NCBI GenBank assembly: GCA_028753945.1
Contig: JAPNXP010000001.1
Span: 17,412,501-17,476,500 of the forward strand
Reading direction: 5' to 3'
Length of the DNA stretch: 64,000 bases
From: Hexactinellida sp. DTS-2022
Lineage: Eukaryota; Porifera; Hexactinellida
How positions within the stretch are numbered: position 1 is the stretch's first letter; every line of letters starts with the position of its first letter. Shown in pieces: positions 1 through 64,000 of the stretch. The notes beneath the pieces are model-generated. The model searched no databases. It had not been told where the DNA came from and saw only the letters and a program-made list of their open reading frames with translations. Position numbers and translations under genes: made by a program.

Positions 1-224
1 GCTAACGGAGACTTTTGGATTATCCCTCTCTTGTCTGTATCCATAGTCACAACTGTTATTCCTATCGTAGGTCTGTTGACTCTCTCTAAAGTCGGTGTTT
101 GCTTGCTGTTCCTGTTGACTGGCACCTCAGTAACGAGGATTTCAAGTATGACGACATATATTTCACCTCTCAGAATACCAGAGAGATATTCAAGCTGCTC
201 CTGCTGTTCCTGTTGATAGTTAGT

Positions 225-620
225 TAATACAAGCTGCTCGTCCGCACTCCGTAGGTTCTTACAACTTGCACTCGGGCCTTCGTCCATCGCTTGTATTCCA
301 AACACATGCCTTTTCAAAAATAATTCCGGTTGGATTTAATTAAATTCTGTGGAACCTGAAAGTAGGTTCGTAAAAGTTCGTAATTTTGAACGTAACTTTT
401 CTAGACATCCGAAAATCGAGAGATACTACAAAAGTATCATTTCAAATTGAGTAATTTCGGCACATGGCTGAGCTCATACTGAATCTAGGTACGAAGAAAA
501 ATTTGTCGGGTATGATGTAAAGAAACATTAAAGTATATCACAACATCACGTTTTTGCCATTTTGTAATACAAAAAATATAAAATTATACCTGTTCCGGGA
601 ACAGATTCTTTGGAGGTACA
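225..620 (+). repeat. Dispersed repeat family R1, copy 1
   Basis: The first 80 bases carry a GC-rich motif (GCTCGTCCGC, then CTCGGGCC, then TCGCTTGT). It recurs at 9955-10030 and, inverted, at 47320-47390. The following 300 bases match 47095-47320 inverted and 49060-49335 direct, sharing GAGCTCA...CTGAATCTAGG and TTTTGCCATTTTGTAATA. No coding capacity was seen. The class is unknown; it could be the end of a larger transposon. Confidence 0.6.
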
Positions 621-2385
621 ATATTTCGTTGGTTGATTAATAGAGTTTAAGAAAGAAAATGCTATCGGCACAGCTTTAATTTTAGATTTTCTCTACAATA
701 CAATTCGATACAATTTTTGTTGTATTGATTGGAGAGTTCGTAAATATTTCTACCAACCTAAACTAGTTTATTAATGTCAAATACACTTTGTAACTGATTA
801 AATTATTGTAGCATTTACAAAACGAGTGTTTCAATGTATTTTTTTGGAATTAGATTTAATCGTTTGCCATCTCAAGGATCGTATATTCGAAAATGCATTC
901 GTTGCATTTCGAATAATCGTTTCATCAAGTGCCATTTGGAAAAACGCTCCTAATCTTGGTCTGATATAATTTTTAAACACCTAAATTACAAATTAATGTT
1001 ACAGTTTAGTAGAGGATTCCCAATTTTCCCATTCCTAATTAAATCTTTTCCTAAATCATACTCCAATAGGAGCGTCTCGCGCTCCTGGATAATTCCCTGA
1101 TTTCATTTCGAATATTCGTTTCATCATTAATTTAATAACGTTAAGATGGAGGGACTTCTATTAAGATTTACTGTATACATATTCTGACTAATAAGGAGAT
1201 TATTTTGTTTTCTTGTACTCATTTAACTAATTTCTGGATATTAGTCCTTCTATGTTATCGAATCCTTTCAAAATGTTATATTGATCATTTGGGTAATTGG
1301 GAAAAGAACGAGCAACTTCTGAAATATTCAAATAACAACGCAAACATTGGGTAAGCTGACTGTATATCATGGTCAGGCAGTATAATCCATTTCTCAATTT
1401 AATGTTAGGCATTCATGATAAACACCGAGTGAGCGAAATGTTAGAAATAAAATCTGACAATCAGGGGATTTAGCTGTCATATGTTTGAAATTATTGATGT
1501 ATTAATTGATAATTGATCTGGTAGCAAAACTTTGCAATTTTTCTTTCAAACGAATAATGCCCCTAATTGATTGCACAAAGGAATCGAATTAAGAGCGCTC
1601 ATTTTATGACGACGGAAGCTGACTACAATTGAAATTTAGGTTCGCTCCGCTTTCCAAGTTTTCAGAAGCGATTAATGCTCTGCCTATTCACAGAGAAACA
1701 GCTGTTATATTAACTTCAGATCCCACACATGAGCTCTTGTGACTAACGTCGCTGTTACAAATAATAACAATTGGGTTAGAACTGGATTTGTATCGAGCTA
1801 TGGGAAGTGCTACCAATTGTCATGCTGCTAGTTAGAGTTAACGAGTTGATGATAATATTGCGCTTATACGGTTTTGGTTCTATCAAATAGGTTCTTTCTA
1901 ATAGCCCAAAAATAAGTCCAATCCATCCAATATATAGATTGGATTGTGAGGTGATACAGTAGCATTAACGTATGCTTATTCCAGTGATTGTTTTAGAGTA
2001 GACCATAGACTTCCTATTCGACAATAATACATTTCTTATGTCTAACTCTAACTGAAGTCGAGAATTTGAGATTATTACCATACATACATGGAAATGGTGT
2101 GAAGCCCGAAAAACTCACATTCCACAAATATTTGAGATGATGCAATATGACCGATGGACTCCCAAAATATGACTTCCTATACGACAATAATACGTTTACT
2201 GTGTCTAGCATTAGCAGATTACGAGATATCAATAAGTACACAATGGACCCAAGTATCAGGGTCCTAGCTGGCAGCCTACAGTCCTTTGTTAAAGTATTCT
2301 ATATAGTAGACTCAGTGAGTTGCAAATAATGCAAATAATTCGTCTCAAAAACAGATACTATAGTATAAGGAATTAGTTTTAATTA

Positions 2386-2486
2386 CAGTGGAATTGCTGT
2401 ATTAACAACTCGCATTTTGCATGAAATTTGGTTGCTAATAGAGCAATGTTGCTAATAGGGGAGTTGCTAATAAAGCAATTACACAG
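2386..2486. mobile_element. TA-flanked MITE, 'TAGCAA' family, short copy
   Basis: The left end CAGTGGAATTGCTGTATTA is flanked by TA and the right end is TAAAGCAATTACACAG. The interior is built from TTGCTAATAG-like units. Related copies lie at 34004-34176, 35401-35573 and 53511-53664. TA flanks and CAGT termini suggest a Tc1/mariner-pogo type parent (inference). Confidence 0.6.
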
Positions 2487-3287
2487 TATAAGTGAAAACT
2501 GGTATTTAAGCAGATTCATGTACGTAAATGTAATGTTTAGTTTTGTAAAGGATTGCATTAATTAAAGTAGACTCAGTAAGATCGAACACAATTCAATTGA
2601 GAGAGTGTTTAATGATAAATACAAACAAGAGATACACAAATAAACACTAAAGTTAGTTCCAAATACGAATAAACAGATGAGAACGAGAGGGAGACTGGAG
2701 AGGAGAGGAATACGAGGTGTAGTCTAGAGGAGACAGAGAAGGTATCAAACAGAGGGGGTGGTTAACCAAGTGGTTAATAACTATCTGTATAGCAGTTGTT
2801 AGGTAATTATAGATGTAGTCGTAATGGCTCTTATAGAAATGTTAGTGGAAGTTAAATATCACTTAGAGTGAAATAGAAATTAGCTATATAATGTTGTAAA
2901 CAACAAACTATATAAATAGTTACATGGATAATGATGATGGAAACAAATACATTAGTGGTTAATGTAGTCAACCGTCTTGTTAGGAACAAATAATGCAACT
3001 AGAAGCTAATAGTACAAAGATTTTCGTGTAATTGGATGAAAATTATATTATTCAAGGAACAGCTCAAGGAATTTTTTTCTTTTTCTCATTGGGTCATTTT
3101 CTAAGAACTAATTTCAGAGTTCAATCTATTTTTATTCAAAGTATTTCCAGGTAATTGTAATTATAATTTTCATGCTCTAAATACATTGCTTGCATTGTCT
3201 ATTATATATAAAATTAATTTCTAACATATATAAAATCACAAAATATATTCATAATTTGAACACAAACTCTAATTGTAAAGATAATCA

Positions 3288-6200
3288 ATGGCTCGTCGTT
3301 ATCATTCCAGTTCTTCAGACGATGAACCTGTTACATCAGATTACAGTTTACGACCAATTACCGGGGGTATTCTAAAAAGGAAACCCTCTACTATGCAGCA
3401 CCAAAGCTTTTCCCCGCCTCTAACTCCATTAGGTGGCCCGGAAATACAAAGAGCAAAGTTTGTTTCATTCGAAACTCCAACAAAAGAGGTTGACGGTAGG
3501 GCCAAATTCCCAGGGAAAGCGACTCGTTACCCACAACAGAAATCCGACTCACTGACTGCAAGTGGAGCTAAACGCTCGAGAATTCCTACAGGCACTAAGC
3601 AGACGAAGTCACCAGTGACTCGTCTATTTTCAAATTTAGCCAGCAAAATCACAACAACCGAACCTGAAGAGACAAAATTTATCTCTCCCATGGCTCCTAA
3701 ACCTAGCACGATTCATGATTCTCAAACTTCCCCAAGGTCACAATCGGAACATTTACCTACGCATTCAAGGGACCCAGAGTTTTACATGCATATAGTCCGC
3801 CTCTGGATGGTCCGCAATACAGTCCATCCTTCGTTCAAAGACAATATTCACCTTTGTTTTCTAAAAGTACCAGGTCACCCGAATTTGAAATACAGAATGA
3901 ATACCTTCAATTTGGAAAACCCGGCATATGATTCAAGCACCAAAAGAATACCCAGCAAAAATAGGTCGCAAACGAAAATTCTTCGGAAATCGATTCACCG
4001 TAAAAACTACAGCAAGAGGCTACTCCATCTAATCCAAGAGATGCACACTCACCCATCCCAGTAAACATGCCATTTTGGGAACTCCCGCAGAGACCAAATT
4101 GCATTATTTGCGAGAAGAAGTTGTATTCACTCAAACGGAAAAAGAAGCACAATTAGGAAATGAAAATTTCATCCTAAACATTGCTGTCTTCCAGCTAATG
4201 TTCAATCAAATGACTAAATGCAGTATTTGCCTCCACGGTAATATCAAGTTGATCCACAAAGATTACAAAGCGGGCTGCGCACAATATATAACGATGCAGT
4301 GTAACTTCTGCAAATCTAAAAACAACTACTGGAATGTTAGTGGAAAATTCAGAGAGAAAATACCAGTGGGCGATAAAGAGATTGTGAAGAGAAATGCGCT
4401 GGTATATAGTTGCATTTTGGGAGGGCGCCTAATTGGGATAGGTCACAACAAACTAGAGTTATACCATGCGACTCTGAATATACCCTCTCCTGCTTCTCCT
4501 AGGATATTTTCCCACGCCCAAGCAGATTTACTAACAGCTGTCAACTTTTCTGCCGAACTACCGATGGCAGAAGCTGTGAAGGAGTTGAGAACAATGCAAA
4601 ACATTAGTAGTTCCGAATACCTTCGAACAATGGTTTCTTATGATGGGGCATATCAGCAAAGGTCTGGGAAGTCTGGTGGAGGTTTTAGCCGATATTGTTT
4701 TGCTGCAGCAATATCCGTAAAGACAGGAAAAGTCCTGTCATATGATGTTGCTTGTAATTCTTGCAAGATTTGCAGCGAAATCGCAAACCAATACCGTAAT
4801 GAATCAATACAGCACGATGATTTTCTTGAAAAACAAGAAATTCATGAACCAAATTGCCCTGCCAAGTACTCATCTTATGCGTCTGTGCAGCTGGAATCTG
4901 CCATTGCTCCATCTGTATTTCGAAGTGCTCTATCCCGCGGGATAATATTTTCGGGCATCGTAACTGATGGAGACAACAAGACATACGAAGTATTGCTGAA
5001 AGAAGACATCTATCGCGAGGTTGATTGCGAAATCGAAAGGTTAGAATGCTTAGCTCATGTGGCAAAACGAATCAAGACAAATCTCTGCAAAGCCCAGGAA
5101 AAGACATTGAAATCCAACAGAACAGAAAAAGAAATACAAAAACGTGTCATGGAAGAAAGATCATTACCTCAGAGACAAATAACGAAACAACTAGTTTCAT
5201 TCCGCGGCAAACTAAGAAAAGATTCGACGAAACGTGCTGATTGGGGGCAGAAACATTCCAAATAAATTATGACAATTAGCGATGGCATAGCAGCACAAAT
5301 TGCAAGCTATTTCAAACTGGCTGTAAAACGAAATCAAGGGAATGTAGGAGCGATAATTGACGCTGTCAATGCAATACATCTACACCAGAGTGGACCATGG
5401 GTCGATGGGTCATGGGTCATGGGTCAGATATGTCACCTAAATAGATGGGTCAGATGGGTCATGGGTCACGGCTCCATGACCCATGACCCATGGGTCCATT
5501 TGGAATTTCAATGTATTCTTCAGTTAAAATACGAATCACTCATCATTATCATTATTATTATAACATTGATGTGCATTGAAAGACTAAACATATTCGACAT
5601 TGCAACAAGTAGGTTTGTTGAGGTAATTATACTGTTATTCTGTTATTCTGTTAATGTTACAGTATAGTGTATAGAAATTTAAAATTGTGTGATGGGTCAA
5701 TGGGTCACTCGATGGGTCATGGGTCAATGGGTCAATGGGTCATGGGCCAGAAATGGGATGGGTCAGATGGGTCATGGGTCACCAATGTTGACCCATGGTC
5801 CACTCTGATCTACACCTCTCAGCGAATGATGACAATGCTGCAATCCACCATCGACTCTGTCCCAAGGGGGCACATTCTTGGTGTCGTTATCAATCAGCGA
5901 TCTCTAAGTGTTTGCCTATCCCACATCACCCAAACTACCTAAGCAAAGATGCTGCGAAGCTTGTTGCAAATGTTTTTAGTGACTTCGGGTATAATACCGT
6001 AAAGTTTATCGAGAAGGTTCAAGAAGGACACACCTCAAATCACAATGAAGCTCTACATAGCATATTTTGGACCATGGTGCACAAGAATGAGTATGCTAGC
6101 AGCGAAAACATGTCATTGGGCGCGGCATTATCTGTTATCAGATATAATGAGGGCTACCATGGGATAAGGAAGTTATTTGAGTTACTTCATCTCCCCATTT

Positions 6201-6679
6201 CAACACCATTGTCGAAGATTTTGCACCAAAATGATCGTAAACGTCTGATGTCAAGTCATAGAATTCTTTCCGATCAGCAGAAGAGATATGCAAAGAAACA
6301 AAGAAGAGGGAGAAAAACAAAAGCCCAAGTCCATAAATATGATGAAAGTTACTCTTCAGGAAAGTTCTCTGCAGCTCAAACCCAAAATAGAGAATCCTCT
6401 TCAGAATCTGAAGAAGAAATTGGAGATATAATTCCTCTCCACAAAATTCCCTCACCGATAACTGGTGAAACGGACGACGAAGCATGTACAATATGTGGGT
6501 ATACTGGAGAAGATGGAATCGTTGGGTTAGGAATTGGTTATCTACAAGATATTCAGAAAATAACATGGGTGCAATGTGCCACCTGCATAAGCTGGTTCCA
6601 CATGGAATGTTTGGGGATCGAACCAGAAGATGTCGGACCAGATGAGTTTCATATTCCTCAACAAATAAGCTTTGAATAG
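3288..6679 (+). pseudogene. Mutator-like (DDE) transposase with PHD-type finger, decayed
   Basis: Open segments lie at 3288-4064, 4075-5265, 5269-5385 and 5816-6679. The core resembles the animal 'Mutator-like transposase domain': two CxxC pairs near the start of segment 2, an Asp in MVSYDGAYQQR, TDGDNKTY, then a Cys/His patch (CLAHVAKR), and after the insert NHNEALHSIFW, the usual place of the catalytic Glu. The C-terminus has a PHD-like Cys pattern (CTICGYTG, WVQCATC, WFHMEC), but the last Cys pair is replaced near 6650. The 5' part (Ser/Pro/Lys-rich) needs at least two frame changes between about 3770 and 4100. An in-frame TAA lies at 5263-5265, and a MITE splits the catalytic domain. Removing the MITE and one 8-bp duplication restores the frame, so that insertion came into an open gene. 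No terminal repeats were identified. Confidence 0.8.
5386..5807. mobile_element. hAT-type MITE with ATGGGTC minisatellite
   Basis: The element is 422 bp. It starts CAGAGTGGACCATGGGTC and ends with its reverse complement. It is flanked by a perfect 8-bp duplication ATCTACAC (5378-5385 and 5808-5815). The ends consist of ATGGGTC/GACCCAT heptamer repeats in opposite orientations, so a transcript would fold back. CAGAG termini and an 8-bp duplication are typical of hAT elements. It encodes no protein. Confidence 0.9.
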
Positions 6680-9293
6680 CAGAGAATTGATTGGTCAATT
6701 CCTGAAGAGCTTTATGTGAATATTTATTCCTAATTAGTCTCAAGCTGTCTATAATCTGATTGGTTGGCGTAGGAAAAAGATTAACATCTGTCTCAGCACT
6801 GAAATTACAGTCGAATAGCTCAATACTAATTTTAGTGTCAGACTTAATTCCTGTCTCTCTAATTGTTTTGGTATAGGATAGTACTGTAGTGGAATCTTTC
6901 TTTAGGAAGTACAAAGCTAATACATTAATTGAACAAATTCCCATTTTCTGTATCAAACATTTGAATTGAGTAAGCTTGATGCGACTAGTGTCGATGTAAA
7001 TGAGTTGAATTCGACCAACAAGTTCGAGAGACTGACAGAAGCAAAACCACTCATTAGGAGAGACTGCTTGTTGCACATAGAGGTATATGTGAGTAGGGAA
7101 ATATTGGTTGAAGTTATTTAACCAGGTAGCTAATGAAATTGAATTTGTTTCATATACAATGGCGATTAATTCGAAAAATATTTTAGTGAATTCTTCCCAC
7201 ACACTCATGCCATATATATCTCTATATCTTAGCTGATAAGTAATTGGCATTCCAATCATTGGGATTGGTTGCGGGATTAGGTGTCTGTACATAATGACAA
7301 GCAAAACAGCTGCTTTCTCTGTCACAAGCCCGCATAGGAATCTGGTCACCATTTTGAAAAGCGAGAAGTTATCAACTGAGTGGGATATGTACTTTATGCT
7401 GAAGCACTGCTTTGTCCAGGAAGTGTTGCTAACCCAGTGAGCAGAGACGAACTCCTGCATGGTCAGATGCACAAATGTCCACACCTTAGTTGTCAACCCG
7501 ACAGAGTTAGTTCTGTAGTGCTCATGAGCTAGACCTAAGCACTGACTGGGGTATACCTCTTGTCCGATTGTTAGAGACACGTTTTCTTCCGATGTTAGTT
7601 CTCTGTTCGCTACTCCGAGCATTGCGATGAATCCTACTTTACTTAGGCATTCAAGTATGTCGGTATGGAAATCGGATATGCGTTCCACTCGTGTGAATTC
7701 TGGTAGTCCCGTTCGGGCCAGTTCTCTCCTTATCAGGTAAAGTGTTAATTCGTAGTAGAGGTTTGTCAAAGTGTTAATGAGAGTGGAATCTTCTCCTTTC
7801 AATAGAGCTGCGAAAAGGGACGCATTAACTGGGATTAACGAGAGCTGATCCATTTCGTCATGTCTCTTTAGCAAACTCTTGCATTCCTCTAATTTATTTT
7901 CGTTGCGTATTTGTTTCTCGAAGTATAGGTCTCTGTTGGCTGGCGAGAACCCAAGCACCTGGTAGTACCTGTTAACTTTCAATTGGTGTGCAGAGGAGAT
8001 GTCAGTCCATGCCCCGGGGCGACTCGTTAGAATTATGGTTGCCTTTATCATGGTTTGACGGGTCAGCAGCAAACATAGAAATGTTTTCGCGAATGGCACT
8101 TTCCTGGTGAACTCATCTAGTCCTTCAATAATGAACAGGACTCCATCTCCACTCGATTCGTTCAAGTGCTTCGCCAAATCGTTTGTCCAACTGGGTCCAA
8201 CCGGCAATCCCAGACAGATCCATTTTTGAATAAATACCGAGTCGACCTTCTTATCCTCCTGAATTCTTGCTACCTCCATAGAATGCCATTCTTCATTGAG
8301 GCAGGGTATTGAGATAGAGTATTGAATCCCGGTTAGTTCGTTACTGCTAAATCTGAGGGCTGTTCGCTTTGCCAGGAATGTTTTTCCACAGCCGGGGTTG
8401 CCTATGATGCACCAAATTTCCGGCTTTTTAGATTCATATGTCGTCAGTTCTTTTGTGAAATCAACTGGCTGTATTGTCACTTCCTTATTTGCTATCTTTC
8501 TGAGATATGCAATCTCGTTGTAGGTTGTTTCATCTTGGAAATTAATGGGACGAGGTTTCTCTTTTAGGATTGTTAATTCGATGAACACCTCTTCTAGATT
8601 AACCGATACGTCATCTCCCAACATTTGTTGAACTGTGCTGTATTGGATTTGTAAGAAATCTTTCAAATTCGCATCCCACTGTTTCATTTCTATTGCTTGT
8701 TTTCCAATTTCCTTTTTGAATTTACCTTCAAATTCCTCTTCTTCCAAGGCATAGAATGCATTCTGATATTTTTGGAGTTTCGCTACTATATCTTGTCTTT
8801 GGATTTCCACCATTAATCGTGTCAATGCTTTGAGATCCTTCTCAATTAATCCTTTTTCCGATAGTTTGTTGAGAGTTATTTCGAAATTGGAATTCTCTTC
8901 AGCTTCGTTTGTAATTACCATGTAAATAAGCTCCCAGTTTGCTTTCGATATTTCACTTTTCAATAGTTCGATTAAAGTTTTGACAGTCAGTTCTTCTTCT
9001 TCTTGAAACCCAGCCTGTTCTGGGGAAGTTCCACACAGCCACTTAATCTTGCATGCCACTTCCACTAAGTCGGGTCTAATCACTCTAATGTTCTTCAATG
9101 ACTGGTAGAATAGGAATGCGTTATGACCGGTCCATTTCTTCAATGCGATTAGGAAATTAGTTCCTTGCTTTATATCTTGGTATAATCCATCTGGAATTCC
9201 TAACTCGCTCATTATTCGTAGGATCTCTTCAAGTTTCAGTTCAGTCAATAAAACCTTCGAAGCACCCAATTCCGCGAATACTGTTTCTGCCAT
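6138..9293 (-). CDS. NLR-1: NACHT-domain receptor with two DED-like N-terminal domains, LRR end lost
   Basis: The true start is the ATG at 9293 (MAETVFAELG). Residues about 12-88 and 101-178 look like tandem death-effector-like helical bundles; the second includes GLIEKDLKALTRL and RQDIVAKL. A NACHT ATPase follows: P-loop GNPGCGKTF (298-306), Walker B LFIIEGLDEF (386-395), sensor LTSRPGAW (422-429) and PVNASLFAALL (488-498). A helical NACHT-associated region continues to about residue 870. NLRs are cytosolic sensors that oligomerise through NACHT and recruit death-fold partners. Comparison with NLR-2 shows homology ending near position 6660. The last roughly 175 codons are antisense to the transposase remnant, so the LRR region is missing and the tail is chance read-through. 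No introns are needed. It may be expressed as a truncated receptor or be a pseudogene. Confidence 0.8.
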   Translation of the reverse strand: MAETVFAELGASKVLLTELKLEEILRIMSELGIPDGLYQDIKQGTNFLIALKKWTGHNAFLFYQSLKNIRVIRPDLVEVACKIKWLCGTSPEQAGFQEEEELTVKTLIELLKSEISKANWELIYMVITNEAEENSNFEITLNKLSEKGLIEKDLKALTRLMVEIQRQDIVAKLQKYQNAFYALEEEEFEGKFKKEIGKQAIEMKQWDANLKDFLQIQYSTVQQMLGDDVSVNLEEVFIELTILKEKPRPINFQDETTYNEIAYLRKIANKEVTIQPVDFTKELTTYESKKPEIWCIIGNPGCGKTFLAKRTALRFSSNELTGIQYSISIPCLNEEWHSMEVARIQEDKKVDSVFIQKWICLGLPVGPSWTNDLAKHLNESSGDGVLFIIEGLDEFTRKVPFAKTFLCLLLTRQTMIKATIILTSRPGAWTDISSAHQLKVNRYYQVLGFSPANRDLYFEKQIRNENKLEECKSLLKRHDEMDQLSLIPVNASLFAALLKGEDSTLINTLTNLYYELTLYLIRRELARTGLPEFTRVERISDFHTDILECLSKVGFIAMLGVANRELTSEENVSLTIGQEVYPSQCLGLAHEHYRTNSVGLTTKVWTFVHLTMQEFVSAHWVSNTSWTKQCFSIKYISHSVDNFSLFKMVTRFLCGLVTEKAAVLLVIMYRHLIPQPIPMIGMPITYQLRYRDIYGMSVWEEFTKIFFELIAIVYETNSISLATWLNNFNQYFPTHIYLYVQQAVSPNEWFCFCQSLELVGRIQLIYIDTSRIKLTQFKCLIQKMGICSINVLALYFLKKDSTTVLSYTKTIRETGIKSDTKISIELFDCNFSAETDVNLFPTPTNQIIDSLRLIRNKYSHKALQELTNQFSAIQSLFVEEYETHLVRHLLVRSPNIPCGTSLCRWHIAPMLFSEYLVDNQFLTQRFHLLQYTHILYMLRRPFHQLSVREFCGEELYLQFLLQILKRILYFGFELQRTFLKSNFHHIYGLGLLFFSLFFVSLHISSADRKEFYDLTSDVYDHFGAKSSTMVLKWGDEVTQITSLSHGSPHYI

Positions 9294-9645
9294 TGGCACT
9301 CCTAGATTTATAAAAATGACTCTTTAATACAGGAGGGTAAACGTTATTGATTTGGTGATAAACATTGCATTAACTAACATCAATAGATTATGTAATTTCC
9401 CTACTTGACTTTTCGGGTTAGTTAATTGATTAGTATATTAAATTAACCCTCTTGAATTTTTTAAATAATATTAGATTATAAAAATAAATTAAGTATTCTT
9501 TGGGAACATGAATTAGAAATGGAAAATTAGAAAACGAAAAAAATGTAGTTTAGTCCCCTGTGGATTGCTTAACCTTTGCGTTTTGAACTAACTGGTACCA
9601 CTCCTGCATATAAATGCAGTAGAGCTCCGCTTAATAGAGCCACTA

Positions 9646-9848
9646 CTGTATTTCTCAGTCAATTATCCGATTGGGTCAACCAATCATCCGATTCAGTCAA
9701 CCAATCATCCGATTGGGTCAACCAATCATCCGACTCATCAAATGAATCCTTAGAATGGATTCGGATAATTGGTTGACCCAATCGGATAATTGGTTGACTG
9801 AATCGGATGATTGGTTGACCCAATCGGATAATTGACTGAGAAATACAG
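9646..9848. mobile_element. Palindromic TA-flanked MITE
   Basis: The 203-bp element starts CTGTATTTCTCAGTCAATTA and ends with the complement, flanked by TA (9644-9645, 9849-9850). Each arm of about 95 bp is built of 20-bp units such as ATCCGATTGGGTCAACCA, so nearly the whole element is one hairpin. It sits in an older MITE end (CTCCGCTTAATAGAGCCAC just to the left), which matches the family in intron 2 of the Cys cathepsin gene. Confidence 0.85.
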
Positions 9849-9954
9849 TAGTTAATTGGGTTTCCACTTATATTGGTTCAAACTACCCTAAGTCTAATGT
9901 AACCTATTTAAACGGAGCCCATGTAAGGTATTCTCTATTTGTAGTTTTGTACAA

Positions 9955-10030
9955 TTAAAAGATGCTCGTCCGCGCTACGCGAGTTATTACAATTTATATT
10001 CGGGCCTGCGGCCCTCGCTTGTTTTCTAAG
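9955..10030 (+). repeat. R1 GC-rich terminal motif, short copy
   Basis: GCTCGTCCGCGCTACGCGAG followed by TTCGGGCCTGCGGCCCTCGC matches the start of the repeat at 225-305 and the inverted copy at 47320-47390. It is GC-rich against an AT-rich background and can form a GGGCC/GGCCC hairpin. Confidence 0.6.
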
Positions 10031-10523
10031 CTTATTTATTTTTCAAATTATATGGCCTTTGCAGGGGCGGAGGAAGCAGTTATAAAGTGGTCAGGCCATT
10101 GTTTGACCGGCATTACTAGTGACGTAAGAATGGTCTAGCTATTGGCCTGACCAATTGATAAAAGTGGTCAGATTAAACTGTGTAATCTTCTATTAAGGGC
10201 CAGATTTTATTCATGGGCGTAAATCGGATCGACAACTTTTCAAATATTTAAAGGCTCATACACAGATTGAGTATACTACAGGAAATTTAATACATTAGCA
10301 GAAGCTGAAATATATTCTTTAGCTGTACAATACTCTATTGTTGTAGAGATGGAATCCCAACCTTTTCGAGTCTATTTGTAGTACCCATATTTAAGTTGAT
10401 TAGAAAATTAGAAATACTAAGGTTAGTAATCACCGGCAATTTGAATATTTATTCTAATTTTAGCTGACATTTTCTTAATAATAGAGCTGTCTATTATTGT
10501 ATATTTATGCAGTTTATTTATTG

Positions 10524-11467
10524 CAGAGCATTAAAGGAGCGCACTCCAAAGAGCGCCGCTCCTGGTGCGCGCTCCATTTTTCAGGAGCGCAGGCTGGAGC
10601 GCGCTCTTTGTAAAATTGAGGAGCGGGAGGTGGAGCGCCGCTCCAATTATTGAGGAGCGGGCTCACTGGAGCGCGCTCCTTTTTTCTTAGATTGTTGCAA
10701 AACATCTAGTACATTTATTCACAGATAATTTCCTAATTATGTCCATAATTCATCAAGATTTGAAGCAAAATGTGAATTGGAGAGTTACGAGATAAAAAAA
10801 TTCTGAAAATCACCAAATTTTATATTTTTGCCCTAAAAAGTAGGGCTGAAACGAATATACCGAATTTTCGAATATTCGTTCGAAATGATTGAACGAATAT
10901 TCGTTCGTTTGCAAACGAATATTCGTTACGAAACGAATATTCGTTTGGACGAATATTAGATTGAAACGGATATTCGTTGACTAGTTTTGGACAACACAAG
11001 ACTTTTGTATAGGTTAGAGATATCGTAATTCTAAATTCCCACTTAAACTAGCTGATTATTAGTTAACTTGTATATAATACACTTCGTAACTGTTATTATA
11101 CCATTGTAACATGATCAAAAACCTATTTTCCAATGTATTTTGTCTCTAGAAATTGATTTAATGCTTAGTCATCCAAACGAACGAATATTCGAATATTCGT
11201 TCGTTTAGAAAAAGGTTCGTTCGTTACATTTCGAATATTCGTTTCAGCCCTACTAAAAAGTACGTAATTCTGACGATTTACATATTTTTTCATTTTGAAA
11301 GGTGTGAAAAAGGAGCGCAAAATGAGCGCGCTCCAATTTTTCAGGAGCGGGAGCGGGTGTGCGCTCCTTTTTTTCGGAGGAGCGAAAACAGGAGCGCCGC
11401 TCCTTTTTATGATTAGGAGCGCGGAGCGGGAGCGCGCTCCAAAAAACTAGGAGCGCTTAATGCTCTG
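10524..11467. mobile_element. hAT-type MITE 'GGAGCGC', copy 1, carrying a nested element
   Basis: The termini are CAGAGCATTAAAGGAGCGC and GCGCTTAATGCTCTG, with a perfect 8-bp duplication ATTTATTG (10516-10523, 11468-11475). Both ends are arrays of GGAGCGC/GCGCTCC in both orientations, while the middle is AT-rich. It is 944 bp only because another element is nested at 10841-11252; the copy at 43408-43943 lacks it and is 536 bp. Confidence 0.92.
10841..11252. mobile_element. Nested MITE 'AACGAATATTCG'
   Basis: The termini are TAGGGCTGAAACGAATAT and its complement, with an 8-bp duplication CTAAAAAG (10833-10840, 11253-11260). The unoccupied site is seen in the related element near 43730 (CCCTAAAAGTACG), which confirms both ends. 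The interior is rich in CGAATATTCGTT palindromes. Confidence 0.92.
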
Positions 11468-11649
11468 ATTTATTGTATTTATTGATAGTCATTGGATATC
11501 AAATAGACACAATGGAATGCTAAAAATGTTAGGGGCGTCCACTCAATTCGTCTTTCTAGAATATGACTCCCTAACCACTGTATACGTGTATTTTACAGTT
11601 ATTTAAATACCCCTAGTTATATAAATGTGCTGTACATGATCAGGGACGT

Positions 11650-11935
11650 CGCCACGGGGGGGGCATAGGGGGGCAATGCCCCCCCTGGTAAAAATCCTCG
11701 CCCCGGGGCAATGCCCCCCCTGGTAGAAATCTTTGCCCCGGGGCATGCCCCCCCTGGTAAACCCTTGCCCCGGGGCATGCCCCCCCTGGTAAACCCTTGC
11801 CCTGGGGCATGCCCCCCCTGGTAAACCCTTGCCCTGGGGCATGCCCCCCCTGGTAAACCCTTGCCCCAGGGCATGCCCCTCTGGTAAACCCTTGCCCCGG
11901 GGCATGCCCCCCTTGTAAATTATTGCCAAATGAAT
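11650..11935 (+). repeat. GC-rich minisatellite inside hAT copy 1
   Basis: About eight units of roughly 31 bp (GCCCCGGGGCATGCCCCCCC then TGGTAAACCCTT) lie just inside the left terminus. The same array is in copy 2. Open frames read through it are artefacts of the repeat. Confidence 0.9.
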
Positions 11936-12506
11936 TGTTATGCGATCGATATAACGGAAATTTGTTTCAAGTTCATCTAAATAGTAATTATACATATTTG
12001 ATTGCATTATAGTACCATACGTGATGAGTAATAAACTATTTATATTTGAGACCACCCACTATGGTGTTATGTCTATTATGCGCTAATCTCACGATATTCA
12101 ATTTATATAATATCTGTTTTGAAACTTTTAGCTTTAATTCTTATTCTAATTTTTTTACCCTCTTAATTAACTCAATTAATAATTCGGCCTAAGGCTCACC
12201 TGTACTGTTTGTTGTTCATTTTCAAATTACAGTATACTCTCGTTAATTAATACGAACACGGATAAGACGAAATATCGGGATAGAATGTTTGAATTCACCA
12301 GCCTATAAAAATGCATACAAATTACTCGGATTAATTAGAATTCCGGACAAGAAGAACCAATTTCAAAGGTTCTCTTGTGTTGTATGAACGATAGTCTACT
12401 GTTTGCTACAGTCATACTTACAGTCTAATATCTACATTTTCGATAAATACTTTATTTACATAATTACATTGTGTTGTTCGAAGCTCTTGTAGATATATCT
12501 TTGGTG

Positions 12507-14990
12507 ATGGATCAATATACAATTGGAATGAAGCGTAAGGCTATTAGTGTCGCAGCTGAAGACGAATATATCCAAACAGTAATTAGTACTGACCAATTTT
12601 TGACTGAAAATGTAGATGTAATGTCTGAAGTGGTCGATAATTCTGAAGTGGTTGACAACTTCGGCGACAACGAATGTGACAAGCAACAAGATGGCAATTC
12701 TAGAATTGAAATAGTTCTTGGTGAGACACAGGTGAGGCCCAAATTAACAAACTACCACCTTTCATGTTTTGGAAAAAGGAAAGAAAGGCGAGCCTTTACA
12801 AACGGGATGTATGAACGATTCGATTGGCTTGAGTATTGTGTTGAAAAGGATGTCGCTTTATGTTATCCTTGCAGAAAATTTAAAGTTCCTAATTCCGAAA
12901 AAACAGGATTTTTTGGTACAGATTATAAAGTATTCGCCAAATATGGTTTCAACAATTGGAAAAAAGCCTTAGATAAAGGCCAAGGCATGTACAAGCACGC
13001 TGCTAGCGTTCACCACATTGAAGCCGTAAAATTGTGGAAAGAGTCATTACAGCGCGAGCAGAATGATACACGTATCACAGATATACTACCTCATGAAGCA
13101 GAACACAAAGCATGGTTAGAAAGCGTTTTCCTTGTAACTAAGCTTTTGAGTACAAATGGAGAACCTTTTCGAGGGAATAGAGAAAACACCATGTTTTGTG
13201 ACAGTGAATGTGACACTGACAGTGAAACCGAAAACGATGATGAATTTAGGCGTGATCAGAGTTTGAGACAAAAAGGCGGCGGTCTTTTTCTTAATTTATA
13301 TGAGGAACTTATATTTAAAGTACAACCTGAACTTCACGAAATCGCTAAAACTCTCCCTAAAAATGCAAAATATTGTTCACCCTCATTTCAGAACGAAGTA
13401 ATTGAATTGTTGGATGTCGTATTAACTGCTAGAATTGTTGCTGATATAAAACAAGCTGAATTATTCACTCTGATGGTTGATGGCACAACCGACAAAAATG
13501 GTAAAGAAATAGAGGGAATTGTTTTGCGCTATACTATATCCACTTCAGGAGTTGAAGAACATGCGCTTACATTTTTCCATGCTTCTGATCGTTCTGCGAG
13601 AGGTATTTTCAATGCCGTGAAAAGAGTCCTTGATCAACATGGCATATCGTTTGATGGCCTTGTTTCAAATACTTTTGACGGCGCTTCGGTTATGTCTGGG
13701 TTTAAAGGTGGGGTACAAGCCCACATCCAGAATTATTGCGAACGAAATGTCGTGTACGTTCATTGCGCCAACCATAGAATACACCTAGTTGTCATGGCGA
13801 TTTTGAAAAGTGTTCCTGCAGTTGAGGATTTTTTCAGTTTCATTATGTCTCTCTATACATTGTTTAAGGTCGATTCCATTCGCAGAATTTACAAAGGTCG
13901 TACATTAAAAAAAATAATAACGACCCGATGGTCAGGACATCTCAATTCTCTGAAGATTGTATCGTCCGAGTATGCTGAGATACGAAGAACCCTTAGCATT
14001 ACCGTCACATCCACAGACGTGAAGTCTCAACATAGAGTTGCCGCTAAATCTCACCTAGCTTTGTTAAATACAAATGGTACAATGTTTCTGTTGATGTTTT
14101 TACTTGATGTGCTAATGCCGATTAACATTCTAACACTTTTGTTTCAAAGTCCCAAATTCGACTCCAGCTGTTTAATCACCACTATCGCCTCAATTCAGAA
14201 AGAAATTTTTAATTTAAAGGAAAAAATTAATGAAGAATTTATCAATGACAAAATAGCTCAACTGGGTGACGAGATTAATGAGGTTACTGTTAGTGGTATT
14301 ACTAATAGGCCAGCCAGATCTAAAAAATTACCTGCGCGTTTTGATTCTGATGACATATTGCTAACGGAACAGTTCAGCAAAAGTACGAGTAATTCGTCTC
14401 TCCCCGACTTGGAACGATTGGCAATTGAAATTATTGACAATGTAGACGCTCAATTTACTGAACGATTTTCTAAGAACAACACTCAGTTATGGACTTCCTA
14501 TGAAGCACTTAATCCACATTCCGATAAGTTTCTGGACCCCTATTCACTTCGTCCATTGTATGACTATGCGTTGTCTATTCCCTCTGTCAAAAAGAATCTT
14601 CTGGATAGCTCCTTTGAAACACTTAGGAGCGAATGCGTTGTTTTTAAAGAACCTCTACGTGCACAACCCTGGAAGTTGCAAAATAACGGCGCGATAGAGA
14701 ATATATCCGAAGTTTATCTATATATTCAAAATAAACTGCAATTTTCTGCGAAAAATCTTGCTGTCTTGTTTCATGTAGCTATAACAGCTGGTTATTCGTC
14801 TGCAAGAGTAGAATGTGCATTTTCTGCATTAGCCCGTATTGATACCCCTCTGCGCAGACACATGAAAACTGAGCGAGAACTGAGACTTGCGCATCTTCAT
14901 TTTGAAAAAGATACTGTGCGGAGAATAACATTTCATGAATTTGTCAAAGAATGGAACGTAAAACCACGAAGGTTAAGAATTAAAATTTAA
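12507..14990 (+). CDS. hAT-family transposase (TTF-finger/DUF4371 type), 827 aa
   Basis: The start is the ATG at 12507 (MDQYTIGMKRK); longer frames upstream begin at non-ATG codons. Residues about 75-165 form a TTF-type zinc-binding region (CFGKRKERRAF, CYPCRKF, KHAASVHH). The RNase-H-like core follows, with the first Asp in MVDGTTD (D325), the second in NTFDGASVMSG (D391), and the C/DxxH motif CANHRIH. The C-terminal hAT dimerisation segment has SSARVECAFSALARID with the expected catalytic Glu (E769). It binds the ends of its own element and performs cut-and-paste transposition in the nucleus. It is uninterrupted and shares its sequence with 39626-42109, so it is probably functional. Some ZMYM1-like host genes derive from this group, but the flanking terminal repeats mark this one as a transposon gene. 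Confidence 0.95.
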   Translation: MDQYTIGMKRKAISVAAEDEYIQTVISTDQFLTENVDVMSEVVDNSEVVDNFGDNECDKQQDGNSRIEIVLGETQVRPKLTNYHLSCFGKRKERRAFTNGMYERFDWLEYCVEKDVALCYPCRKFKVPNSEKTGFFGTDYKVFAKYGFNNWKKALDKGQGMYKHAASVHHIEAVKLWKESLQREQNDTRITDILPHEAEHKAWLESVFLVTKLLSTNGEPFRGNRENTMFCDSECDTDSETENDDEFRRDQSLRQKGGGLFLNLYEELIFKVQPELHEIAKTLPKNAKYCSPSFQNEVIELLDVVLTARIVADIKQAELFTLMVDGTTDKNGKEIEGIVLRYTISTSGVEEHALTFFHASDRSARGIFNAVKRVLDQHGISFDGLVSNTFDGASVMSGFKGGVQAHIQNYCERNVVYVHCANHRIHLVVMAILKSVPAVEDFFSFIMSLYTLFKVDSIRRIYKGRTLKKIITTRWSGHLNSLKIVSSEYAEIRRTLSITVTSTDVKSQHRVAAKSHLALLNTNGTMFLLMFLLDVLMPINILTLLFQSPKFDSSCLITTIASIQKEIFNLKEKINEEFINDKIAQLGDEINEVTVSGITNRPARSKKLPARFDSDDILLTEQFSKSTSNSSLPDLERLAIEIIDNVDAQFTERFSKNNTQLWTSYEALNPHSDKFLDPYSLRPLYDYALSIPSVKKNLLDSSFETLRSECVVFKEPLRAQPWKLQNNGAIENISEVYLYIQNKLQFSAKNLAVLFHVAITAGYSSARVECAFSALARIDTPLRRHMKTERELRLAHLHFEKDTVRRITFHEFVKEWNVKPRRLRIKI

Positions 14991-15980
14991 CTTTCACAAT
15001 CAACATTCAAATGATTCAATTATTATTATTATGTACGTATATAAAACTTGATAATTTCATATTATAATCAACTCTCGTTAATACGACCACGAGGTGACCT
15101 TGAAAATTTATTGGTGGTATCCGAAATTCGCACTTACCGTAACCTATGTAAATTGCATACGTTTATATGGTCTGCGGGAAAAATTTTCTTAACCAGGGTT
15201 TCATCTAGGTTTACGCGAGTCGGCTACTGGTAAACTCGTGCCCCCCCTGGTAATTCTTTTGCCCCCCCTAGATGAAAAATCCTGGCGACGTCCCTGTACA
15301 TGATGGCCGATTCACAATATTAAGCACTAACTTGGTATCATTTCTAACATAGCCTAGCTTTACTACTTGAATATACCAGAGGAGAAATAAGAATATTATT
15401 GCAATGATGGATTTGATGGGAAATAAGCGTAAATTGACGATCGATTTACCAAACTATTTGACTGAATATTTATCTGATAGTTCTAGAAATGGGGTTTGAG
15501 GGCCTCCATGTAGCAAAAATTCCCCCCATAGTTTTATAGTGCCTCAAAATTGTCAACGAAATACTGTCCCGAGGTAGGACAGTCTGACAAATTTATTCGT
15601 GTGCGTCCACAAAACTACCTCTGCGGGCTCCCTTGCAATGATTGGAAATTAATCGGAACCATTGACTATACTGTATATACTGTTCTTTAAAATAAGACCT
15701 CAAGGCAACTAAGGAATGTAGAAACATTCTATTTTGAGTCGGATATTTTATGGATAAAACCCATAGATCAAGTAATTACATAAGCTTGTTTAAAAATATG
15801 AAATTAAACATTTTTTATGCTTTCAAATTTTGTTATTTATTAGCAATCTTGTGACCTCATTTCTTCCTACTCGCACCTTCTTAATAATCACAAATACATT
15901 TAAAGTGTAGTACCCTAGACTTCGAAAATAATGGAATTTGCTTATATTTAGTACAATATATTGGCACATTCCGGTGTCGG

Positions 15981-16228
15981 AGTGCCAGCGGTCCCCCCGT
16001 GTCAGATGTCCCCCGGACCTGTGTCCCTAGTGTCAGATGTCCCCCGGACCTGTGTCCCTAGTGTCAGATGTCCCCCAGACCTGTGGCCCTAGGATCAGAT
16101 GTCCCCCGGACCTGTGGCCCTAGGATCAGATGTCGCCCCGGACCTGTGGCCCTAGGATCAGATGTCTCCCCGGACTTGTGGCCCTAGGATCAGCTGTTCC
16201 CGGGGTATTTTGGGGGATCGCTGGCACT
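15981..16228. mobile_element. Minisatellite-bearing MITE
   Basis: The termini AGTGCCAGCGGTCCCC and GGGGGATCGCTGGCACT are inverted. Between them are seven units of about 31 bp built on GTCAGATGTCCCCCGGACC then TGTGTCCCTA. No clear target duplication was found. Confidence 0.75.
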
Positions 16229-16445
16229 ATAACACCTAGCCCAATAAAATGAATGCATTCCATTTCCTTTGTATGAATTTTGTATGAATTTTTTCTAGGT
16301 ATGACCCATTTTGGGATTTCAAAACCAGATTATGCTTAAACTACTCTGAAACGAAGTTAAATATCTTGCTATAGTTATAGATTTCATAACATAAGTGATT
16401 TTAAGTTATTTTATCCAATATCCATCATGTGGTATGGTGTCCCTG

Positions 16446-16630
16446 CCAGGGTTTCATCTAGGCGTATGCGGCGCGCCTCAAGGCGCGTATTTTTGTAGGG
16501 ATTTTAATATAGGCGTACAAAAATTGAGAGATGCTCCATAGACTTAATACAAAATGAGCAACTTAGGCGCGTGTGAACGAGCTCAAACTAAATCTAGGCG
16601 CGCGGTAATTTTTTTTGGATGAAAGCCTGG
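16446..16630. mobile_element. MITE, CCAGGGTTTCATCTAGG ends
   Basis: The left end CCAGGGTTTCATCTAGG pairs with the right end GGATGAAAGCCTGG. The flanks TCCCTG and TCCCTA suggest a 5-bp duplication. A similar CAGGGTTTCATCTAGG string lies inside the right end of the hAT element (near 15194). Confidence 0.65.
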
Positions 16631-18368
16631 TCCCTACCAACCTTGGCACAAATGGGAATGTGGCTGTATCTCAGTGGAAATAATTGTTATGACTAGAAAT
16701 TATTTACCTATAGTAATTCGAGAATGTGGTGTTCAAATCTAAATCAGAATTTGTATTTTAGAATGCCTCATAATGATCATAAATTTTATATTTTTAATTA
16801 GTTCATTATATAATTAATTTGTTTGACACCTCTATAAAATTGTATTTGCTAAATTTCCTATTTTATTATACCCTATATATCGTTTTATTATAAACAGACA
16901 TGTTGAAGCTTCTACAAATGTTATTATGCTGCTAGAAGCTTGATACAAATTATTGTTCTTCATATACTTAAAAAATTAATCTTAAAGGTCCCTCGGTGTA
17001 CGTAATAACAAGGTATACTGCATATTTTAGTATTAGGATGAGATATCAATTAATTGAACAGAAGAATTGTATTTTATGTTGTATTACAGATGTAGGATAA
17101 TATATGAGATTATTAACCAATTGGGACCAGTCAAACATGTTCGGATAATTTAAGGCTGAACTAGTTTATGGAATTTATCGAAATTCGGTCAATCAAGGAT
17201 GCACTCCTATATACCGTGTTGCTTCGAATAAGTGCCCCGGAGTTTATTGTTTTCGTGGGCCAAATTAATCCTGAAGTTTGGGGAAAATCCATAAGATGTT
17301 TTGCTTGTGTTCTAATGTTTCTAAGCGACAGTAGATATACCATAATTGCCAAATAAATTTAATTACACTCCAGCTATCAATTAATGTGTTTTAACTCAAT
17401 TATATCAATCCCATCTTTATTGACCCAGCAATTATTAGAAGCAACACGGTACGCAGTGTACACACAAGTAGATAAATACAAATAAATACATTTCATGAAA
17501 ATATAATGGTTATTTTTAGATTCTAGAATAGATCTTTAGAAATTCGATAAAATATAAGCAAGTCAACTCACTGTAATATGCTGAAATGAATAAATTCCTT
17601 TGAGATTCTTCAATTAAGGATACGTTTCCTAGCAACAGATATTAGGATAAAGAAATTTATTAAACAACAAAACAAATAGTTGACAAAATTATGAATACTA
17701 ACCTGGTAAGTTGACAAAGTAATAATTTGTGAAAGCAGTTTATTTCTGAGTTTACACAAGTATATTCAAGTATTAAGACAGTTAATGTGAAATAGTATAA
17801 GTTGAGTAGAATAGTATAGAGCCACTAAATCAGCTTATTTATAGATAGATACAATATGAGACTATTTATAGGAATGTCTCTATGCATATTCTATTGTAAC
17901 CAAAGACTTAACCAAAGTTTAAATGTTAAAGTAGACTTAATTAACTTAAATAATTTCGTTTCTGTTTAGTAACATCAATATAAAGTTAGGGGGGACCGCT
18001 GTAACTCCGACAATAAAAAGCTTTTGACAAGTTTTGTTTGGATTATTGAGGTTCTCATTTTATAGATGCCTATAAAAAATGTATTATTTTGCTAATCCGA
18101 ACGAATTCACAAATCGGAACAGAATTTTTTGAATCGGAACACCGCTAGTGTTCTACTTTCCCAATATACTGATACTGGAAGAATTTTGATGATGCTTAAC
18201 AGGTGACCAGTTTGTGGAGTAACTTGTTAGAGCATCTACTCCCGTACAGTCTCACGCTATTAATATGTCAATTATTTGAGAAGTAAACAAATTGATACCT
18301 GACAAATCCTCTATTTCACACTCAAATAGCTCTATGCTATTGCGAGTAGTATGACTGAGTTCAGCTTT

Positions 18369-18549
18369 CAGTGGTGTATCCAGGATTTTCATAAGGGGGG
18401 TGCTAAGGGCCGAATTTAAGGGGGGTGCTATGGGTGTTGAAACTTAGGCCTGCACCGAAGCCCATCTGACTATTAATACAGCCGTGCTTGATCACCCAGC
18501 TAAGGGGGGTGCTCTAGCACCCTGAGCACCCCCCCTGGATACGCCACTG
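18369..18549. mobile_element. MITE in NLR-3, CAGTGGTGTATCCAGG ends
   Basis: The 181-bp element has ends CAGTGGTGTATCCAGG and CCTGGATACGCCACTG, flanked by the 5-bp duplication GCTTT (18364-18368, 18550-18554). Removing it joins NLR codons that match NLR-1 around NKAELS. Confidence 0.85.
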
Positions 18550-19143
18550 GCTTTATTAATGAGGTTAGTGTAGGCTAGCACTTTAGGACTCATAGGCTCT
18601 TTCTTTTCAAAATTCACTTCAAATGTAACAGCCAACTGGGACAGTGGATATGATTTTCATCAGAGATTCAAACTGCTCTACTATACTCACATGCTTGGTT
18701 TGTATGTAGAGGAGTTTAATACGCTGCACTAGTTGTAGTGACTGAGTGAAACAAGTCCACTCGTTAGGGGACACGGGTAGTACTTTACTATTGAGATACA
18801 GCTAGACAGGTGTGGGAAGGAATCGCTTGATGGCTTGGTGGATATGGCGGGAATTCATCTAGAAAGGATTGGGAATTAATTGGAAGTATTTCTTCGTAAA
18901 GTCATACCAACCTGTGTAGTCTATAAATAATGAAGTTATTAATGAACCAAACCATTGATGTCAAATTCATATAGTGATACATACATGGGTAGATCTTCAG
19001 TTGTGTCAGGAAACAACTTTCTACATAGGATGATCAACAGAGCAGCTGACCGATTAGCGAGGAGACCACAGAGTAAACGCACAACCATTCGAAAGACAGA
19101 GAAGTGCTCGTTGCTGTCGGCTATGTAGCGTGCACTCATGCAC

Positions 19144-19217
19144 CAGTGGCGGCGGACGGGGGGGGGGCTAACGTGCGGTCGCCCCCCCCCCCAAAGAAGC
19201 TCCCAGCGTCGCCACTG
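19144..19217. mobile_element. 74-bp hAT-type MITE in NLR-3
   Basis: The ends CAGTGGCGGCGG and CAGCGTCGCCACTG flank a run of G and C. The 8-bp duplication TCATGCAC is perfect (19136-19143, 19218-19225). This is unusually short for a transposon. Confidence 0.88.
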
Positions 19218-19848
19218 TCATGCACTGCTTTCTCCACGAGGTTGATTTTAGGAAGATGGCTGATGTGAATTCCTGCATTGTTAGTTGGGAAAATGCCCAC
19301 ACCTGTTTAATTAACAGTGCCTACTGAGTCTTTGGTGTAGAATTCGTGGGCCAGGCCTAAGCAATGGCATTCTACTTCTGCATAGTCAATTGTCATTGGG
19401 ACTTTCGGTGGAGGTCAATTCACGGTTACCCACACCTATAATTGCGATTCGCCCTAAGGCGTAGAGGCAATCCAGGACGCTTTCGTCGAATAATTTAATC
19501 TTTTTAACTTTTTCCTGTTGCTTTAGGGCCATCCTGTCTAATTGTCTCCTGATCAGGTAGCAGGTTAGTTCTCTGTATGGGTGTGTTAATGTTGGATCGT
19601 TACGGTGTCATCTTTCAGTAGGCCGCGAATATGGAGGCATTCACTGGTATTACTATTATAGACTGCTGGTTCATTTCATCGTACTGATACAGTAGGCTCT
19701 TGCATTCTTTCAACTTATCCAGCTTTGTTATTTGTTTTGAGAATACTTGTCTCTGTTATCAGGTGAAAACCCCAAGACTTGATAGTATCGGTCTATTTGG
19801 ATTTCTAGATGCGACCTGATGTCTATCCAGGCCCCAGGTCTCGTTGTG

Positions 19849-20004
19849 CAGGGCCGTAGCCACTGGTCCGGTTGGTCAGGTTTCAACCTGACCACTTTTG
19901 GCACCACTTGGTCAGTTTGGACAGGTTAACCTGACCACTTGGTCCTGTTGGTACTGTATCCACCCCGGTCTAACCGGACCACTTTTAATTGGTGGTACGG
20001 CCCT
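19849..20004. mobile_element. MITE in the sensor motif of NLR-3
   Basis: The ends CAGGGCCGTAGCC and GGTGGTACGGCCCT enclose TTGGTCAGG-type repeats. The duplication GTTGTG (19843-19848, 20005-20010) is 6 bp, or 5 bp if the final G belongs to the element. It interrupts the NACHT sensor codons (IIATT / RPGAW). Confidence 0.85.
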
Positions 20005-21339
20005 GTTGTGGCTATGATTATAGATTGATGCAGTGTTTCTCTTGTTATCAGCGAGTATAGCAGAGACTTGTCAAACGGGATATTCTTAGTGAACTCGTCG
20101 AGTCCATCGATGATAAGCAACAGGCCCTCCCCATCCGATTTGGTTATGTGTTTGGCGAGGTCTTTCGTCCAATCGGATGTCGCTGGTAACCCAAGCACAG
20201 CCATTCTTGGACGAATTCAGACGTGACTAATTTACTTCTTCTACGCGACTGGTTTCCATGGAATGCCAATTGGTGTTGCGACAAGGAATAGCAATGTAGT
20301 AGGAAATCTGTTTCAGTTCAATCTCTGCGAATCTTAACGCTATCATCTTAGAAAGGAATGTTTACCACATCCAGGGTTGCCAATTATGCACCAAATCTCC
20401 GCTTTCTCTGCGGTATATGTTTTCAGTTCGTTTGTAAAGTCAACCGGTTTTATTTCGATTTGTTTGGTAGCGATCTTCCTCAGATAGGCTATCTCATTAA
20501 ACGTTGTTTCATCTTCTATATTCACGGGATGAGGTTCCTCTTTAACAATGGTCAGTTCTACGACACACTCGTTAAGCTCACTTTATCATCTTCTCCCAAC
20601 ATCTTTGTCACTATTGTGTACTCTATTTTAAGGAATTGTCTCAGTTTATATTCCCACTGTTTAATTTCAACACTTTGCTGTTTTCATGCCCTTTTCATTT
20701 TGCCAATGAACTCTTGACTGACATTCCTACGAAAATGTGTTGGTATTGTTTAATTTTGTAAGCTACATCCAAACGACCGACTACTTTCAGTATTTTTTCA
20801 AGATTGTTTAAATCTTTGTTGATTATTTATTAAATACTACTTATTAATTAACATTATTTACACTCGATAGTTGTTTGTTTGTGTATGCATTGAAATCCTT
20901 TTTGGATTAATTGTGATGGGAAATTTTGTATGGGGAGTGGCGAATTGATAATTAACAGTATTTTTCGTGATGGAAATTATCTTTTTTTTAATATCTTGTT
21001 TTGAATTGTATTTGAGTACTTAATTATCACTATCCACTTTACTGGTTGTATACACGTTGTACGTATTTTCGTTCGCCATTGAACTAAATTTAGCGTAGGC
21101 GAAACGATACTCTCGCCTACACATCATTTCAGATAAGGAGTTCGACAGCCCCCTTACGGCTATGCTTATCCTGCATTACTAAACGGGTTGATTTGACTTT
21201 CCAAATACAGTATTTCCCCAGGTCACCAAAATGAGATTTGTATAATAAATTAATATCCATTAGTTGATAACTGAAGTGTAAAATTAGAAATATTAGTGCA
21301 TTACCATATAAAGAATTAAGTGCTAATAATCTCATTATC

Positions 21340-21900
21340 TCAAAGATTATTGAAGTTAGGCCTAGAAAATGTATTATCTACGAATAGGAAGTTACCAATT
21401 GCGGATAGATCAGTACTAGCATAGTTTACATAAAATCGATATTTTTGAGTTATGGCTCATTTTAGGAAATATGCATTTCCCTGGCAACCGAGGAATGTGT
21501 CAACATTCAATTGATAATTTCGATATATTTCATTCAACTAGTTATGGACATCCTCATGTCCCAATTTTGAACATTTATAACGCGTTTGACTATGTTAAAA
21601 GCAGGCTATAAAAACACGATAATTCCCACGAAAAATAGCGATTACGTAATCAAATGGTGATATATCACAATTCTAAAGGGTGTTATGTATGCCTTGATAT
21701 CATGTTCCTAACTTCCTATATAATTATAAAGCATTTCTGAGGTCTGTCATTACTAGCTATTGAGATAAAGATATGTTAGCTAATAATCAATGGCTTTTAA
21801 GTAACCCATGGTCCAGCAAAATCTACTCAGTAGTAAGGCCTTATATAACGAAGGTCACAGGTGGCTGTAATTTTGTAGGTTATGTCCTGTATTCTGATTG
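21340..21900 (+). repeat. Foldback-family repeat, single arm
   Basis: This matches one arm of the long inverted repeat at 45086-46160, including TTTTGAACATTTATAACGCG and GGCAACCGAGGAATGTGTCA. It is diverged and has no partner arm here. Other fragments lie near 50095-50340 (inverted) and 51030-51100. Confidence 0.75.
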
Positions 21901-22175
21901 GCTGAATACACCTACAACAATGGAAACCTAATTAGTACTGAATCTACTGATTATTAGAATTACATTATTAGGTCACTCATGTATTTGCATATATGCTACT
22001 AAATAATGCCCACATTATTATTACAACGTGTTAAGCGATTGCGTTTAACAGGATTTCCTTCATATGGCAAGAGGGTAATTCATTGAAAAGGGTTTACTTA
22101 TACAGTAGAACTCGGTTATAACGTTTTACTAAGCAACTACTATTGACAATACTGTATATAGTGCACCATATTATA

Positions 22176-22391
22176 CGGTATGCTGGAAATGGTTCGAAAA
22201 ACCAAAACTGGAAATTGTTCGAAAAACCAAAACCGGAAATTGTTCGAATTTTTTAGTGTTGCTGCACCATGGATATGAGAAAATCCCGGCTTGAATCCAT
22301 GGTCCAACAATACAAAATGAAATTCGAACTATTTCCTTTTTTGTTCGAACTATTTCCTATTTTGAAAAATTCGAACCATTTCCGCATTACC
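22176..22391. mobile_element. MITE with GGAAATGGTTCGAA ends
   Basis: GGTATGCTGGAAATGGTTCG near the left end pairs with CGAACCATTTCCGCATTACC at the right end. Internal GGAAATTGTTCGAA units are repeated on both sides in opposite orientation. No coding content. Confidence 0.65.
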
Positions 22392-22763
22392 CTAAAAACT
22401 TCACCTTACATTTGTTTCTTGAATAGGGATATTCTAACATTTCATGTTCTATCCTATCGATTCCTATTTTCCTGCTACTCTGCAGTTATACCTCTGTGAT
22501 ACTTGGAATTTGCGATGAGCCAGAATTTCTTGTACTATTTATAATTATTTTCAATCACTTACTGTTCAATCAGGGCATCTAACAGTATCAGAACAAGCTA
22601 CCTTATATAGTAGTGTTCTACTGAATTAGCACAGAATGGAAGAACTTTAATTAATTGGCTTTACAGTTTATTTGACGGAGAATAAGCAAACTATCACACT
22701 TAATATAGCTGAAGGAATAACCAGATTCGATTTGTATGCTTATGCTACTTGCTACAATCTCGA

Positions 22764-22849
22764 AAAAATATTTGTTACAAGACTCAAATGGACATCCAAT
22801 CTCCAAATAGAGATTGGATGTCCATTTGAGTCTTGTAACAAATATTTTT
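22764..22849. repeat. Perfect 40-bp inverted repeat with 6-nt loop
   Basis: The left arm 22764-22803 is the exact reverse complement of the right arm 22810-22849, with spacer CAAATA. The arms include ACTCAAATGGACATCCAATC. A transcript would form a pre-microRNA-sized hairpin. Confidence 0.9.
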
Positions 22850-23115
22850 AATTGCTGATGTTGTATCTTTTCCTTATTACTACTATTTCCCAAGCGCTAC
22901 ACATCTCTATATACGAGGTCTTGTATTCGATCGATTCTATACCTAAACCCGACAAGTTTAATTAATTAACACAACTATCTCCACTACCTTACGCTACCTA
23001 ATGTCGTAACCATTCTGCCGTCAATCCTTCCTAACTTGAATGTGTTAAGATTGCATCGATCAGAAGACGCATTGTGGTATCATGCTATTCCCAGCAGTTT
23101 TGAGAATCCTCTTAT

Positions 23116-23841
23116 TTGGTATTTAGAGGAATACAACACCTCTATAGTTACCAGTTTGCTGACTTGACACGCTTGAATAGATTCTATTTGTCCAAATTTT
23201 TTATTGATTTGACATTTCAAGATAACGCCCTATCTGGATTAGATGGATTGATGGAATTATCTACTCTGTACTTTCAAACAAATTTAGATTTGGATTCCAA
23301 AGAGACATTTCCTAGTCTAACACTATTCGATTTAAGCTTTTCTTCTGTTACTACTCTCGAACAAAGATTTTTGAGAGACAAAAAGAATTATCCAGGATAA
23401 CTGGTGATTCTGTTCCATTCCATTGTGACTGCAAAAAAGATGGCATGGGTTTGTCATGTGACTACTAATCTGGGTTGGGAAATTACTGAATAATTCCAAT
23501 TACGCTAGCTGTTCAGTCCAATCTTATCATTGTTTCAATGATACATTAATTTTACTTTTGAAAGCATTTGTGTTAACACAGCAAACAGTGCGTACTGTGA
23601 ATGTGTAGATGGATACACACTAAATGCAACCAACAACTTATGTGTGGATACTAACGAGTGAACTGGTTCCAACAACTGTGAAGACACCTGTACAAACACA
23701 GCAGGTACCTATACATTTTCCTGTATGTCTGGTTTCACGCTACAGTCAGATATGTCATCCTGTGTATCAGGAGTTAGTCAGCTGACTGCTCCTATACTCC
23801 TCGCACTCCTCTCTCTACTCTTGCAAACATCAATTCTATGA
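23116..23841 (+). pseudogene. LRR-EGF-like cell-surface protein fragment, broken
   Basis: The first segment (23116-23400) reads like leucine-rich repeats (LSGLDGLMELSTLYF, FPSLTLFDLSFSS). A Cys cluster typical of an LRR C-terminal cap follows (VPFHCDCKKDG). After a broken stretch come EGF-like modules: CECVDGYTLNATNNLC, and a calcium-binding type motif in which the Cys of DTNEC is a TGA stop (23659-23661). Then comes CEDTCTNTAGTYTFSC and a hydrophobic tail (LTAPILLALLSLLL) suggesting a membrane anchor. Several stops lie between 23400 and 23560. Some could be removed by unseen introns, but the TGA in the EGF motif argues for a pseudogene. Confidence 0.65.
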
Positions 23842-24305
23842 TTCTCGTTAGGACTAACTCTATTTATTCTTATTTATTTTCTAAACTTATTTTACTATTC
23901 TTTTCGAATTTATATCTCTTATTAATTTCAATGATTTCAATAAATCAAATCTTACTCTACTGGCTTCTATTTAATTGCAGTACGTATTACAATAGATTAA
24001 AGCAAATAAAATAAGGAAATTGTTGATTTAACTTAACTCACCGTGGATAACATTGCTAAAATTATTAACTATTTATAAAAAATATTTTCTGTACATAATG
24101 AATGAATGGCATTAAACTCTAGATGGTTTAAGATTGAAACAAACTTCCAATTTATCAATCGTTCCTTGTGGCTCGTTACCACGTGATAAATGGGTCATAA
24201 CACCCTGAAGTGATGGTGACATGGCGAAAACAGTAATTGTAATGACTGCCAATGATTGGTGATTATGGGATATCAAACAGACAGAATGGAAAGTAGAAAA
24301 TGATT

Positions 24306-24620
24306 GTATGCATGAGTTTACTCTCGACCAATTAAATTATAGTCTCACTTGGGCATTCTATTGTGCACACTTAATAATTGATTGAGACACTAAAATCAAA
24401 TTATATTAATTGAATGCTAGCTGCTAATCCATTGGGACAACCGTATTATTTAATTGGTTAATAGTTTTGTCACATTTTGTGAGGGAAGATGCGAAATTTT
24501 TCTTAGATATTATAACTTATTTCTAGATAAAGTATTCCCGATCCTCCTGCCAAATTTCAAATCTGTAGCTATCAATTCTGGACAAACAGACAAAAAAGCT
24601 TTAATATATAGAAGATTATG
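24306..24620 (+). repeat. SINE-like dispersed repeat S1, copy 1
   Basis: It shares GACCAATTAAATTATAGTCT, TTGAATGCTAGCTGCTAATCC, TTTAATTGGTTAATAGTTTT and GTCAC with 34785-35110 and, inverted, 46285-46610. It ends near GGACAAACAGACAAA; the other copies end in GACA or TTTG runs. A non-coding retroposon with a short-repeat tail is the simplest reading. No tRNA-like head was verified. Confidence 0.6.
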
Positions 24621-24692
24621 TCAAGTAAAAAGCAAAAGGAACAAGTAATCAAGCTACAAAAATATTGTATCATTTTAGCAAGACTGTTCAAT

Positions 24693-26096
24693 CTAGAAAT
24701 CGATACTTTTTCTAGCATTGCAACGTATAACTACTGCACTGGTGTCTGGTTCTCTCTTCCTCTTCATCATCAGGCATAATTTATTCTTTGAACAAGAAAA
24801 GTTGAGAACTGATAGAACTAATATGAATAAGGAACGAATACCAAGATCGTGTATGAAAATAATGAAGAATGGGTCTCTATGTTCTACTAACAGTTGGTCT
24901 TCAGGAGATAGCAAGGAAAGAGTTGAATTAAGTTTAAATGAATTTATAGTATTTGGAGAATACGGGCTATTCAGGGTTAAATAGGATGCATAATCGTTAG
25001 AATTTTTATCGTTTATATTCTTAAAAATAAATAATGAGGATAAGGTAATAGTAATTACGGCATTTAAAACAAAGTATACGATAGTGAAGAATATGAGTCG
25101 CTTCTCAATTGGCTGTATGCCTACACGTTTACCAGTTCTAACTGACCCCATTTGTATTTGGCTATGGATCCTATACACTATGAGAACAATTAGGGTTATA
25201 GTTAACCCCCCGATACTAAGTTGCGGTAAAATGCCAAATATAGCACTGTGAATCTTACTGGCAGATAAAGGGATCATTAAAGTATTTGATAGAGCATATC
25301 CTGAGAATGGAACAAATGGAGCCAATCCACCCACCACTGGATACACCACACATATAGATATCTCAGCAACAACAATTATAATTCTATTTCGCTTTCTATT
25401 TAATATATCCCGCATTGGGAAGGTTGCTAAGAATATGAGCACAAGAGCCATCACGAACCAGAGACGATTGGAAATAGAAAGTGTATTCATAAGAGCACCA
25501 ATCATATGGACCTGTATGGTTGGATCAGCATTCAGTGTTGCATAATTGATCTGTCTCCCTTCACAGTAAAAAATATTGGCGCCTAAAATGTCTGGAATAC
25601 CACCGACAATGGACTGGAGTAAATTAACGAAGACCCCAATGAAGATTGGATGATGCTGGAATCTATACTTTTTGTAAAACCTTATTATCCTATAGATAGC
25701 TAGTATGGTGACACCAGTGTTAATCACTGCTATAGCACTGAGAAGCACCCTCTTGAAGATGGTGAGAGGGAGTGGATAGTTATCATAGTTACCACATACT
25801 GTACTGCATCTCTGTTCCCTGCGGGAGAATGTATAGCCTTCTGGACACAGCACAGTAACGTTAGAAAGATTCAGCTTATCCAGCAGCATTTCGTTCTGTG
25901 AGATATTGTATTTTGGAAATGAATTAGAAAGCAATATTGGCAGAATTGGAGTGATGGTTATCATCCATCCTGGGAAAATACAGGAAAAAGCAATTATTCT
26001 CCAAATCAAAAGTTTCTTCTTATTGAACTTTCTGTTTATTCGAGTTTGCTTATTTCCATTATCAAGATTGACTGCTATTTGCGTGCTACCTTCCAT
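24693..26096 (-). CDS. Seven-transmembrane receptor-like protein 7TM-1, Frizzled-like layout without CRD
   Basis: The likely start is the ATG at 26096 (MEGSTQIAVNL), with TATATAAG 30 bp upstream; about 467 aa, one exon. An N-terminal hydrophobic segment (GWMITITPILPILL) precedes a short ectodomain with N-glycosylation sites and a Cys cluster (VLCPEGYTFSRREQRCSTVCG). Seven helices follow. The third cytosolic-side helix (PIEKRLIFFTIVYFVLN) recalls the Frizzled/Smoothened TM6 pattern, and the arrangement around TM1-TM2 (FQHHPIFIGVFVNLL) also fits class F. There is no Cys-rich Wnt-binding domain and no KTxxxW tail. Function is unknown; membrane receptor is the safe call and class F membership is a tentative inference. 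It is one of three paralogues. Confidence 0.75.
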   Translation of the reverse strand: MEGSTQIAVNLDNGNKQTRINRKFNKKKLLIWRIIAFSCIFPGWMITITPILPILLSNSFPKYNISQNEMLLDKLNLSNVTVLCPEGYTFSRREQRCSTVCGNYDNYPLPLTIFKRVLLSAIAVINTGVTILAIYRIIRFYKKYRFQHHPIFIGVFVNLLQSIVGGIPDILGANIFYCEGRQINYATLNADPTIQVHMIGALMNTLSISNRLWFVMALVLIFLATFPMRDILNRKRNRIIIVVAEISICVVYPVVGGLAPFVPFSGYALSNTLMIPLSASKIHSAIFGILPQLSIGGLTITLIVLIVYRIHSQIQMGSVRTGKRVGIQPIEKRLIFFTIVYFVLNAVITITLSSLFIFKNINDKNSNDYASYLTLNSPYSPNTINSFKLNSTLSLLSPEDQLLVEHRDPFFIIFIHDLGIRSLFILVLSVLNFSCSKNKLCLMMKRKREPDTSAVVIRCNARKSIDF

Positions 26097-26125
26097 TCCT
26101 TGCAAGAACACGATATTTTGTCTTA

Positions 26126-26133
26126 CTTATATA
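26126..26133 (-). promoter_or_regulatory. TATA box of 7TM-1
   Basis: TATATAAG on the minus strand, 30 bp before the ATG at 26096. The same octamer stands 38 bp before 7TM-3 and 47 bp before the Ser-cathepsin gene. Confidence 0.5.
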
Positions 26134-26789
26134 CTTAGATTTAAATCTCCAAGGTAAAGTGGTTATTATAAATACTATTCAAATATTATTCAATAACTTC
26201 TAATGATATTAACACTAACATTTTAATTGTACCACCGTAAGTTGAAGTGTTAATTAATTAATAGAAATAATACAATCCATCATGGTAGTGTTGAAACAAT
26301 TATGACTCAAATCTTTGGCAAGCAATTTCCTTCAACAGTTTAAGTTGCTTATTGAAAATAAGCACAGTTATCACATTAGATAACTATCCAAATCTATTTG
26401 GCAAGTCATTAAATAAAGATAATTAAGCTGAAAGAAAGAGGCATTAATCATAAATTGATTAGGTTCTGAGATCAATACTACAATTTTGTGGAGATTTGGT
26501 CTCAATAATTCGCATTAAATCGATTTTTTCTGCTTCCTGTCCAATGGTACCGAATAATATAATGTGTGATCAGCAGGTCACATGTTACAATAAATTCACA
26601 CCACAACCACTCCATCAACGACAAAGCCCCTCTTCTAAACAACGTTGCCTCAAATTAGTGTGTTGAATACATTGCAATTTTAAGGTTTCAGCGTCAACTT
26701 TCTCTTTTGTTGTGCTGTATTTTTATCTCCAATTTATTATGTATACTTGAACACATCATGCTTAATCTAATGGTACTCTCTAATTATCT

Positions 26790-27090
26790 ATAATAATAAA
26801 CCTCGATTGTTGTTTGTTAGTTTGTTTGTCCGGATTGTATTAAAGTTATGAAGGAATAGAAACCGCATAATAATTGAGATAGAGATTATTATTATATGTA
26901 AACATACTGAATACGAATTTCGCATTTACAAATTTCTAATATGAATATTCTTGTTGTTGTTTACCAAAGTAGGTAACAAATTAACCAAAATTCAAAATAA
27001 ACGTAGCAGCTAGCTTCCAACGGGTATTATAGGTAACAAGTATGCTGATTTCGATACAAATTACAAATTAATAACTTTTCCTTTCCAATC
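26790..27090 (+). repeat. Dispersed repeat R2, copy 1
   Basis: It shares TTTGTTTGTCCGGATTGTAT, ACGAATTTCGCATT, ATTTCTAAT, AGCTTCCAACGGGTATTAT with 61435-61720. No coding content. It begins with a TTTG run, like a reversed SINE tail. Confidence 0.65.
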
Positions 27091-27585
27091 ATAACTTCTC
27101 GAATCATTTAATTTGATCTTGCTTTTGTGATTAGCAATCCTTTACGAAGCAATGTGTACTTGGCCCACTAAGGTTAGGGATACGCATGTCTACAAATTTT
27201 AATTTTAAACTAACAAACAAAACAAGCTATTCGTTAAAATATTGATAGAATATTATAGAATTGCACATGCACAGTATTAAAAATTAGTATAATTATTACG
27301 ATATGCAATTTCTTACATAAATTTTCATACAAATTAGTATGTTAATTTGTAAGGGTCTTCATAATGACTTAATATAATAAGTTCCCAGGCCTTCTTGTAT
27401 GGGATCATATTGAATTCATATGTTCGGCTATTAGGCAATGTAAAAATGTCTCTTTGAAGATTGTTATTCACCAGTACCAAATAGGATGTCATTAACATTA
27501 TGAACATAATATTAACAAGACAAACAATATAATTCTTGTAAATGAGCTATCTACAAAAGTCAAAAGTTAATTAAAATAATCGCAG

Positions 27586-28968
27586 CTAAACTTCAGTTGC
27601 CACAGTTACAGAATAATTCTTTGCAAAGCTTTGTGTATTATTGATAACCTTCTTCGTACATAGTTTAGGCTTTGAGCAAGAAAAGTTAAGAACAGACAAA
27701 ACTAATATGAATAAAGAACGAATGCTGAGATCATGAACAAATATAATAAAGAACGGATTTCTAAACTGTATCAATAGTTGATCTTCTGAGGACAACAGAG
27801 ATAGAGTTTTATTCGTCCCGTTTGAGGGAATACTTGTGAAAGAATAAGGGCTATTCAATGTTAGGTAGGAAGCGTAGTCATTTGTCTTAGTACGGATGGA
27901 ATTAATAAAAATTGTTATTATAATTATCGAGAATGAAATAATCGCATTCAAAGCAAAGTATAGAACTGAGAAGAATATGAGTCGCTTCTCAATTGGTTGT
28001 ATGCCAATATGTCTTCCTGTTCTGCTCGAACCAATTTGAAGTTGACTGTGTATCCGATATACTATAAGCACAATAACAGTTAGGGTGAGGCCGCCAATTA
28101 ACTGTTGTGGTACCAAGTTGGTTATAACTTCAATTGTTCTATCGTTGGCATTGGTAGTCATGGAATACTGAAATAACCTGTACCCTGAGAAAGGAAAGAA
28201 GGGAACTAAAGCACAAATTAATGGAAAAATAAGACACACTCCGATTTCAACGAGTACTATGATAATTCTGTTCCATTTATTTCTATATATGTCTTTAAAT
28301 GGAAATGTTGCTAGGAAAATAAGCGCAAGTGCAATGACAAACCAAAGGCGGTTTGATAGAGATAAGAATCGAAGCAGAGCACCATGAATATGAAGTTGTA
28401 TGGCAGGGTTATTATTCAATCTGTTGTAAGTAATTTGTTGGCTCTCACAGAAAAAGATATTGGCACCTAAAATATCCGGTACTCCCATAATAATGGCCTG
28501 AATTAGGTTCACGAAGACTCCTATAAAAATGGGATGATGTTGGAACTTGTACTTTTTGCGATACCTTATCAGCCTATAGATAGCTAGTATGGTGACACCA
28601 GTGTTAATCACTGCTATTGCACTGAGCGACACTCTCTTGAAGATGGTGAGAGGGAGTGGATAGTTATCATAGTAACCACATACTGTACTGCATCTCTGTT
28701 CCCTGCGGGAGAATGTATAGCCTTCTGGACACAGCACAGTAACGTTAGAAAGATTCAGCTTACGTAGTAACATCTCATTCTGTGAGATATTGGATCTGGG
28801 AAAAGAATCGGCAAGAAAAAGTGGTGGGATAGGAGCAGTTGATACTATCCATCCCGGAATTATACACAATAAAGCTATTGATCTCCAAAACCAGAGTTTT
28901 CTCCTGCTGAACTTTGATGTTGTATTTACAAGATTGCTAATCGAATTCTTCCCATCCATACTATCCAT
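27586..28968 (-). CDS. Seven-transmembrane receptor-like protein 7TM-2
   Basis: Start ATG at 28968 (MDSMDGKNSISN), 460 aa, one exon, same strand as 7TM-1. It has the same plan: a hydrophobic segment (SIALLCIIPGWIVSTAP), a short glycosylated ectodomain with the Cys cluster, seven helices, and PIEKRLIFFSVLYFALN, close to the Frizzled TM6 consensus. The C-terminal tail is short (CSKPKLCTKKV). Overall similarity to 7TM-1 is strong. The 219-bp block 28573-28791 is far more alike than the rest. No stops or frame breaks. Ligand and coupling are unknown. Confidence 0.75.
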   Translation of the reverse strand: MDSMDGKNSISNLVNTTSKFSRRKLWFWRSIALLCIIPGWIVSTAPIPPLFLADSFPRSNISQNEMLLRKLNLSNVTVLCPEGYTFSRREQRCSTVCGYYDNYPLPLTIFKRVSLSAIAVINTGVTILAIYRLIRYRKKYKFQHHPIFIGVFVNLIQAIIMGVPDILGANIFFCESQQITYNRLNNNPAIQLHIHGALLRFLSLSNRLWFVIALALIFLATFPFKDIYRNKWNRIIIVLVEIGVCLIFPLICALVPFFPFSGYRLFQYSMTTNANDRTIEVITNLVPQQLIGGLTLTVIVLIVYRIHSQLQIGSSRTGRHIGIQPIEKRLIFFSVLYFALNAIISFSIIIITIFINSIRTKTNDYASYLTLNSPYSFTSIPSNGTNKTLSLLSSEDQLLIQFRNPFFIIFVHDLSIRSLFILVLSVLNFSCSKPKLCTKKVINNTQSFAKNYSVTVATEV

Positions 28969-30802
28969 AATAATAATATATATTAATTAATGACTATAAT
29001 TTCTCTTTCTTATATTGGATCGAGTCCATCGTGAATTGAAAAGTAGTCAATGGTATGTCATATAAAACTACTCAGTTATCAGGATATACTACTATAATTA
29101 ATCCTTAATGAAACACTTCCATTCTTCTGTAAATCTTCTTGGATTATTAATGGATACTCATCAAAGTGTTAATTAAAGGGTGAAGAGTTAATCAATGTTA
29201 AATTGAATACTAAGCGTTGTAATATAATTTATCATACATACTTAGTTACATTTAAAGTAGCACAATTGTCACATTAAGTAATCAATTAAAAAATGTGACA
29301 GCAACCAATCACTCAAATTTTATCAATTGAGGATCGCCAAATTAGTAGCTTAAGTTGTAATTATAACTATTAATTCCGATGAATTGATTGTTAATTAAAT
29401 CAACAATAAAATGGTTTAAAGTTAAGCAAAGCCTGGTATACAGTCAAATCAACCCTTTCCAGAGTGAACCAAGGATATATACGCATTTGTGCAGTGCATA
29501 ATGACGATTTAAACACTGCCCATGGATAATTTTTTAGCTTGCCAGTTATTATTATTTTTTAACTGCAGGCGAAATCCTCAGACTCGAGTTATATTCCTAA
29601 TTTATAAATCTAATATTTTGAATATTCTTCTATTGCAAGTATCCAAGGGCGAAATTCTAACGATAACATAATTACATAGACACTTATACCAGCCATCCGG
29701 GAATTCCTGGAGAGTGAGGCTGAATCGAACTCTGTTCAGGCCAGGGATTTACTCCATTTCTCCAGGAATTTTTGAGTGGTATACGTATCTACTGTGTTTC
29801 AACTTGATCTTACCTGATCTTGATTTTTATTTTACGAAATCATTATACTACATCGGTTTGTTTAAATACTGTAAATATCGATTCTCAATATATATAACAA
29901 TGTCTTGGGACATTTAATATTTTTCTCCTAGAAATGATTGAATTAATTACTTCCTGGCTACCAACATGTCCAAATTGTGCAGACTGGTATGTCTATTTAT
30001 GGGCTTTCGTAGTTTCAAAATATATATGCAGTTTTCTAAATCAAATTTATAAATTATCATTTTAATTGTAATTTCTTCACCTTGGTAGATAAATAGGTTG
30101 AAAAAATTGTGAAATATTGGAAAAAAATTTAACTTTCCAGATAGATACTTCATTAACAATTGTCGATGTATTTGTTTTTGCTAAAGATGAAATAACTATT
30201 TATTTAATATTAATAAAATAAATAAATAAATCGAGACTGCATAGCAGCTGGAGTTCCACCAAGACCGAAGGGCTCGTATAAATTAAATCTGAATTTGCCT
30301 ACACTTTCACTGGACGTTAACAAATAATATTTTTATGGAGGAACAAGCCTAAAGTAGAAGGCTCTCTCATTTTCCCCCATTTTGTATAATAAATAGTATA
30401 ACAAGTCATGAAATGCTCCAAAAACATTTTAATAATACAGGTAAATAAAGAATCGTTTCAAATTCGATAAGATTTTGCTGAAATTTTGCAATGATTTAGA
30501 ATTATTATTACGTACTACAAGAAAACAGATTATAACAAAGCTGACATCAGTTTCTGATACCATGTTATTAAAATACCATTTACTTAATCTTACTAATTGC
30601 TATTGTAATAAAATCAAATTATAAGGAGTAATTGTTTTATTGCATCATATTAGTGACACTGACAAGGTAATAAATCCTTTTATTATTATAATGAAGGATG
30701 TAATACAAGACATTAACTGAATCCTATTTATCTAATTGATACGAGTAGGAAATGCCATTTTAAGGTTAGGAGAAGGTTAAATTGATTCTAAGAAAAGACA
30801 TA

Positions 30803-30810
30803 TATATAAG
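30803..30810 (+). promoter_or_regulatory. TATA box of 7TM-3
   Basis: TATATAAG 38 bp before the ATG at 30848, matching the element before 7TM-1 and the Ser-cathepsin gene. Confidence 0.5.
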
Positions 30811-30847
30811 TAGATCGTAAATTTGACTAAAAGGAGTTCTTATAACA

Positions 30848-32191
30848 ATGTTCAACAGAAATAGAAGATTCACTCAGCCAAAAGGGAATAATTTACAACA
30901 AATAAAAAATAGCAAATTATCTGGAAGTTGGAAGTTAAGGAAAAGGAGTGTATTAACTTGCTTGAGTATATTGTTAATTTGGGTTATTGCATTAGTTCCT
31001 ATTGCACACAGAATATACACTCATTCTGAACGAAAATCCAATATCTCACAGAACGAAATGCTGCTGGATAAGCTGAATCTTTCTAACGTTACTGTGCTGT
31101 GTCCAGAAGGCTATACATTCTCCCGCAGGGAACAGAGATGCAGTACAGTATGTGGTTACTATGATTACTATCCACTCCCTCTTACTATTTCTAAGAGGGT
31201 GCTGCTCAGTGCTATAGCAGTGATTAACACTGGTGTCACCATACTAGCTATCTATAGGCTGATAAGGTATCGCAAAGAATACAAGTTCCAACACCATCCC
31301 ATATTTATAGGTGTATTCGTTAATTTACTTCTCTCAGTCATCATTGGGATACCTGACATCGTTGGAGCCAAAATATTCTTCTGTAATGGTGAAGAGATTG
31401 ACTATGCAACACTGAATGCTAATCCAACCATTCAGATCCATATCCATGGTGCTCTTATACAAGCTGTATCATTGTCTAATCGTCTCTGCTTTGTGATGGC
31501 CCTTGTGCTTATTTTCCTAACAAATTTTACAATGCAGGATATTTTTAGCTACAAGAGGAATAGAGTTATCTTAATACTCATTGAGAGTGTTATATGTCTA
31601 TTCTTTCCAGTGACCTGTGCAGTTATATCCTATCAGACTGGATATGTGTTCGCTCCACGTTTGATGATGCCAATAGCTCGTGATAAGCTCGTAGGATTGA
31701 TATTTGGTATCACGCCACACCTCACCATTACAGGGATAACGCTAACTTTAATCGTATTTATTTTGTATTATAACCATTGTCGAACACGAAATTCATCCAT
31801 AACCAAGAAACAAAGAGAATTGATTCCAATTGAAAAGAGGATCATGTTCTTCTCAGTACTGTACTTTGTGCTGAATATATTTATTGTGATGACTCTAGTA
31901 AGCACTTCTAGTCCCCAGGATCCCTTCTCTACAGGATCAGAAGAGAGAGAATCCCTGGTAACGTTGGAGAGTTTGTATTCCACTGATGCAACGCGTCCTA
32001 TTGCAGGAACACACAACCAAACACTCTCCCTACTGTCCACATCAGATCAGGCCCTAATACAACCAAGCAACTCCTCATGGGATATTCCTATCCAAACTTT
32101 AAGTATTAGATTGCTATTCATTGTTGTGCTATCTGCGCTAAACTGTTGCATTAAGGACAGAGTGCAACAGGATACACATAAGATCTCATAG
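30848..32191 (+). CDS. Seven-transmembrane receptor-like protein 7TM-3
   Basis: Start ATG at 30848 (MFNRNRRFTQPKG), 447 aa, one exon, opposite strand to its two paralogues. Basic N-terminus, hydrophobic segment (LSILLIWVIALVPIA), the shared NISQNEMLLDKLNLSNVTVL and Cys cluster, seven helices, and IPIEKRIMFFSVLYFVLN before TM6. The extracellular loop before TM7 is long and polar (SPQDPFSTGSEERES). The tail lacks KTxxxW. Near-identity to the paralogues is confined to 31040-31258. An AATAAA lies at 32249-32254, about 60 bp past the stop, and could serve as poly(A) signal. Confidence 0.75.
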   Translation: MFNRNRRFTQPKGNNLQQIKNSKLSGSWKLRKRSVLTCLSILLIWVIALVPIAHRIYTHSERKSNISQNEMLLDKLNLSNVTVLCPEGYTFSRREQRCSTVCGYYDYYPLPLTISKRVLLSAIAVINTGVTILAIYRLIRYRKEYKFQHHPIFIGVFVNLLLSVIIGIPDIVGAKIFFCNGEEIDYATLNANPTIQIHIHGALIQAVSLSNRLCFVMALVLIFLTNFTMQDIFSYKRNRVILILIESVICLFFPVTCAVISYQTGYVFAPRLMMPIARDKLVGLIFGITPHLTITGITLTLIVFILYYNHCRTRNSSITKKQRELIPIEKRIMFFSVLYFVLNIFIVMTLVSTSSPQDPFSTGSEERESLVTLESLYSTDATRPIAGTHNQTLSLLSTSDQALIQPSNSSWDIPIQTLSIRLLFIVVLSALNCCIKDRVQQDTHKIS

Positions 32192-33480
32192 TGGAATAAG
32201 ATGTGCATTAACCATATAACAAAGTGTTATCTTTGTGTTGTGTGCAATAAATAAAACATATTACTGAACAATATTATATGCTTTTGTGTGAATATAATAC
32301 AGTAAATTCGTAAGTACATGATCTGAACATTTAACTATCCTCATTTTTTGTCTTATATAAACACGCCCATTTAAATACTAGGAATTAATTTATAACAGCC
32401 GTAACAAGTATAAGGAAACTTATTTTCGAATTAAGATAGACAACTGAAGAAATTGATTTACAATTAAAATAATTAAATCTTAGATACTCAACTTAATTAA
32501 GCTATAGAGTATAGACTATAATCGAAACTCTTAAAATAATATATTTATGAGAGTGTAAATGTAGTGTTAATTAATCCATCCAGGCACAAAGGTAGAATAC
32601 TGACTAAAACATAATTTTATAAGAAGTGTAAAGTGAGCTAATATCTAGCATAATTTGCAACAATTAGAATTAGGAATAAAACGTACTAATGACTCATTAG
32701 CTTTCCTGATATAACCTTTGCAATTATCACTCTAATTTACCTGGAATCCAGAAACAATGGAACAAGTTTCCTTATAATATTTCAATAGTATATCATAATA
32801 TCATTACACATTTAATTCCTCGACAAATAGCATGCGATTCTATACATGTAGGTTACCAATAATTTATTTTCACATCATATTTGGATGCAGTGTTCAATAA
32901 TTATATGATTTAACACCAAAAACCAATAAATAACACTAAACATCATATAATTATATAACGAATAAATACTCTTATAGCAACTGAAATATTAAAATTAAAA
33001 TTTTTCTAGGTGCAAAGAAATTGTCATTATAATAAATTTAAAAGTATGAACTTTTCCATATTATTTAGTATCTGTTTTATATATTTCTCTCCTTAGAATT
33101 TCACAAATAGTATATGGTGTCATTAATTCTGAAATCCCGGGATTGCAAAATATGCCTGGGATTGTAAGTCCTAGGTGATAGGCGAAATTATGATGTTGAT
33201 CAATTTCTTAACTTTAATATTAATTCTGAGTACTTATCACTCATTGTTGCAATACTTATAGATGAGTATATATTTTATTTAGGGCGAAATTGTGATTTTT
33301 TGGAAGGCATAACAATTTGCGACAGAGAAAGTGTTGATCAAGTCAAATCTCCATATAAATGGTATGGAAATCAATGTAATGGACAGTGATCAAAATCGTG
33401 ATTTACACACACGACATTATATTACATTGTCTTTTTACAGAGACAATTTATCAAAAAGTGTCTCTAACACTACTCGCTAT
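32192..33480. other. AT-rich intergenic stretch, nothing recognised
   Basis: No gene, terminal repeats or tandem array was recognised beyond the poly(A) signal region of 7TM-3. Confidence 0.5.
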
Positions 33481-33507
33481 TAGGGATAGCGGTGTATACC
33501 TGCAGGA

Positions 33508-33620
33508 GACGTACTCAGAGAGTACGTCAATAAGGATCCGTGACCACTCTAATACCGGGGTTCAATGGGATAGAGGGTCACCCTCCTGATGAGTCCCTAA
33601 GATGGGACGAACCCCCACTA
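33508..33620 (+). ncRNA. Hammerhead ribozyme-like motif, decayed
   Basis: A hairpin GACGTACTC/GAGTACGTC (33508-33528) is followed by a type III hammerhead layout: stem I GAGGG-TCA-CCCTC (33573-33585), core CTGATGA (33586-33592), stem II GTCCC-TAAGAT-GGGAC (33593-33608), then GAA (33609-33611). The next base is C instead of the conserved A. Stem III (TGGG/CCCA) has two mismatches beside the core. An alternative 7-bp helix GGGGTTC/GAACCCC would hide the GAA. Probably inactive. It matches the well-formed ribozyme at 63416-63476 in architecture. Confidence 0.6.
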
Positions 33621-33629
33621 GTAACGATC

Positions 33630-33879
33630 AGGCCGAGTAGTCTACAGTTGCCAATAGTTTTGAAAATACTACATTGGTGCATTGGCCGAGTACTGTAGAG
33701 ATACTGTGGGAGGACTGACTCTCATCCCTGCCGGAATAATGTCCCTGTGGCGACGGCGAAAGCACTCCTCATAGATCGCGGAGGAGAGTTAAGGAGAGAG
33801 GAGTGTATTCGTGCTACTGTGACTAGGCCGACTAGTCTACGGTTGCCCATAGTTACGAATTCTACTACATTGGGGCATT
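33630..33879 (+). repeat. Direct repeats downstream of the ribozyme-like motif
   Basis: Two 54-55-bp direct repeats lie at 33630-33683 and 33825-33879 (AGGCCGA.TAGTCTAC, then TTGCC.ATAGTT, then CTACATTGG.GCATT). A third partial GGCCGAGTACTGTAG lies near 33685. Between them is a hairpin CACTCCTC...GAGGAGTG. Together with the ribozyme motif this looks like a non-coding retroelement with repeated parts. Confidence 0.6.
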
Positions 33880-34003
33880 CTGCAAAATTGGTTGATTCTC
33901 AAAGGGGGGTCAAGTGATCTCCATTACACACCCTAGATCGAAACTGAACACTTATCTCAAGCTAAAATGAGTGAATACCTCTTGGATTCTGAGTTCTCAG
34001 TTA

Positions 34004-34176
34004 CAGTGGTATTCGCCTAATAGCAAGTCGCATTTTGCACGAAATTTCCTTGCTAATAGGCGAACTTGCTATTAGAGGAACAAATTTAACATTAAATGCT
34101 CGCTTGGGGACAAAAATTAACTTGCTAATAGAGCAATATTGCTATTAGAGCAATTGCTATTAGGCGAACACTACTG
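34004..34176. mobile_element. 'TAGCAA' MITE, copy 2
   Basis: CAGTGGTATTCGCCTAATAG after TA at the left and CTATTAGGCGAACACTACTG at the right. Internal TTGCTATTAGAG units. Same family as 35401-35573. Confidence 0.75.
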
Positions 34177-34443
34177 CTTCCACTACTTATATAATACTAG
34201 CCGAAAAGCCGCCCTCCGGGCGGCGTTTTTCTGCTAGTTTCCTACACTTTACTACGCTTTGTATTTGGTGGTAAGTTTCATTTTCTCGTTTTAATCGATT
34301 TCTCGCTGTATTGGGAGTTTGTTAACAATCATTACCAACACGCGAACGTTTTTTAACTGGCATACGTATAGTTGATAACAGGTTTGGATTTTGTCTGCAA
34401 ATTTTGACTGAAGTTGGCAAAATATTTCGATCCGATCTATATA

Positions 34444-34635
34444 CAGTCAGGTTCTTTTATTATTAACATTCAAGGGACCAAAAATTGTGTTCATAATAGA
34501 GAGACTTCATAAAAGCGAACTCAACTAATACAAACTCTATGTAAGTTGTTAAATTGGGACCATAAAGCTTGTTCATAATAAAAAATCTTCACATTAAGCA
34601 TACGAAATCTTGTTATTAATAAGCAGACCTGACTG
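34444..34635. mobile_element. TA-flanked MITE, CAGTCAGGTTC ends
   Basis: The ends CAGTCAGGTTC and GACCTGACTG are flanked by TA on both sides. Repeated TTCATAATA units lie inside. It is 192 bp and non-coding. Confidence 0.8.
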
Positions 34636-34784
34636 TATAGCAATAGGTATGACTATTAAATTGTCCAACAACACAAATGTAAGGTTGAATTTATTGGTCT
34701 ATATGTATATTCAATTGTTTTTATATTATGGGAAATCATAATGGAATACAACAGCTATACAAACGGAATACAAATAACTGATTG

Positions 34785-35110
34785 GATACATTAATTTACT
34801 CTTGCCCAATTAAATTACAGTCTCAGTAAGGCATTCTGCACACTTAACAATTTATAGAGACATAAAAATCCTTTATACTAATTGAATGCTAGATGCTAAT
34901 CCATACTGGGACAACACTCGAATTTAATTGGTTAAAGGTTTTGTCACCTTGGGGATGGGAGATGTGAATATTTTTCTTAAAAATTCCTTATCTGGAGTGG
35001 TGAGGTAATTCCTAGAAAATAAGCAAAATTTGGTACAGATCGGTTTAGGCATCTCAGAGGAGATGTGAGGACAGACAGACAGACAGACAGACATTGTCTT
35101 TTATATATAT
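34785..35110 (+). repeat. SINE-like repeat S1, copy 2
   Basis: Same order of blocks as 24306-24620 (CCAATTAAATTACAGTCTCA, TGAATGCTAGATGCTAATCC, TTTAATTGGTTAAAGGTTTT). It ends in a GACA run (GACAGACAGACAGACAGACA). Confidence 0.65.
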
Positions 35111-35400
35111 AGATAGTTTTATTAACTATTAAATACCTGTAACTGCACACTTTTAATAGATTAACAACACTATGAGTTAATGAAATAACAAAATACTAGT
35201 TCATCAATAGGTTATCAGGGAATAAAGTAGAAGAGCAGATAAAGCTTTTTGATTCTAATCTAGAGGAGAATAAAAGTCATAAAAGAATGAAATATAATGT
35301 ATTCTTTTCTCAAAATTATGCATAAGCTGTTCCAAAAATAAAATACTACCTGCTTCAAAGAAAAACATAGTAGCTTCCACAGAATTACTATACTAATATA

Positions 35401-35573
35401 CAGTGGAATTGCTTTATTAGCAACTCCCCTATTAGCAACATTGCTCTATTAGCAACTTATTTTAAGTTCCCAAGCGAGATTTTTATATTATTTCTGTTCC
35501 TCTAATAGCAACTTCGCCTATTAGCAACCAAATTTCATGCCAAATGCGAATTGCTAATAAAGAAATTCCACTG
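35401..35573. mobile_element. 'TAGCAA' MITE, copy 3, intact ends
   Basis: CAGTGGAATTGCTTTATTAG at the left and AAAGAAATTCCACTG at the right, TA on both sides. 173 bp. Confidence 0.82.
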
Positions 35574-38500
35574 TACGTATAAGGCAATTAATTTAATTTC
35601 GATTCGATTAAGCAACTAATCTGCTTACAGAATAGTGTGATATATTTATATTATAACAATGCAATGGAGTTTCTATGTATCAAAAATAGAGCGGACTATG
35701 CCTAAATCGTAAAACGGAATGAGATAGAATTTAAATATCCATATGAATACGGCGATACAGTTTAAAAAATTAAGTAGTCTTACCAAAGTATCCGAGTTGA
35801 TATATTAACGAAAGGTATGATCAATCCAACGCGAATCAGCTGTTTCTTTCAGGAGATTGATAAGTTCTTCTTCCGGCTTGGAGAGGTCATTAACTTCCAT
35901 TGTCTCAAGTGTCGTTGGAGTCAAAATGAGGTTGGTAAGAGGGGTACAGGATAGTGAGGTGAGTTTACAAAATTGTACACTTAACTTCTTAATAGTAGGA
36001 TGCAGTAATAGTCCTGTGCATAGAAACAGTAGCCCTGAATCGTAGAGAGTGACATGAAAGAGCTCCAAATCGATTAATGACATCAAATTATGGGCAACAT
36101 TTTTCCAATTGCTTATTTCATCTAATGGTAAGGAAATGTCTTCTAGTTGAAGCTGAACTAAGTTTATACATACTTCCATAGGCTTGAGTAATGAACTCCA
36201 GCTTTTGAACCCAATTCTGTGCAAATAAGATAACTTTAGTCCTCTTAAAGTTTGTTGATTTCCATCAATGACATTTGTCATTGAGTTAAATAGAGTTAAA
36301 TTTTCTGTTTGTCTGTCTATAATCTTTACAAATGTGAGACTTCGTAATGAACAAAGTGGAGGCATAAACGCATAATTATCTATTCCAATCTCTTCAAGTA
36401 ATGATAATTGAGGTATCACTGTAATTAGTTGCTGTGTAAATTTAGCAGGAATATCATACAAGTGTATTACTCTCAATCGTTTTGCCTTAAAAAGGGCTGG
36501 AACAAGACTATTAGAATGAATTCGAGACTGTTCAAAATGCCGAGTTTCTCGGTTAAATATTTGCCTTGGAGCATACAAGTATGAACTAGAGATAGCTGGT
36601 ACCTGATAGGCTAACTGATCAAGCACTTTAGTCGAGTATTGGTTGCGAAGTAGCACCATGCTATTCAGGGTGAAGCAAATCTTAGGAGAAAACCTATTGA
36701 GGCCAGGTACATCTCGGAGATCACATCGATTTAGCTCTATGTTAATTTTTGAGACAATTTTCAACTCAGTTGCACTTCGGAGTTGATCACAGAAATCACT
36801 CACAAGTTTGGAATCCTTCCCGTAAAATCTCAGTGTTAAGAGGTCAACAGGACAAATTTTCAATTTTTGCAATAAATACTTGAGTTGATTCGGAGTTATA
36901 TTCTCAGTTTTGATAAAGATTAACTTGATGGTTGAGACAAGTTTGAGAGATTGCAAGAAACATATCCATTCGTTAGGAGATACGGTATGTTCGACATAAA
37001 AATATATCTCTTCTGGGAAATAATTCCGAAAGTGAGTAAACCAACGATCTATTGAATCAGATGCTGTTTCATACAAAGTTGCGGCTAATTCGAAATATTT
37101 TTGCGTAAATTCTGCCCAACTATCTTTGTAGCAATAAAGATCATCGTATCCTTGCTGGTAGGATATAGGTAAAGTACTATCCAGCATAGGATGAGGGATT
37201 AGGTAGTAGTTGTATAGGATGTTTAACATTGCTGCTGATTTATCAATTAGGAGTCCACAGAGGAATCTTACAACCATTTTGAAAAGGGCGAAATTAGCAT
37301 TCGAATGAGAAATGTATCTAATACTGACACATTGTTTAGTCCAGGATAATTTGCTTTGCCAAAGGGCAGCAGTAAATTCTTGCATTGTTAGGTGAGCGAA
37401 GGTCCACACTTTCTTTATAACACCAAATGCCTTCTTTACAAAATGCTCATGTGCTAAACCTAGACAGTGGCATGCATACTCTTCCTCGTCTATTATCAAG
37501 AGGATATCATCCTCAGATGCTAGATCTCGGTTAGCCACACCCAGGAATGCAATAAATCCGATATTCTTAAGGAAATCTAGCACGTCTTTGTTCAAGTTCG
37601 ATAATTTTGTGGCTCGAGCTAAAGCTTCTAAACTCAATCTTGCCAGCTCTCGTCTAATCAAGTAAAGTGTCAATTCTGAATATAGATTTGTTAGCGTGGA
37701 TATTAACGTCGAGTCTTCTCCTTTTAATAAAGCCGCGAATAAGGAGGCGTTAACAGGAATAAGTGAGAGCTGATTCATTTCATCGTATCGGGAGAGTAAT
37801 AGTCTACATTCTTTCAATTTAATTTAATTTTCTATCTGTTTTTCGAAATAGAGATCTCTCTGCTCGGGAGAGAATCCCAGTACCTGGTAAAATCGGTTTA
37901 TTTTAAGTTCGTGAGAAGATGATATATCAGTCCAGGCTCCGGGCCGACTTGTCAGAATTATTGTTGATCTGATGAGTGACTGGCGGGTTAGAAGTTGGAA
38001 GAGTATTGTGTTTTTAAATGGTACTTTCTTGGTAAATTCGTCCAACCCGTCAAGTATCAAAAGAAGTCCTTCTCCATATGTTTGATTCAAGTGTTTAGCT
38101 AGATCAATTGACCAATTATGAACATCAGGCAATCCGAGACAAAGCCATTCCTGAATAAATTCAGACTCCACTTTTTTACCTGCTTCATACAGCGTTGACT
38201 CCATGGAGTGCCAATCTGTGTTGCGACAAGGTATTGAAATTGAGTATAGGATACCGGTTAATTCGCTTTTACCAAACCTTAAAGCTGTCATTTTCGCGAG
38301 GAACGTCTTGCCACAACCTGGATTACCCAAGAGACACCAAATTTCAGGATTATTAGTTTTGTATGTTTTCAATTCATTAGTAAAGTTAACTGGGTTTAGA
38401 TCAACATCACTTTCCCCAATCCTGCGTAGCAAAGCAATTTCGTTGTAGGTAGACTCATCATCGAGGTTAACTTCTTTTGGTTCTTGTTTCAATATTGTCA

Positions 38501-38768
38501 ACTCTACATAGACATGTTCTAAACTCACTGAGCTATCATCTCCTAACATTTGCTGGATATTCTTATACTTGTTTTGCGAATACTGCTTTAATGAACTTTC
38601 CCACTTTTGTACCTCTTTTGCTTGTAGCTTGACTTCTCGTTTGAATCTACTTTCGAATTCTTCATCCTCCATTTCACTGAACATCACGCGATATGCTTTC
38701 AACTTTTCTACTAGATCTATTCTTTGGATTCTTTTGAGAATTTCAGAGAGTGTACTTAGCAGGGACGT

Positions 38769-39055
38769 CGCCACGGGGGGGGCATAGGGGGGCAATGCCC
38801 CCCCTGGTAAAAATCCTCGCCCCGGGGCAATGCCCCCCCTGGTAGAAATCTTTGCCCCGGGGCATGCCCCCCCTGGTAAACCCTTGCCCCGGGGCATGCC
38901 CCCCCTGGTAAACCCTTGCCCTGGGGCATGCCCCCCCTGGTAAACCCTTGCCCTGGGGCATGCCCCCCCTGGTAAACCCTTGCCCCAGGGCATGCCCCTC
39001 TGGTAAACCCTTGCCCCGGGGCATGCCCCCCTTGTAAATTATTGCCAAATGAATT
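38769..39055 (+). repeat. GC-rich minisatellite inside hAT copy 2
   Basis: Same array of about eight 31-bp units as in copy 1, immediately inside the left terminus. A long open frame that appears to fuse it to NLR-2 is fortuitous. Confidence 0.9.
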
Positions 39056-39625
39056 GTTATGCGATCGATATAACGGAAATTTGTTTCAAGTTCATCTAAA
39101 TAGTAATTATACATATTTGATTGCATTATAGTACCATACGTGATGAGTAATAAACTATTTATATTTGAGACCACCCACTATGGTGTTATGTCTATTATGC
39201 GCTAATCTCACGATATTCAATTTATATAATATCTGTTTTGAAACTTTTAGCTTTAATTCTTATTCTAATTTTTTTACCCTCTTAATTAACTCAATTAATA
39301 ATTCGGCCTAAGGCTCACCTGTACTGTTTGTTGTTCATTTTCAAATTACAGTATACTCTCGTTAATTAATACGAACACGGATAAGACGAAATATCGGGAT
39401 AGAATGTTTGAATTCACCAGCCTATAAAAATGCATACAAATTACTCGGATTAATTAGAATTCCGGACAAGAAGAACCAATTTCAAAGGTTCTCTTGTGTT
39501 GTATGAACGATAGTCTACTGTTTGCTACAGTCATACTTACAGTCTAATATCTACATTTTCGATAAATACTTTATTTACATAATTACATTGTGTTGTTCGA
39601 AGCTCTTGTAGATATATCTTTGGTG

Positions 39626-42109
39626 ATGGATCAATATACAATTGGAATGAAGCGTAAGGCTATTAGTGTCGCAGCTGAAGACGAATATATCCAAACAGTA
39701 ATTAGTACTGACCAATTTTTGACTGAAAATGTAGATGTAATGTCTGAAGTGGTCGATAATTCTGAAGTGGTTGACAACTTCGGCGACAACGAATGTGACA
39801 AGCAACAAGATGGCAATTCTAGAATTGAAATAGTTCTTGGTGAGACACAGGTGAGGCCCAAATTAACAAACTACCACCTTTCATGTTTTGGAAAAAGGAA
39901 AGAAAGGCGAGCCTTTACAAACGGGATGTATGAACGATTCGATTGGCTTGAGTATTGTGTTGAAAAGGATGTCGCTTTATGTTATCCTTGCAGAAAATTT
40001 AAAGTTCCTAATTCCGAAAAAACAGGATTTTTTGGTACAGATTATAAAGTATTCGCCAAATATGGTTTCAACAATTGGAAAAAAGCCTTAGATAAAGGCC
40101 AAGGCATGTACAAGCACGCTGCTAGCGTTCACCACATTGAAGCCGTAAAATTGTGGAAAGAGTCATTACAGCGCGAGCAGAATGATACACGTATCACAGA
40201 TATACTACCTCATGAAGCAGAACACAAAGCATGGTTAGAAAGCGTTTTCCTTGTAACTAAGCTTTTGAGTACAAATGGAGAACCTTTTCGAGGGAATAGA
40301 GAAAACACCATGTTTTGTGACAGTGAATGTGACACTGACAGTGAAACCGAAAACGATGATGAATTTAGGCGTGATCAGAGTTTGAGACAAAAAGGCGGCG
40401 GTCTTTTTCTTAATTTATATGAGGAACTTATATTTAAAGTACAACCTGAACTTCACGAAATCGCTAAAACTCTCCCTAAAAATGCAAAATATTGTTCACC
40501 CTCATTTCAGAACGAAGTAATTGAATTGTTGGATGTCGTATTAACTGCTAGAATTGTTGCTGATATAAAACAAGCTGAATTATTCACTCTGATGGTTGAT
40601 GGCACAACCGACAAAAATGGTAAAGAAATAGAGGGAATTGTTTTGCGCTATACTATATCCACTTCAGGAGTTGAAGAACATGCGCTTACATTTTTCCATG
40701 CTTCTGATCGTTCTGCGAGAGGTATTTTCAATGCCGTGAAAAGAGTCCTTGATCAACATGGCATATCGTTTGATGGCCTTGTTTCAAATACTTTTGACGG
40801 CGCTTCGGTTATGTCTGGGTTTAAAGGTGGGGTACAAGCCCACATCCAGAATTATTGCGAACGAAATGTCGTGTACGTTCATTGCGCCAACCATAGAATA
40901 CACCTAGTTGTCATGGCGATTTTGAAAAGTGTTCCTGCAGTTGAGGATTTTTTCAGTTTCATTATGTCTCTCTATACATTGTTTAAGGTCGATTCCATTC
41001 GCAGAATTTACAAAGGTCGTACATTAAAAAAAATAATAACGACCCGATGGTCAGGACATCTCAATTCTCTGAAGATTGTATCGTCCGAGTATGCTGAGAT
41101 ACGAAGAACCCTTAGCATTACCGTCACATCCACAGACGTGAAGTCTCAACATAGAGTTGCCGCTAAATCTCACCTAGCTTTGTTAAATACAAATGGTACA
41201 ATGTTTCTGTTGATGTTTTTACTTGATGTGCTAATGCCGATTAACATTCTAACACTTTTGTTTCAAAGTCCCAAATTCGACTCCAGCTGTTTAATCACCA
41301 CTATCGCCTCAATTCAGAAAGAAATTTTTAATTTAAAGGAAAAAATTAATGAAGAATTTATCAATGACAAAATAGCTCAACTGGGTGACGAGATTAATGA
41401 GGTTACTGTTAGTGGTATTACTAATAGGCCAGCCAGATCTAAAAAATTACCTGCGCGTTTTGATTCTGATGACATATTGCTAACGGAACAGTTCAGCAAA
41501 AGTACGAGTAATTCGTCTCTCCCCGACTTGGAACGATTGGCAATTGAAATTATTGACAATGTAGACGCTCAATTTACTGAACGATTTTCTAAGAACAACA
41601 CTCAGTTATGGACTTCCTATGAAGCACTTAATCCACATTCCGATAAGTTTCTGGACCCCTATTCACTTCGTCCATTGTATGACTATGCGTTGTCTATTCC
41701 CTCTGTCAAAAAGAATCTTCTGGATAGCTCCTTTGAAACACTTAGGAGCGAATGCGTTGTTTTTAAAGAACCTCTACGTGCACAACCCTGGAAGTTGCAA
41801 AATAACGGCGCGATAGAGAATATATCCGAAGTTTATCTATATATTCAAAATAAACTGCAATTTTCTGCGAAAAATCTTGCTGTCTTGTTTCATGTAGCTA
41901 TAACAGCTGGTTATTCGTCTGCAAGAGTAGAATGTGCATTTTCTGCATTAGCCCGTATTGATACCCCTCTGCGCAGACACATGAAAACTGAGCGAGAACT
42001 GAGACTTGCGCATCTTCATTTTGAAAAAGATACTGTGCGGAGAATAACATTTCATGAATTTGTCAAAGAATGGAACGTAAAACCACGAAGGTTAAGAATT
42101 AAAATTTAA
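39626..42109 (+). CDS. hAT-family transposase, 827 aa (second copy)
   Basis: Start ATG 39626. The protein is identical to the one at 12507-14990: TTF-type zinc region, D325 and D391 of the catalytic core, the CANHRIH motif, and the dimerisation segment with E769. It lies antisense within NLR-2. No lesions, so this copy is also a candidate autonomous element. Confidence 0.95.
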   Translation: MDQYTIGMKRKAISVAAEDEYIQTVISTDQFLTENVDVMSEVVDNSEVVDNFGDNECDKQQDGNSRIEIVLGETQVRPKLTNYHLSCFGKRKERRAFTNGMYERFDWLEYCVEKDVALCYPCRKFKVPNSEKTGFFGTDYKVFAKYGFNNWKKALDKGQGMYKHAASVHHIEAVKLWKESLQREQNDTRITDILPHEAEHKAWLESVFLVTKLLSTNGEPFRGNRENTMFCDSECDTDSETENDDEFRRDQSLRQKGGGLFLNLYEELIFKVQPELHEIAKTLPKNAKYCSPSFQNEVIELLDVVLTARIVADIKQAELFTLMVDGTTDKNGKEIEGIVLRYTISTSGVEEHALTFFHASDRSARGIFNAVKRVLDQHGISFDGLVSNTFDGASVMSGFKGGVQAHIQNYCERNVVYVHCANHRIHLVVMAILKSVPAVEDFFSFIMSLYTLFKVDSIRRIYKGRTLKKIITTRWSGHLNSLKIVSSEYAEIRRTLSITVTSTDVKSQHRVAAKSHLALLNTNGTMFLLMFLLDVLMPINILTLLFQSPKFDSSCLITTIASIQKEIFNLKEKINEEFINDKIAQLGDEINEVTVSGITNRPARSKKLPARFDSDDILLTEQFSKSTSNSSLPDLERLAIEIIDNVDAQFTERFSKNNTQLWTSYEALNPHSDKFLDPYSLRPLYDYALSIPSVKKNLLDSSFETLRSECVVFKEPLRAQPWKLQNNGAIENISEVYLYIQNKLQFSAKNLAVLFHVAITAGYSSARVECAFSALARIDTPLRRHMKTERELRLAHLHFEKDTVRRITFHEFVKEWNVKPRRLRIKI

Positions 42110-42909
42110 CTTTCACAATCAACATTCAAATGATTCAATTATTATTATTATGTACGTATATAAAACTTGATAATTTCATATTATAATCAACTCTCGTTAA
42201 TACGACCACGAGGTGACCTTGAAAATTTATTGGTGGTATCCGAAATTCGCACTTACCGTAACCTATGTAAATTGCATACGTTTATATGGTCTGCGGGAAA
42301 AATTTTCTTAACCAGGGTTTCATCTAGGTTTACGCGAGTCGGCTACTGGTAAACTCGTGCCCCCCCTGGTAATTCTTTTGCCCCCCCTAGATGAAAAATC
42401 CTGGCGACGTCCCTGGTACTTAGGTCTCTTTCGATCAAATGTTTTTCCAACATTTTGTTTAATGTCATCTCAAAATCAACATTATCGATTGTTTCGTCCG
42501 TTGCAACAAACATGTAGTATATCAGTATCCAATTATCCTTTGTTATTTCAGTTTTCAACAAATCGATTAAGGATTTAATGGATAGTTCATCCTCTTGGTA
42601 GCATTCAACAGGTGATGATGCACAACAAAGCCATGGAATCATACATGCTATTTCTATCAGATCAGGACGGATATCTCGTAATGCTTTGTAGAATAAATAG
42701 GGTCTATGTCCTTTCCAATTTTTTATTTCAGGCAAGAACAACACTGGGCTTGTTAAATTCTTTTCAGAAATTGCCTCGGGCGTTTGCATCAAAGTTAATA
42801 ATCGCGTTTTATCGGAAATTGAGAGCTGTGTGCTAAATCATATGCCGCTCCGAGTGCGTCGAAATTCATTATATTCTGGTTCTAAATAGGGTGGTAAGAG
42901 ATAGAATCA

Positions 42910-43216
42910 GGCTTGTCAAAAGGTTTTCTCTGGTATTTTGCCTATCAAAGGTTCAATTCGGTTGGACTTAATTTTAAAGATTAACGATTCAATTAAACTT
43001 TTTTTAGATATGTAAATAATGAAATACCAATAGGATTTATAAAAGCGTAATTTGTCAATACGTAAGTTGGATTTGCGAAGATAATACTGTATGCATTGCT
43101 GTTATTCTTCGTGTAGTGACGAGAAAATGACCTGAAAATGACTTGAAAATGACCTGATTTAATTGTAATACCTGGCTTGACCATACCTAACGGTGCGGTA
43201 CCTTTTGACAAGCCTG
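42910..43216. mobile_element. MITE upstream of NLR-2, CAGGCTTGTCAAAAGGT ends
   Basis: CAGGCTTGTCAAAAGGT at the left and ACCTTTTGACAAGCCTG at the right are perfect inverted repeats. GACCTGAAAATGACTTGAAA repeats lie inside. No clear target duplication. It begins about 40 bp upstream of the NLR-2 start. Confidence 0.8.
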
Positions 43217-43407
43217 GAAAGTGATAGCATAGATCATAAAAAAATTAGTTACAATTTATTTTAAATACTGTGGACTTGACAACTACTTGACAAAGTTCAT
43301 TTCGCTCAACAATTACCAAAAATTCAATTTTGTCATGATTTAGAAATGGCTAGATCGAACCTTAATTTAATCCATAAAGTGTATTCATTATTATATTCAT
43401 CGAGAGC

Positions 43408-43943
43408 CAGAGCCTTAAAGGAGCGCGCTCCAAAGAGCGCCGCTCCTAGTGCGCGCTCCATTTTACAGGAGCGCAGGCTGGAGCGCGCTCTTTCTAAAAT
43501 TGAGGAGCGGGAGGTGGAGCGCCGCTCCAATTTTTGAGGAGCGCGCACACTGGAGCGCGCTCCTTTTTTCTTCGATTGTTGCAAAACATCTAGTAGATTT
43601 ATTAATTTTATTCACAGATAATTTCCTAAATTATGTCCATAATTCATCAAGATTTGAAGCAAAATGTGAATAGCAGAGTTACGAGATAACTTTCTTTCTG
43701 AAAATCACCAAATTTTATATTTTTGCCCTAAAAGTACGTAATTCTGACGATTTACTTAATTTTTTCATTTTGAAAGGTGTGAATAAGGAGCGCAAAATGA
43801 GCGCGCTCCAATTTTTGAGGAGCGGGAGCGAGAGCGCGCTCATTTTCTATCGGAGGAGCGGAATCTGGAGCGCCACTCCTTTTTGTGACTAGGAGCGTGG
43901 AGCGGGAGCGCGCTCCAAAAATTGAGGAGCGCTTAATACTCTG
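43408..43943. mobile_element. hAT-type MITE 'GGAGCGC', copy 2
   Basis: The ends CAGAGCCTTAAAGGAGCGC and GCGCTTAATACTCTG have a perfect 8-bp duplication TCGAGAGC (43400-43407, 43944-43951). Colinear with 10524-11467 but without the nested element. A further degraded piece lies at 44037-44155. Confidence 0.92.
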
Positions 43944-44391
43944 TCGAGAGCTAGTCTCTAGTTACAATTAGATTCCTATTCAATAATTGCTCCCATTAAT
44001 ATTTTAGTTCCGTACCTATTCAGTAATAACCAGAGTATTAAGCCTCAATTTTTGGAGCACGCCCCGGCCCATGCTCCTTATCTCAGAACGGAGCGGGCTC
44101 CAACTTCCACTCCGAAATTTAAAAAGGAGAGCGCTTCGGCCGAAAAAAATGGAAATCAAAAAATGGAGCGATAGAGTAGAATTTCTTCATGCGTCACTAA
44201 AAGAGGAGCTTACTAAGGGAATTTTAGAAACTGAGAAGTAGTGACCTTTCTCAGTTTTGAACTTAATTATCTACTTGAGTTGAGCTCTCAGTTGTGGATC
44301 AAAGATATTGACCCAGATACGTTCACTAAGTTGTTGTTGTTGGTATATAATTTTGTCCGGTTTTGAACTATATAAAATAATGCTGTGGTCC

Positions 44392-44637
44392 ATAGGCGCC
44401 GAAAGGGGGGGGGTCAGGGAGGGTGTCACCCCCCCTGGCCGAGGAGAATTCAGGGGAAAAAAATGGAAAATTCTTGATTCCATAACGAGTTTGTATAAAT
44501 ATCAGTGGATGATGTATATATCTTTACAATTATGCCCATCAAACATTGATTTTATCCCCATAAGCATTGTTTTTTGAACTTTCACATTTGAATATTACGT
44601 CACACCCCCCCTAGCGTTTGAGAGTTTCGGCGCCCAT
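44392..44637. mobile_element. MITE, ATAGGCGCCGAAA ends, 10-bp duplication
   Basis: The ends ATAGGCGCCGAAA and TTTCGGCGCCCAT sit between two copies of GCTGTGGTCC (44382-44391, 44638-44647). The longer duplication separates it from the hAT-type MITEs. A small relative lies at 62543-62622. Confidence 0.8.
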
Positions 44638-45085
44638 GCTGTGGTCCACCCTAGCGTAACTACGTCCATCAATGGTCTATCGGACTCTATCCTACCGAAT
44701 CATTCTGGCATCGCCTCTGGCTTTTATGGATTACTATTTTTTCATAATGGAAGAATTGATGCGCAAATAGGAAGAACATTTAAATTCTAAGTTTATTCAG
44801 GGATGTTGTTAATTCAGAAAGAGCAAAATTGAGATGAACTCAAAATATATATTCTCAAACCTCCTTTATCCGGTCCCCGGAGGGTGTCCACAACTGGGAA
44901 TTTCCCGGACTCAGAAATACAGTGGATAATGCATGTGCAATCCCAAAGTGAGAAATCCATATTTTCTAGATTCATTCAAAAACCAAAAACTGATGTTTTC
45001 AATTGTTGTGGACAATTTAAGATGGTGTCTGTTATAATATTTTGTTATTCATTATTGGGTAAATAAACACATTATTAGATTGGCT

Positions 45086-46160
45086 CGTGACCTTCGATAT
45101 ATAAGGCCTGAGTGCTAAGCGAAAATTTGTGTACCATGGATTACTTAAAGTGCATTGAAAAATGGAGAATTGTTCTTTATCCCAATAATTAGCAATGATA
45201 GAGCTGAAAAGTGTATTATAACTATATAGGAATATGGTACCCAGGTATACATAGCACTCTCCAGAATTGTGATATGTCATCATCTGATGACGTAATGGTA
45301 ATTTTGGTTGCGAATTATCTTGTTTTTCTAGCATACTTTTAACATAGTTAAACGCGTTATAAATGTTCAAAATTGGAACATGGTTATACCCATAACTAGT
45401 TGAAAAAATATATCGAAATTATAAATGGAATGTTGACACATTCCTCGGTTGCCATGGAAATGTATATTTCCTAAAATGTGTCATAACTCAAAAACTATGA
45501 ATGTTATGTAAACTAGGCTGGTACTGATCTGTCCGGAATAGGTAACTTCCTATTCATTGATAATACATTTTATATGCCTAACTTCAATAACTTTTGAGAT
45601 CATGACATAATTAACACTTAATTCATTATTAGGTAATGACTCACTATCTCAAAGATGATTGAAGTTAGGCAAATAAAATGTATTATCAATGAATAGGAAG
45701 TTACCTATTCCGGACAGATCAGTACCAGCCTAGTTTACATAACATTCATAGTTTTTGAGTTATGACACATTTTAGGAAATATACATTTCCATGGCAACCG
45801 AGGAATGTGTCAACATTCCATTTATAATTTCGATATATTTTTTCAACTAGTTATGGGTATAACCATGTTCCAATTTTGAACATTTATAACGCGTTTAACT
45901 ATGTTAAAAGTATGCTAGAAAAACAAGATAATTCGCAACCAAAATTACCATTACGTCATCAGATGATGACATATCACAATTCTGGAGAGTGCTATGTATA
46001 CCTGGGTACCATATTCCTATATAGTTATAATACACTTTTCAGCTCTATCATTGCTAATTATTGGGATAAAGAACAATTCTCCATTTTTCAATGCACTTTA
46101 AGTAATCCATGGTTCAAACCAGCACTCAGGCCTTATATATCGAAGGTCACGATTGGCTCT
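45086..46160. mobile_element. Long foldback element, about 515-bp arms
   Basis: The left arm 45086-45600 is the near-perfect reverse complement of the right arm 45646-46160, separated by 45 bp. Both arms contain the same open stretch on opposite strands (MNIYNAFNYVKSMLEK), which is a consequence of the repeat and resembles no known protein. Single arms occur at 21340-21900 and 50095-50340. Confidence 0.88.
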
Positions 46161-46284
46161 ATATTAATAAGGGCCCTGTTGAGGGAAGTGCTCGTATCTG
46201 AGAGGCCAGGATCTCGGAGGTTTGAGTGTATTTACATTTATCGACACAATCAAAAATACAAAATATTAAATCACAATGATTTTT

Positions 46285-46610
46285 GTTTGTTTGTTTGTTT
46301 GTTTGTTTGTTCAGAATTGATTGAGGAACTGGTAAGAGCTACAGGCTTGAAATTTGGCAGGAGGGTGGGAAATAGTGTATCTAGAAACAAGTTCTAATAT
46401 CTAAGAAAAATATTCACATCTTCTAATCCCTAAAGGTGACAAAACTTTTAGCCTATTAAATTCGAGGGTTTTCCAGTATGGATTAGCAGCTAGCATTCAA
46501 TTCGTATAAAAGGATTTTAGTGTATCTTTCAATTTTCAAGTGTGCGTTATAGAATGCCTATCTGAGACTGTGATTTAATTGGTCGAGAGGAAGTTCATTC
46601 ATCCAATCAG
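46285..46610 (-). repeat. SINE-like repeat S1, copy 3
   Basis: Inverted copy of 24306-24620, starting with a TTTG run (seven units) on the plus strand and running to GTGATTTAATTGGTCGAGAGG. Confidence 0.65.
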
Positions 46611-47094
46611 TCATTTGTGTTTCGTGTGTCTGCCCATACATTTCTAACATTCCATTGTGTCTATTTGATATCCAATTATTACCAACCAATACAATAACTT
46701 CTCCACAGCCCAAAGTCAGGGGTCGACAGAGTTGTACAGTTCCTTAGTGATCTTTAATTAATTTATATTTGGAGTCGGTATATTATTATTATACACTTAC
46801 ATGCGTTAATATCTAGAAAATTGTCAGTGTTAATTTAGCATAAATATTCAACAATACAGGCGCTGATTAGTATTTCCCAATTTATTTTTTCTGTCCTTAT
46901 ACGTATATACCTATGGCTAGGGCTCACGGATATAAATAGACAGCTTAGGGGGGCACAGCCCTACTCTGAAACAATAGCATTACTATTACGTGGGTCACTA
47001 GCGGTCATCTAAATATTACCCATATGATTCCCGGTAATATAATCGACCAGTGTATAGGGCCTTTGAATTTTTAAGTAATGCTCAAGGGGTAAGT

Positions 47095-47395
47095 ATTACA
47101 GCCCGTCCTTTTTTATTACAAAATGGCAAAAAGCGTAATGTAGGGAGGGGGTATATAATTTTGTTAATTTTTCGTTACATAACCGACATTTTGATAGGCT
47201 CCTAGAATCAATTTGAGCTCAATCATGCACAACATAACTCAATTTGCATTAAGTCTATTGGAGTATGTATTTTAAAATACCACCGGCATTTAATTTGAAA
47301 AGTTATCTGCTTTAAATACAAGCGAGGGCCGCAGGCCCGAGTGCAAGTTGTAAGAACGCGCGTCGCGGACGAGCAGCTTGTATTAATTAAGTCTC
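47095..47395 (-). repeat. Repeat R1, inverted copy
   Basis: Inverted match to 225-620. It includes ATTACAAAATGGCAAAAAGC, GAGCTCAATCATGCA and the GC-rich GCGAGGGCCGCAGGCCCGAG end. Confidence 0.7.
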
Positions 47396-47903
47396 ACCTG
47401 AAGTAATAATGATAAGAAAATATTTAAAAGATAACTTCAATGAATAAACTGGTGGAATAAGATAGTAATTTAGCTAAAATTATACAAGCAATTTCTAACT
47501 ATAAAAGTATTTGTACTGTGACTATTTTTCCTTTGTAATTGATCGAATTACAATAATAAACTTTCAACTGATAAATTTAACTTCTGGACGGACTAAATTT
47601 AATACTTCGAAGAATGTACAGTATAAACTCCATAATCCGAGCCTCAATAATCCGGAATTCAGCAGAACCGACACTTATCATTATCCCAATGAGATTCGGA
47701 CTTTGCATTAAAGCCTGCATAATCCGACAATTGTGAAATCTAACATTTTCCCCTATCCCAACTGGTGTCGGATTAATCCATTTTAAAGATCGTGTATTTG
47801 TAATGCAAACAGACGTCAAGTAACACAGGATTTTATTCATTTCGATAATGATTGAAATCAATACCAGTGGAAATCCAAGTTTCTTCAGCAAGTAAATTAA
47901 TTC

Positions 47904-48878
47904 CAGTAGAACCTCGTTAGTACGAACACGGTTAATACGAATTTCCGGATAAGACGAACCATGGCCTACTTAATATACGGCTATATATGTCGCCAAGAAG
48001 GCCATAAAACAAAGAGGCCAGTTTCTAATTTTAATTATATGAAAGACTATGCTTCCTATTGTTGTTATTTGGGTTGTATATGGGGTAATCAACCATTGCG
48101 AGTCCATTAGAACTACTTTTGAGAATCTCAGATTTGTGAATAAGCTATTTAGGAGCCATTTAATGATGACACTACAAATATACAAAAATTTACAATCTAG
48201 TCTAAAGAACTACAAGAAAATGAAAATAATTTGCTAATAAACTTAGAATACATTTTCCGAATATATAATGAGAATGAATATATATAAACCAGCATTAATA
48301 CGTTTTATGGACGAAAATAGTAAGTTGTAATTCGGATAATACTTGTATTTTAGCATGTGGTTGCTTTATAATTATTTTTAAAAAATTTATGTCGCCATTT
48401 TGTGATTTAGTAGCCTTTGGTGCATGAAATATATCCTTATTTTAGTATTCCTGTTATAAAATTATTAGAAAGTAGGAAGTAACTGAATTGTTTTTTTTTT
48501 TTTTTTTTTTCCATTTTACCAAAAATTGTTACCGTCATCATTAAATGGCGCCTAAATAACTTAACCACAAATCTGAGATTCTCAAAAGTGGTTCTAATGG
48601 ACTCGCAATGGGTGATTACCCCATATACAATCCTAATAACAACTATAGGAGGCATAGTTTATCCTACAATTAAAATTAGAAACTGACCTCTTTGTTTTAT
48701 GGCCTTCTCGGCGACATATTTAGCCGATATTAAGTAGGCCATGGACGAACAAACAGTTCCACAAAATCAGGCCCCTACAATGGCTGTTCAATTGGTATTA
48801 TTCCGGTTAATACGAACTCCGGATAAAGCGAACAAATTTTCACCGTCCGTTGGTGTTCGTATTAACGAGGTTCTACTG
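47904..48878. mobile_element. Tigger/pogo-like foldback MITE, 975 bp
   Basis: CAGTAGAACCTCGTTAGTAC at the left and TTAACGAGGTTCTACTG at the right, a terminus typical of pogo/Tigger-type elements. Arms of roughly 270 and 350 bp are inverted copies of each other (GAGTCCATTAGAACTACTTT and its complement). A run of T lies in the loop. No transposase. Confidence 0.8.
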
Positions 48879-49059
48879 TGTATTTCAATGAAACTGTGTA
48901 TCAAATTTCAGAGGGGGTTCAGGGGCTCCGAACCCTCCTTTTTCTGATTTAATGAAACAAAACCTGTACAAAACTAGGATATTAACAACTATTCTAGTCA
49001 TAATTTTGAATTCTCATATTTCATGGCAACCTGTAGTAGTGCTGATAGTGCACCTGTAG

Positions 49060-49335
49060 CTCTTATCAATTGCAAATAATATAAATCTCTTATCTTCAGA
49101 AATTGCATGGAATTTGGTCAAAATAGACCCCTTTTTCAAATCCTCAAATCCCAATAGACGCAATGCAAATTGATTAATGTATGTGCATGATTGAGCTCAA
49201 ACTGAATCTAGGCGCCTAAAAAAATGTCGGTTATGTAACGAAACATTAACAAAAATTATATACCCCCTCCCTACAGGCTACATCACACTTTTGCCATTTT
49301 GTAATATAAAATATAAAATTACAGCTGTGTCGGTC
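49060..49335 (+). repeat. Repeat R1, third copy
   Basis: TGAGCTCAAACTGAATCTAGG and TTTTGCCATTTTGTAATATA match 460-600 and the inverted copy at 47095-47395. Confidence 0.65.
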
Positions 49336-50094
49336 ATTACTGGGCCTCTATGCTATAGTATAGTCGACACAGTAAAAATCACCCTTTTAAGTTGCTCGCA
49401 ACGCTCGCATTATTTCTTGGCCCCCCCTTTTCAACATTTCAGGGGCTCGCTAATGTATAAGCAGCTATTATTGAAATATGAAACTACACTTGTGGTTTAA
49501 TTTGACACAAGTAAGTTAGGTAGGCTTGCTAATAATATCACATTCAGTGAGGTAATAAATTTCTTATTCGACAGTCGAACAACTCAGTTCCCAAAATATT
49601 TGCCATTATGACGTCATAATCCCGTTATTTCGTTTAGAAAACCAATATATCGTTGTCAGTCAGCGTTAAAAATTACCCCTGAATAGAAATTTTAAGATCT
49701 CTAGAGCATATGGTCTTTCCTACTATTTCTGGACAATAACACAAACAAAAGAACAATTGTATGAGTCGAGCCTTATGTGAATCAACATGAAGTGGACGAG
49801 TCCAAACGGTCGTTGCATTTATATTTATTCCAACCTAAAAAAAATCTTAAATTACAGCTGTGCAGACAGCATATTCTGGTGGAGGCACTATTAGTTATTG
49901 AACCACCAAATATAGTGCCTTCAAATGAATACGCAGTCGGCACAGCTGTAGTTTTAGATTTTTCTTAAACTGACACCAAATGAAGTGTACGTGCTCTGTT
50001 AGGACTCTTTTGTCATACGAGCTAAGTTGCTATTATTATATTTGTTATACTACCAGCTAAGTTGCTACATAGCCTACTTGAATACAGCTAGACA

Positions 50095-50340
50095 TGCTGC
50101 ATAAATATCGAAAAAATAGGAGTCCAGTTTTTCATTGAAAATCTGATTTATCCCAATAATTAGCAATGATAGACCTGAAAAATGTATTACAAGTTACAAC
50201 TATATAGGAATATGGTATCAAGGTATACATATCACCCTTCATAATTATGATATGTCATCATCTGATGACGTTATCTAAATTTTTGATGCGAATTATCGTG
50301 TTTTTATAGCCTGCTTTTAACATATTATACAACATAAATA
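50095..50340 (-). repeat. Foldback-family fragment
   Basis: Matches the left arm of 45086-45600 (TATCCCAATAATTAGCAATG, ATGTCATCATCTGATGACG). The family resumes near 51030 after the inserts at 50508-51033. Confidence 0.7.
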
Positions 50341-50507
50341 ATGATATGGTGGTTCACTAGTAAAACAAAAAGCAGTTATATGTTAAACAAGAAGTATTAA
50401 ATATATTTCGCTAGAAATACGTAGAAATATGTCTTCATACGTAGACACGTAGATAGGGGTATATTTACGTAGTCTACGTAAATTTAAGGATGCTTGGCAG
50501 CACTGAG

Positions 50508-50800
50508 AGGAGAGACGGTCTACTTAGAGAAATTGCTTGACCTAGTCCACTTTGTTTTGACTAAAATTAGGTTTATTTATGTAAAATAGAACCTGAATTC
50601 AAAATGGACCTCCGGCCCGTGGGAGGGGGATACTGTCCAGTTAGTATATTGCTTACAGGAGTGCACTTTGGTTAAATCTAATTATGCTTATTTATTTAAT
50701 ATAAACACACAATTTAACTAGACCTTACGGCCATGGAGAAGGAGAAACTGTCTACTTAGTGAATTGCTTGTCCTAGTCCACTTTGGTTTGATTAACATAC
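50508..50800 (+). repeat. Tandem repeat, about 115 bp x 2.5
   Basis: Three units start near 50508, 50625 and 50736, each with a GTCTACTTAG- or GTCCAGTTAG-like segment, AATTGCTTG, then AGTCCACTTTGGTTTGATTA. Diverged, non-coding. Confidence 0.65.
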
Positions 50801-50864
50801 TTAATCACGTTAGAATTGTTTAAGAGTATTACATAGTAATACTCAAAACTAATTGAATAAAATA

Positions 50865-51033
50865 CAGTCGAAACCGATTTTTTCTAACCAATTCTTTGCA
50901 TGGAAATAAAGTAAGAAAAATCCGATAGTTAGAATAAACCGATTCAAAATAACACAAAATTGGAATTTCTTACACGTTTAAAATAAATAGTTAGTTAGAA
51001 AAAACCGGTGCTAGAATAAACCGGTTTCGACTG
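50865..51033. mobile_element. TA-flanked MITE, CAGTCGAAACCG ends
   Basis: The ends CAGTCGAAACCG and CGGTTTCGACTG are flanked by TA. Internal TTAGAATAAACCG units. 169 bp. Confidence 0.85.
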
Positions 51034-51553
51034 TATATCGAAATTATAACTGTAATGTTGAGACATTCCTCGTTGCCAGGGAACGTATATTCCAAAAATG
51101 ACTATTGACTAGTGACTTAATGTCTCAACTATTGAGACATTAAGTCACATCCTAAAATATTAGTTTATATTAGTGATACCTAATGTTAAATAGTGGCGGA
51201 TTTAGGGGGTGGAGGAGCACGTGCCCCCCCCCTTGAAAAAGATTGTCAATCAAAAATTAGGTGCCCCCCTTCCCATTTGTGTTACAAGTGGCATGTGGCA
51301 GGAACACTTATTCCACTTCATGGATATTGGATAAAAATCACTTATTATCTCAATTTTATGAAATTTATACTATAGCAACATATTTAAAGTGATTCAGAGT
51401 AGGTTAAAAAGCCGTGAATACGCTACAAGAAGTATATTGTGTCTGGAGTAAAATTCCTGTTGTTCAATACTTTTGGTCGGTTGTCTATCTGCTATCTAAT
51501 TAATACTTTGACCACAAAACTAGAGCATAGTTCATAAGTAGTAGGTACTATAC

Positions 51554-51561
51554 TATATAAG
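51554..51561 (+). promoter_or_regulatory. TATA box of the Ser-cathepsin gene
   Basis: TATATAAG 47 bp before the ATG at 51608, the same octamer as before two of the 7TM genes. Confidence 0.5.
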
Positions 51562-51607
51562 TAATGTGTTTCTTCTGGATCATAATAAAAGAAATGCGAA
51601 CAGTGTA

Positions 51608-54356
51608 ATGGCGAGCTTGAACATTTTGGTTATTACACTGGTGTGTATAGTATATTATACTAGATTGTCACTTGGGTATGGGAGGAGAGAAATAAGTGAG
51701 GAATCTTGGTTTAAATGGAAGGTAGAATTCTATAAGAATTATTCAAGTAAAACTGAAGAGATGGAGAGAAGGGGAATTTGGGAAAGGAACGTTGAATCAA
51801 TTATTGAGTTTAACACAAAGAATGAATCTTATCTTGAAGGCAACAATCAGTTCTCTGATCGGGTAAGTGCTATCGTTTAAATACAATCTGGACAAACAAA
51901 CAAACAACAACCGAGTTTAATAATATAGATATGTTAGCAATGCAAATAATGTAATTTCAAATTAAACAAGACAGCGGTTTCAATATTGATAAATAAATTT
52001 TACAATAAATCAGCTATAATGTGTAAATTATGAATACAAGTACATGTATTACTTAAGAAATATTTAATTATAATATACGTATAACAAATAGACTGAAAGG
52101 GAAGTGCTCAGGATCGTACATGGATTCAATTCCCATTCTGATATCAGAATGCAGAGACCTTACAACTACTACAATTCCAGTGGATACATATTTAATGTTC
52201 CTACTCATGTCGATTGGAGAAATGAACATAGAGTGACTGGTGTAAAAGATCAGGTATATTTTGTTTGTTGCAAATAAATAAATTCAAATTATAAAAAGTT
52301 GAAATCAGTTTGATATTGATCACAGAATTAGAATATAAATTTCATATAATCTCTGTGTATTACATAAGTAATTATGTTTATAGTGTTTGAAAAACCCGGC
52401 ACCTATAATGAACCCTATCTGGATCAAAAAAATTCATCAAATTAATATTTAAGTAAAAATATCCGTTCTGTTTATATTCTGAAAGCTTAATAAATAAAAA
52501 ATCAGCTAAATTGTTCTACTATAAGAATGACTTTGCATCATTACATATCAGGGTTCTAAAAAATGAGTGTAAAAATTAAGGCGACTTAATTTTGGTCATT
52601 CATATCTACTCGCCATATTTTTTTTCGTCCGAGCTCCAATTGATTTACTAGCCTTATTTTTTTCAGAATTACCCCTCTAGGTTCACTAGACTTAGTTTTT
52701 TTTTCGATCCTACCTCAATTGGTTTACTTACCTTATCTTTTTTTCAGTCATAGCCCAATTGCTTTACCCAGGGGCAGCATACCCGGTACGGCTGGTGCGG
52801 CGAGCGCCGTACCACTTTTCAGGATGGTCAGCTTTGCTGTACCACCTAAATTAACAATTCATTGATAATTTAATGATTTAATAAATTAATAATAGCCGAA
52901 AGTTATTCAAATAACTGGTGCAGCGTCGCCGGACCATACCATATACGAATACCTGGTGCAGCCTCATCGGGCCAGATACAAATATTGTAAAATACTCCGC
53001 CGTACCACTTTCCTAAAAGACTTGCCGCGCCTGCAACCTTTAATCCATTTAAGTCTGAATAAACGTTGATTAGCCACAATTTTTCAACCCAATGGATAAT
53101 TTAACTCGTCTAAATTTTTATATTTCGCTTTTTTCATTTATCATACTCACCATATTATTTTTTCTTAAAATAAAAAAAAACAAGCTTATGGCGAGTAAAA
53201 ATACTAAGGCGTGTAAAACCCTGTTACATATACATATATTTAATTGCAACTATTATAGGGTAGTTGTGGATCTAGCTGGGCATTTAGTGCCACTGGTAGT
53301 GTTGAGGGACAGTACGCTAAGAGAACAGGTAGACTAGTATCTTTCTCTGAACAGCAACTGTTGGATTGCTCCTGGGGATACGGAAACAAGGGGTGTCATG
53401 GAGGAAGTATGGTTAATGCCTTCAGATATATAGAGGATCATAGAACTGAGAGAGAAGATGATTATCCATACACAAGCGATGTAATTTGTTAATGTAGATG
53501 CAGCGGTGTTCGTCTAATAGCAATTGGTCTATAATAATTGCTCTAATAGCAAGTTAATATCAGTGCCTAAGTGAGCAATTAATTTTAATTTTGTTAGTAG
53601 CAAGTTTGCCTATTAGCAAGCAAATTTCGTGCAAAATTCGACTTGCTATTATGCGAACACCACTTAATATAAAATGAACATACAGTCAACACCCGTTAAT
53701 TCGAATACTCGTTAATTCGAACAAATGTAATAATCCTTTGAGAGTCCGAATTAATTGATGTTGACTGTACTGAGGAATTACAGAAGTATTTAATAATATT
53801 CTCATAAACTTTACGCTTAATTGGGACAAATCTCACGAACAAAATCATTCCACAGAAGCTAATGTTAATTTATTCGGTAAATCGGGACAAATTCTTCTTA
53901 ATTGGGACAAAATTTCGGTTAAATTATCGTTTAATTAAACCAAATACTATATACTATTTAGAATAACTACTGCTAACTACTCTTATTTAGGATGAAATGT
54001 GTAACAAAAGAGATTCATTCGGTATGCTAAACACCAAATGGTTTGTGCAGATTCCCTCAGAAGACTGCACTCTATTGAGGAGAGCAGTGACAGAGATCGG
54101 TCCCATATCCGTAGCTATTGACGCTTCGCAGCGCAGCTTCCGCCACTACTCTAACGGAGTATACAGGAGCAGCAACTGTTCAGCTAGCCAGCCTAATCAC
54201 GCTGCACTCGTTGTAGGGTACAGCATGGAGAAAGGAGGATACTGGATTGTTAAGAACAGCTGGGGAAAGCTATGGGGAGAGGAGGGATACTTTAAATTAT
54301 CTATGGAGGGCAATATGTGTGGTGTATGCACTCAGGCCTCATATCCAGTTGTGTAG
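51608..54356 (+). CDS. Cathepsin L-like protein with active-site Cys replaced by Ser (silicatein-like), 334 aa
   Basis: Exons 51608-51862, 52092-52253, 53259-53480 and 53991-54356; all introns are phase 0 with GT-AG ends. Signal peptide MASLNILVITLVCIVYY. The propeptide has an ERFNIN-like pattern (EEMERRGIWERNVESIIEFN) and GNNQFSD. The mature domain begins near VPTHVDWRNE. The catalytic stretch reads [18 protein letters not shown]: the nucleophile codon is AGC (53274-53276, Ser145), while the Cys next door in CGS is kept. His283 (NHAALVVGY) and Asn302 (VKNSWG) are present, as are the disulphide Cys residues. It is full length and lesion-free, so it is not an obvious pseudogene. Sponge silicateins, which template silica, are cathepsin L relatives with this same change. 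Alternatives are a catalytically dead inhibitor or scaffold like TINAG. It is secreted or vesicular by its signal peptide. It pairs with the Cys paralogue 2.3 kb downstream. Confidence 0.88.
53511..53664. mobile_element. 'TAGCAA' MITE in intron 3 of the Ser-cathepsin gene
   Basis: GGTGTTCGTCTAATAGCAAT at the left and CTATTATGCGAACACCACT at the right, TA after the right end. Intronic, coding unaffected. Confidence 0.75.
53683..53767. mobile_element. 85-bp TA-flanked MITE in intron 3
   Basis: The ends CAGTCAACACCCGTTAATTC and TTAATTGATGTTGACTG are flanked by TA. Internal GTTAATTCGAA units. Confidence 0.82.
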
Positions 54357-55812
54357 TGAGAACTGGAGATATGTCGATTGATTCCTGATTACATTCATTT
54401 AAATAAGTTGTTGCTGTTATTCATGTTAGGTTATTATATTCTGTTAATTAAATAACTCACTTATATGGGCACTTTAATATCAGAGGGTGAGCGTAACTGA
54501 GAATTGACCCGAACTCAGAAAGATCAATTGCCATGTTCAATGTTTCGTTTGATCAAATTCATTGTATACAAACATTTGACTACCTTATACAGATGTATAT
54601 TATGGATTTGCGAATAATATTAAGAAATGCGTTTGTCATTAAGATTCAGTTATACATTGGGTAAATGAATAATTAATTAAATTGAACCCATAGGCCATAG
54701 TACAAATTCCAATCTATATGTAGAATATATCACCCAAGTTCAAAATACATTTATACTTTGGTTATCAGAATTAATTGTATTATTCATTAAATTATAGCAA
54801 TATAAACTACTTTTAAATGCTCTGCGACGGATAACTCAACCGCTGCGGGGTCTCGCTTCTTCTCAATAGACAATAAATATTTATTTTAAACTTTTGAAAA
54901 AAATTGAATACATAATTAGCATACTTACTTGTTTATCTTTGTAACATTTGGAAGCTAGTCTCTAGGTCATTCTTTGAATTTTTTCAATAAATCTGTTGAC
55001 CTATTTTTGGTCATATTCTAAAATTTTAAATTCCAAAATGGCACTAACTAATAAGCAATTTAATAATTCGTACACTACTGAAGAATTCGATTTCCATTGA
55101 ATCTATATAAATTGAATATTGGTCACTAATTATACCTCCTGTTTTGAAATTCAAGAGTTAAAATGTGTGAGAGTTAAAATGTCCATAAATGTAATATAAA
55201 ATCGTGACCCCAAGACCCAGATGCACATCAGTAACCATGAGACGCCTATATTGAAAGTACAGCAAAAATCACTCAAGCTCTGTTCTGTGAAGGATTCGGA
55301 CCAACTACTAATAACTAAACACCAAGGAAGTGGAATTAGAACTGGCCCACTACATAGTAGTCGTTACAGTAAAAAGAGAGTAAAAATTGAAATTAACATA
55401 ATTAATTAGTTAGAAAATGGAAATACGAATGGAAGGTCAAGCACACAGGCTAGCATATCATTATTTATTCAGAGAAAAGGAAATTCCAAAGAAGATCGTA
55501 GCCGAAAGTTTCCCAATAGTCTAGGGGAGTCACAAATGGAATTCTAGTTTATTCAACGCAGGCCTTAATGAATGGAACTTATGAGATTCTAACGAAATAG
55601 CATAAATACCAAAGAACAGTTTAATGTAATGATAAAGAAGTGTGAAATGTCTACCTGGGAAGCGTAACTTTCCAGTTGAAAATTGAAATTGTTCATTAAT
55701 ATAAATAAATTGTGACTTTTTGGACTTGTATAATATTCCTATATATCTCCCAGATAACAGCAAATTGTTTGGTTCCTCGTAACCAATAATAATTTATTAT
55801 ATTATATATATA

Positions 55813-55993
55813 CAGTAGAACCTCGTAGAACGAACACTGTTAATACGAATTTCCGGATAAGACAAACAAACAGTTCCACAAATCGGTCCCTACAATGGCT
55901 ATTCAATGGGTAATACTCCGGTTAATACGAAATCCGGATAAGGCGAACAAATTTTCACCGTCCGTTGAAGTTCGTATTAACGAGGTTCTACTG
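55813..55993. mobile_element. Tigger-like MITE, 181 bp
   Basis: CAGTAGAACCTCGTAGAACG at the left and TTAACGAGGTTCTACTG at the right. A short deletion relative of 47904-48878, with the left TA kept and the right flank mutated. Confidence 0.82.
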
Positions 55994-56608
55994 TGATCTA
56001 TTATAAATGTTTTTTTCTGACTTTATACTAGTTTACCTATAAAACATTTGGGATTAGTTTATATCTCCATTATAAATTCGTTTAAATTTCCTATCAGTTT
56101 GATACAATCTGTGCGTATGTTTGCTACGGTACATCTTGACAAACAACAGAAGCTAAATCGCATTAATTTAATTAGTTAACAACCTTGACTCCAAAAATAG
56201 CAACATACTGAACATAATTAAGTAGCAAGAGTAATTTGCAAGCTTTTTATGAGTGATTATTAAGGAGGGTAAGCCGTGAAGAGGCTGTTAATTATGTTCC
56301 GTAGTGTTTAATACGAACGAACATAAGTAGCAGAGCGACTATTGTAATAGAGTGGTTCGTCTATACAAATCTATATAGTATACTATAAGATAATAGCATT
56401 ATCTAAGACACGTTATTCAATTACTTTATGGTCATTAGCAAAGATATTATATTTCAGCATATCATATACATTCCTACTGGAGTCTGCAGATAACCTATGA
56501 TTAAAATTTAAACTCGTGGTAGGAACTTCCTTGTACTTGAGAGCACCTGACACACGTGATATTATAATATGGCACAAGACTCTTGCCTACTTAATATTGT
56601 AATGCAGT

Positions 56609-56616
56609 TATATATA
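56609..56616 (+). promoter_or_regulatory. Possible TATA box of the Cys-cathepsin gene
   Basis: TATATATA 34 bp before the ATG at 56651. Weaker than the TATATAAG of its neighbour. Confidence 0.4.
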
Positions 56617-56650
56617 GTTCTGAGGTATATTCTAAGTTAATGTTATCAAT

Positions 56651-59600
56651 ATGAAATACATAGTAGTATTCGTCCTCTGCTTATTAGCATTAACTAATGC
56701 GAAGCTCTTTTTTGATGCGAATATTGTGATCAATGTGGACATGGACAGTGAATGGGAGGATTGGAAACAGACACACAAAAGGATATACGACTCTGAGATT
56801 GAAGAGGAGGCACGGAAGACTATCTGGCTAGATAACCTGGTGTACATACAGACCTTCAACAGCGAGAAACACTCATTTACACTGGGACTGAACCAGTTCT
56901 CAGATCTGGTGAGTCCACTAATTACATTAATTACGTCATTCTCTATAATGTATTGATATACTATGTATATAGAATATTCAGGAAATAATTACTACATATT
57001 CCGCTTAATTGTGGGACACGTTGTTTCAGCAGTCTATGTGCAGTGTTTTTTTAAGGCAAATTAGAGGCCCAAAATGGGCTTCTAATTTTTCTCAATGGGC
57101 CTCTAATTTTAACGTGCTAAGTACTCAATATCATGAAATGTAGAGTGAGGGTCTCTAATTGTTGGTAGGGCCCTCTAAGCAAATCCTTAAAAAAAACACT
57201 GACTATGTGCATTGCATATTAAACGGAGTCGAATGTCTAAGAATAAATTTTCCTGTAAAATTATCAAGAAAATCTTAATTTGTTCTGTAGAAGCGTTAAA
57301 TAAAACATACTATAGTCGTAATAGCATAGCAAGGCATATTAATTAATATATTTTATAGATAATTATTCAAAATAATATATAATAACTTTATTGGCCATTA
57401 AAGTAGAGTAGGAAATAGTAAACACGTACGTGTATATTAAGAGTTTAATTGGACTACACTTTCAATACCTAAGGATTAAATATTGGATAACTAACTGTAT
57501 CAATAGACTAACAAAGAGTTCAGGGAAATTTACTTGGGCTACGACTTCGAACAGAGTCTACGGACTAGGAACGGGACTCTGCACGAAATGAGTGGTATGC
57601 CACTTGCTGACACTGTGGACTGGAGAACAAAGGGAGCTGTGACACCTGTGAAGAATCAGGTTTGTGATTTATACTTATTTGTTATCTTGTATAAATCATT
57701 ACTTTGACCATTTAAGAAAGATAACTATCATTTTAAATAAATACGATTCATATACAGTCGACACTGCTTAATAGAGCCACCTCGGAACCAGGTTGATTTG
57801 ACCCGATTAAGCGGAGAAACCGATTAACCGAAAATAATGTAGGCCAAACTGCAATTCTGTCCTATAAATCCTGTGAAATTTTGACCCGATTAAGCGGGCA
57901 AACCGATTAACCAGTGGCTCTATTAAGCGGAGTTGACTGTATATGTAGTAAATAAATGTATGAATAATAACAAATATCTTATTTCAATTTTAATTAAATC
58001 TTATGATTACTTACTAAATTAATGTTTATTTTTACACTTAAACTATGCAAATGAACAAATTTTTCGTATTATGAGGGAATGTTTATCAAAGTATCCTAAA
58101 ATTGTCTTGGTGATATGAAATTTCATATTATAATATTAAATAAATTAGACATACCCAAGGCTGGATTCGGTAAACCGGTCTGCTAACTATTGGCAGTGTA
58201 TTTGGATTATTTTTGCATAAAGATCTAAATTATGTTAATTTTGTTAGATATAATAATCCTATATCCATTTCCCAAAAGTAAATTTCAGTAAAAACTTTGT
58301 TTATAATTGACTAAATTACGAAATGTGTCAGCTAATGTACTTATTGACTGACAATTTAAAACTGAGTTAACCCCACTTAACCAACCCCACCCTGAGCAAA
58401 CCTGACAACCATCATATAAAATAACATAATATAACCTCGTTAGTACGAACACCAGGCAGGGTTGGGTTCAATTATATTTTTATATTTGATTACAGTTACA
58501 ATTACAACTAGTTTTAATTTGCAATTATAATTACAATTACAATTACAAGCAACTTTAATTTCCAATTATAATTATAATTACAGTTATAATTGGGAATTTA
58601 CTCCCAATTACAATTACAATTACAAATACAAAACTGATGCTATATTCAAATATATCTTCAATATAATTCATATAAAGTTTGTTATCTTAAGTATTATTTG
58701 GATCTACCCTATTAATATGGTGACCAAAACCAATAATGTTAAGAATTAACACATAAGTACGTTAATTGGGATTGCAAGCGAGCTTTAGCCTTTGGGCATA
58801 ACTAAGACGTAATTACAATTGTGTACTCCAATTACAATTACAATTATGTCAATTTTTTTCAATTACAATTACAATTACAATTACGAAGTTTTTCAATAAT
58901 CAATCACAATTACAATTACAATTACAATTATGTACAAAACGTAATTAATTGTAATTAATTAATTACAATTATAATTGAACCCAACCCTGACACCAGGGGA
59001 CCACCAAAATTTGTTGGCCTTAAAGACTGTTTTCTCTTTGTATGTTGGATTTATTATTGTATATAAAAAAATTATATTTTAAGTATTGATGTCACTAAGT
59101 CTTTTCAGGCAGTTATTCTTTTTGCTGATGTACTTTAGCAGTTATTTTCTTTTTTGTTGTTGCACTAATAATAATAATAATTATTATTATTCTTATCCGA
59201 AATTCGTATTAACCGATATCATTTGTATTGAAAAGGCTTTGAAGGGGACATAAATAGTGTTAGTATTAACCGTGTTCGTAGTTGACGAGGTTTTACTACA
59301 GTATATACAAGTTTGTCAGAGAACGATCAATTTATACGAACTATTAAGAATTTAAGAACAAAGAGCACTTAGAACTAGGAACCTTTATAACTTAAAATAC
59401 AAAGGAGTATTTTATTTCGAAAAAATGAAACCCTAAATTACCAGGTAACACATAACAAGTGGTCCTCTAAAACAGGATCCAAACTGGTGGCAGATTAAAG
59501 ATTGGTAATGATATAAATGGTTAATATTTAATGTAATTCTTATAAAATTAATTAAAGTATATATCTTAGTATACGAGGCATGGAGTCCGATAGTTTTCAA

Positions 59601-61128
59601 AATGTTTAAATCCTAGCATTTGCCTACTGCAAAAGATTTAAGCCCTTTGGTTCTTTTAAAAAAGGCTTAAACCTTTTACATCTGGTCGCATGCCTCTTAG
59701 TCACTATATGTATGTAATGTATATGTCGCAGTGTTTCATACAGGATTTGCTTGCAAGGGTCTGGGGTATGTAAATTCTTAAGGGAGCATAGATTAAAACT
59801 TCGTTAAGTTTAAGTGGTTTTTCTTCCCGTATGAAACCCTGTATCGGTATATAGGAAAAATGTGGATCCTGCTGGGCATTTAGTGCTACAGGAAGTCTGG
59901 AGGGCCAACACTTCCTTAAGACTGGAAACCTTGTGTCATTGTCAGAGCAGCAGCTAATAGACTGTTCCAAAAAGTATGGAAATCATGGCTGCAAAGGTGG
60001 ACTGATGGATCTCGCATTCAAGTATTTCGAAATATTCCCAGATGAAACTGAGAGAGACTATCCTTACAAAGCTAAGGTACATATTGACACATCTTATATG
60101 TGTAATTATTGGTTTAACCAATTGGGAATATTATCTACTTTAATAAGAATTTAAGGAAATTCAAGGTGGCATATTTCCTAAAATGATGAAAATTGTGTGA
60201 ATAGAACAACATACGTAGTATAGACTATTGATCTTTCGAAATATGCAATAAACCCTTCAAATAGTATACATTCTTTTTTCAAAAGTTTGTGTCCAGGCTT
60301 AAACCAAACTATAATTAACTAAATTTGTTTTAAAAATAACATTATAAAATTATTCAATATTATATACACTCAAATAAATCTTGTACATCCCATTTACTTC
60401 TCAAAAGGGGAAAAATTATAGGAAGAATTTCCTATAATTCTTGTCTCTGATTCATATTAGAAACACATAGTTAAAAGTAATAATAGTTGATTGTACAGTG
60501 GATGCCGGTTATATGAACATCGTCGGGAACTGCATATAATGTTCTTATAACCGACATGTTCCTATAACCGGCATAAATGATATAGGGTATATGGCAACCG
60601 CTTTCCGGTAGAGTGTTCTTATATCCGGGATGTTCTTATAACCGGTGTTCTTGTTACAAATACTGTATTACAAATATAAATTCAATAACCCAATAATTTA
60701 TAAGGACACATTCAAATTGTAGCTATAACTGAAATTAATAATCTGTCCTACGTATTTAGGACGGGGAATGCAGATATGAAGAAAGCCGTGGAGTTGTCGG
60801 AGACAACTCCTATCGCGATGTACCTCGAGGCAGCACTGCTGGGCTCGAGGATGCAGTGCAGAGTGTGGGACCTATCTCGGTGGCAATGGATGCTGGCCAC
60901 AGGTCATTCCAGTCCTACCATAGTGGAATATACGAGGATCCCGCATGCTCATCCTCTAGACTAGACCATGGAGTGCTCGTTGTTGGCTACGGTAGCGAGG
61001 ATGGAACAGATTACTGGGTGGTGAAGAACAGCTGGGGAGATATGTGGGGCATGGGAGGTTACTTCTATATAGAGAAAGGTAGGAACATGTGTGGTATCGC
61101 CACCCAGGCCAGCTACCCCATCGTGTAG
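56651..61128 (+). CDS. Cathepsin L-like cysteine protease, 333 aa
   Basis: Exons 56651-56908, 57507-57659, 59855-60076 and 60760-61128, all phase 0 with GT-AG ends. Intron positions match the upstream Ser paralogue exactly, and exon 3 is 222 nt in both, which shows tandem duplication. Signal peptide [17 protein letters not shown]. Propeptide [20 protein letters not shown] and GLNQFSD. The mature domain begins near [11 protein letters not shown]. The catalytic stretch [18 protein letters not shown] has the nucleophile Cys143 (TGC 59870-59872), His281 ([10 protein letters not shown]) and Asn301 (VKNSWG). It should be an active papain-family endopeptidase of lysosomes or secretion. Intron 2 (2.2 kb) and the other introns hold several MITEs. 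An AATAAA lies at 61321-61326, about 190 bp past the stop. Confidence 0.93.
57041..57201. mobile_element. MITE in intron 1 of the Cys-cathepsin gene
   Basis: CAGTGTTTTTTTAAGG at the left and CCTTAAAAAAAACACTG at the right. The flanks TCTATGTG and ACTATGTG give an 8-bp duplication with one mismatch. Confidence 0.8.
57755..57939. mobile_element. TA-flanked MITE in intron 2
   Basis: The ends CAGTCGACACTGCTTAATAG and TTAAGCGGAGTTGACTG, followed inward by GAGCCAC and its complement. TA flanks. Internal GACCCGATTAAGCGG units. An end of this family lies beside 9646. Confidence 0.85.
58432..59297. mobile_element. Tigger-like element in intron 2, carrying a nested MITE
   Basis: AACCTCGTTAGTACGAACAC at the left and TAACCGTGTTCGTAGTTGAC, then GAGGTTTTACTA, at the right. 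The terminal CAGTAG is worn. Interrupted by 58457-58989. Confidence 0.65.
58457..58989. mobile_element. hAT-type MITE with AATTAC microsatellite, nested
   Basis: The ends CAGGGTTGGGTTCAATTA and TAATTGAACCCAACCCTG-like sequence have a perfect 8-bp duplication ACACCAGG (58449-58456, 58990-58997). The interior is mostly AATTAC/ATTACA repeats. Confidence 0.9.
60495..60660. mobile_element. MITE remnant in intron 3 of the Cys-cathepsin gene
   Basis: CAGTGGATGCCGGTTATATG after TA at the left and CTTATAACCGGTGTTCTTG at the right, with TTCTTATAACCGG repeated inside. The right terminus is worn. Confidence 0.6.
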
Positions 61129-61434
61129 AGAAACAAACGTTCGATAGTTTCATGTTATGTTAATATTGTATTAGACTAACTCGACTAGCGAGTGTTCCCT
61201 CATTTTGTAGAGACTAGTGTAGTGTATATAGTTTGTATATACCATAACATTGTAATTTGTAACTCATATCTAATTATGTAGTTTATGGGCAACAGCTAGC
61301 CTAGAAATGCGAAAAACATTAAATAAATACTATTAGTAAGGCGTGAGGCAAATACGACATCAAAACCTCTATCATTAGAATAGTTAGAGCTATTTGTAAA
61401 TAGAAATAATTTATAACTTTTAAGCCAAAATGTC

Positions 61435-61720
61435 ATTTGTTTGTTTGTGTCCTTGTATGCTCTTTGTTTGTTTGTTTGTCCGGATTGTATTAAAGTGATG
61501 AGGGAATAGAAAACACATTTGTAATTGATATAGTCTAACTTCCAACTGTCATAAAGGTAAACAAGTAGTTGCTGCTTACGAATTTCGCATTATAAATTTC
61601 TAATAAGGACATATGTTGTTGTTGTTTATAATAACAGGGAAACAAACTATTCAAAAATCAAAATGAATCCAGAAGCCAGCTTCCAACGGGTATTATTGGT
61701 AAACAAGTTAAAACAATGGA
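61435..61720 (+). repeat. Dispersed repeat R2, copy 2
   Basis: Second copy of 26790-27090, starting with TTTG units and GTCCGGATTGTATTAAAGT and ending near CAGCTTCCAACGGGTATTAT. Confidence 0.65.
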
Positions 61721-61833
61721 AATGGTAAAAAGGGATCCTCTACCATTAGTACTTCAAACTATTTAATTGCAATTCACGTCTCTCGATTCTTATAAACAGC
61801 TGTCCAGTTATCGAACATAAATTAGTAATACTG

Positions 61834-61897
61834 TTGGTTCGCGGGGGGATCATCCATGGCGCCATGGATGGTTTCCCCAGGACCAACCGTAGAAGGA
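61834..61897. repeat. Short palindromic repeat
   Basis: CATCCATGGCGCCATGGATG (61851-61870) is a perfect 20-bp palindrome within a longer imperfect hairpin (TTGGTTC...GACCAAC). Confidence 0.7.
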
Positions 61898-61929
61898 GCA
61901 TATGTCGAGACAACACCACTAATCAAGGC

Positions 61930-62200
61930 TGAATTCTGTTAGCCGGCTAACCGTTTAACCGCTGCTAATAGGTTGCAGATTTTATTTGGCCAGTTAACCG
62001 GTCTGTTAAATATTACAGTGTAATTGAACAATAGTTAGTAAAGAATAAAATTATGTTAATTTTATTAGAATGTAATATATCTTATAACAAGTAAATATTA
62101 TGTCAGTAACAACATTGTTTCTAAATTATCTAAATTACGAAGTGTGTCGGTTAATGTATTTATGGGCCGACTCTTGAACTGGTAAAGTTAAATATAAAGT
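61930..62200 (+). repeat. Dispersed repeat R3 (partner at about 58155-58400)
   Basis: GTTAACCGGTCTGTTAAAT, AATAAAATTATGTTAATTTTA and ACGAAGTGTGTCGGTTAATGT correspond to segments within intron 2 of the Cys-cathepsin gene. Non-coding. Confidence 0.55.
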
Positions 62201-62542
62201 GTACTAATTAGTGCTACAAAATAGCTTTGTTGTATTAGTAAATATGTAATATACTTAAGTAATAGTATTTCGCTATGTATAGAACTAATAATTTCATAAG
62301 ATTCTAGAGGAGCATAGTTGAGTTTAATTCCATCGTAGTATAGTACCATTCGATTTTTCAATGAATCTTAGGTACAAGTGGTTTGAACTATGTACTGTAT
62401 AGTAGAGAAAATGTTATAGGTACATTTTTATGGCGAATGAAAATTGACGTGTTCATCCCTCTAGCATCATCTAGAGATAGAAACTAACTCCCATGATAAA
62501 GAGCAAATAATTTTCCATAAATTGGCAATTTATGTTCTCTAG

Positions 62543-62622
62543 CATAGGCGCCGATAGTGCCGATTTGTGCGGGTCCGGACACGCCCAAATTTTAGAGGAA
62601 ATCAAAAGAAATCGGCGCCAAT
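62543..62622. mobile_element. 80-bp MITE, ATAGGCGCCGAT ends
   Basis: ATAGGCGCCGAT and ATCGGCGCCAAT sit between two copies of GTTCTCTAG (62534-62542, 62623-62631). A tiny relative of 44392-44637, with a 9-bp duplication. Confidence 0.75.
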
Positions 62623-63145
62623 GTTCTCTAGAATGGCTGTACTGTCACGATACTTTATACGTTTTGGAGTTTTTATTTGACTGTCAATAGATATTTGACA
62701 ATTCTCAACAAACTTATACACTGATGATAAGTTAAGAATTCTCTGAGATACCTGTAGGTGCCTCAAGAAATCCTAGAAGGGGCCTTCAGAACCGAAAAAA
62801 ATCATAAGTATCATCATTTTGTTAGGTGACTCTGAGTTTGGAAGCTAGCTAGAGTTTAGTTGCATTGAAATCTACGGATCCTATTAGTTGGAACAATTCT
62901 GAGTATTCTTCTGTAATAATTTCAACATTTCTATTGATGAGATTTTGAATTTCCACCATGTTTAAGGTTATTAATGCCATCAAGTTATCGATTGAGCAAG
63001 TTTAGCAAATCGGAATGATTACAGTGCCCTCCCCAATTAGGATGCATCTTCTCTAATGCAGCTTGATAAGAGGTTTCCGCTTGTAACTCGGTTATATTGT
63101 TGGGAGTACCAGATTTTGTTTCCAACATAGGAACAATAATATCAT

Positions 63146-63400
63146 CTATAATAGGATAAATGATTTTGGGAGCATGCATAGCCCATCGATTTTTATCCCA
63201 ATAGGTCGCATGTGCCCCATCTTCATCAGTTGGAAGCCAATATTACAACTGATGAACCTAACTCTGATCCTAACATTAATGTTCTGGTTTCGACCCACCT
63301 CGTAAAATGGTAAAATATATCGGTAGCTATTCGATTGGACCAAGGGTCCTGTCAAGTCCATTCCAACTTAACTGGATCAAGCTGCCACCATTGTGGTCCA
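63146..63400 (-). pseudogene. Retrotransposon integrase-like remnant
   Basis: On the minus strand GMDLTGPLVQSNSYRYIL resembles the start of the integrase core in Ty3/BEL-type retroelements (consensus like DLTGPLPKSNGYKYIL). A shifted frame just upstream gives WQLDPVK, which fits the usual preceding segment. Beyond about 60 residues similarity is lost. No catalytic triad can be traced. Fragment at best. Confidence 0.4.
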
Positions 63401-63415
63401 AGTGATGTCGTCACC

Positions 63416-63476
63416 ACTCAAGGGTTTCGGCCCTCCATAGGCCTCATCAGGAGGACGGTGAGTCCTCTACCCTCGG
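63416..63476 (-). ncRNA. Hammerhead ribozyme, type III, all core bases conserved
   Basis: Read on the minus strand: stem III 5' GGGU, cleavage-site A (complement of 63468), stem I GAGGAC-TCACC-GUCCUC (63467 to 63451), core CUGAUGA (63450-63444), stem II GGCC-UAUGGAG-GGCC (63443-63429), GAAA (63428-63425), then CCC closing stem III (63424-63422), which can extend through CGA/UUG with one G-U pair. The A15.1-U16.1 pair and a UA cleavage site are in place. Predicted to self-cleave between 63468 and 63467. Such ribozymes occur in retrozymes, Penelope-like elements and satellite RNAs. Confidence 0.85.
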
Positions 63477-63724
63477 TACGCTCACTGCAACCGCTGTGTA
63501 GTACCCAGCGACCTGCCACTGTCCTGGCGCATCTACACACCTAGGCCTGCTCACTCTTGCTGTCTACACAGCTCCATCAGCACCTAGACCTCCTGGGAGT
63601 GACAATATGTGCTCTCCCGGATCACACACCGCTGTCATAGTAAGATAGGGGCAGCGTAGTCCCTTCAATATTGGTCTGTCAATAGCCTGACTTGTGCCGC
63701 CCATGTTTTATAATAGTATACTGT

Positions 63725-64000
63725 CAGGGAAATTTTGGTCCCCTTGGAAAATTGGTCCGGGGCCCGGGGGGACCAAAGTTTTCATGGAAATTTGGTCCTT
63801 CTGTGGAAATTTGGTCCCTCTGAGGTTTGTGTTTATTTAGTTACCGTATTTACTATAATAGTAGCCTAGGTGATTTTTCGCCATATTGGGACCCAAAATT
63901 TATATGAATACGCCTGTCACTGGAAAATTGGGCCGAGAAAAATTGATCTGGGACCAATATGTTTATGGAAAATATTCCCCAGGACCAAAATTCCATGGAA
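63725..64000. repeat. TTTGGTCC-rich repeat at the window edge
   Basis: GGAAATTTTGGTCCCCTTGG, GGAAATTTGGTCC (twice) and the inverse GGACCAAAATTCCATGGAA at the very end suggest a MITE-like element with inverted ends. Its right boundary may lie past the window. Confidence 0.5.

Follow-up and report, generated by a model that had tools for sequence, protein, structure and literature searches.

The window analyzed here, 64,000 nucleotides of contig JAPNXP010000001.1 from the hexactinellid sponge Hexactinellida sp. DTS-2022, contains two cathepsin L-like genes, which we refer to as gene A (51608-54356) and gene B (56651-61128); both lie on the plus strand. Gene A consists of four exons, all in phase 0 and bordered by GT and AG. 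Each exon length is a multiple of three, and the joined reading frame (1005 bases including the stop codon) codes for 334 residues and is free of frameshift, stop or splice lesions. As judged from the splice model, Pfam, sequence motifs and hydrophobicity, exon 1 (51608..51862) encodes a hydrophobic, signal-peptide-like N-terminus and an I29 propeptide, with the motifs ERWNIN at residue 50 and GxNxFxD at residue 78. Exon 2 (52092..52253) completes the propeptide and begins the mature domain, reaching as far as Gln139 (splice model and alignment with gene B); exon 3 (53259..53480) contributes the CGSSWAF active-site segment and a GCHGG segment (splice model and tblastn), and exon 4 (53991..54356) His283, Asn302, the C-terminus and the stop codon (splice model and residue check). 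Codon 145 (53274..53276) reads AGC and thus specifies Ser at the position where papain-family proteases possess their catalytic Cys; the alignment places a TGC codon there in gene B. The initial annotation of this DNA had described an intact four-exon gene with Ser145 in a CGSSWAF motif, and both the splice model and the sequence confirm this description.

The surroundings of Ser145 are well preserved. Gln139, Cys142, Trp146, His283, and Asn302 are identical residues in the alignment with gene B, and the six usual disulphide cysteines, whose pairing we assume from general knowledge of such enzymes, are all found in gene A. The retention of His283, Asn302 and the disulphide cysteines, which had been claimed initially, is therefore borne out, and it extends to Gln139. 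Two further cysteines encoded by exon 4, Cys239 and Cys326, lie beyond the usual six and are absent from gene B; an additional disulphide could be conceivable for them. The protein also possesses four N-glycosylation sequons. Exons 3 and 4 have a GC content of 0.45-0.47 as compared to 0.23-0.32 in the three introns of the gene; across the window, GC ranges from 0.317 to 0.406 per 4-kb bin. Such GC values and the long single-exon open frames of the window would be compatible with a glass sponge: for Aphrocallistes vastus, 12,409 single-exon transcripts and 19,578 genes are reported, and scaffolds with more than 40% GC were flagged as candidates for bacterial DNA (PMC10282587). When the whole window was searched by tblastn with the A and B proteins (E up to 10), we recovered the exons of the two genes and otherwise matches with E values of 0.67 or worse; hence, the search revealed no second version of exon 3 with a Cys codon.

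Pfam recognized a Peptidase_C1 domain (E 4.2e-70, 220 of the 220 profile positions) and an Inhibitor_I29 domain (E 1.6e-9) in the gene A protein and no domain besides these two, while NCBIfam assigned no family to it at E <= 0.01. An AF2 model derived from 32 sequences reached a mean pLDDT of 89.8 and had 302 matches in the PDB at E <= 0.001. The best 50 of these 302 matches are headed by 19 chains of 298-325 residues, 16 of which bear proenzyme titles (cathepsins L, S, K, H and relatives); the silicatein structure 6zq3 is absent from these best 50. The model speaks for a procathepsin fold and for nothing beyond it. When compared with human procathepsin L and gene B, gene A shares the I29 propeptide with its ERWNIN and GxNxFxD motifs, the C1 fold, the six disulphide cysteines and the Gln, His and Asn residues, and it differs by Ser in place of the catalytic Cys and by its two extra cysteines. 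Gene A hence has the features of the cathepsin L subfamily (C1A), i.e., an I29 domain with ERFNIN-type and GNFD motifs and the whole C1 profile on a papain fold, except that Ser145 replaces the Cys of the active proteases. The mature domain is 52% identical to that of gene B, 49% to that of human cathepsin L and 44% to that of silicatein-alpha. In the printed alignments, the human cathepsin L chains 1cjl, 6jd0, and 6jd8 carry CGSSWAF as well; we take their Ser to be engineered. Judging by the PDB titles, procathepsin H C26S (6czs) is a Cys-to-Ser cathepsin captured in its proenzyme form, and 7q8g ("Peptide ALAASS in complex with human cathepsin V C25S mutant") is one captured as a peptide complex. 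As the latter title indicates, a Ser-for-Cys cathepsin can still hold a peptide.

Gene B, the Cys paralogue, is laid out like gene A, with four exons that are all in phase 0: exon 1 at 56651..56908, exon 2 at 57507..57659, exon 3 with the motif CGSCWAF at 59855..60076, and exon 4 with the stop codon at 60760..61128. The two proteins are identical at 145 of 328 aligned residues (44%). Among the four-fold sites that fall in identical residues, 20 of 60 share their third base, which is near saturation. The initial annotation had stated that one base separates gene A from its neighbor; this is correct for codon 145 (TGC vs. AGC) but not for the proteins as a whole. Gene A is not a recent copy of gene B, and the allele-like duplicate that had been considered initially can be dismissed on the same figures. 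Both the layout and the best phylogenetic tree suggest that A and B are most likely tandem duplicates of one cathepsin L gene; given their low identity and the nearly saturated four-fold sites, this duplication, if real, would be old. The dN value between them is 0.61 and dS is not computable, so that we make no claim about selection from dN/dS of this pair.

The relationship of gene A to silicateins, for which the initial annotation had looked to phylogeny, was assessed with a tree of eight rows that included one silicatein (Tethya silicatein-alpha) and in which the catalytic column was masked. An earlier tree of 11 rows had also contained the loci L001-L003; none of its eight inner branches was starred, gene A joined the long branch of L002, and the three loci were then dropped. 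The best eight-row tree unites A and B with values of 97/97. A tree constrained to group gene A with silicatein is worse by 4.6 log units and has a p-AU of 0.284, a value obtained with eight rows, a single silicatein and long branches for both A and silicatein. The grouping of B with tick cathepsin L3 gives a p-AU of 0.291, and that of B with silicatein is nearly rejected (0.064). Since neither the A plus silicatein nor the B plus tick cathepsin L3 tree is rejected, the pairing of A and B, although favored by the best tree, is not proved.

Gene A has a branch length of 1.81 on the eight-row tree as compared to 0.30 for gene B, and it evolves faster than gene B against four of the six outgroups used in relative-rate tests. 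The changes in A and B numbered 33 vs. 11 with human cathepsin L as outgroup (p 0.0013), 36 vs. 13 with tick cathepsin L3 (p 0.0014), 32 vs. 16 with fibroinase (p 0.03), and 23 vs. 10 with cathepsin S (p 0.035); the differences were not significant with cathepsin K (22 vs. 16, p 0.42) or silicatein (24 vs. 18, p 0.44). At 86 columns that are invariant in five Cys references, gene A is changed 16 times, gene B nine times and silicatein-alpha 11 times; besides the catalytic position, gene A is altered at seven such columns at which gene B is unaltered. Both A and B depart from the five references at eight shared columns, with the same residue at two of them, as might be expected of old tandem copies. 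The faster tempo of gene A would fit a loss of catalytic constraint and, equally, a generally relaxed constraint.

Gene A resembles silicatein-alpha (Tethya, PDB 6zq3) in combining Ser, His and Asn on a cathepsin L fold, and it has Ser for Cys with His and Asn kept, as silicateins do. The two differ in that gene A presents SSW (CGSSWAF) instead of the silicatein context ASY (CGASYAF) and is not the sister of silicatein in the best tree; moreover, its mature-domain identity to silicatein is lower than that to human cathepsin L or to gene B. We scored as silicatein-private those residues at which silicatein-alpha, the one silicatein used, differs from all five Cys references, with gapped columns dropped. 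Gene A shares nine of 65 such residues, Ser145 included, and gene B eight of 66; residue sharing hence gives gene A no overall excess over its Cys neighbor and was discarded as a sign of silicatein affinity. In the stretch before the active-site His (RSSNCSASQPNHA vs. DSSRCSSSSLNHA), which follows the pattern YxSSxCSxSxxNHA, gene A agrees at eight of 13 positions and gene B at six of 13. This stretch was likewise discarded, as the Cys-type protein L003, located on a bacterial contig, also reaches eight of 13. With the cathepsin L/silicatein chimera 2vhs, the bit score of gene A is 227, compared with 220-222 for mature human cathepsin L and 191 for silicatein-alpha; gene B shows the opposite order, with 249 bits for 2vhs and 264-267 bits for human cathepsin L.

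An independently evolved silicatein-like protein with a structural or silica-templating role, in which the kept Ser, His and Asn would assemble or condense mineral, could account for Ser145 together with the intact Gln, for the local resemblance next to the His, for the score on 2vhs and for an A plus silicatein tree that is not rejected. The human cathepsin L variant C25S, which has the SSW context as well, is reported to have exceeded the silica yield of the wild type roughly threefold in one assay (PMC6233156). We nevertheless regard this explanation as improbable. The private residues, the 13-residue stretch and the identity values described above all speak against it, and ASY was needed by the chimera in the work of Fairhead, as PMC6233156 reports. 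In the glass sponge Aphrocallistes vastus, whose genome yielded no silicatein, one of 17 cathepsins (Avas.s001.g1214.i1) has Ser at the catalytic site, and it was not one of those with differential expression in the growing osculum (PMC10282587). Furthermore, one precursor is described as yielding silica in vitro with wild-type cathepsins and also when triad residues are mutated to alanine; earlier work with another precursor, as summarized in the same article, had found Ser and His to be necessary in silicatein (PMC6233156). Because such wild-type and triad-mutant proteins form silica in vitro, a role in silica formation is not readable from the Ser. Quite improbable, too, is the more specific proposal that gene A is a silicatein analogue that arose by a second Cys-to-Ser conversion of cathepsin L and that, as a structural or mineral-templating protein, converged on the Ser-rich stretch which precedes the active-site His of silicatein. 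Earlier claims of silicateins in glass sponges are now explained by contamination or by cathepsin L sequences that had been misread (PMC10772126), and a similar reappraisal has appeared elsewhere (PMC10280926). A silicatein link of gene A is unsupported, yet not rejected by the tree.

TINAG and TINAL carry Ser at the catalytic position, and TINAG has an extra N-terminal extracellular domain and lacks an I29 propeptide; gene A, which combines I29 with C1 and has no other Pfam domain, is accordingly not of the TINAG type. Both human proteins are listed as inactive and papain-like in a review that describes the Ser-for-Cys substitution as rare, yet present in ever more families (PMC10318531). Ser-for-Cys cathepsins are already known in print. 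The cathepsin Avas.s001.g1214.i1 of A. vastus is similar by description in that it has Ser at its catalytic site. The SMIPP-C proteins of the scabies mite are expressed Cys-to-Ser papain-family paralogues that occur beside active copies; they have the Cys-to-Ser change in common with gene A, yet they are described as having a changed His and mutations of the oxyanion-hole Gln as well, residues which gene A keeps (PMC5956821). A further precedent for Ser in place of Cys is SERA5 of Plasmodium (PMC4671257). In Trichobilharzia, the cathepsin B1 paralogue TrCB1.6 is likewise devoid of the nucleophile, which was changed from Cys to Gly in this cathepsin B and from Cys to Ser in the cathepsin L-like gene A; it is reported to be processed in trans by active paralogues and to bind chicken cystatin (PMC7054455).

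Among prokaryote genomes, a search with patterns placed off the nucleophile, one of which covers the catalytic Asn, matched 143 stretches with 107 relatives; the best 80 of these comprised 78 papain-family loci with Cys and two with Ser, a ratio that is not an animal base rate. One of the two Ser loci, L012, is also devoid of the His, and the other, L050, aligns poorly. In the papain-like protein of Paceibacterota encoded by L012 (3001-3615), Ser replaces the Cys and Gln the His; it may be a dead protease. The locus L001 (2602-3531) on a contig filed under a Chitinophagaceae MAG codes for a procathepsin-like protein that is almost complete (37%, query residues 32-334), and this contig may represent eukaryote contamination. 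Viral contigs searched with gene A alone gave no match. An alignment-based search of viral contigs found 27 loci, all with Cys, which do not constitute a base rate since one search pattern covered the active site.

Gene A is a real and intact Ser-for-Cys cathepsin L paralogue: the nucleophile is lost, the fold is kept and a paralogue with intact active-site residues is present. Between the two readings offered initially, a silicatein-like protein or a pseudoprotease, the latter is the likelier because gene A encodes an intact zymogen, has a tandem Cys paralogue, evolves faster against most outgroups and has published Cys-to-Ser precedents. We lean toward an independent Cys-to-Ser pseudoprotease paralogue that is predicted to bind without cutting. 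After the presumed duplication, the catalytic Cys of gene A would have turned into Ser independently of the silicateins. Its product, by Pfam and the AF2 model, would be a zymogen with signal peptide, I29 propeptide and papain fold that cuts peptide bonds barely or not at all and does not activate itself; by analogy with the dead cathepsin B paralogue, trimming in trans might be left to the product of gene B or another active protease. With the cleft and its Gln, His and Asn surroundings kept, the protein would most likely function by binding, in the endolysosomal or secreted space: it may hold peptides, propeptides or cystatin-type inhibitors and leave them intact, thereby sparing or tuning the active paralogue. 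Several points caution against a pure binder. Gln, His and Asn are all retained although a binder would presumably not need them, and the faster evolution might equally reflect relaxed constraint before loss. The rate difference depends on the outgroup, and the A and B pairing could be wrong. The analogy itself may be limited, since the cystatin binding of TrCB1.6 is described as weak, with none seen for human cystatins B and C and with an unprocessed proform that does not bind (PMC7054455).

Instead of a protein retained for binding, gene A might be a young non-functional copy, i.e., a redundant tandem duplicate that was inactivated by C145S and whose decay has just begun. We judge this to be rather unlikely. 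Its faster evolution, its larger loss of invariant residues than in gene B and an adjoining Cys gene that could cover its function are consistent with such decay. Against it stand the lesion-free reading frame despite nearly saturated four-fold sites, the intact propeptide motifs, disulphide cysteines and Gln, His and Asn residues, and the GC contrast between exons 3 and 4 and the introns; none of these counterpoints fixes the date of the Cys-to-Ser change, which may still be recent. A serine-type hydrolase, in which the Ser-His-Asn triad would still cleave peptides or esters slowly and with a narrow substrate range, would be consistent with the kept helper residues, and silicateins are stated to have directly confirmed proteolytic activity (PMC6233156). 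In the crystal structure of the Tethya silicatein filament, by contrast, the triad geometry is inactive, as Ser and His lie too far apart for catalysis; the authors of that structure propose that rotation of a side chain might activate the triad (PMC7733841). The Cys-to-Ser cathepsins in the PDB, by their titles a proenzyme and a peptide complex (6czs and 7q8g), count against hydrolysis as well, and we consider it improbable here. Since the trait hangs on one base, AGC could also stem from a sequencing or assembly error or represent one allele; this is very improbable for an otherwise clean gene at a separate locus that has altered seven further invariant columns where gene B has not.

Gene A represents a cathepsin L with Ser for Cys, an otherwise intact site and none of the other silicatein features tested. 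Ser alone should therefore not be used to name a silicatein in a genome. The tandem Cys/Ser pair provides a clean natural system for asking why a dead cathepsin is kept.

Elsewhere in the window, we noted a 3.67-kb repeat with copies at 11631-15299 and 38751-42419 that are 99.9% identical and that each contain an 847-codon open frame and a 32-base minisatellite. The open frame of the second copy matches DUF4371 (E 6e-13), and we take it to be hAT-like. This copy sits between minus-strand frames that are NLR-like by eye, one of them with NACHT-type matches below the cut-off. Diverged copies of a long single-exon open reading frame, 82-84% identical in DNA pieces, are located at 24696-26126 (minus strand), about 28300-28930, and 30827-32188 (plus strand). 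By eye, they appear to code for multi-membrane-spanning proteins; a Pfam scan of two of the three gave no match. An open frame of 1061 codons at 6141-9323 on the minus strand contains a NACHT domain (Pfam E 8e-14) and is NLR-like.
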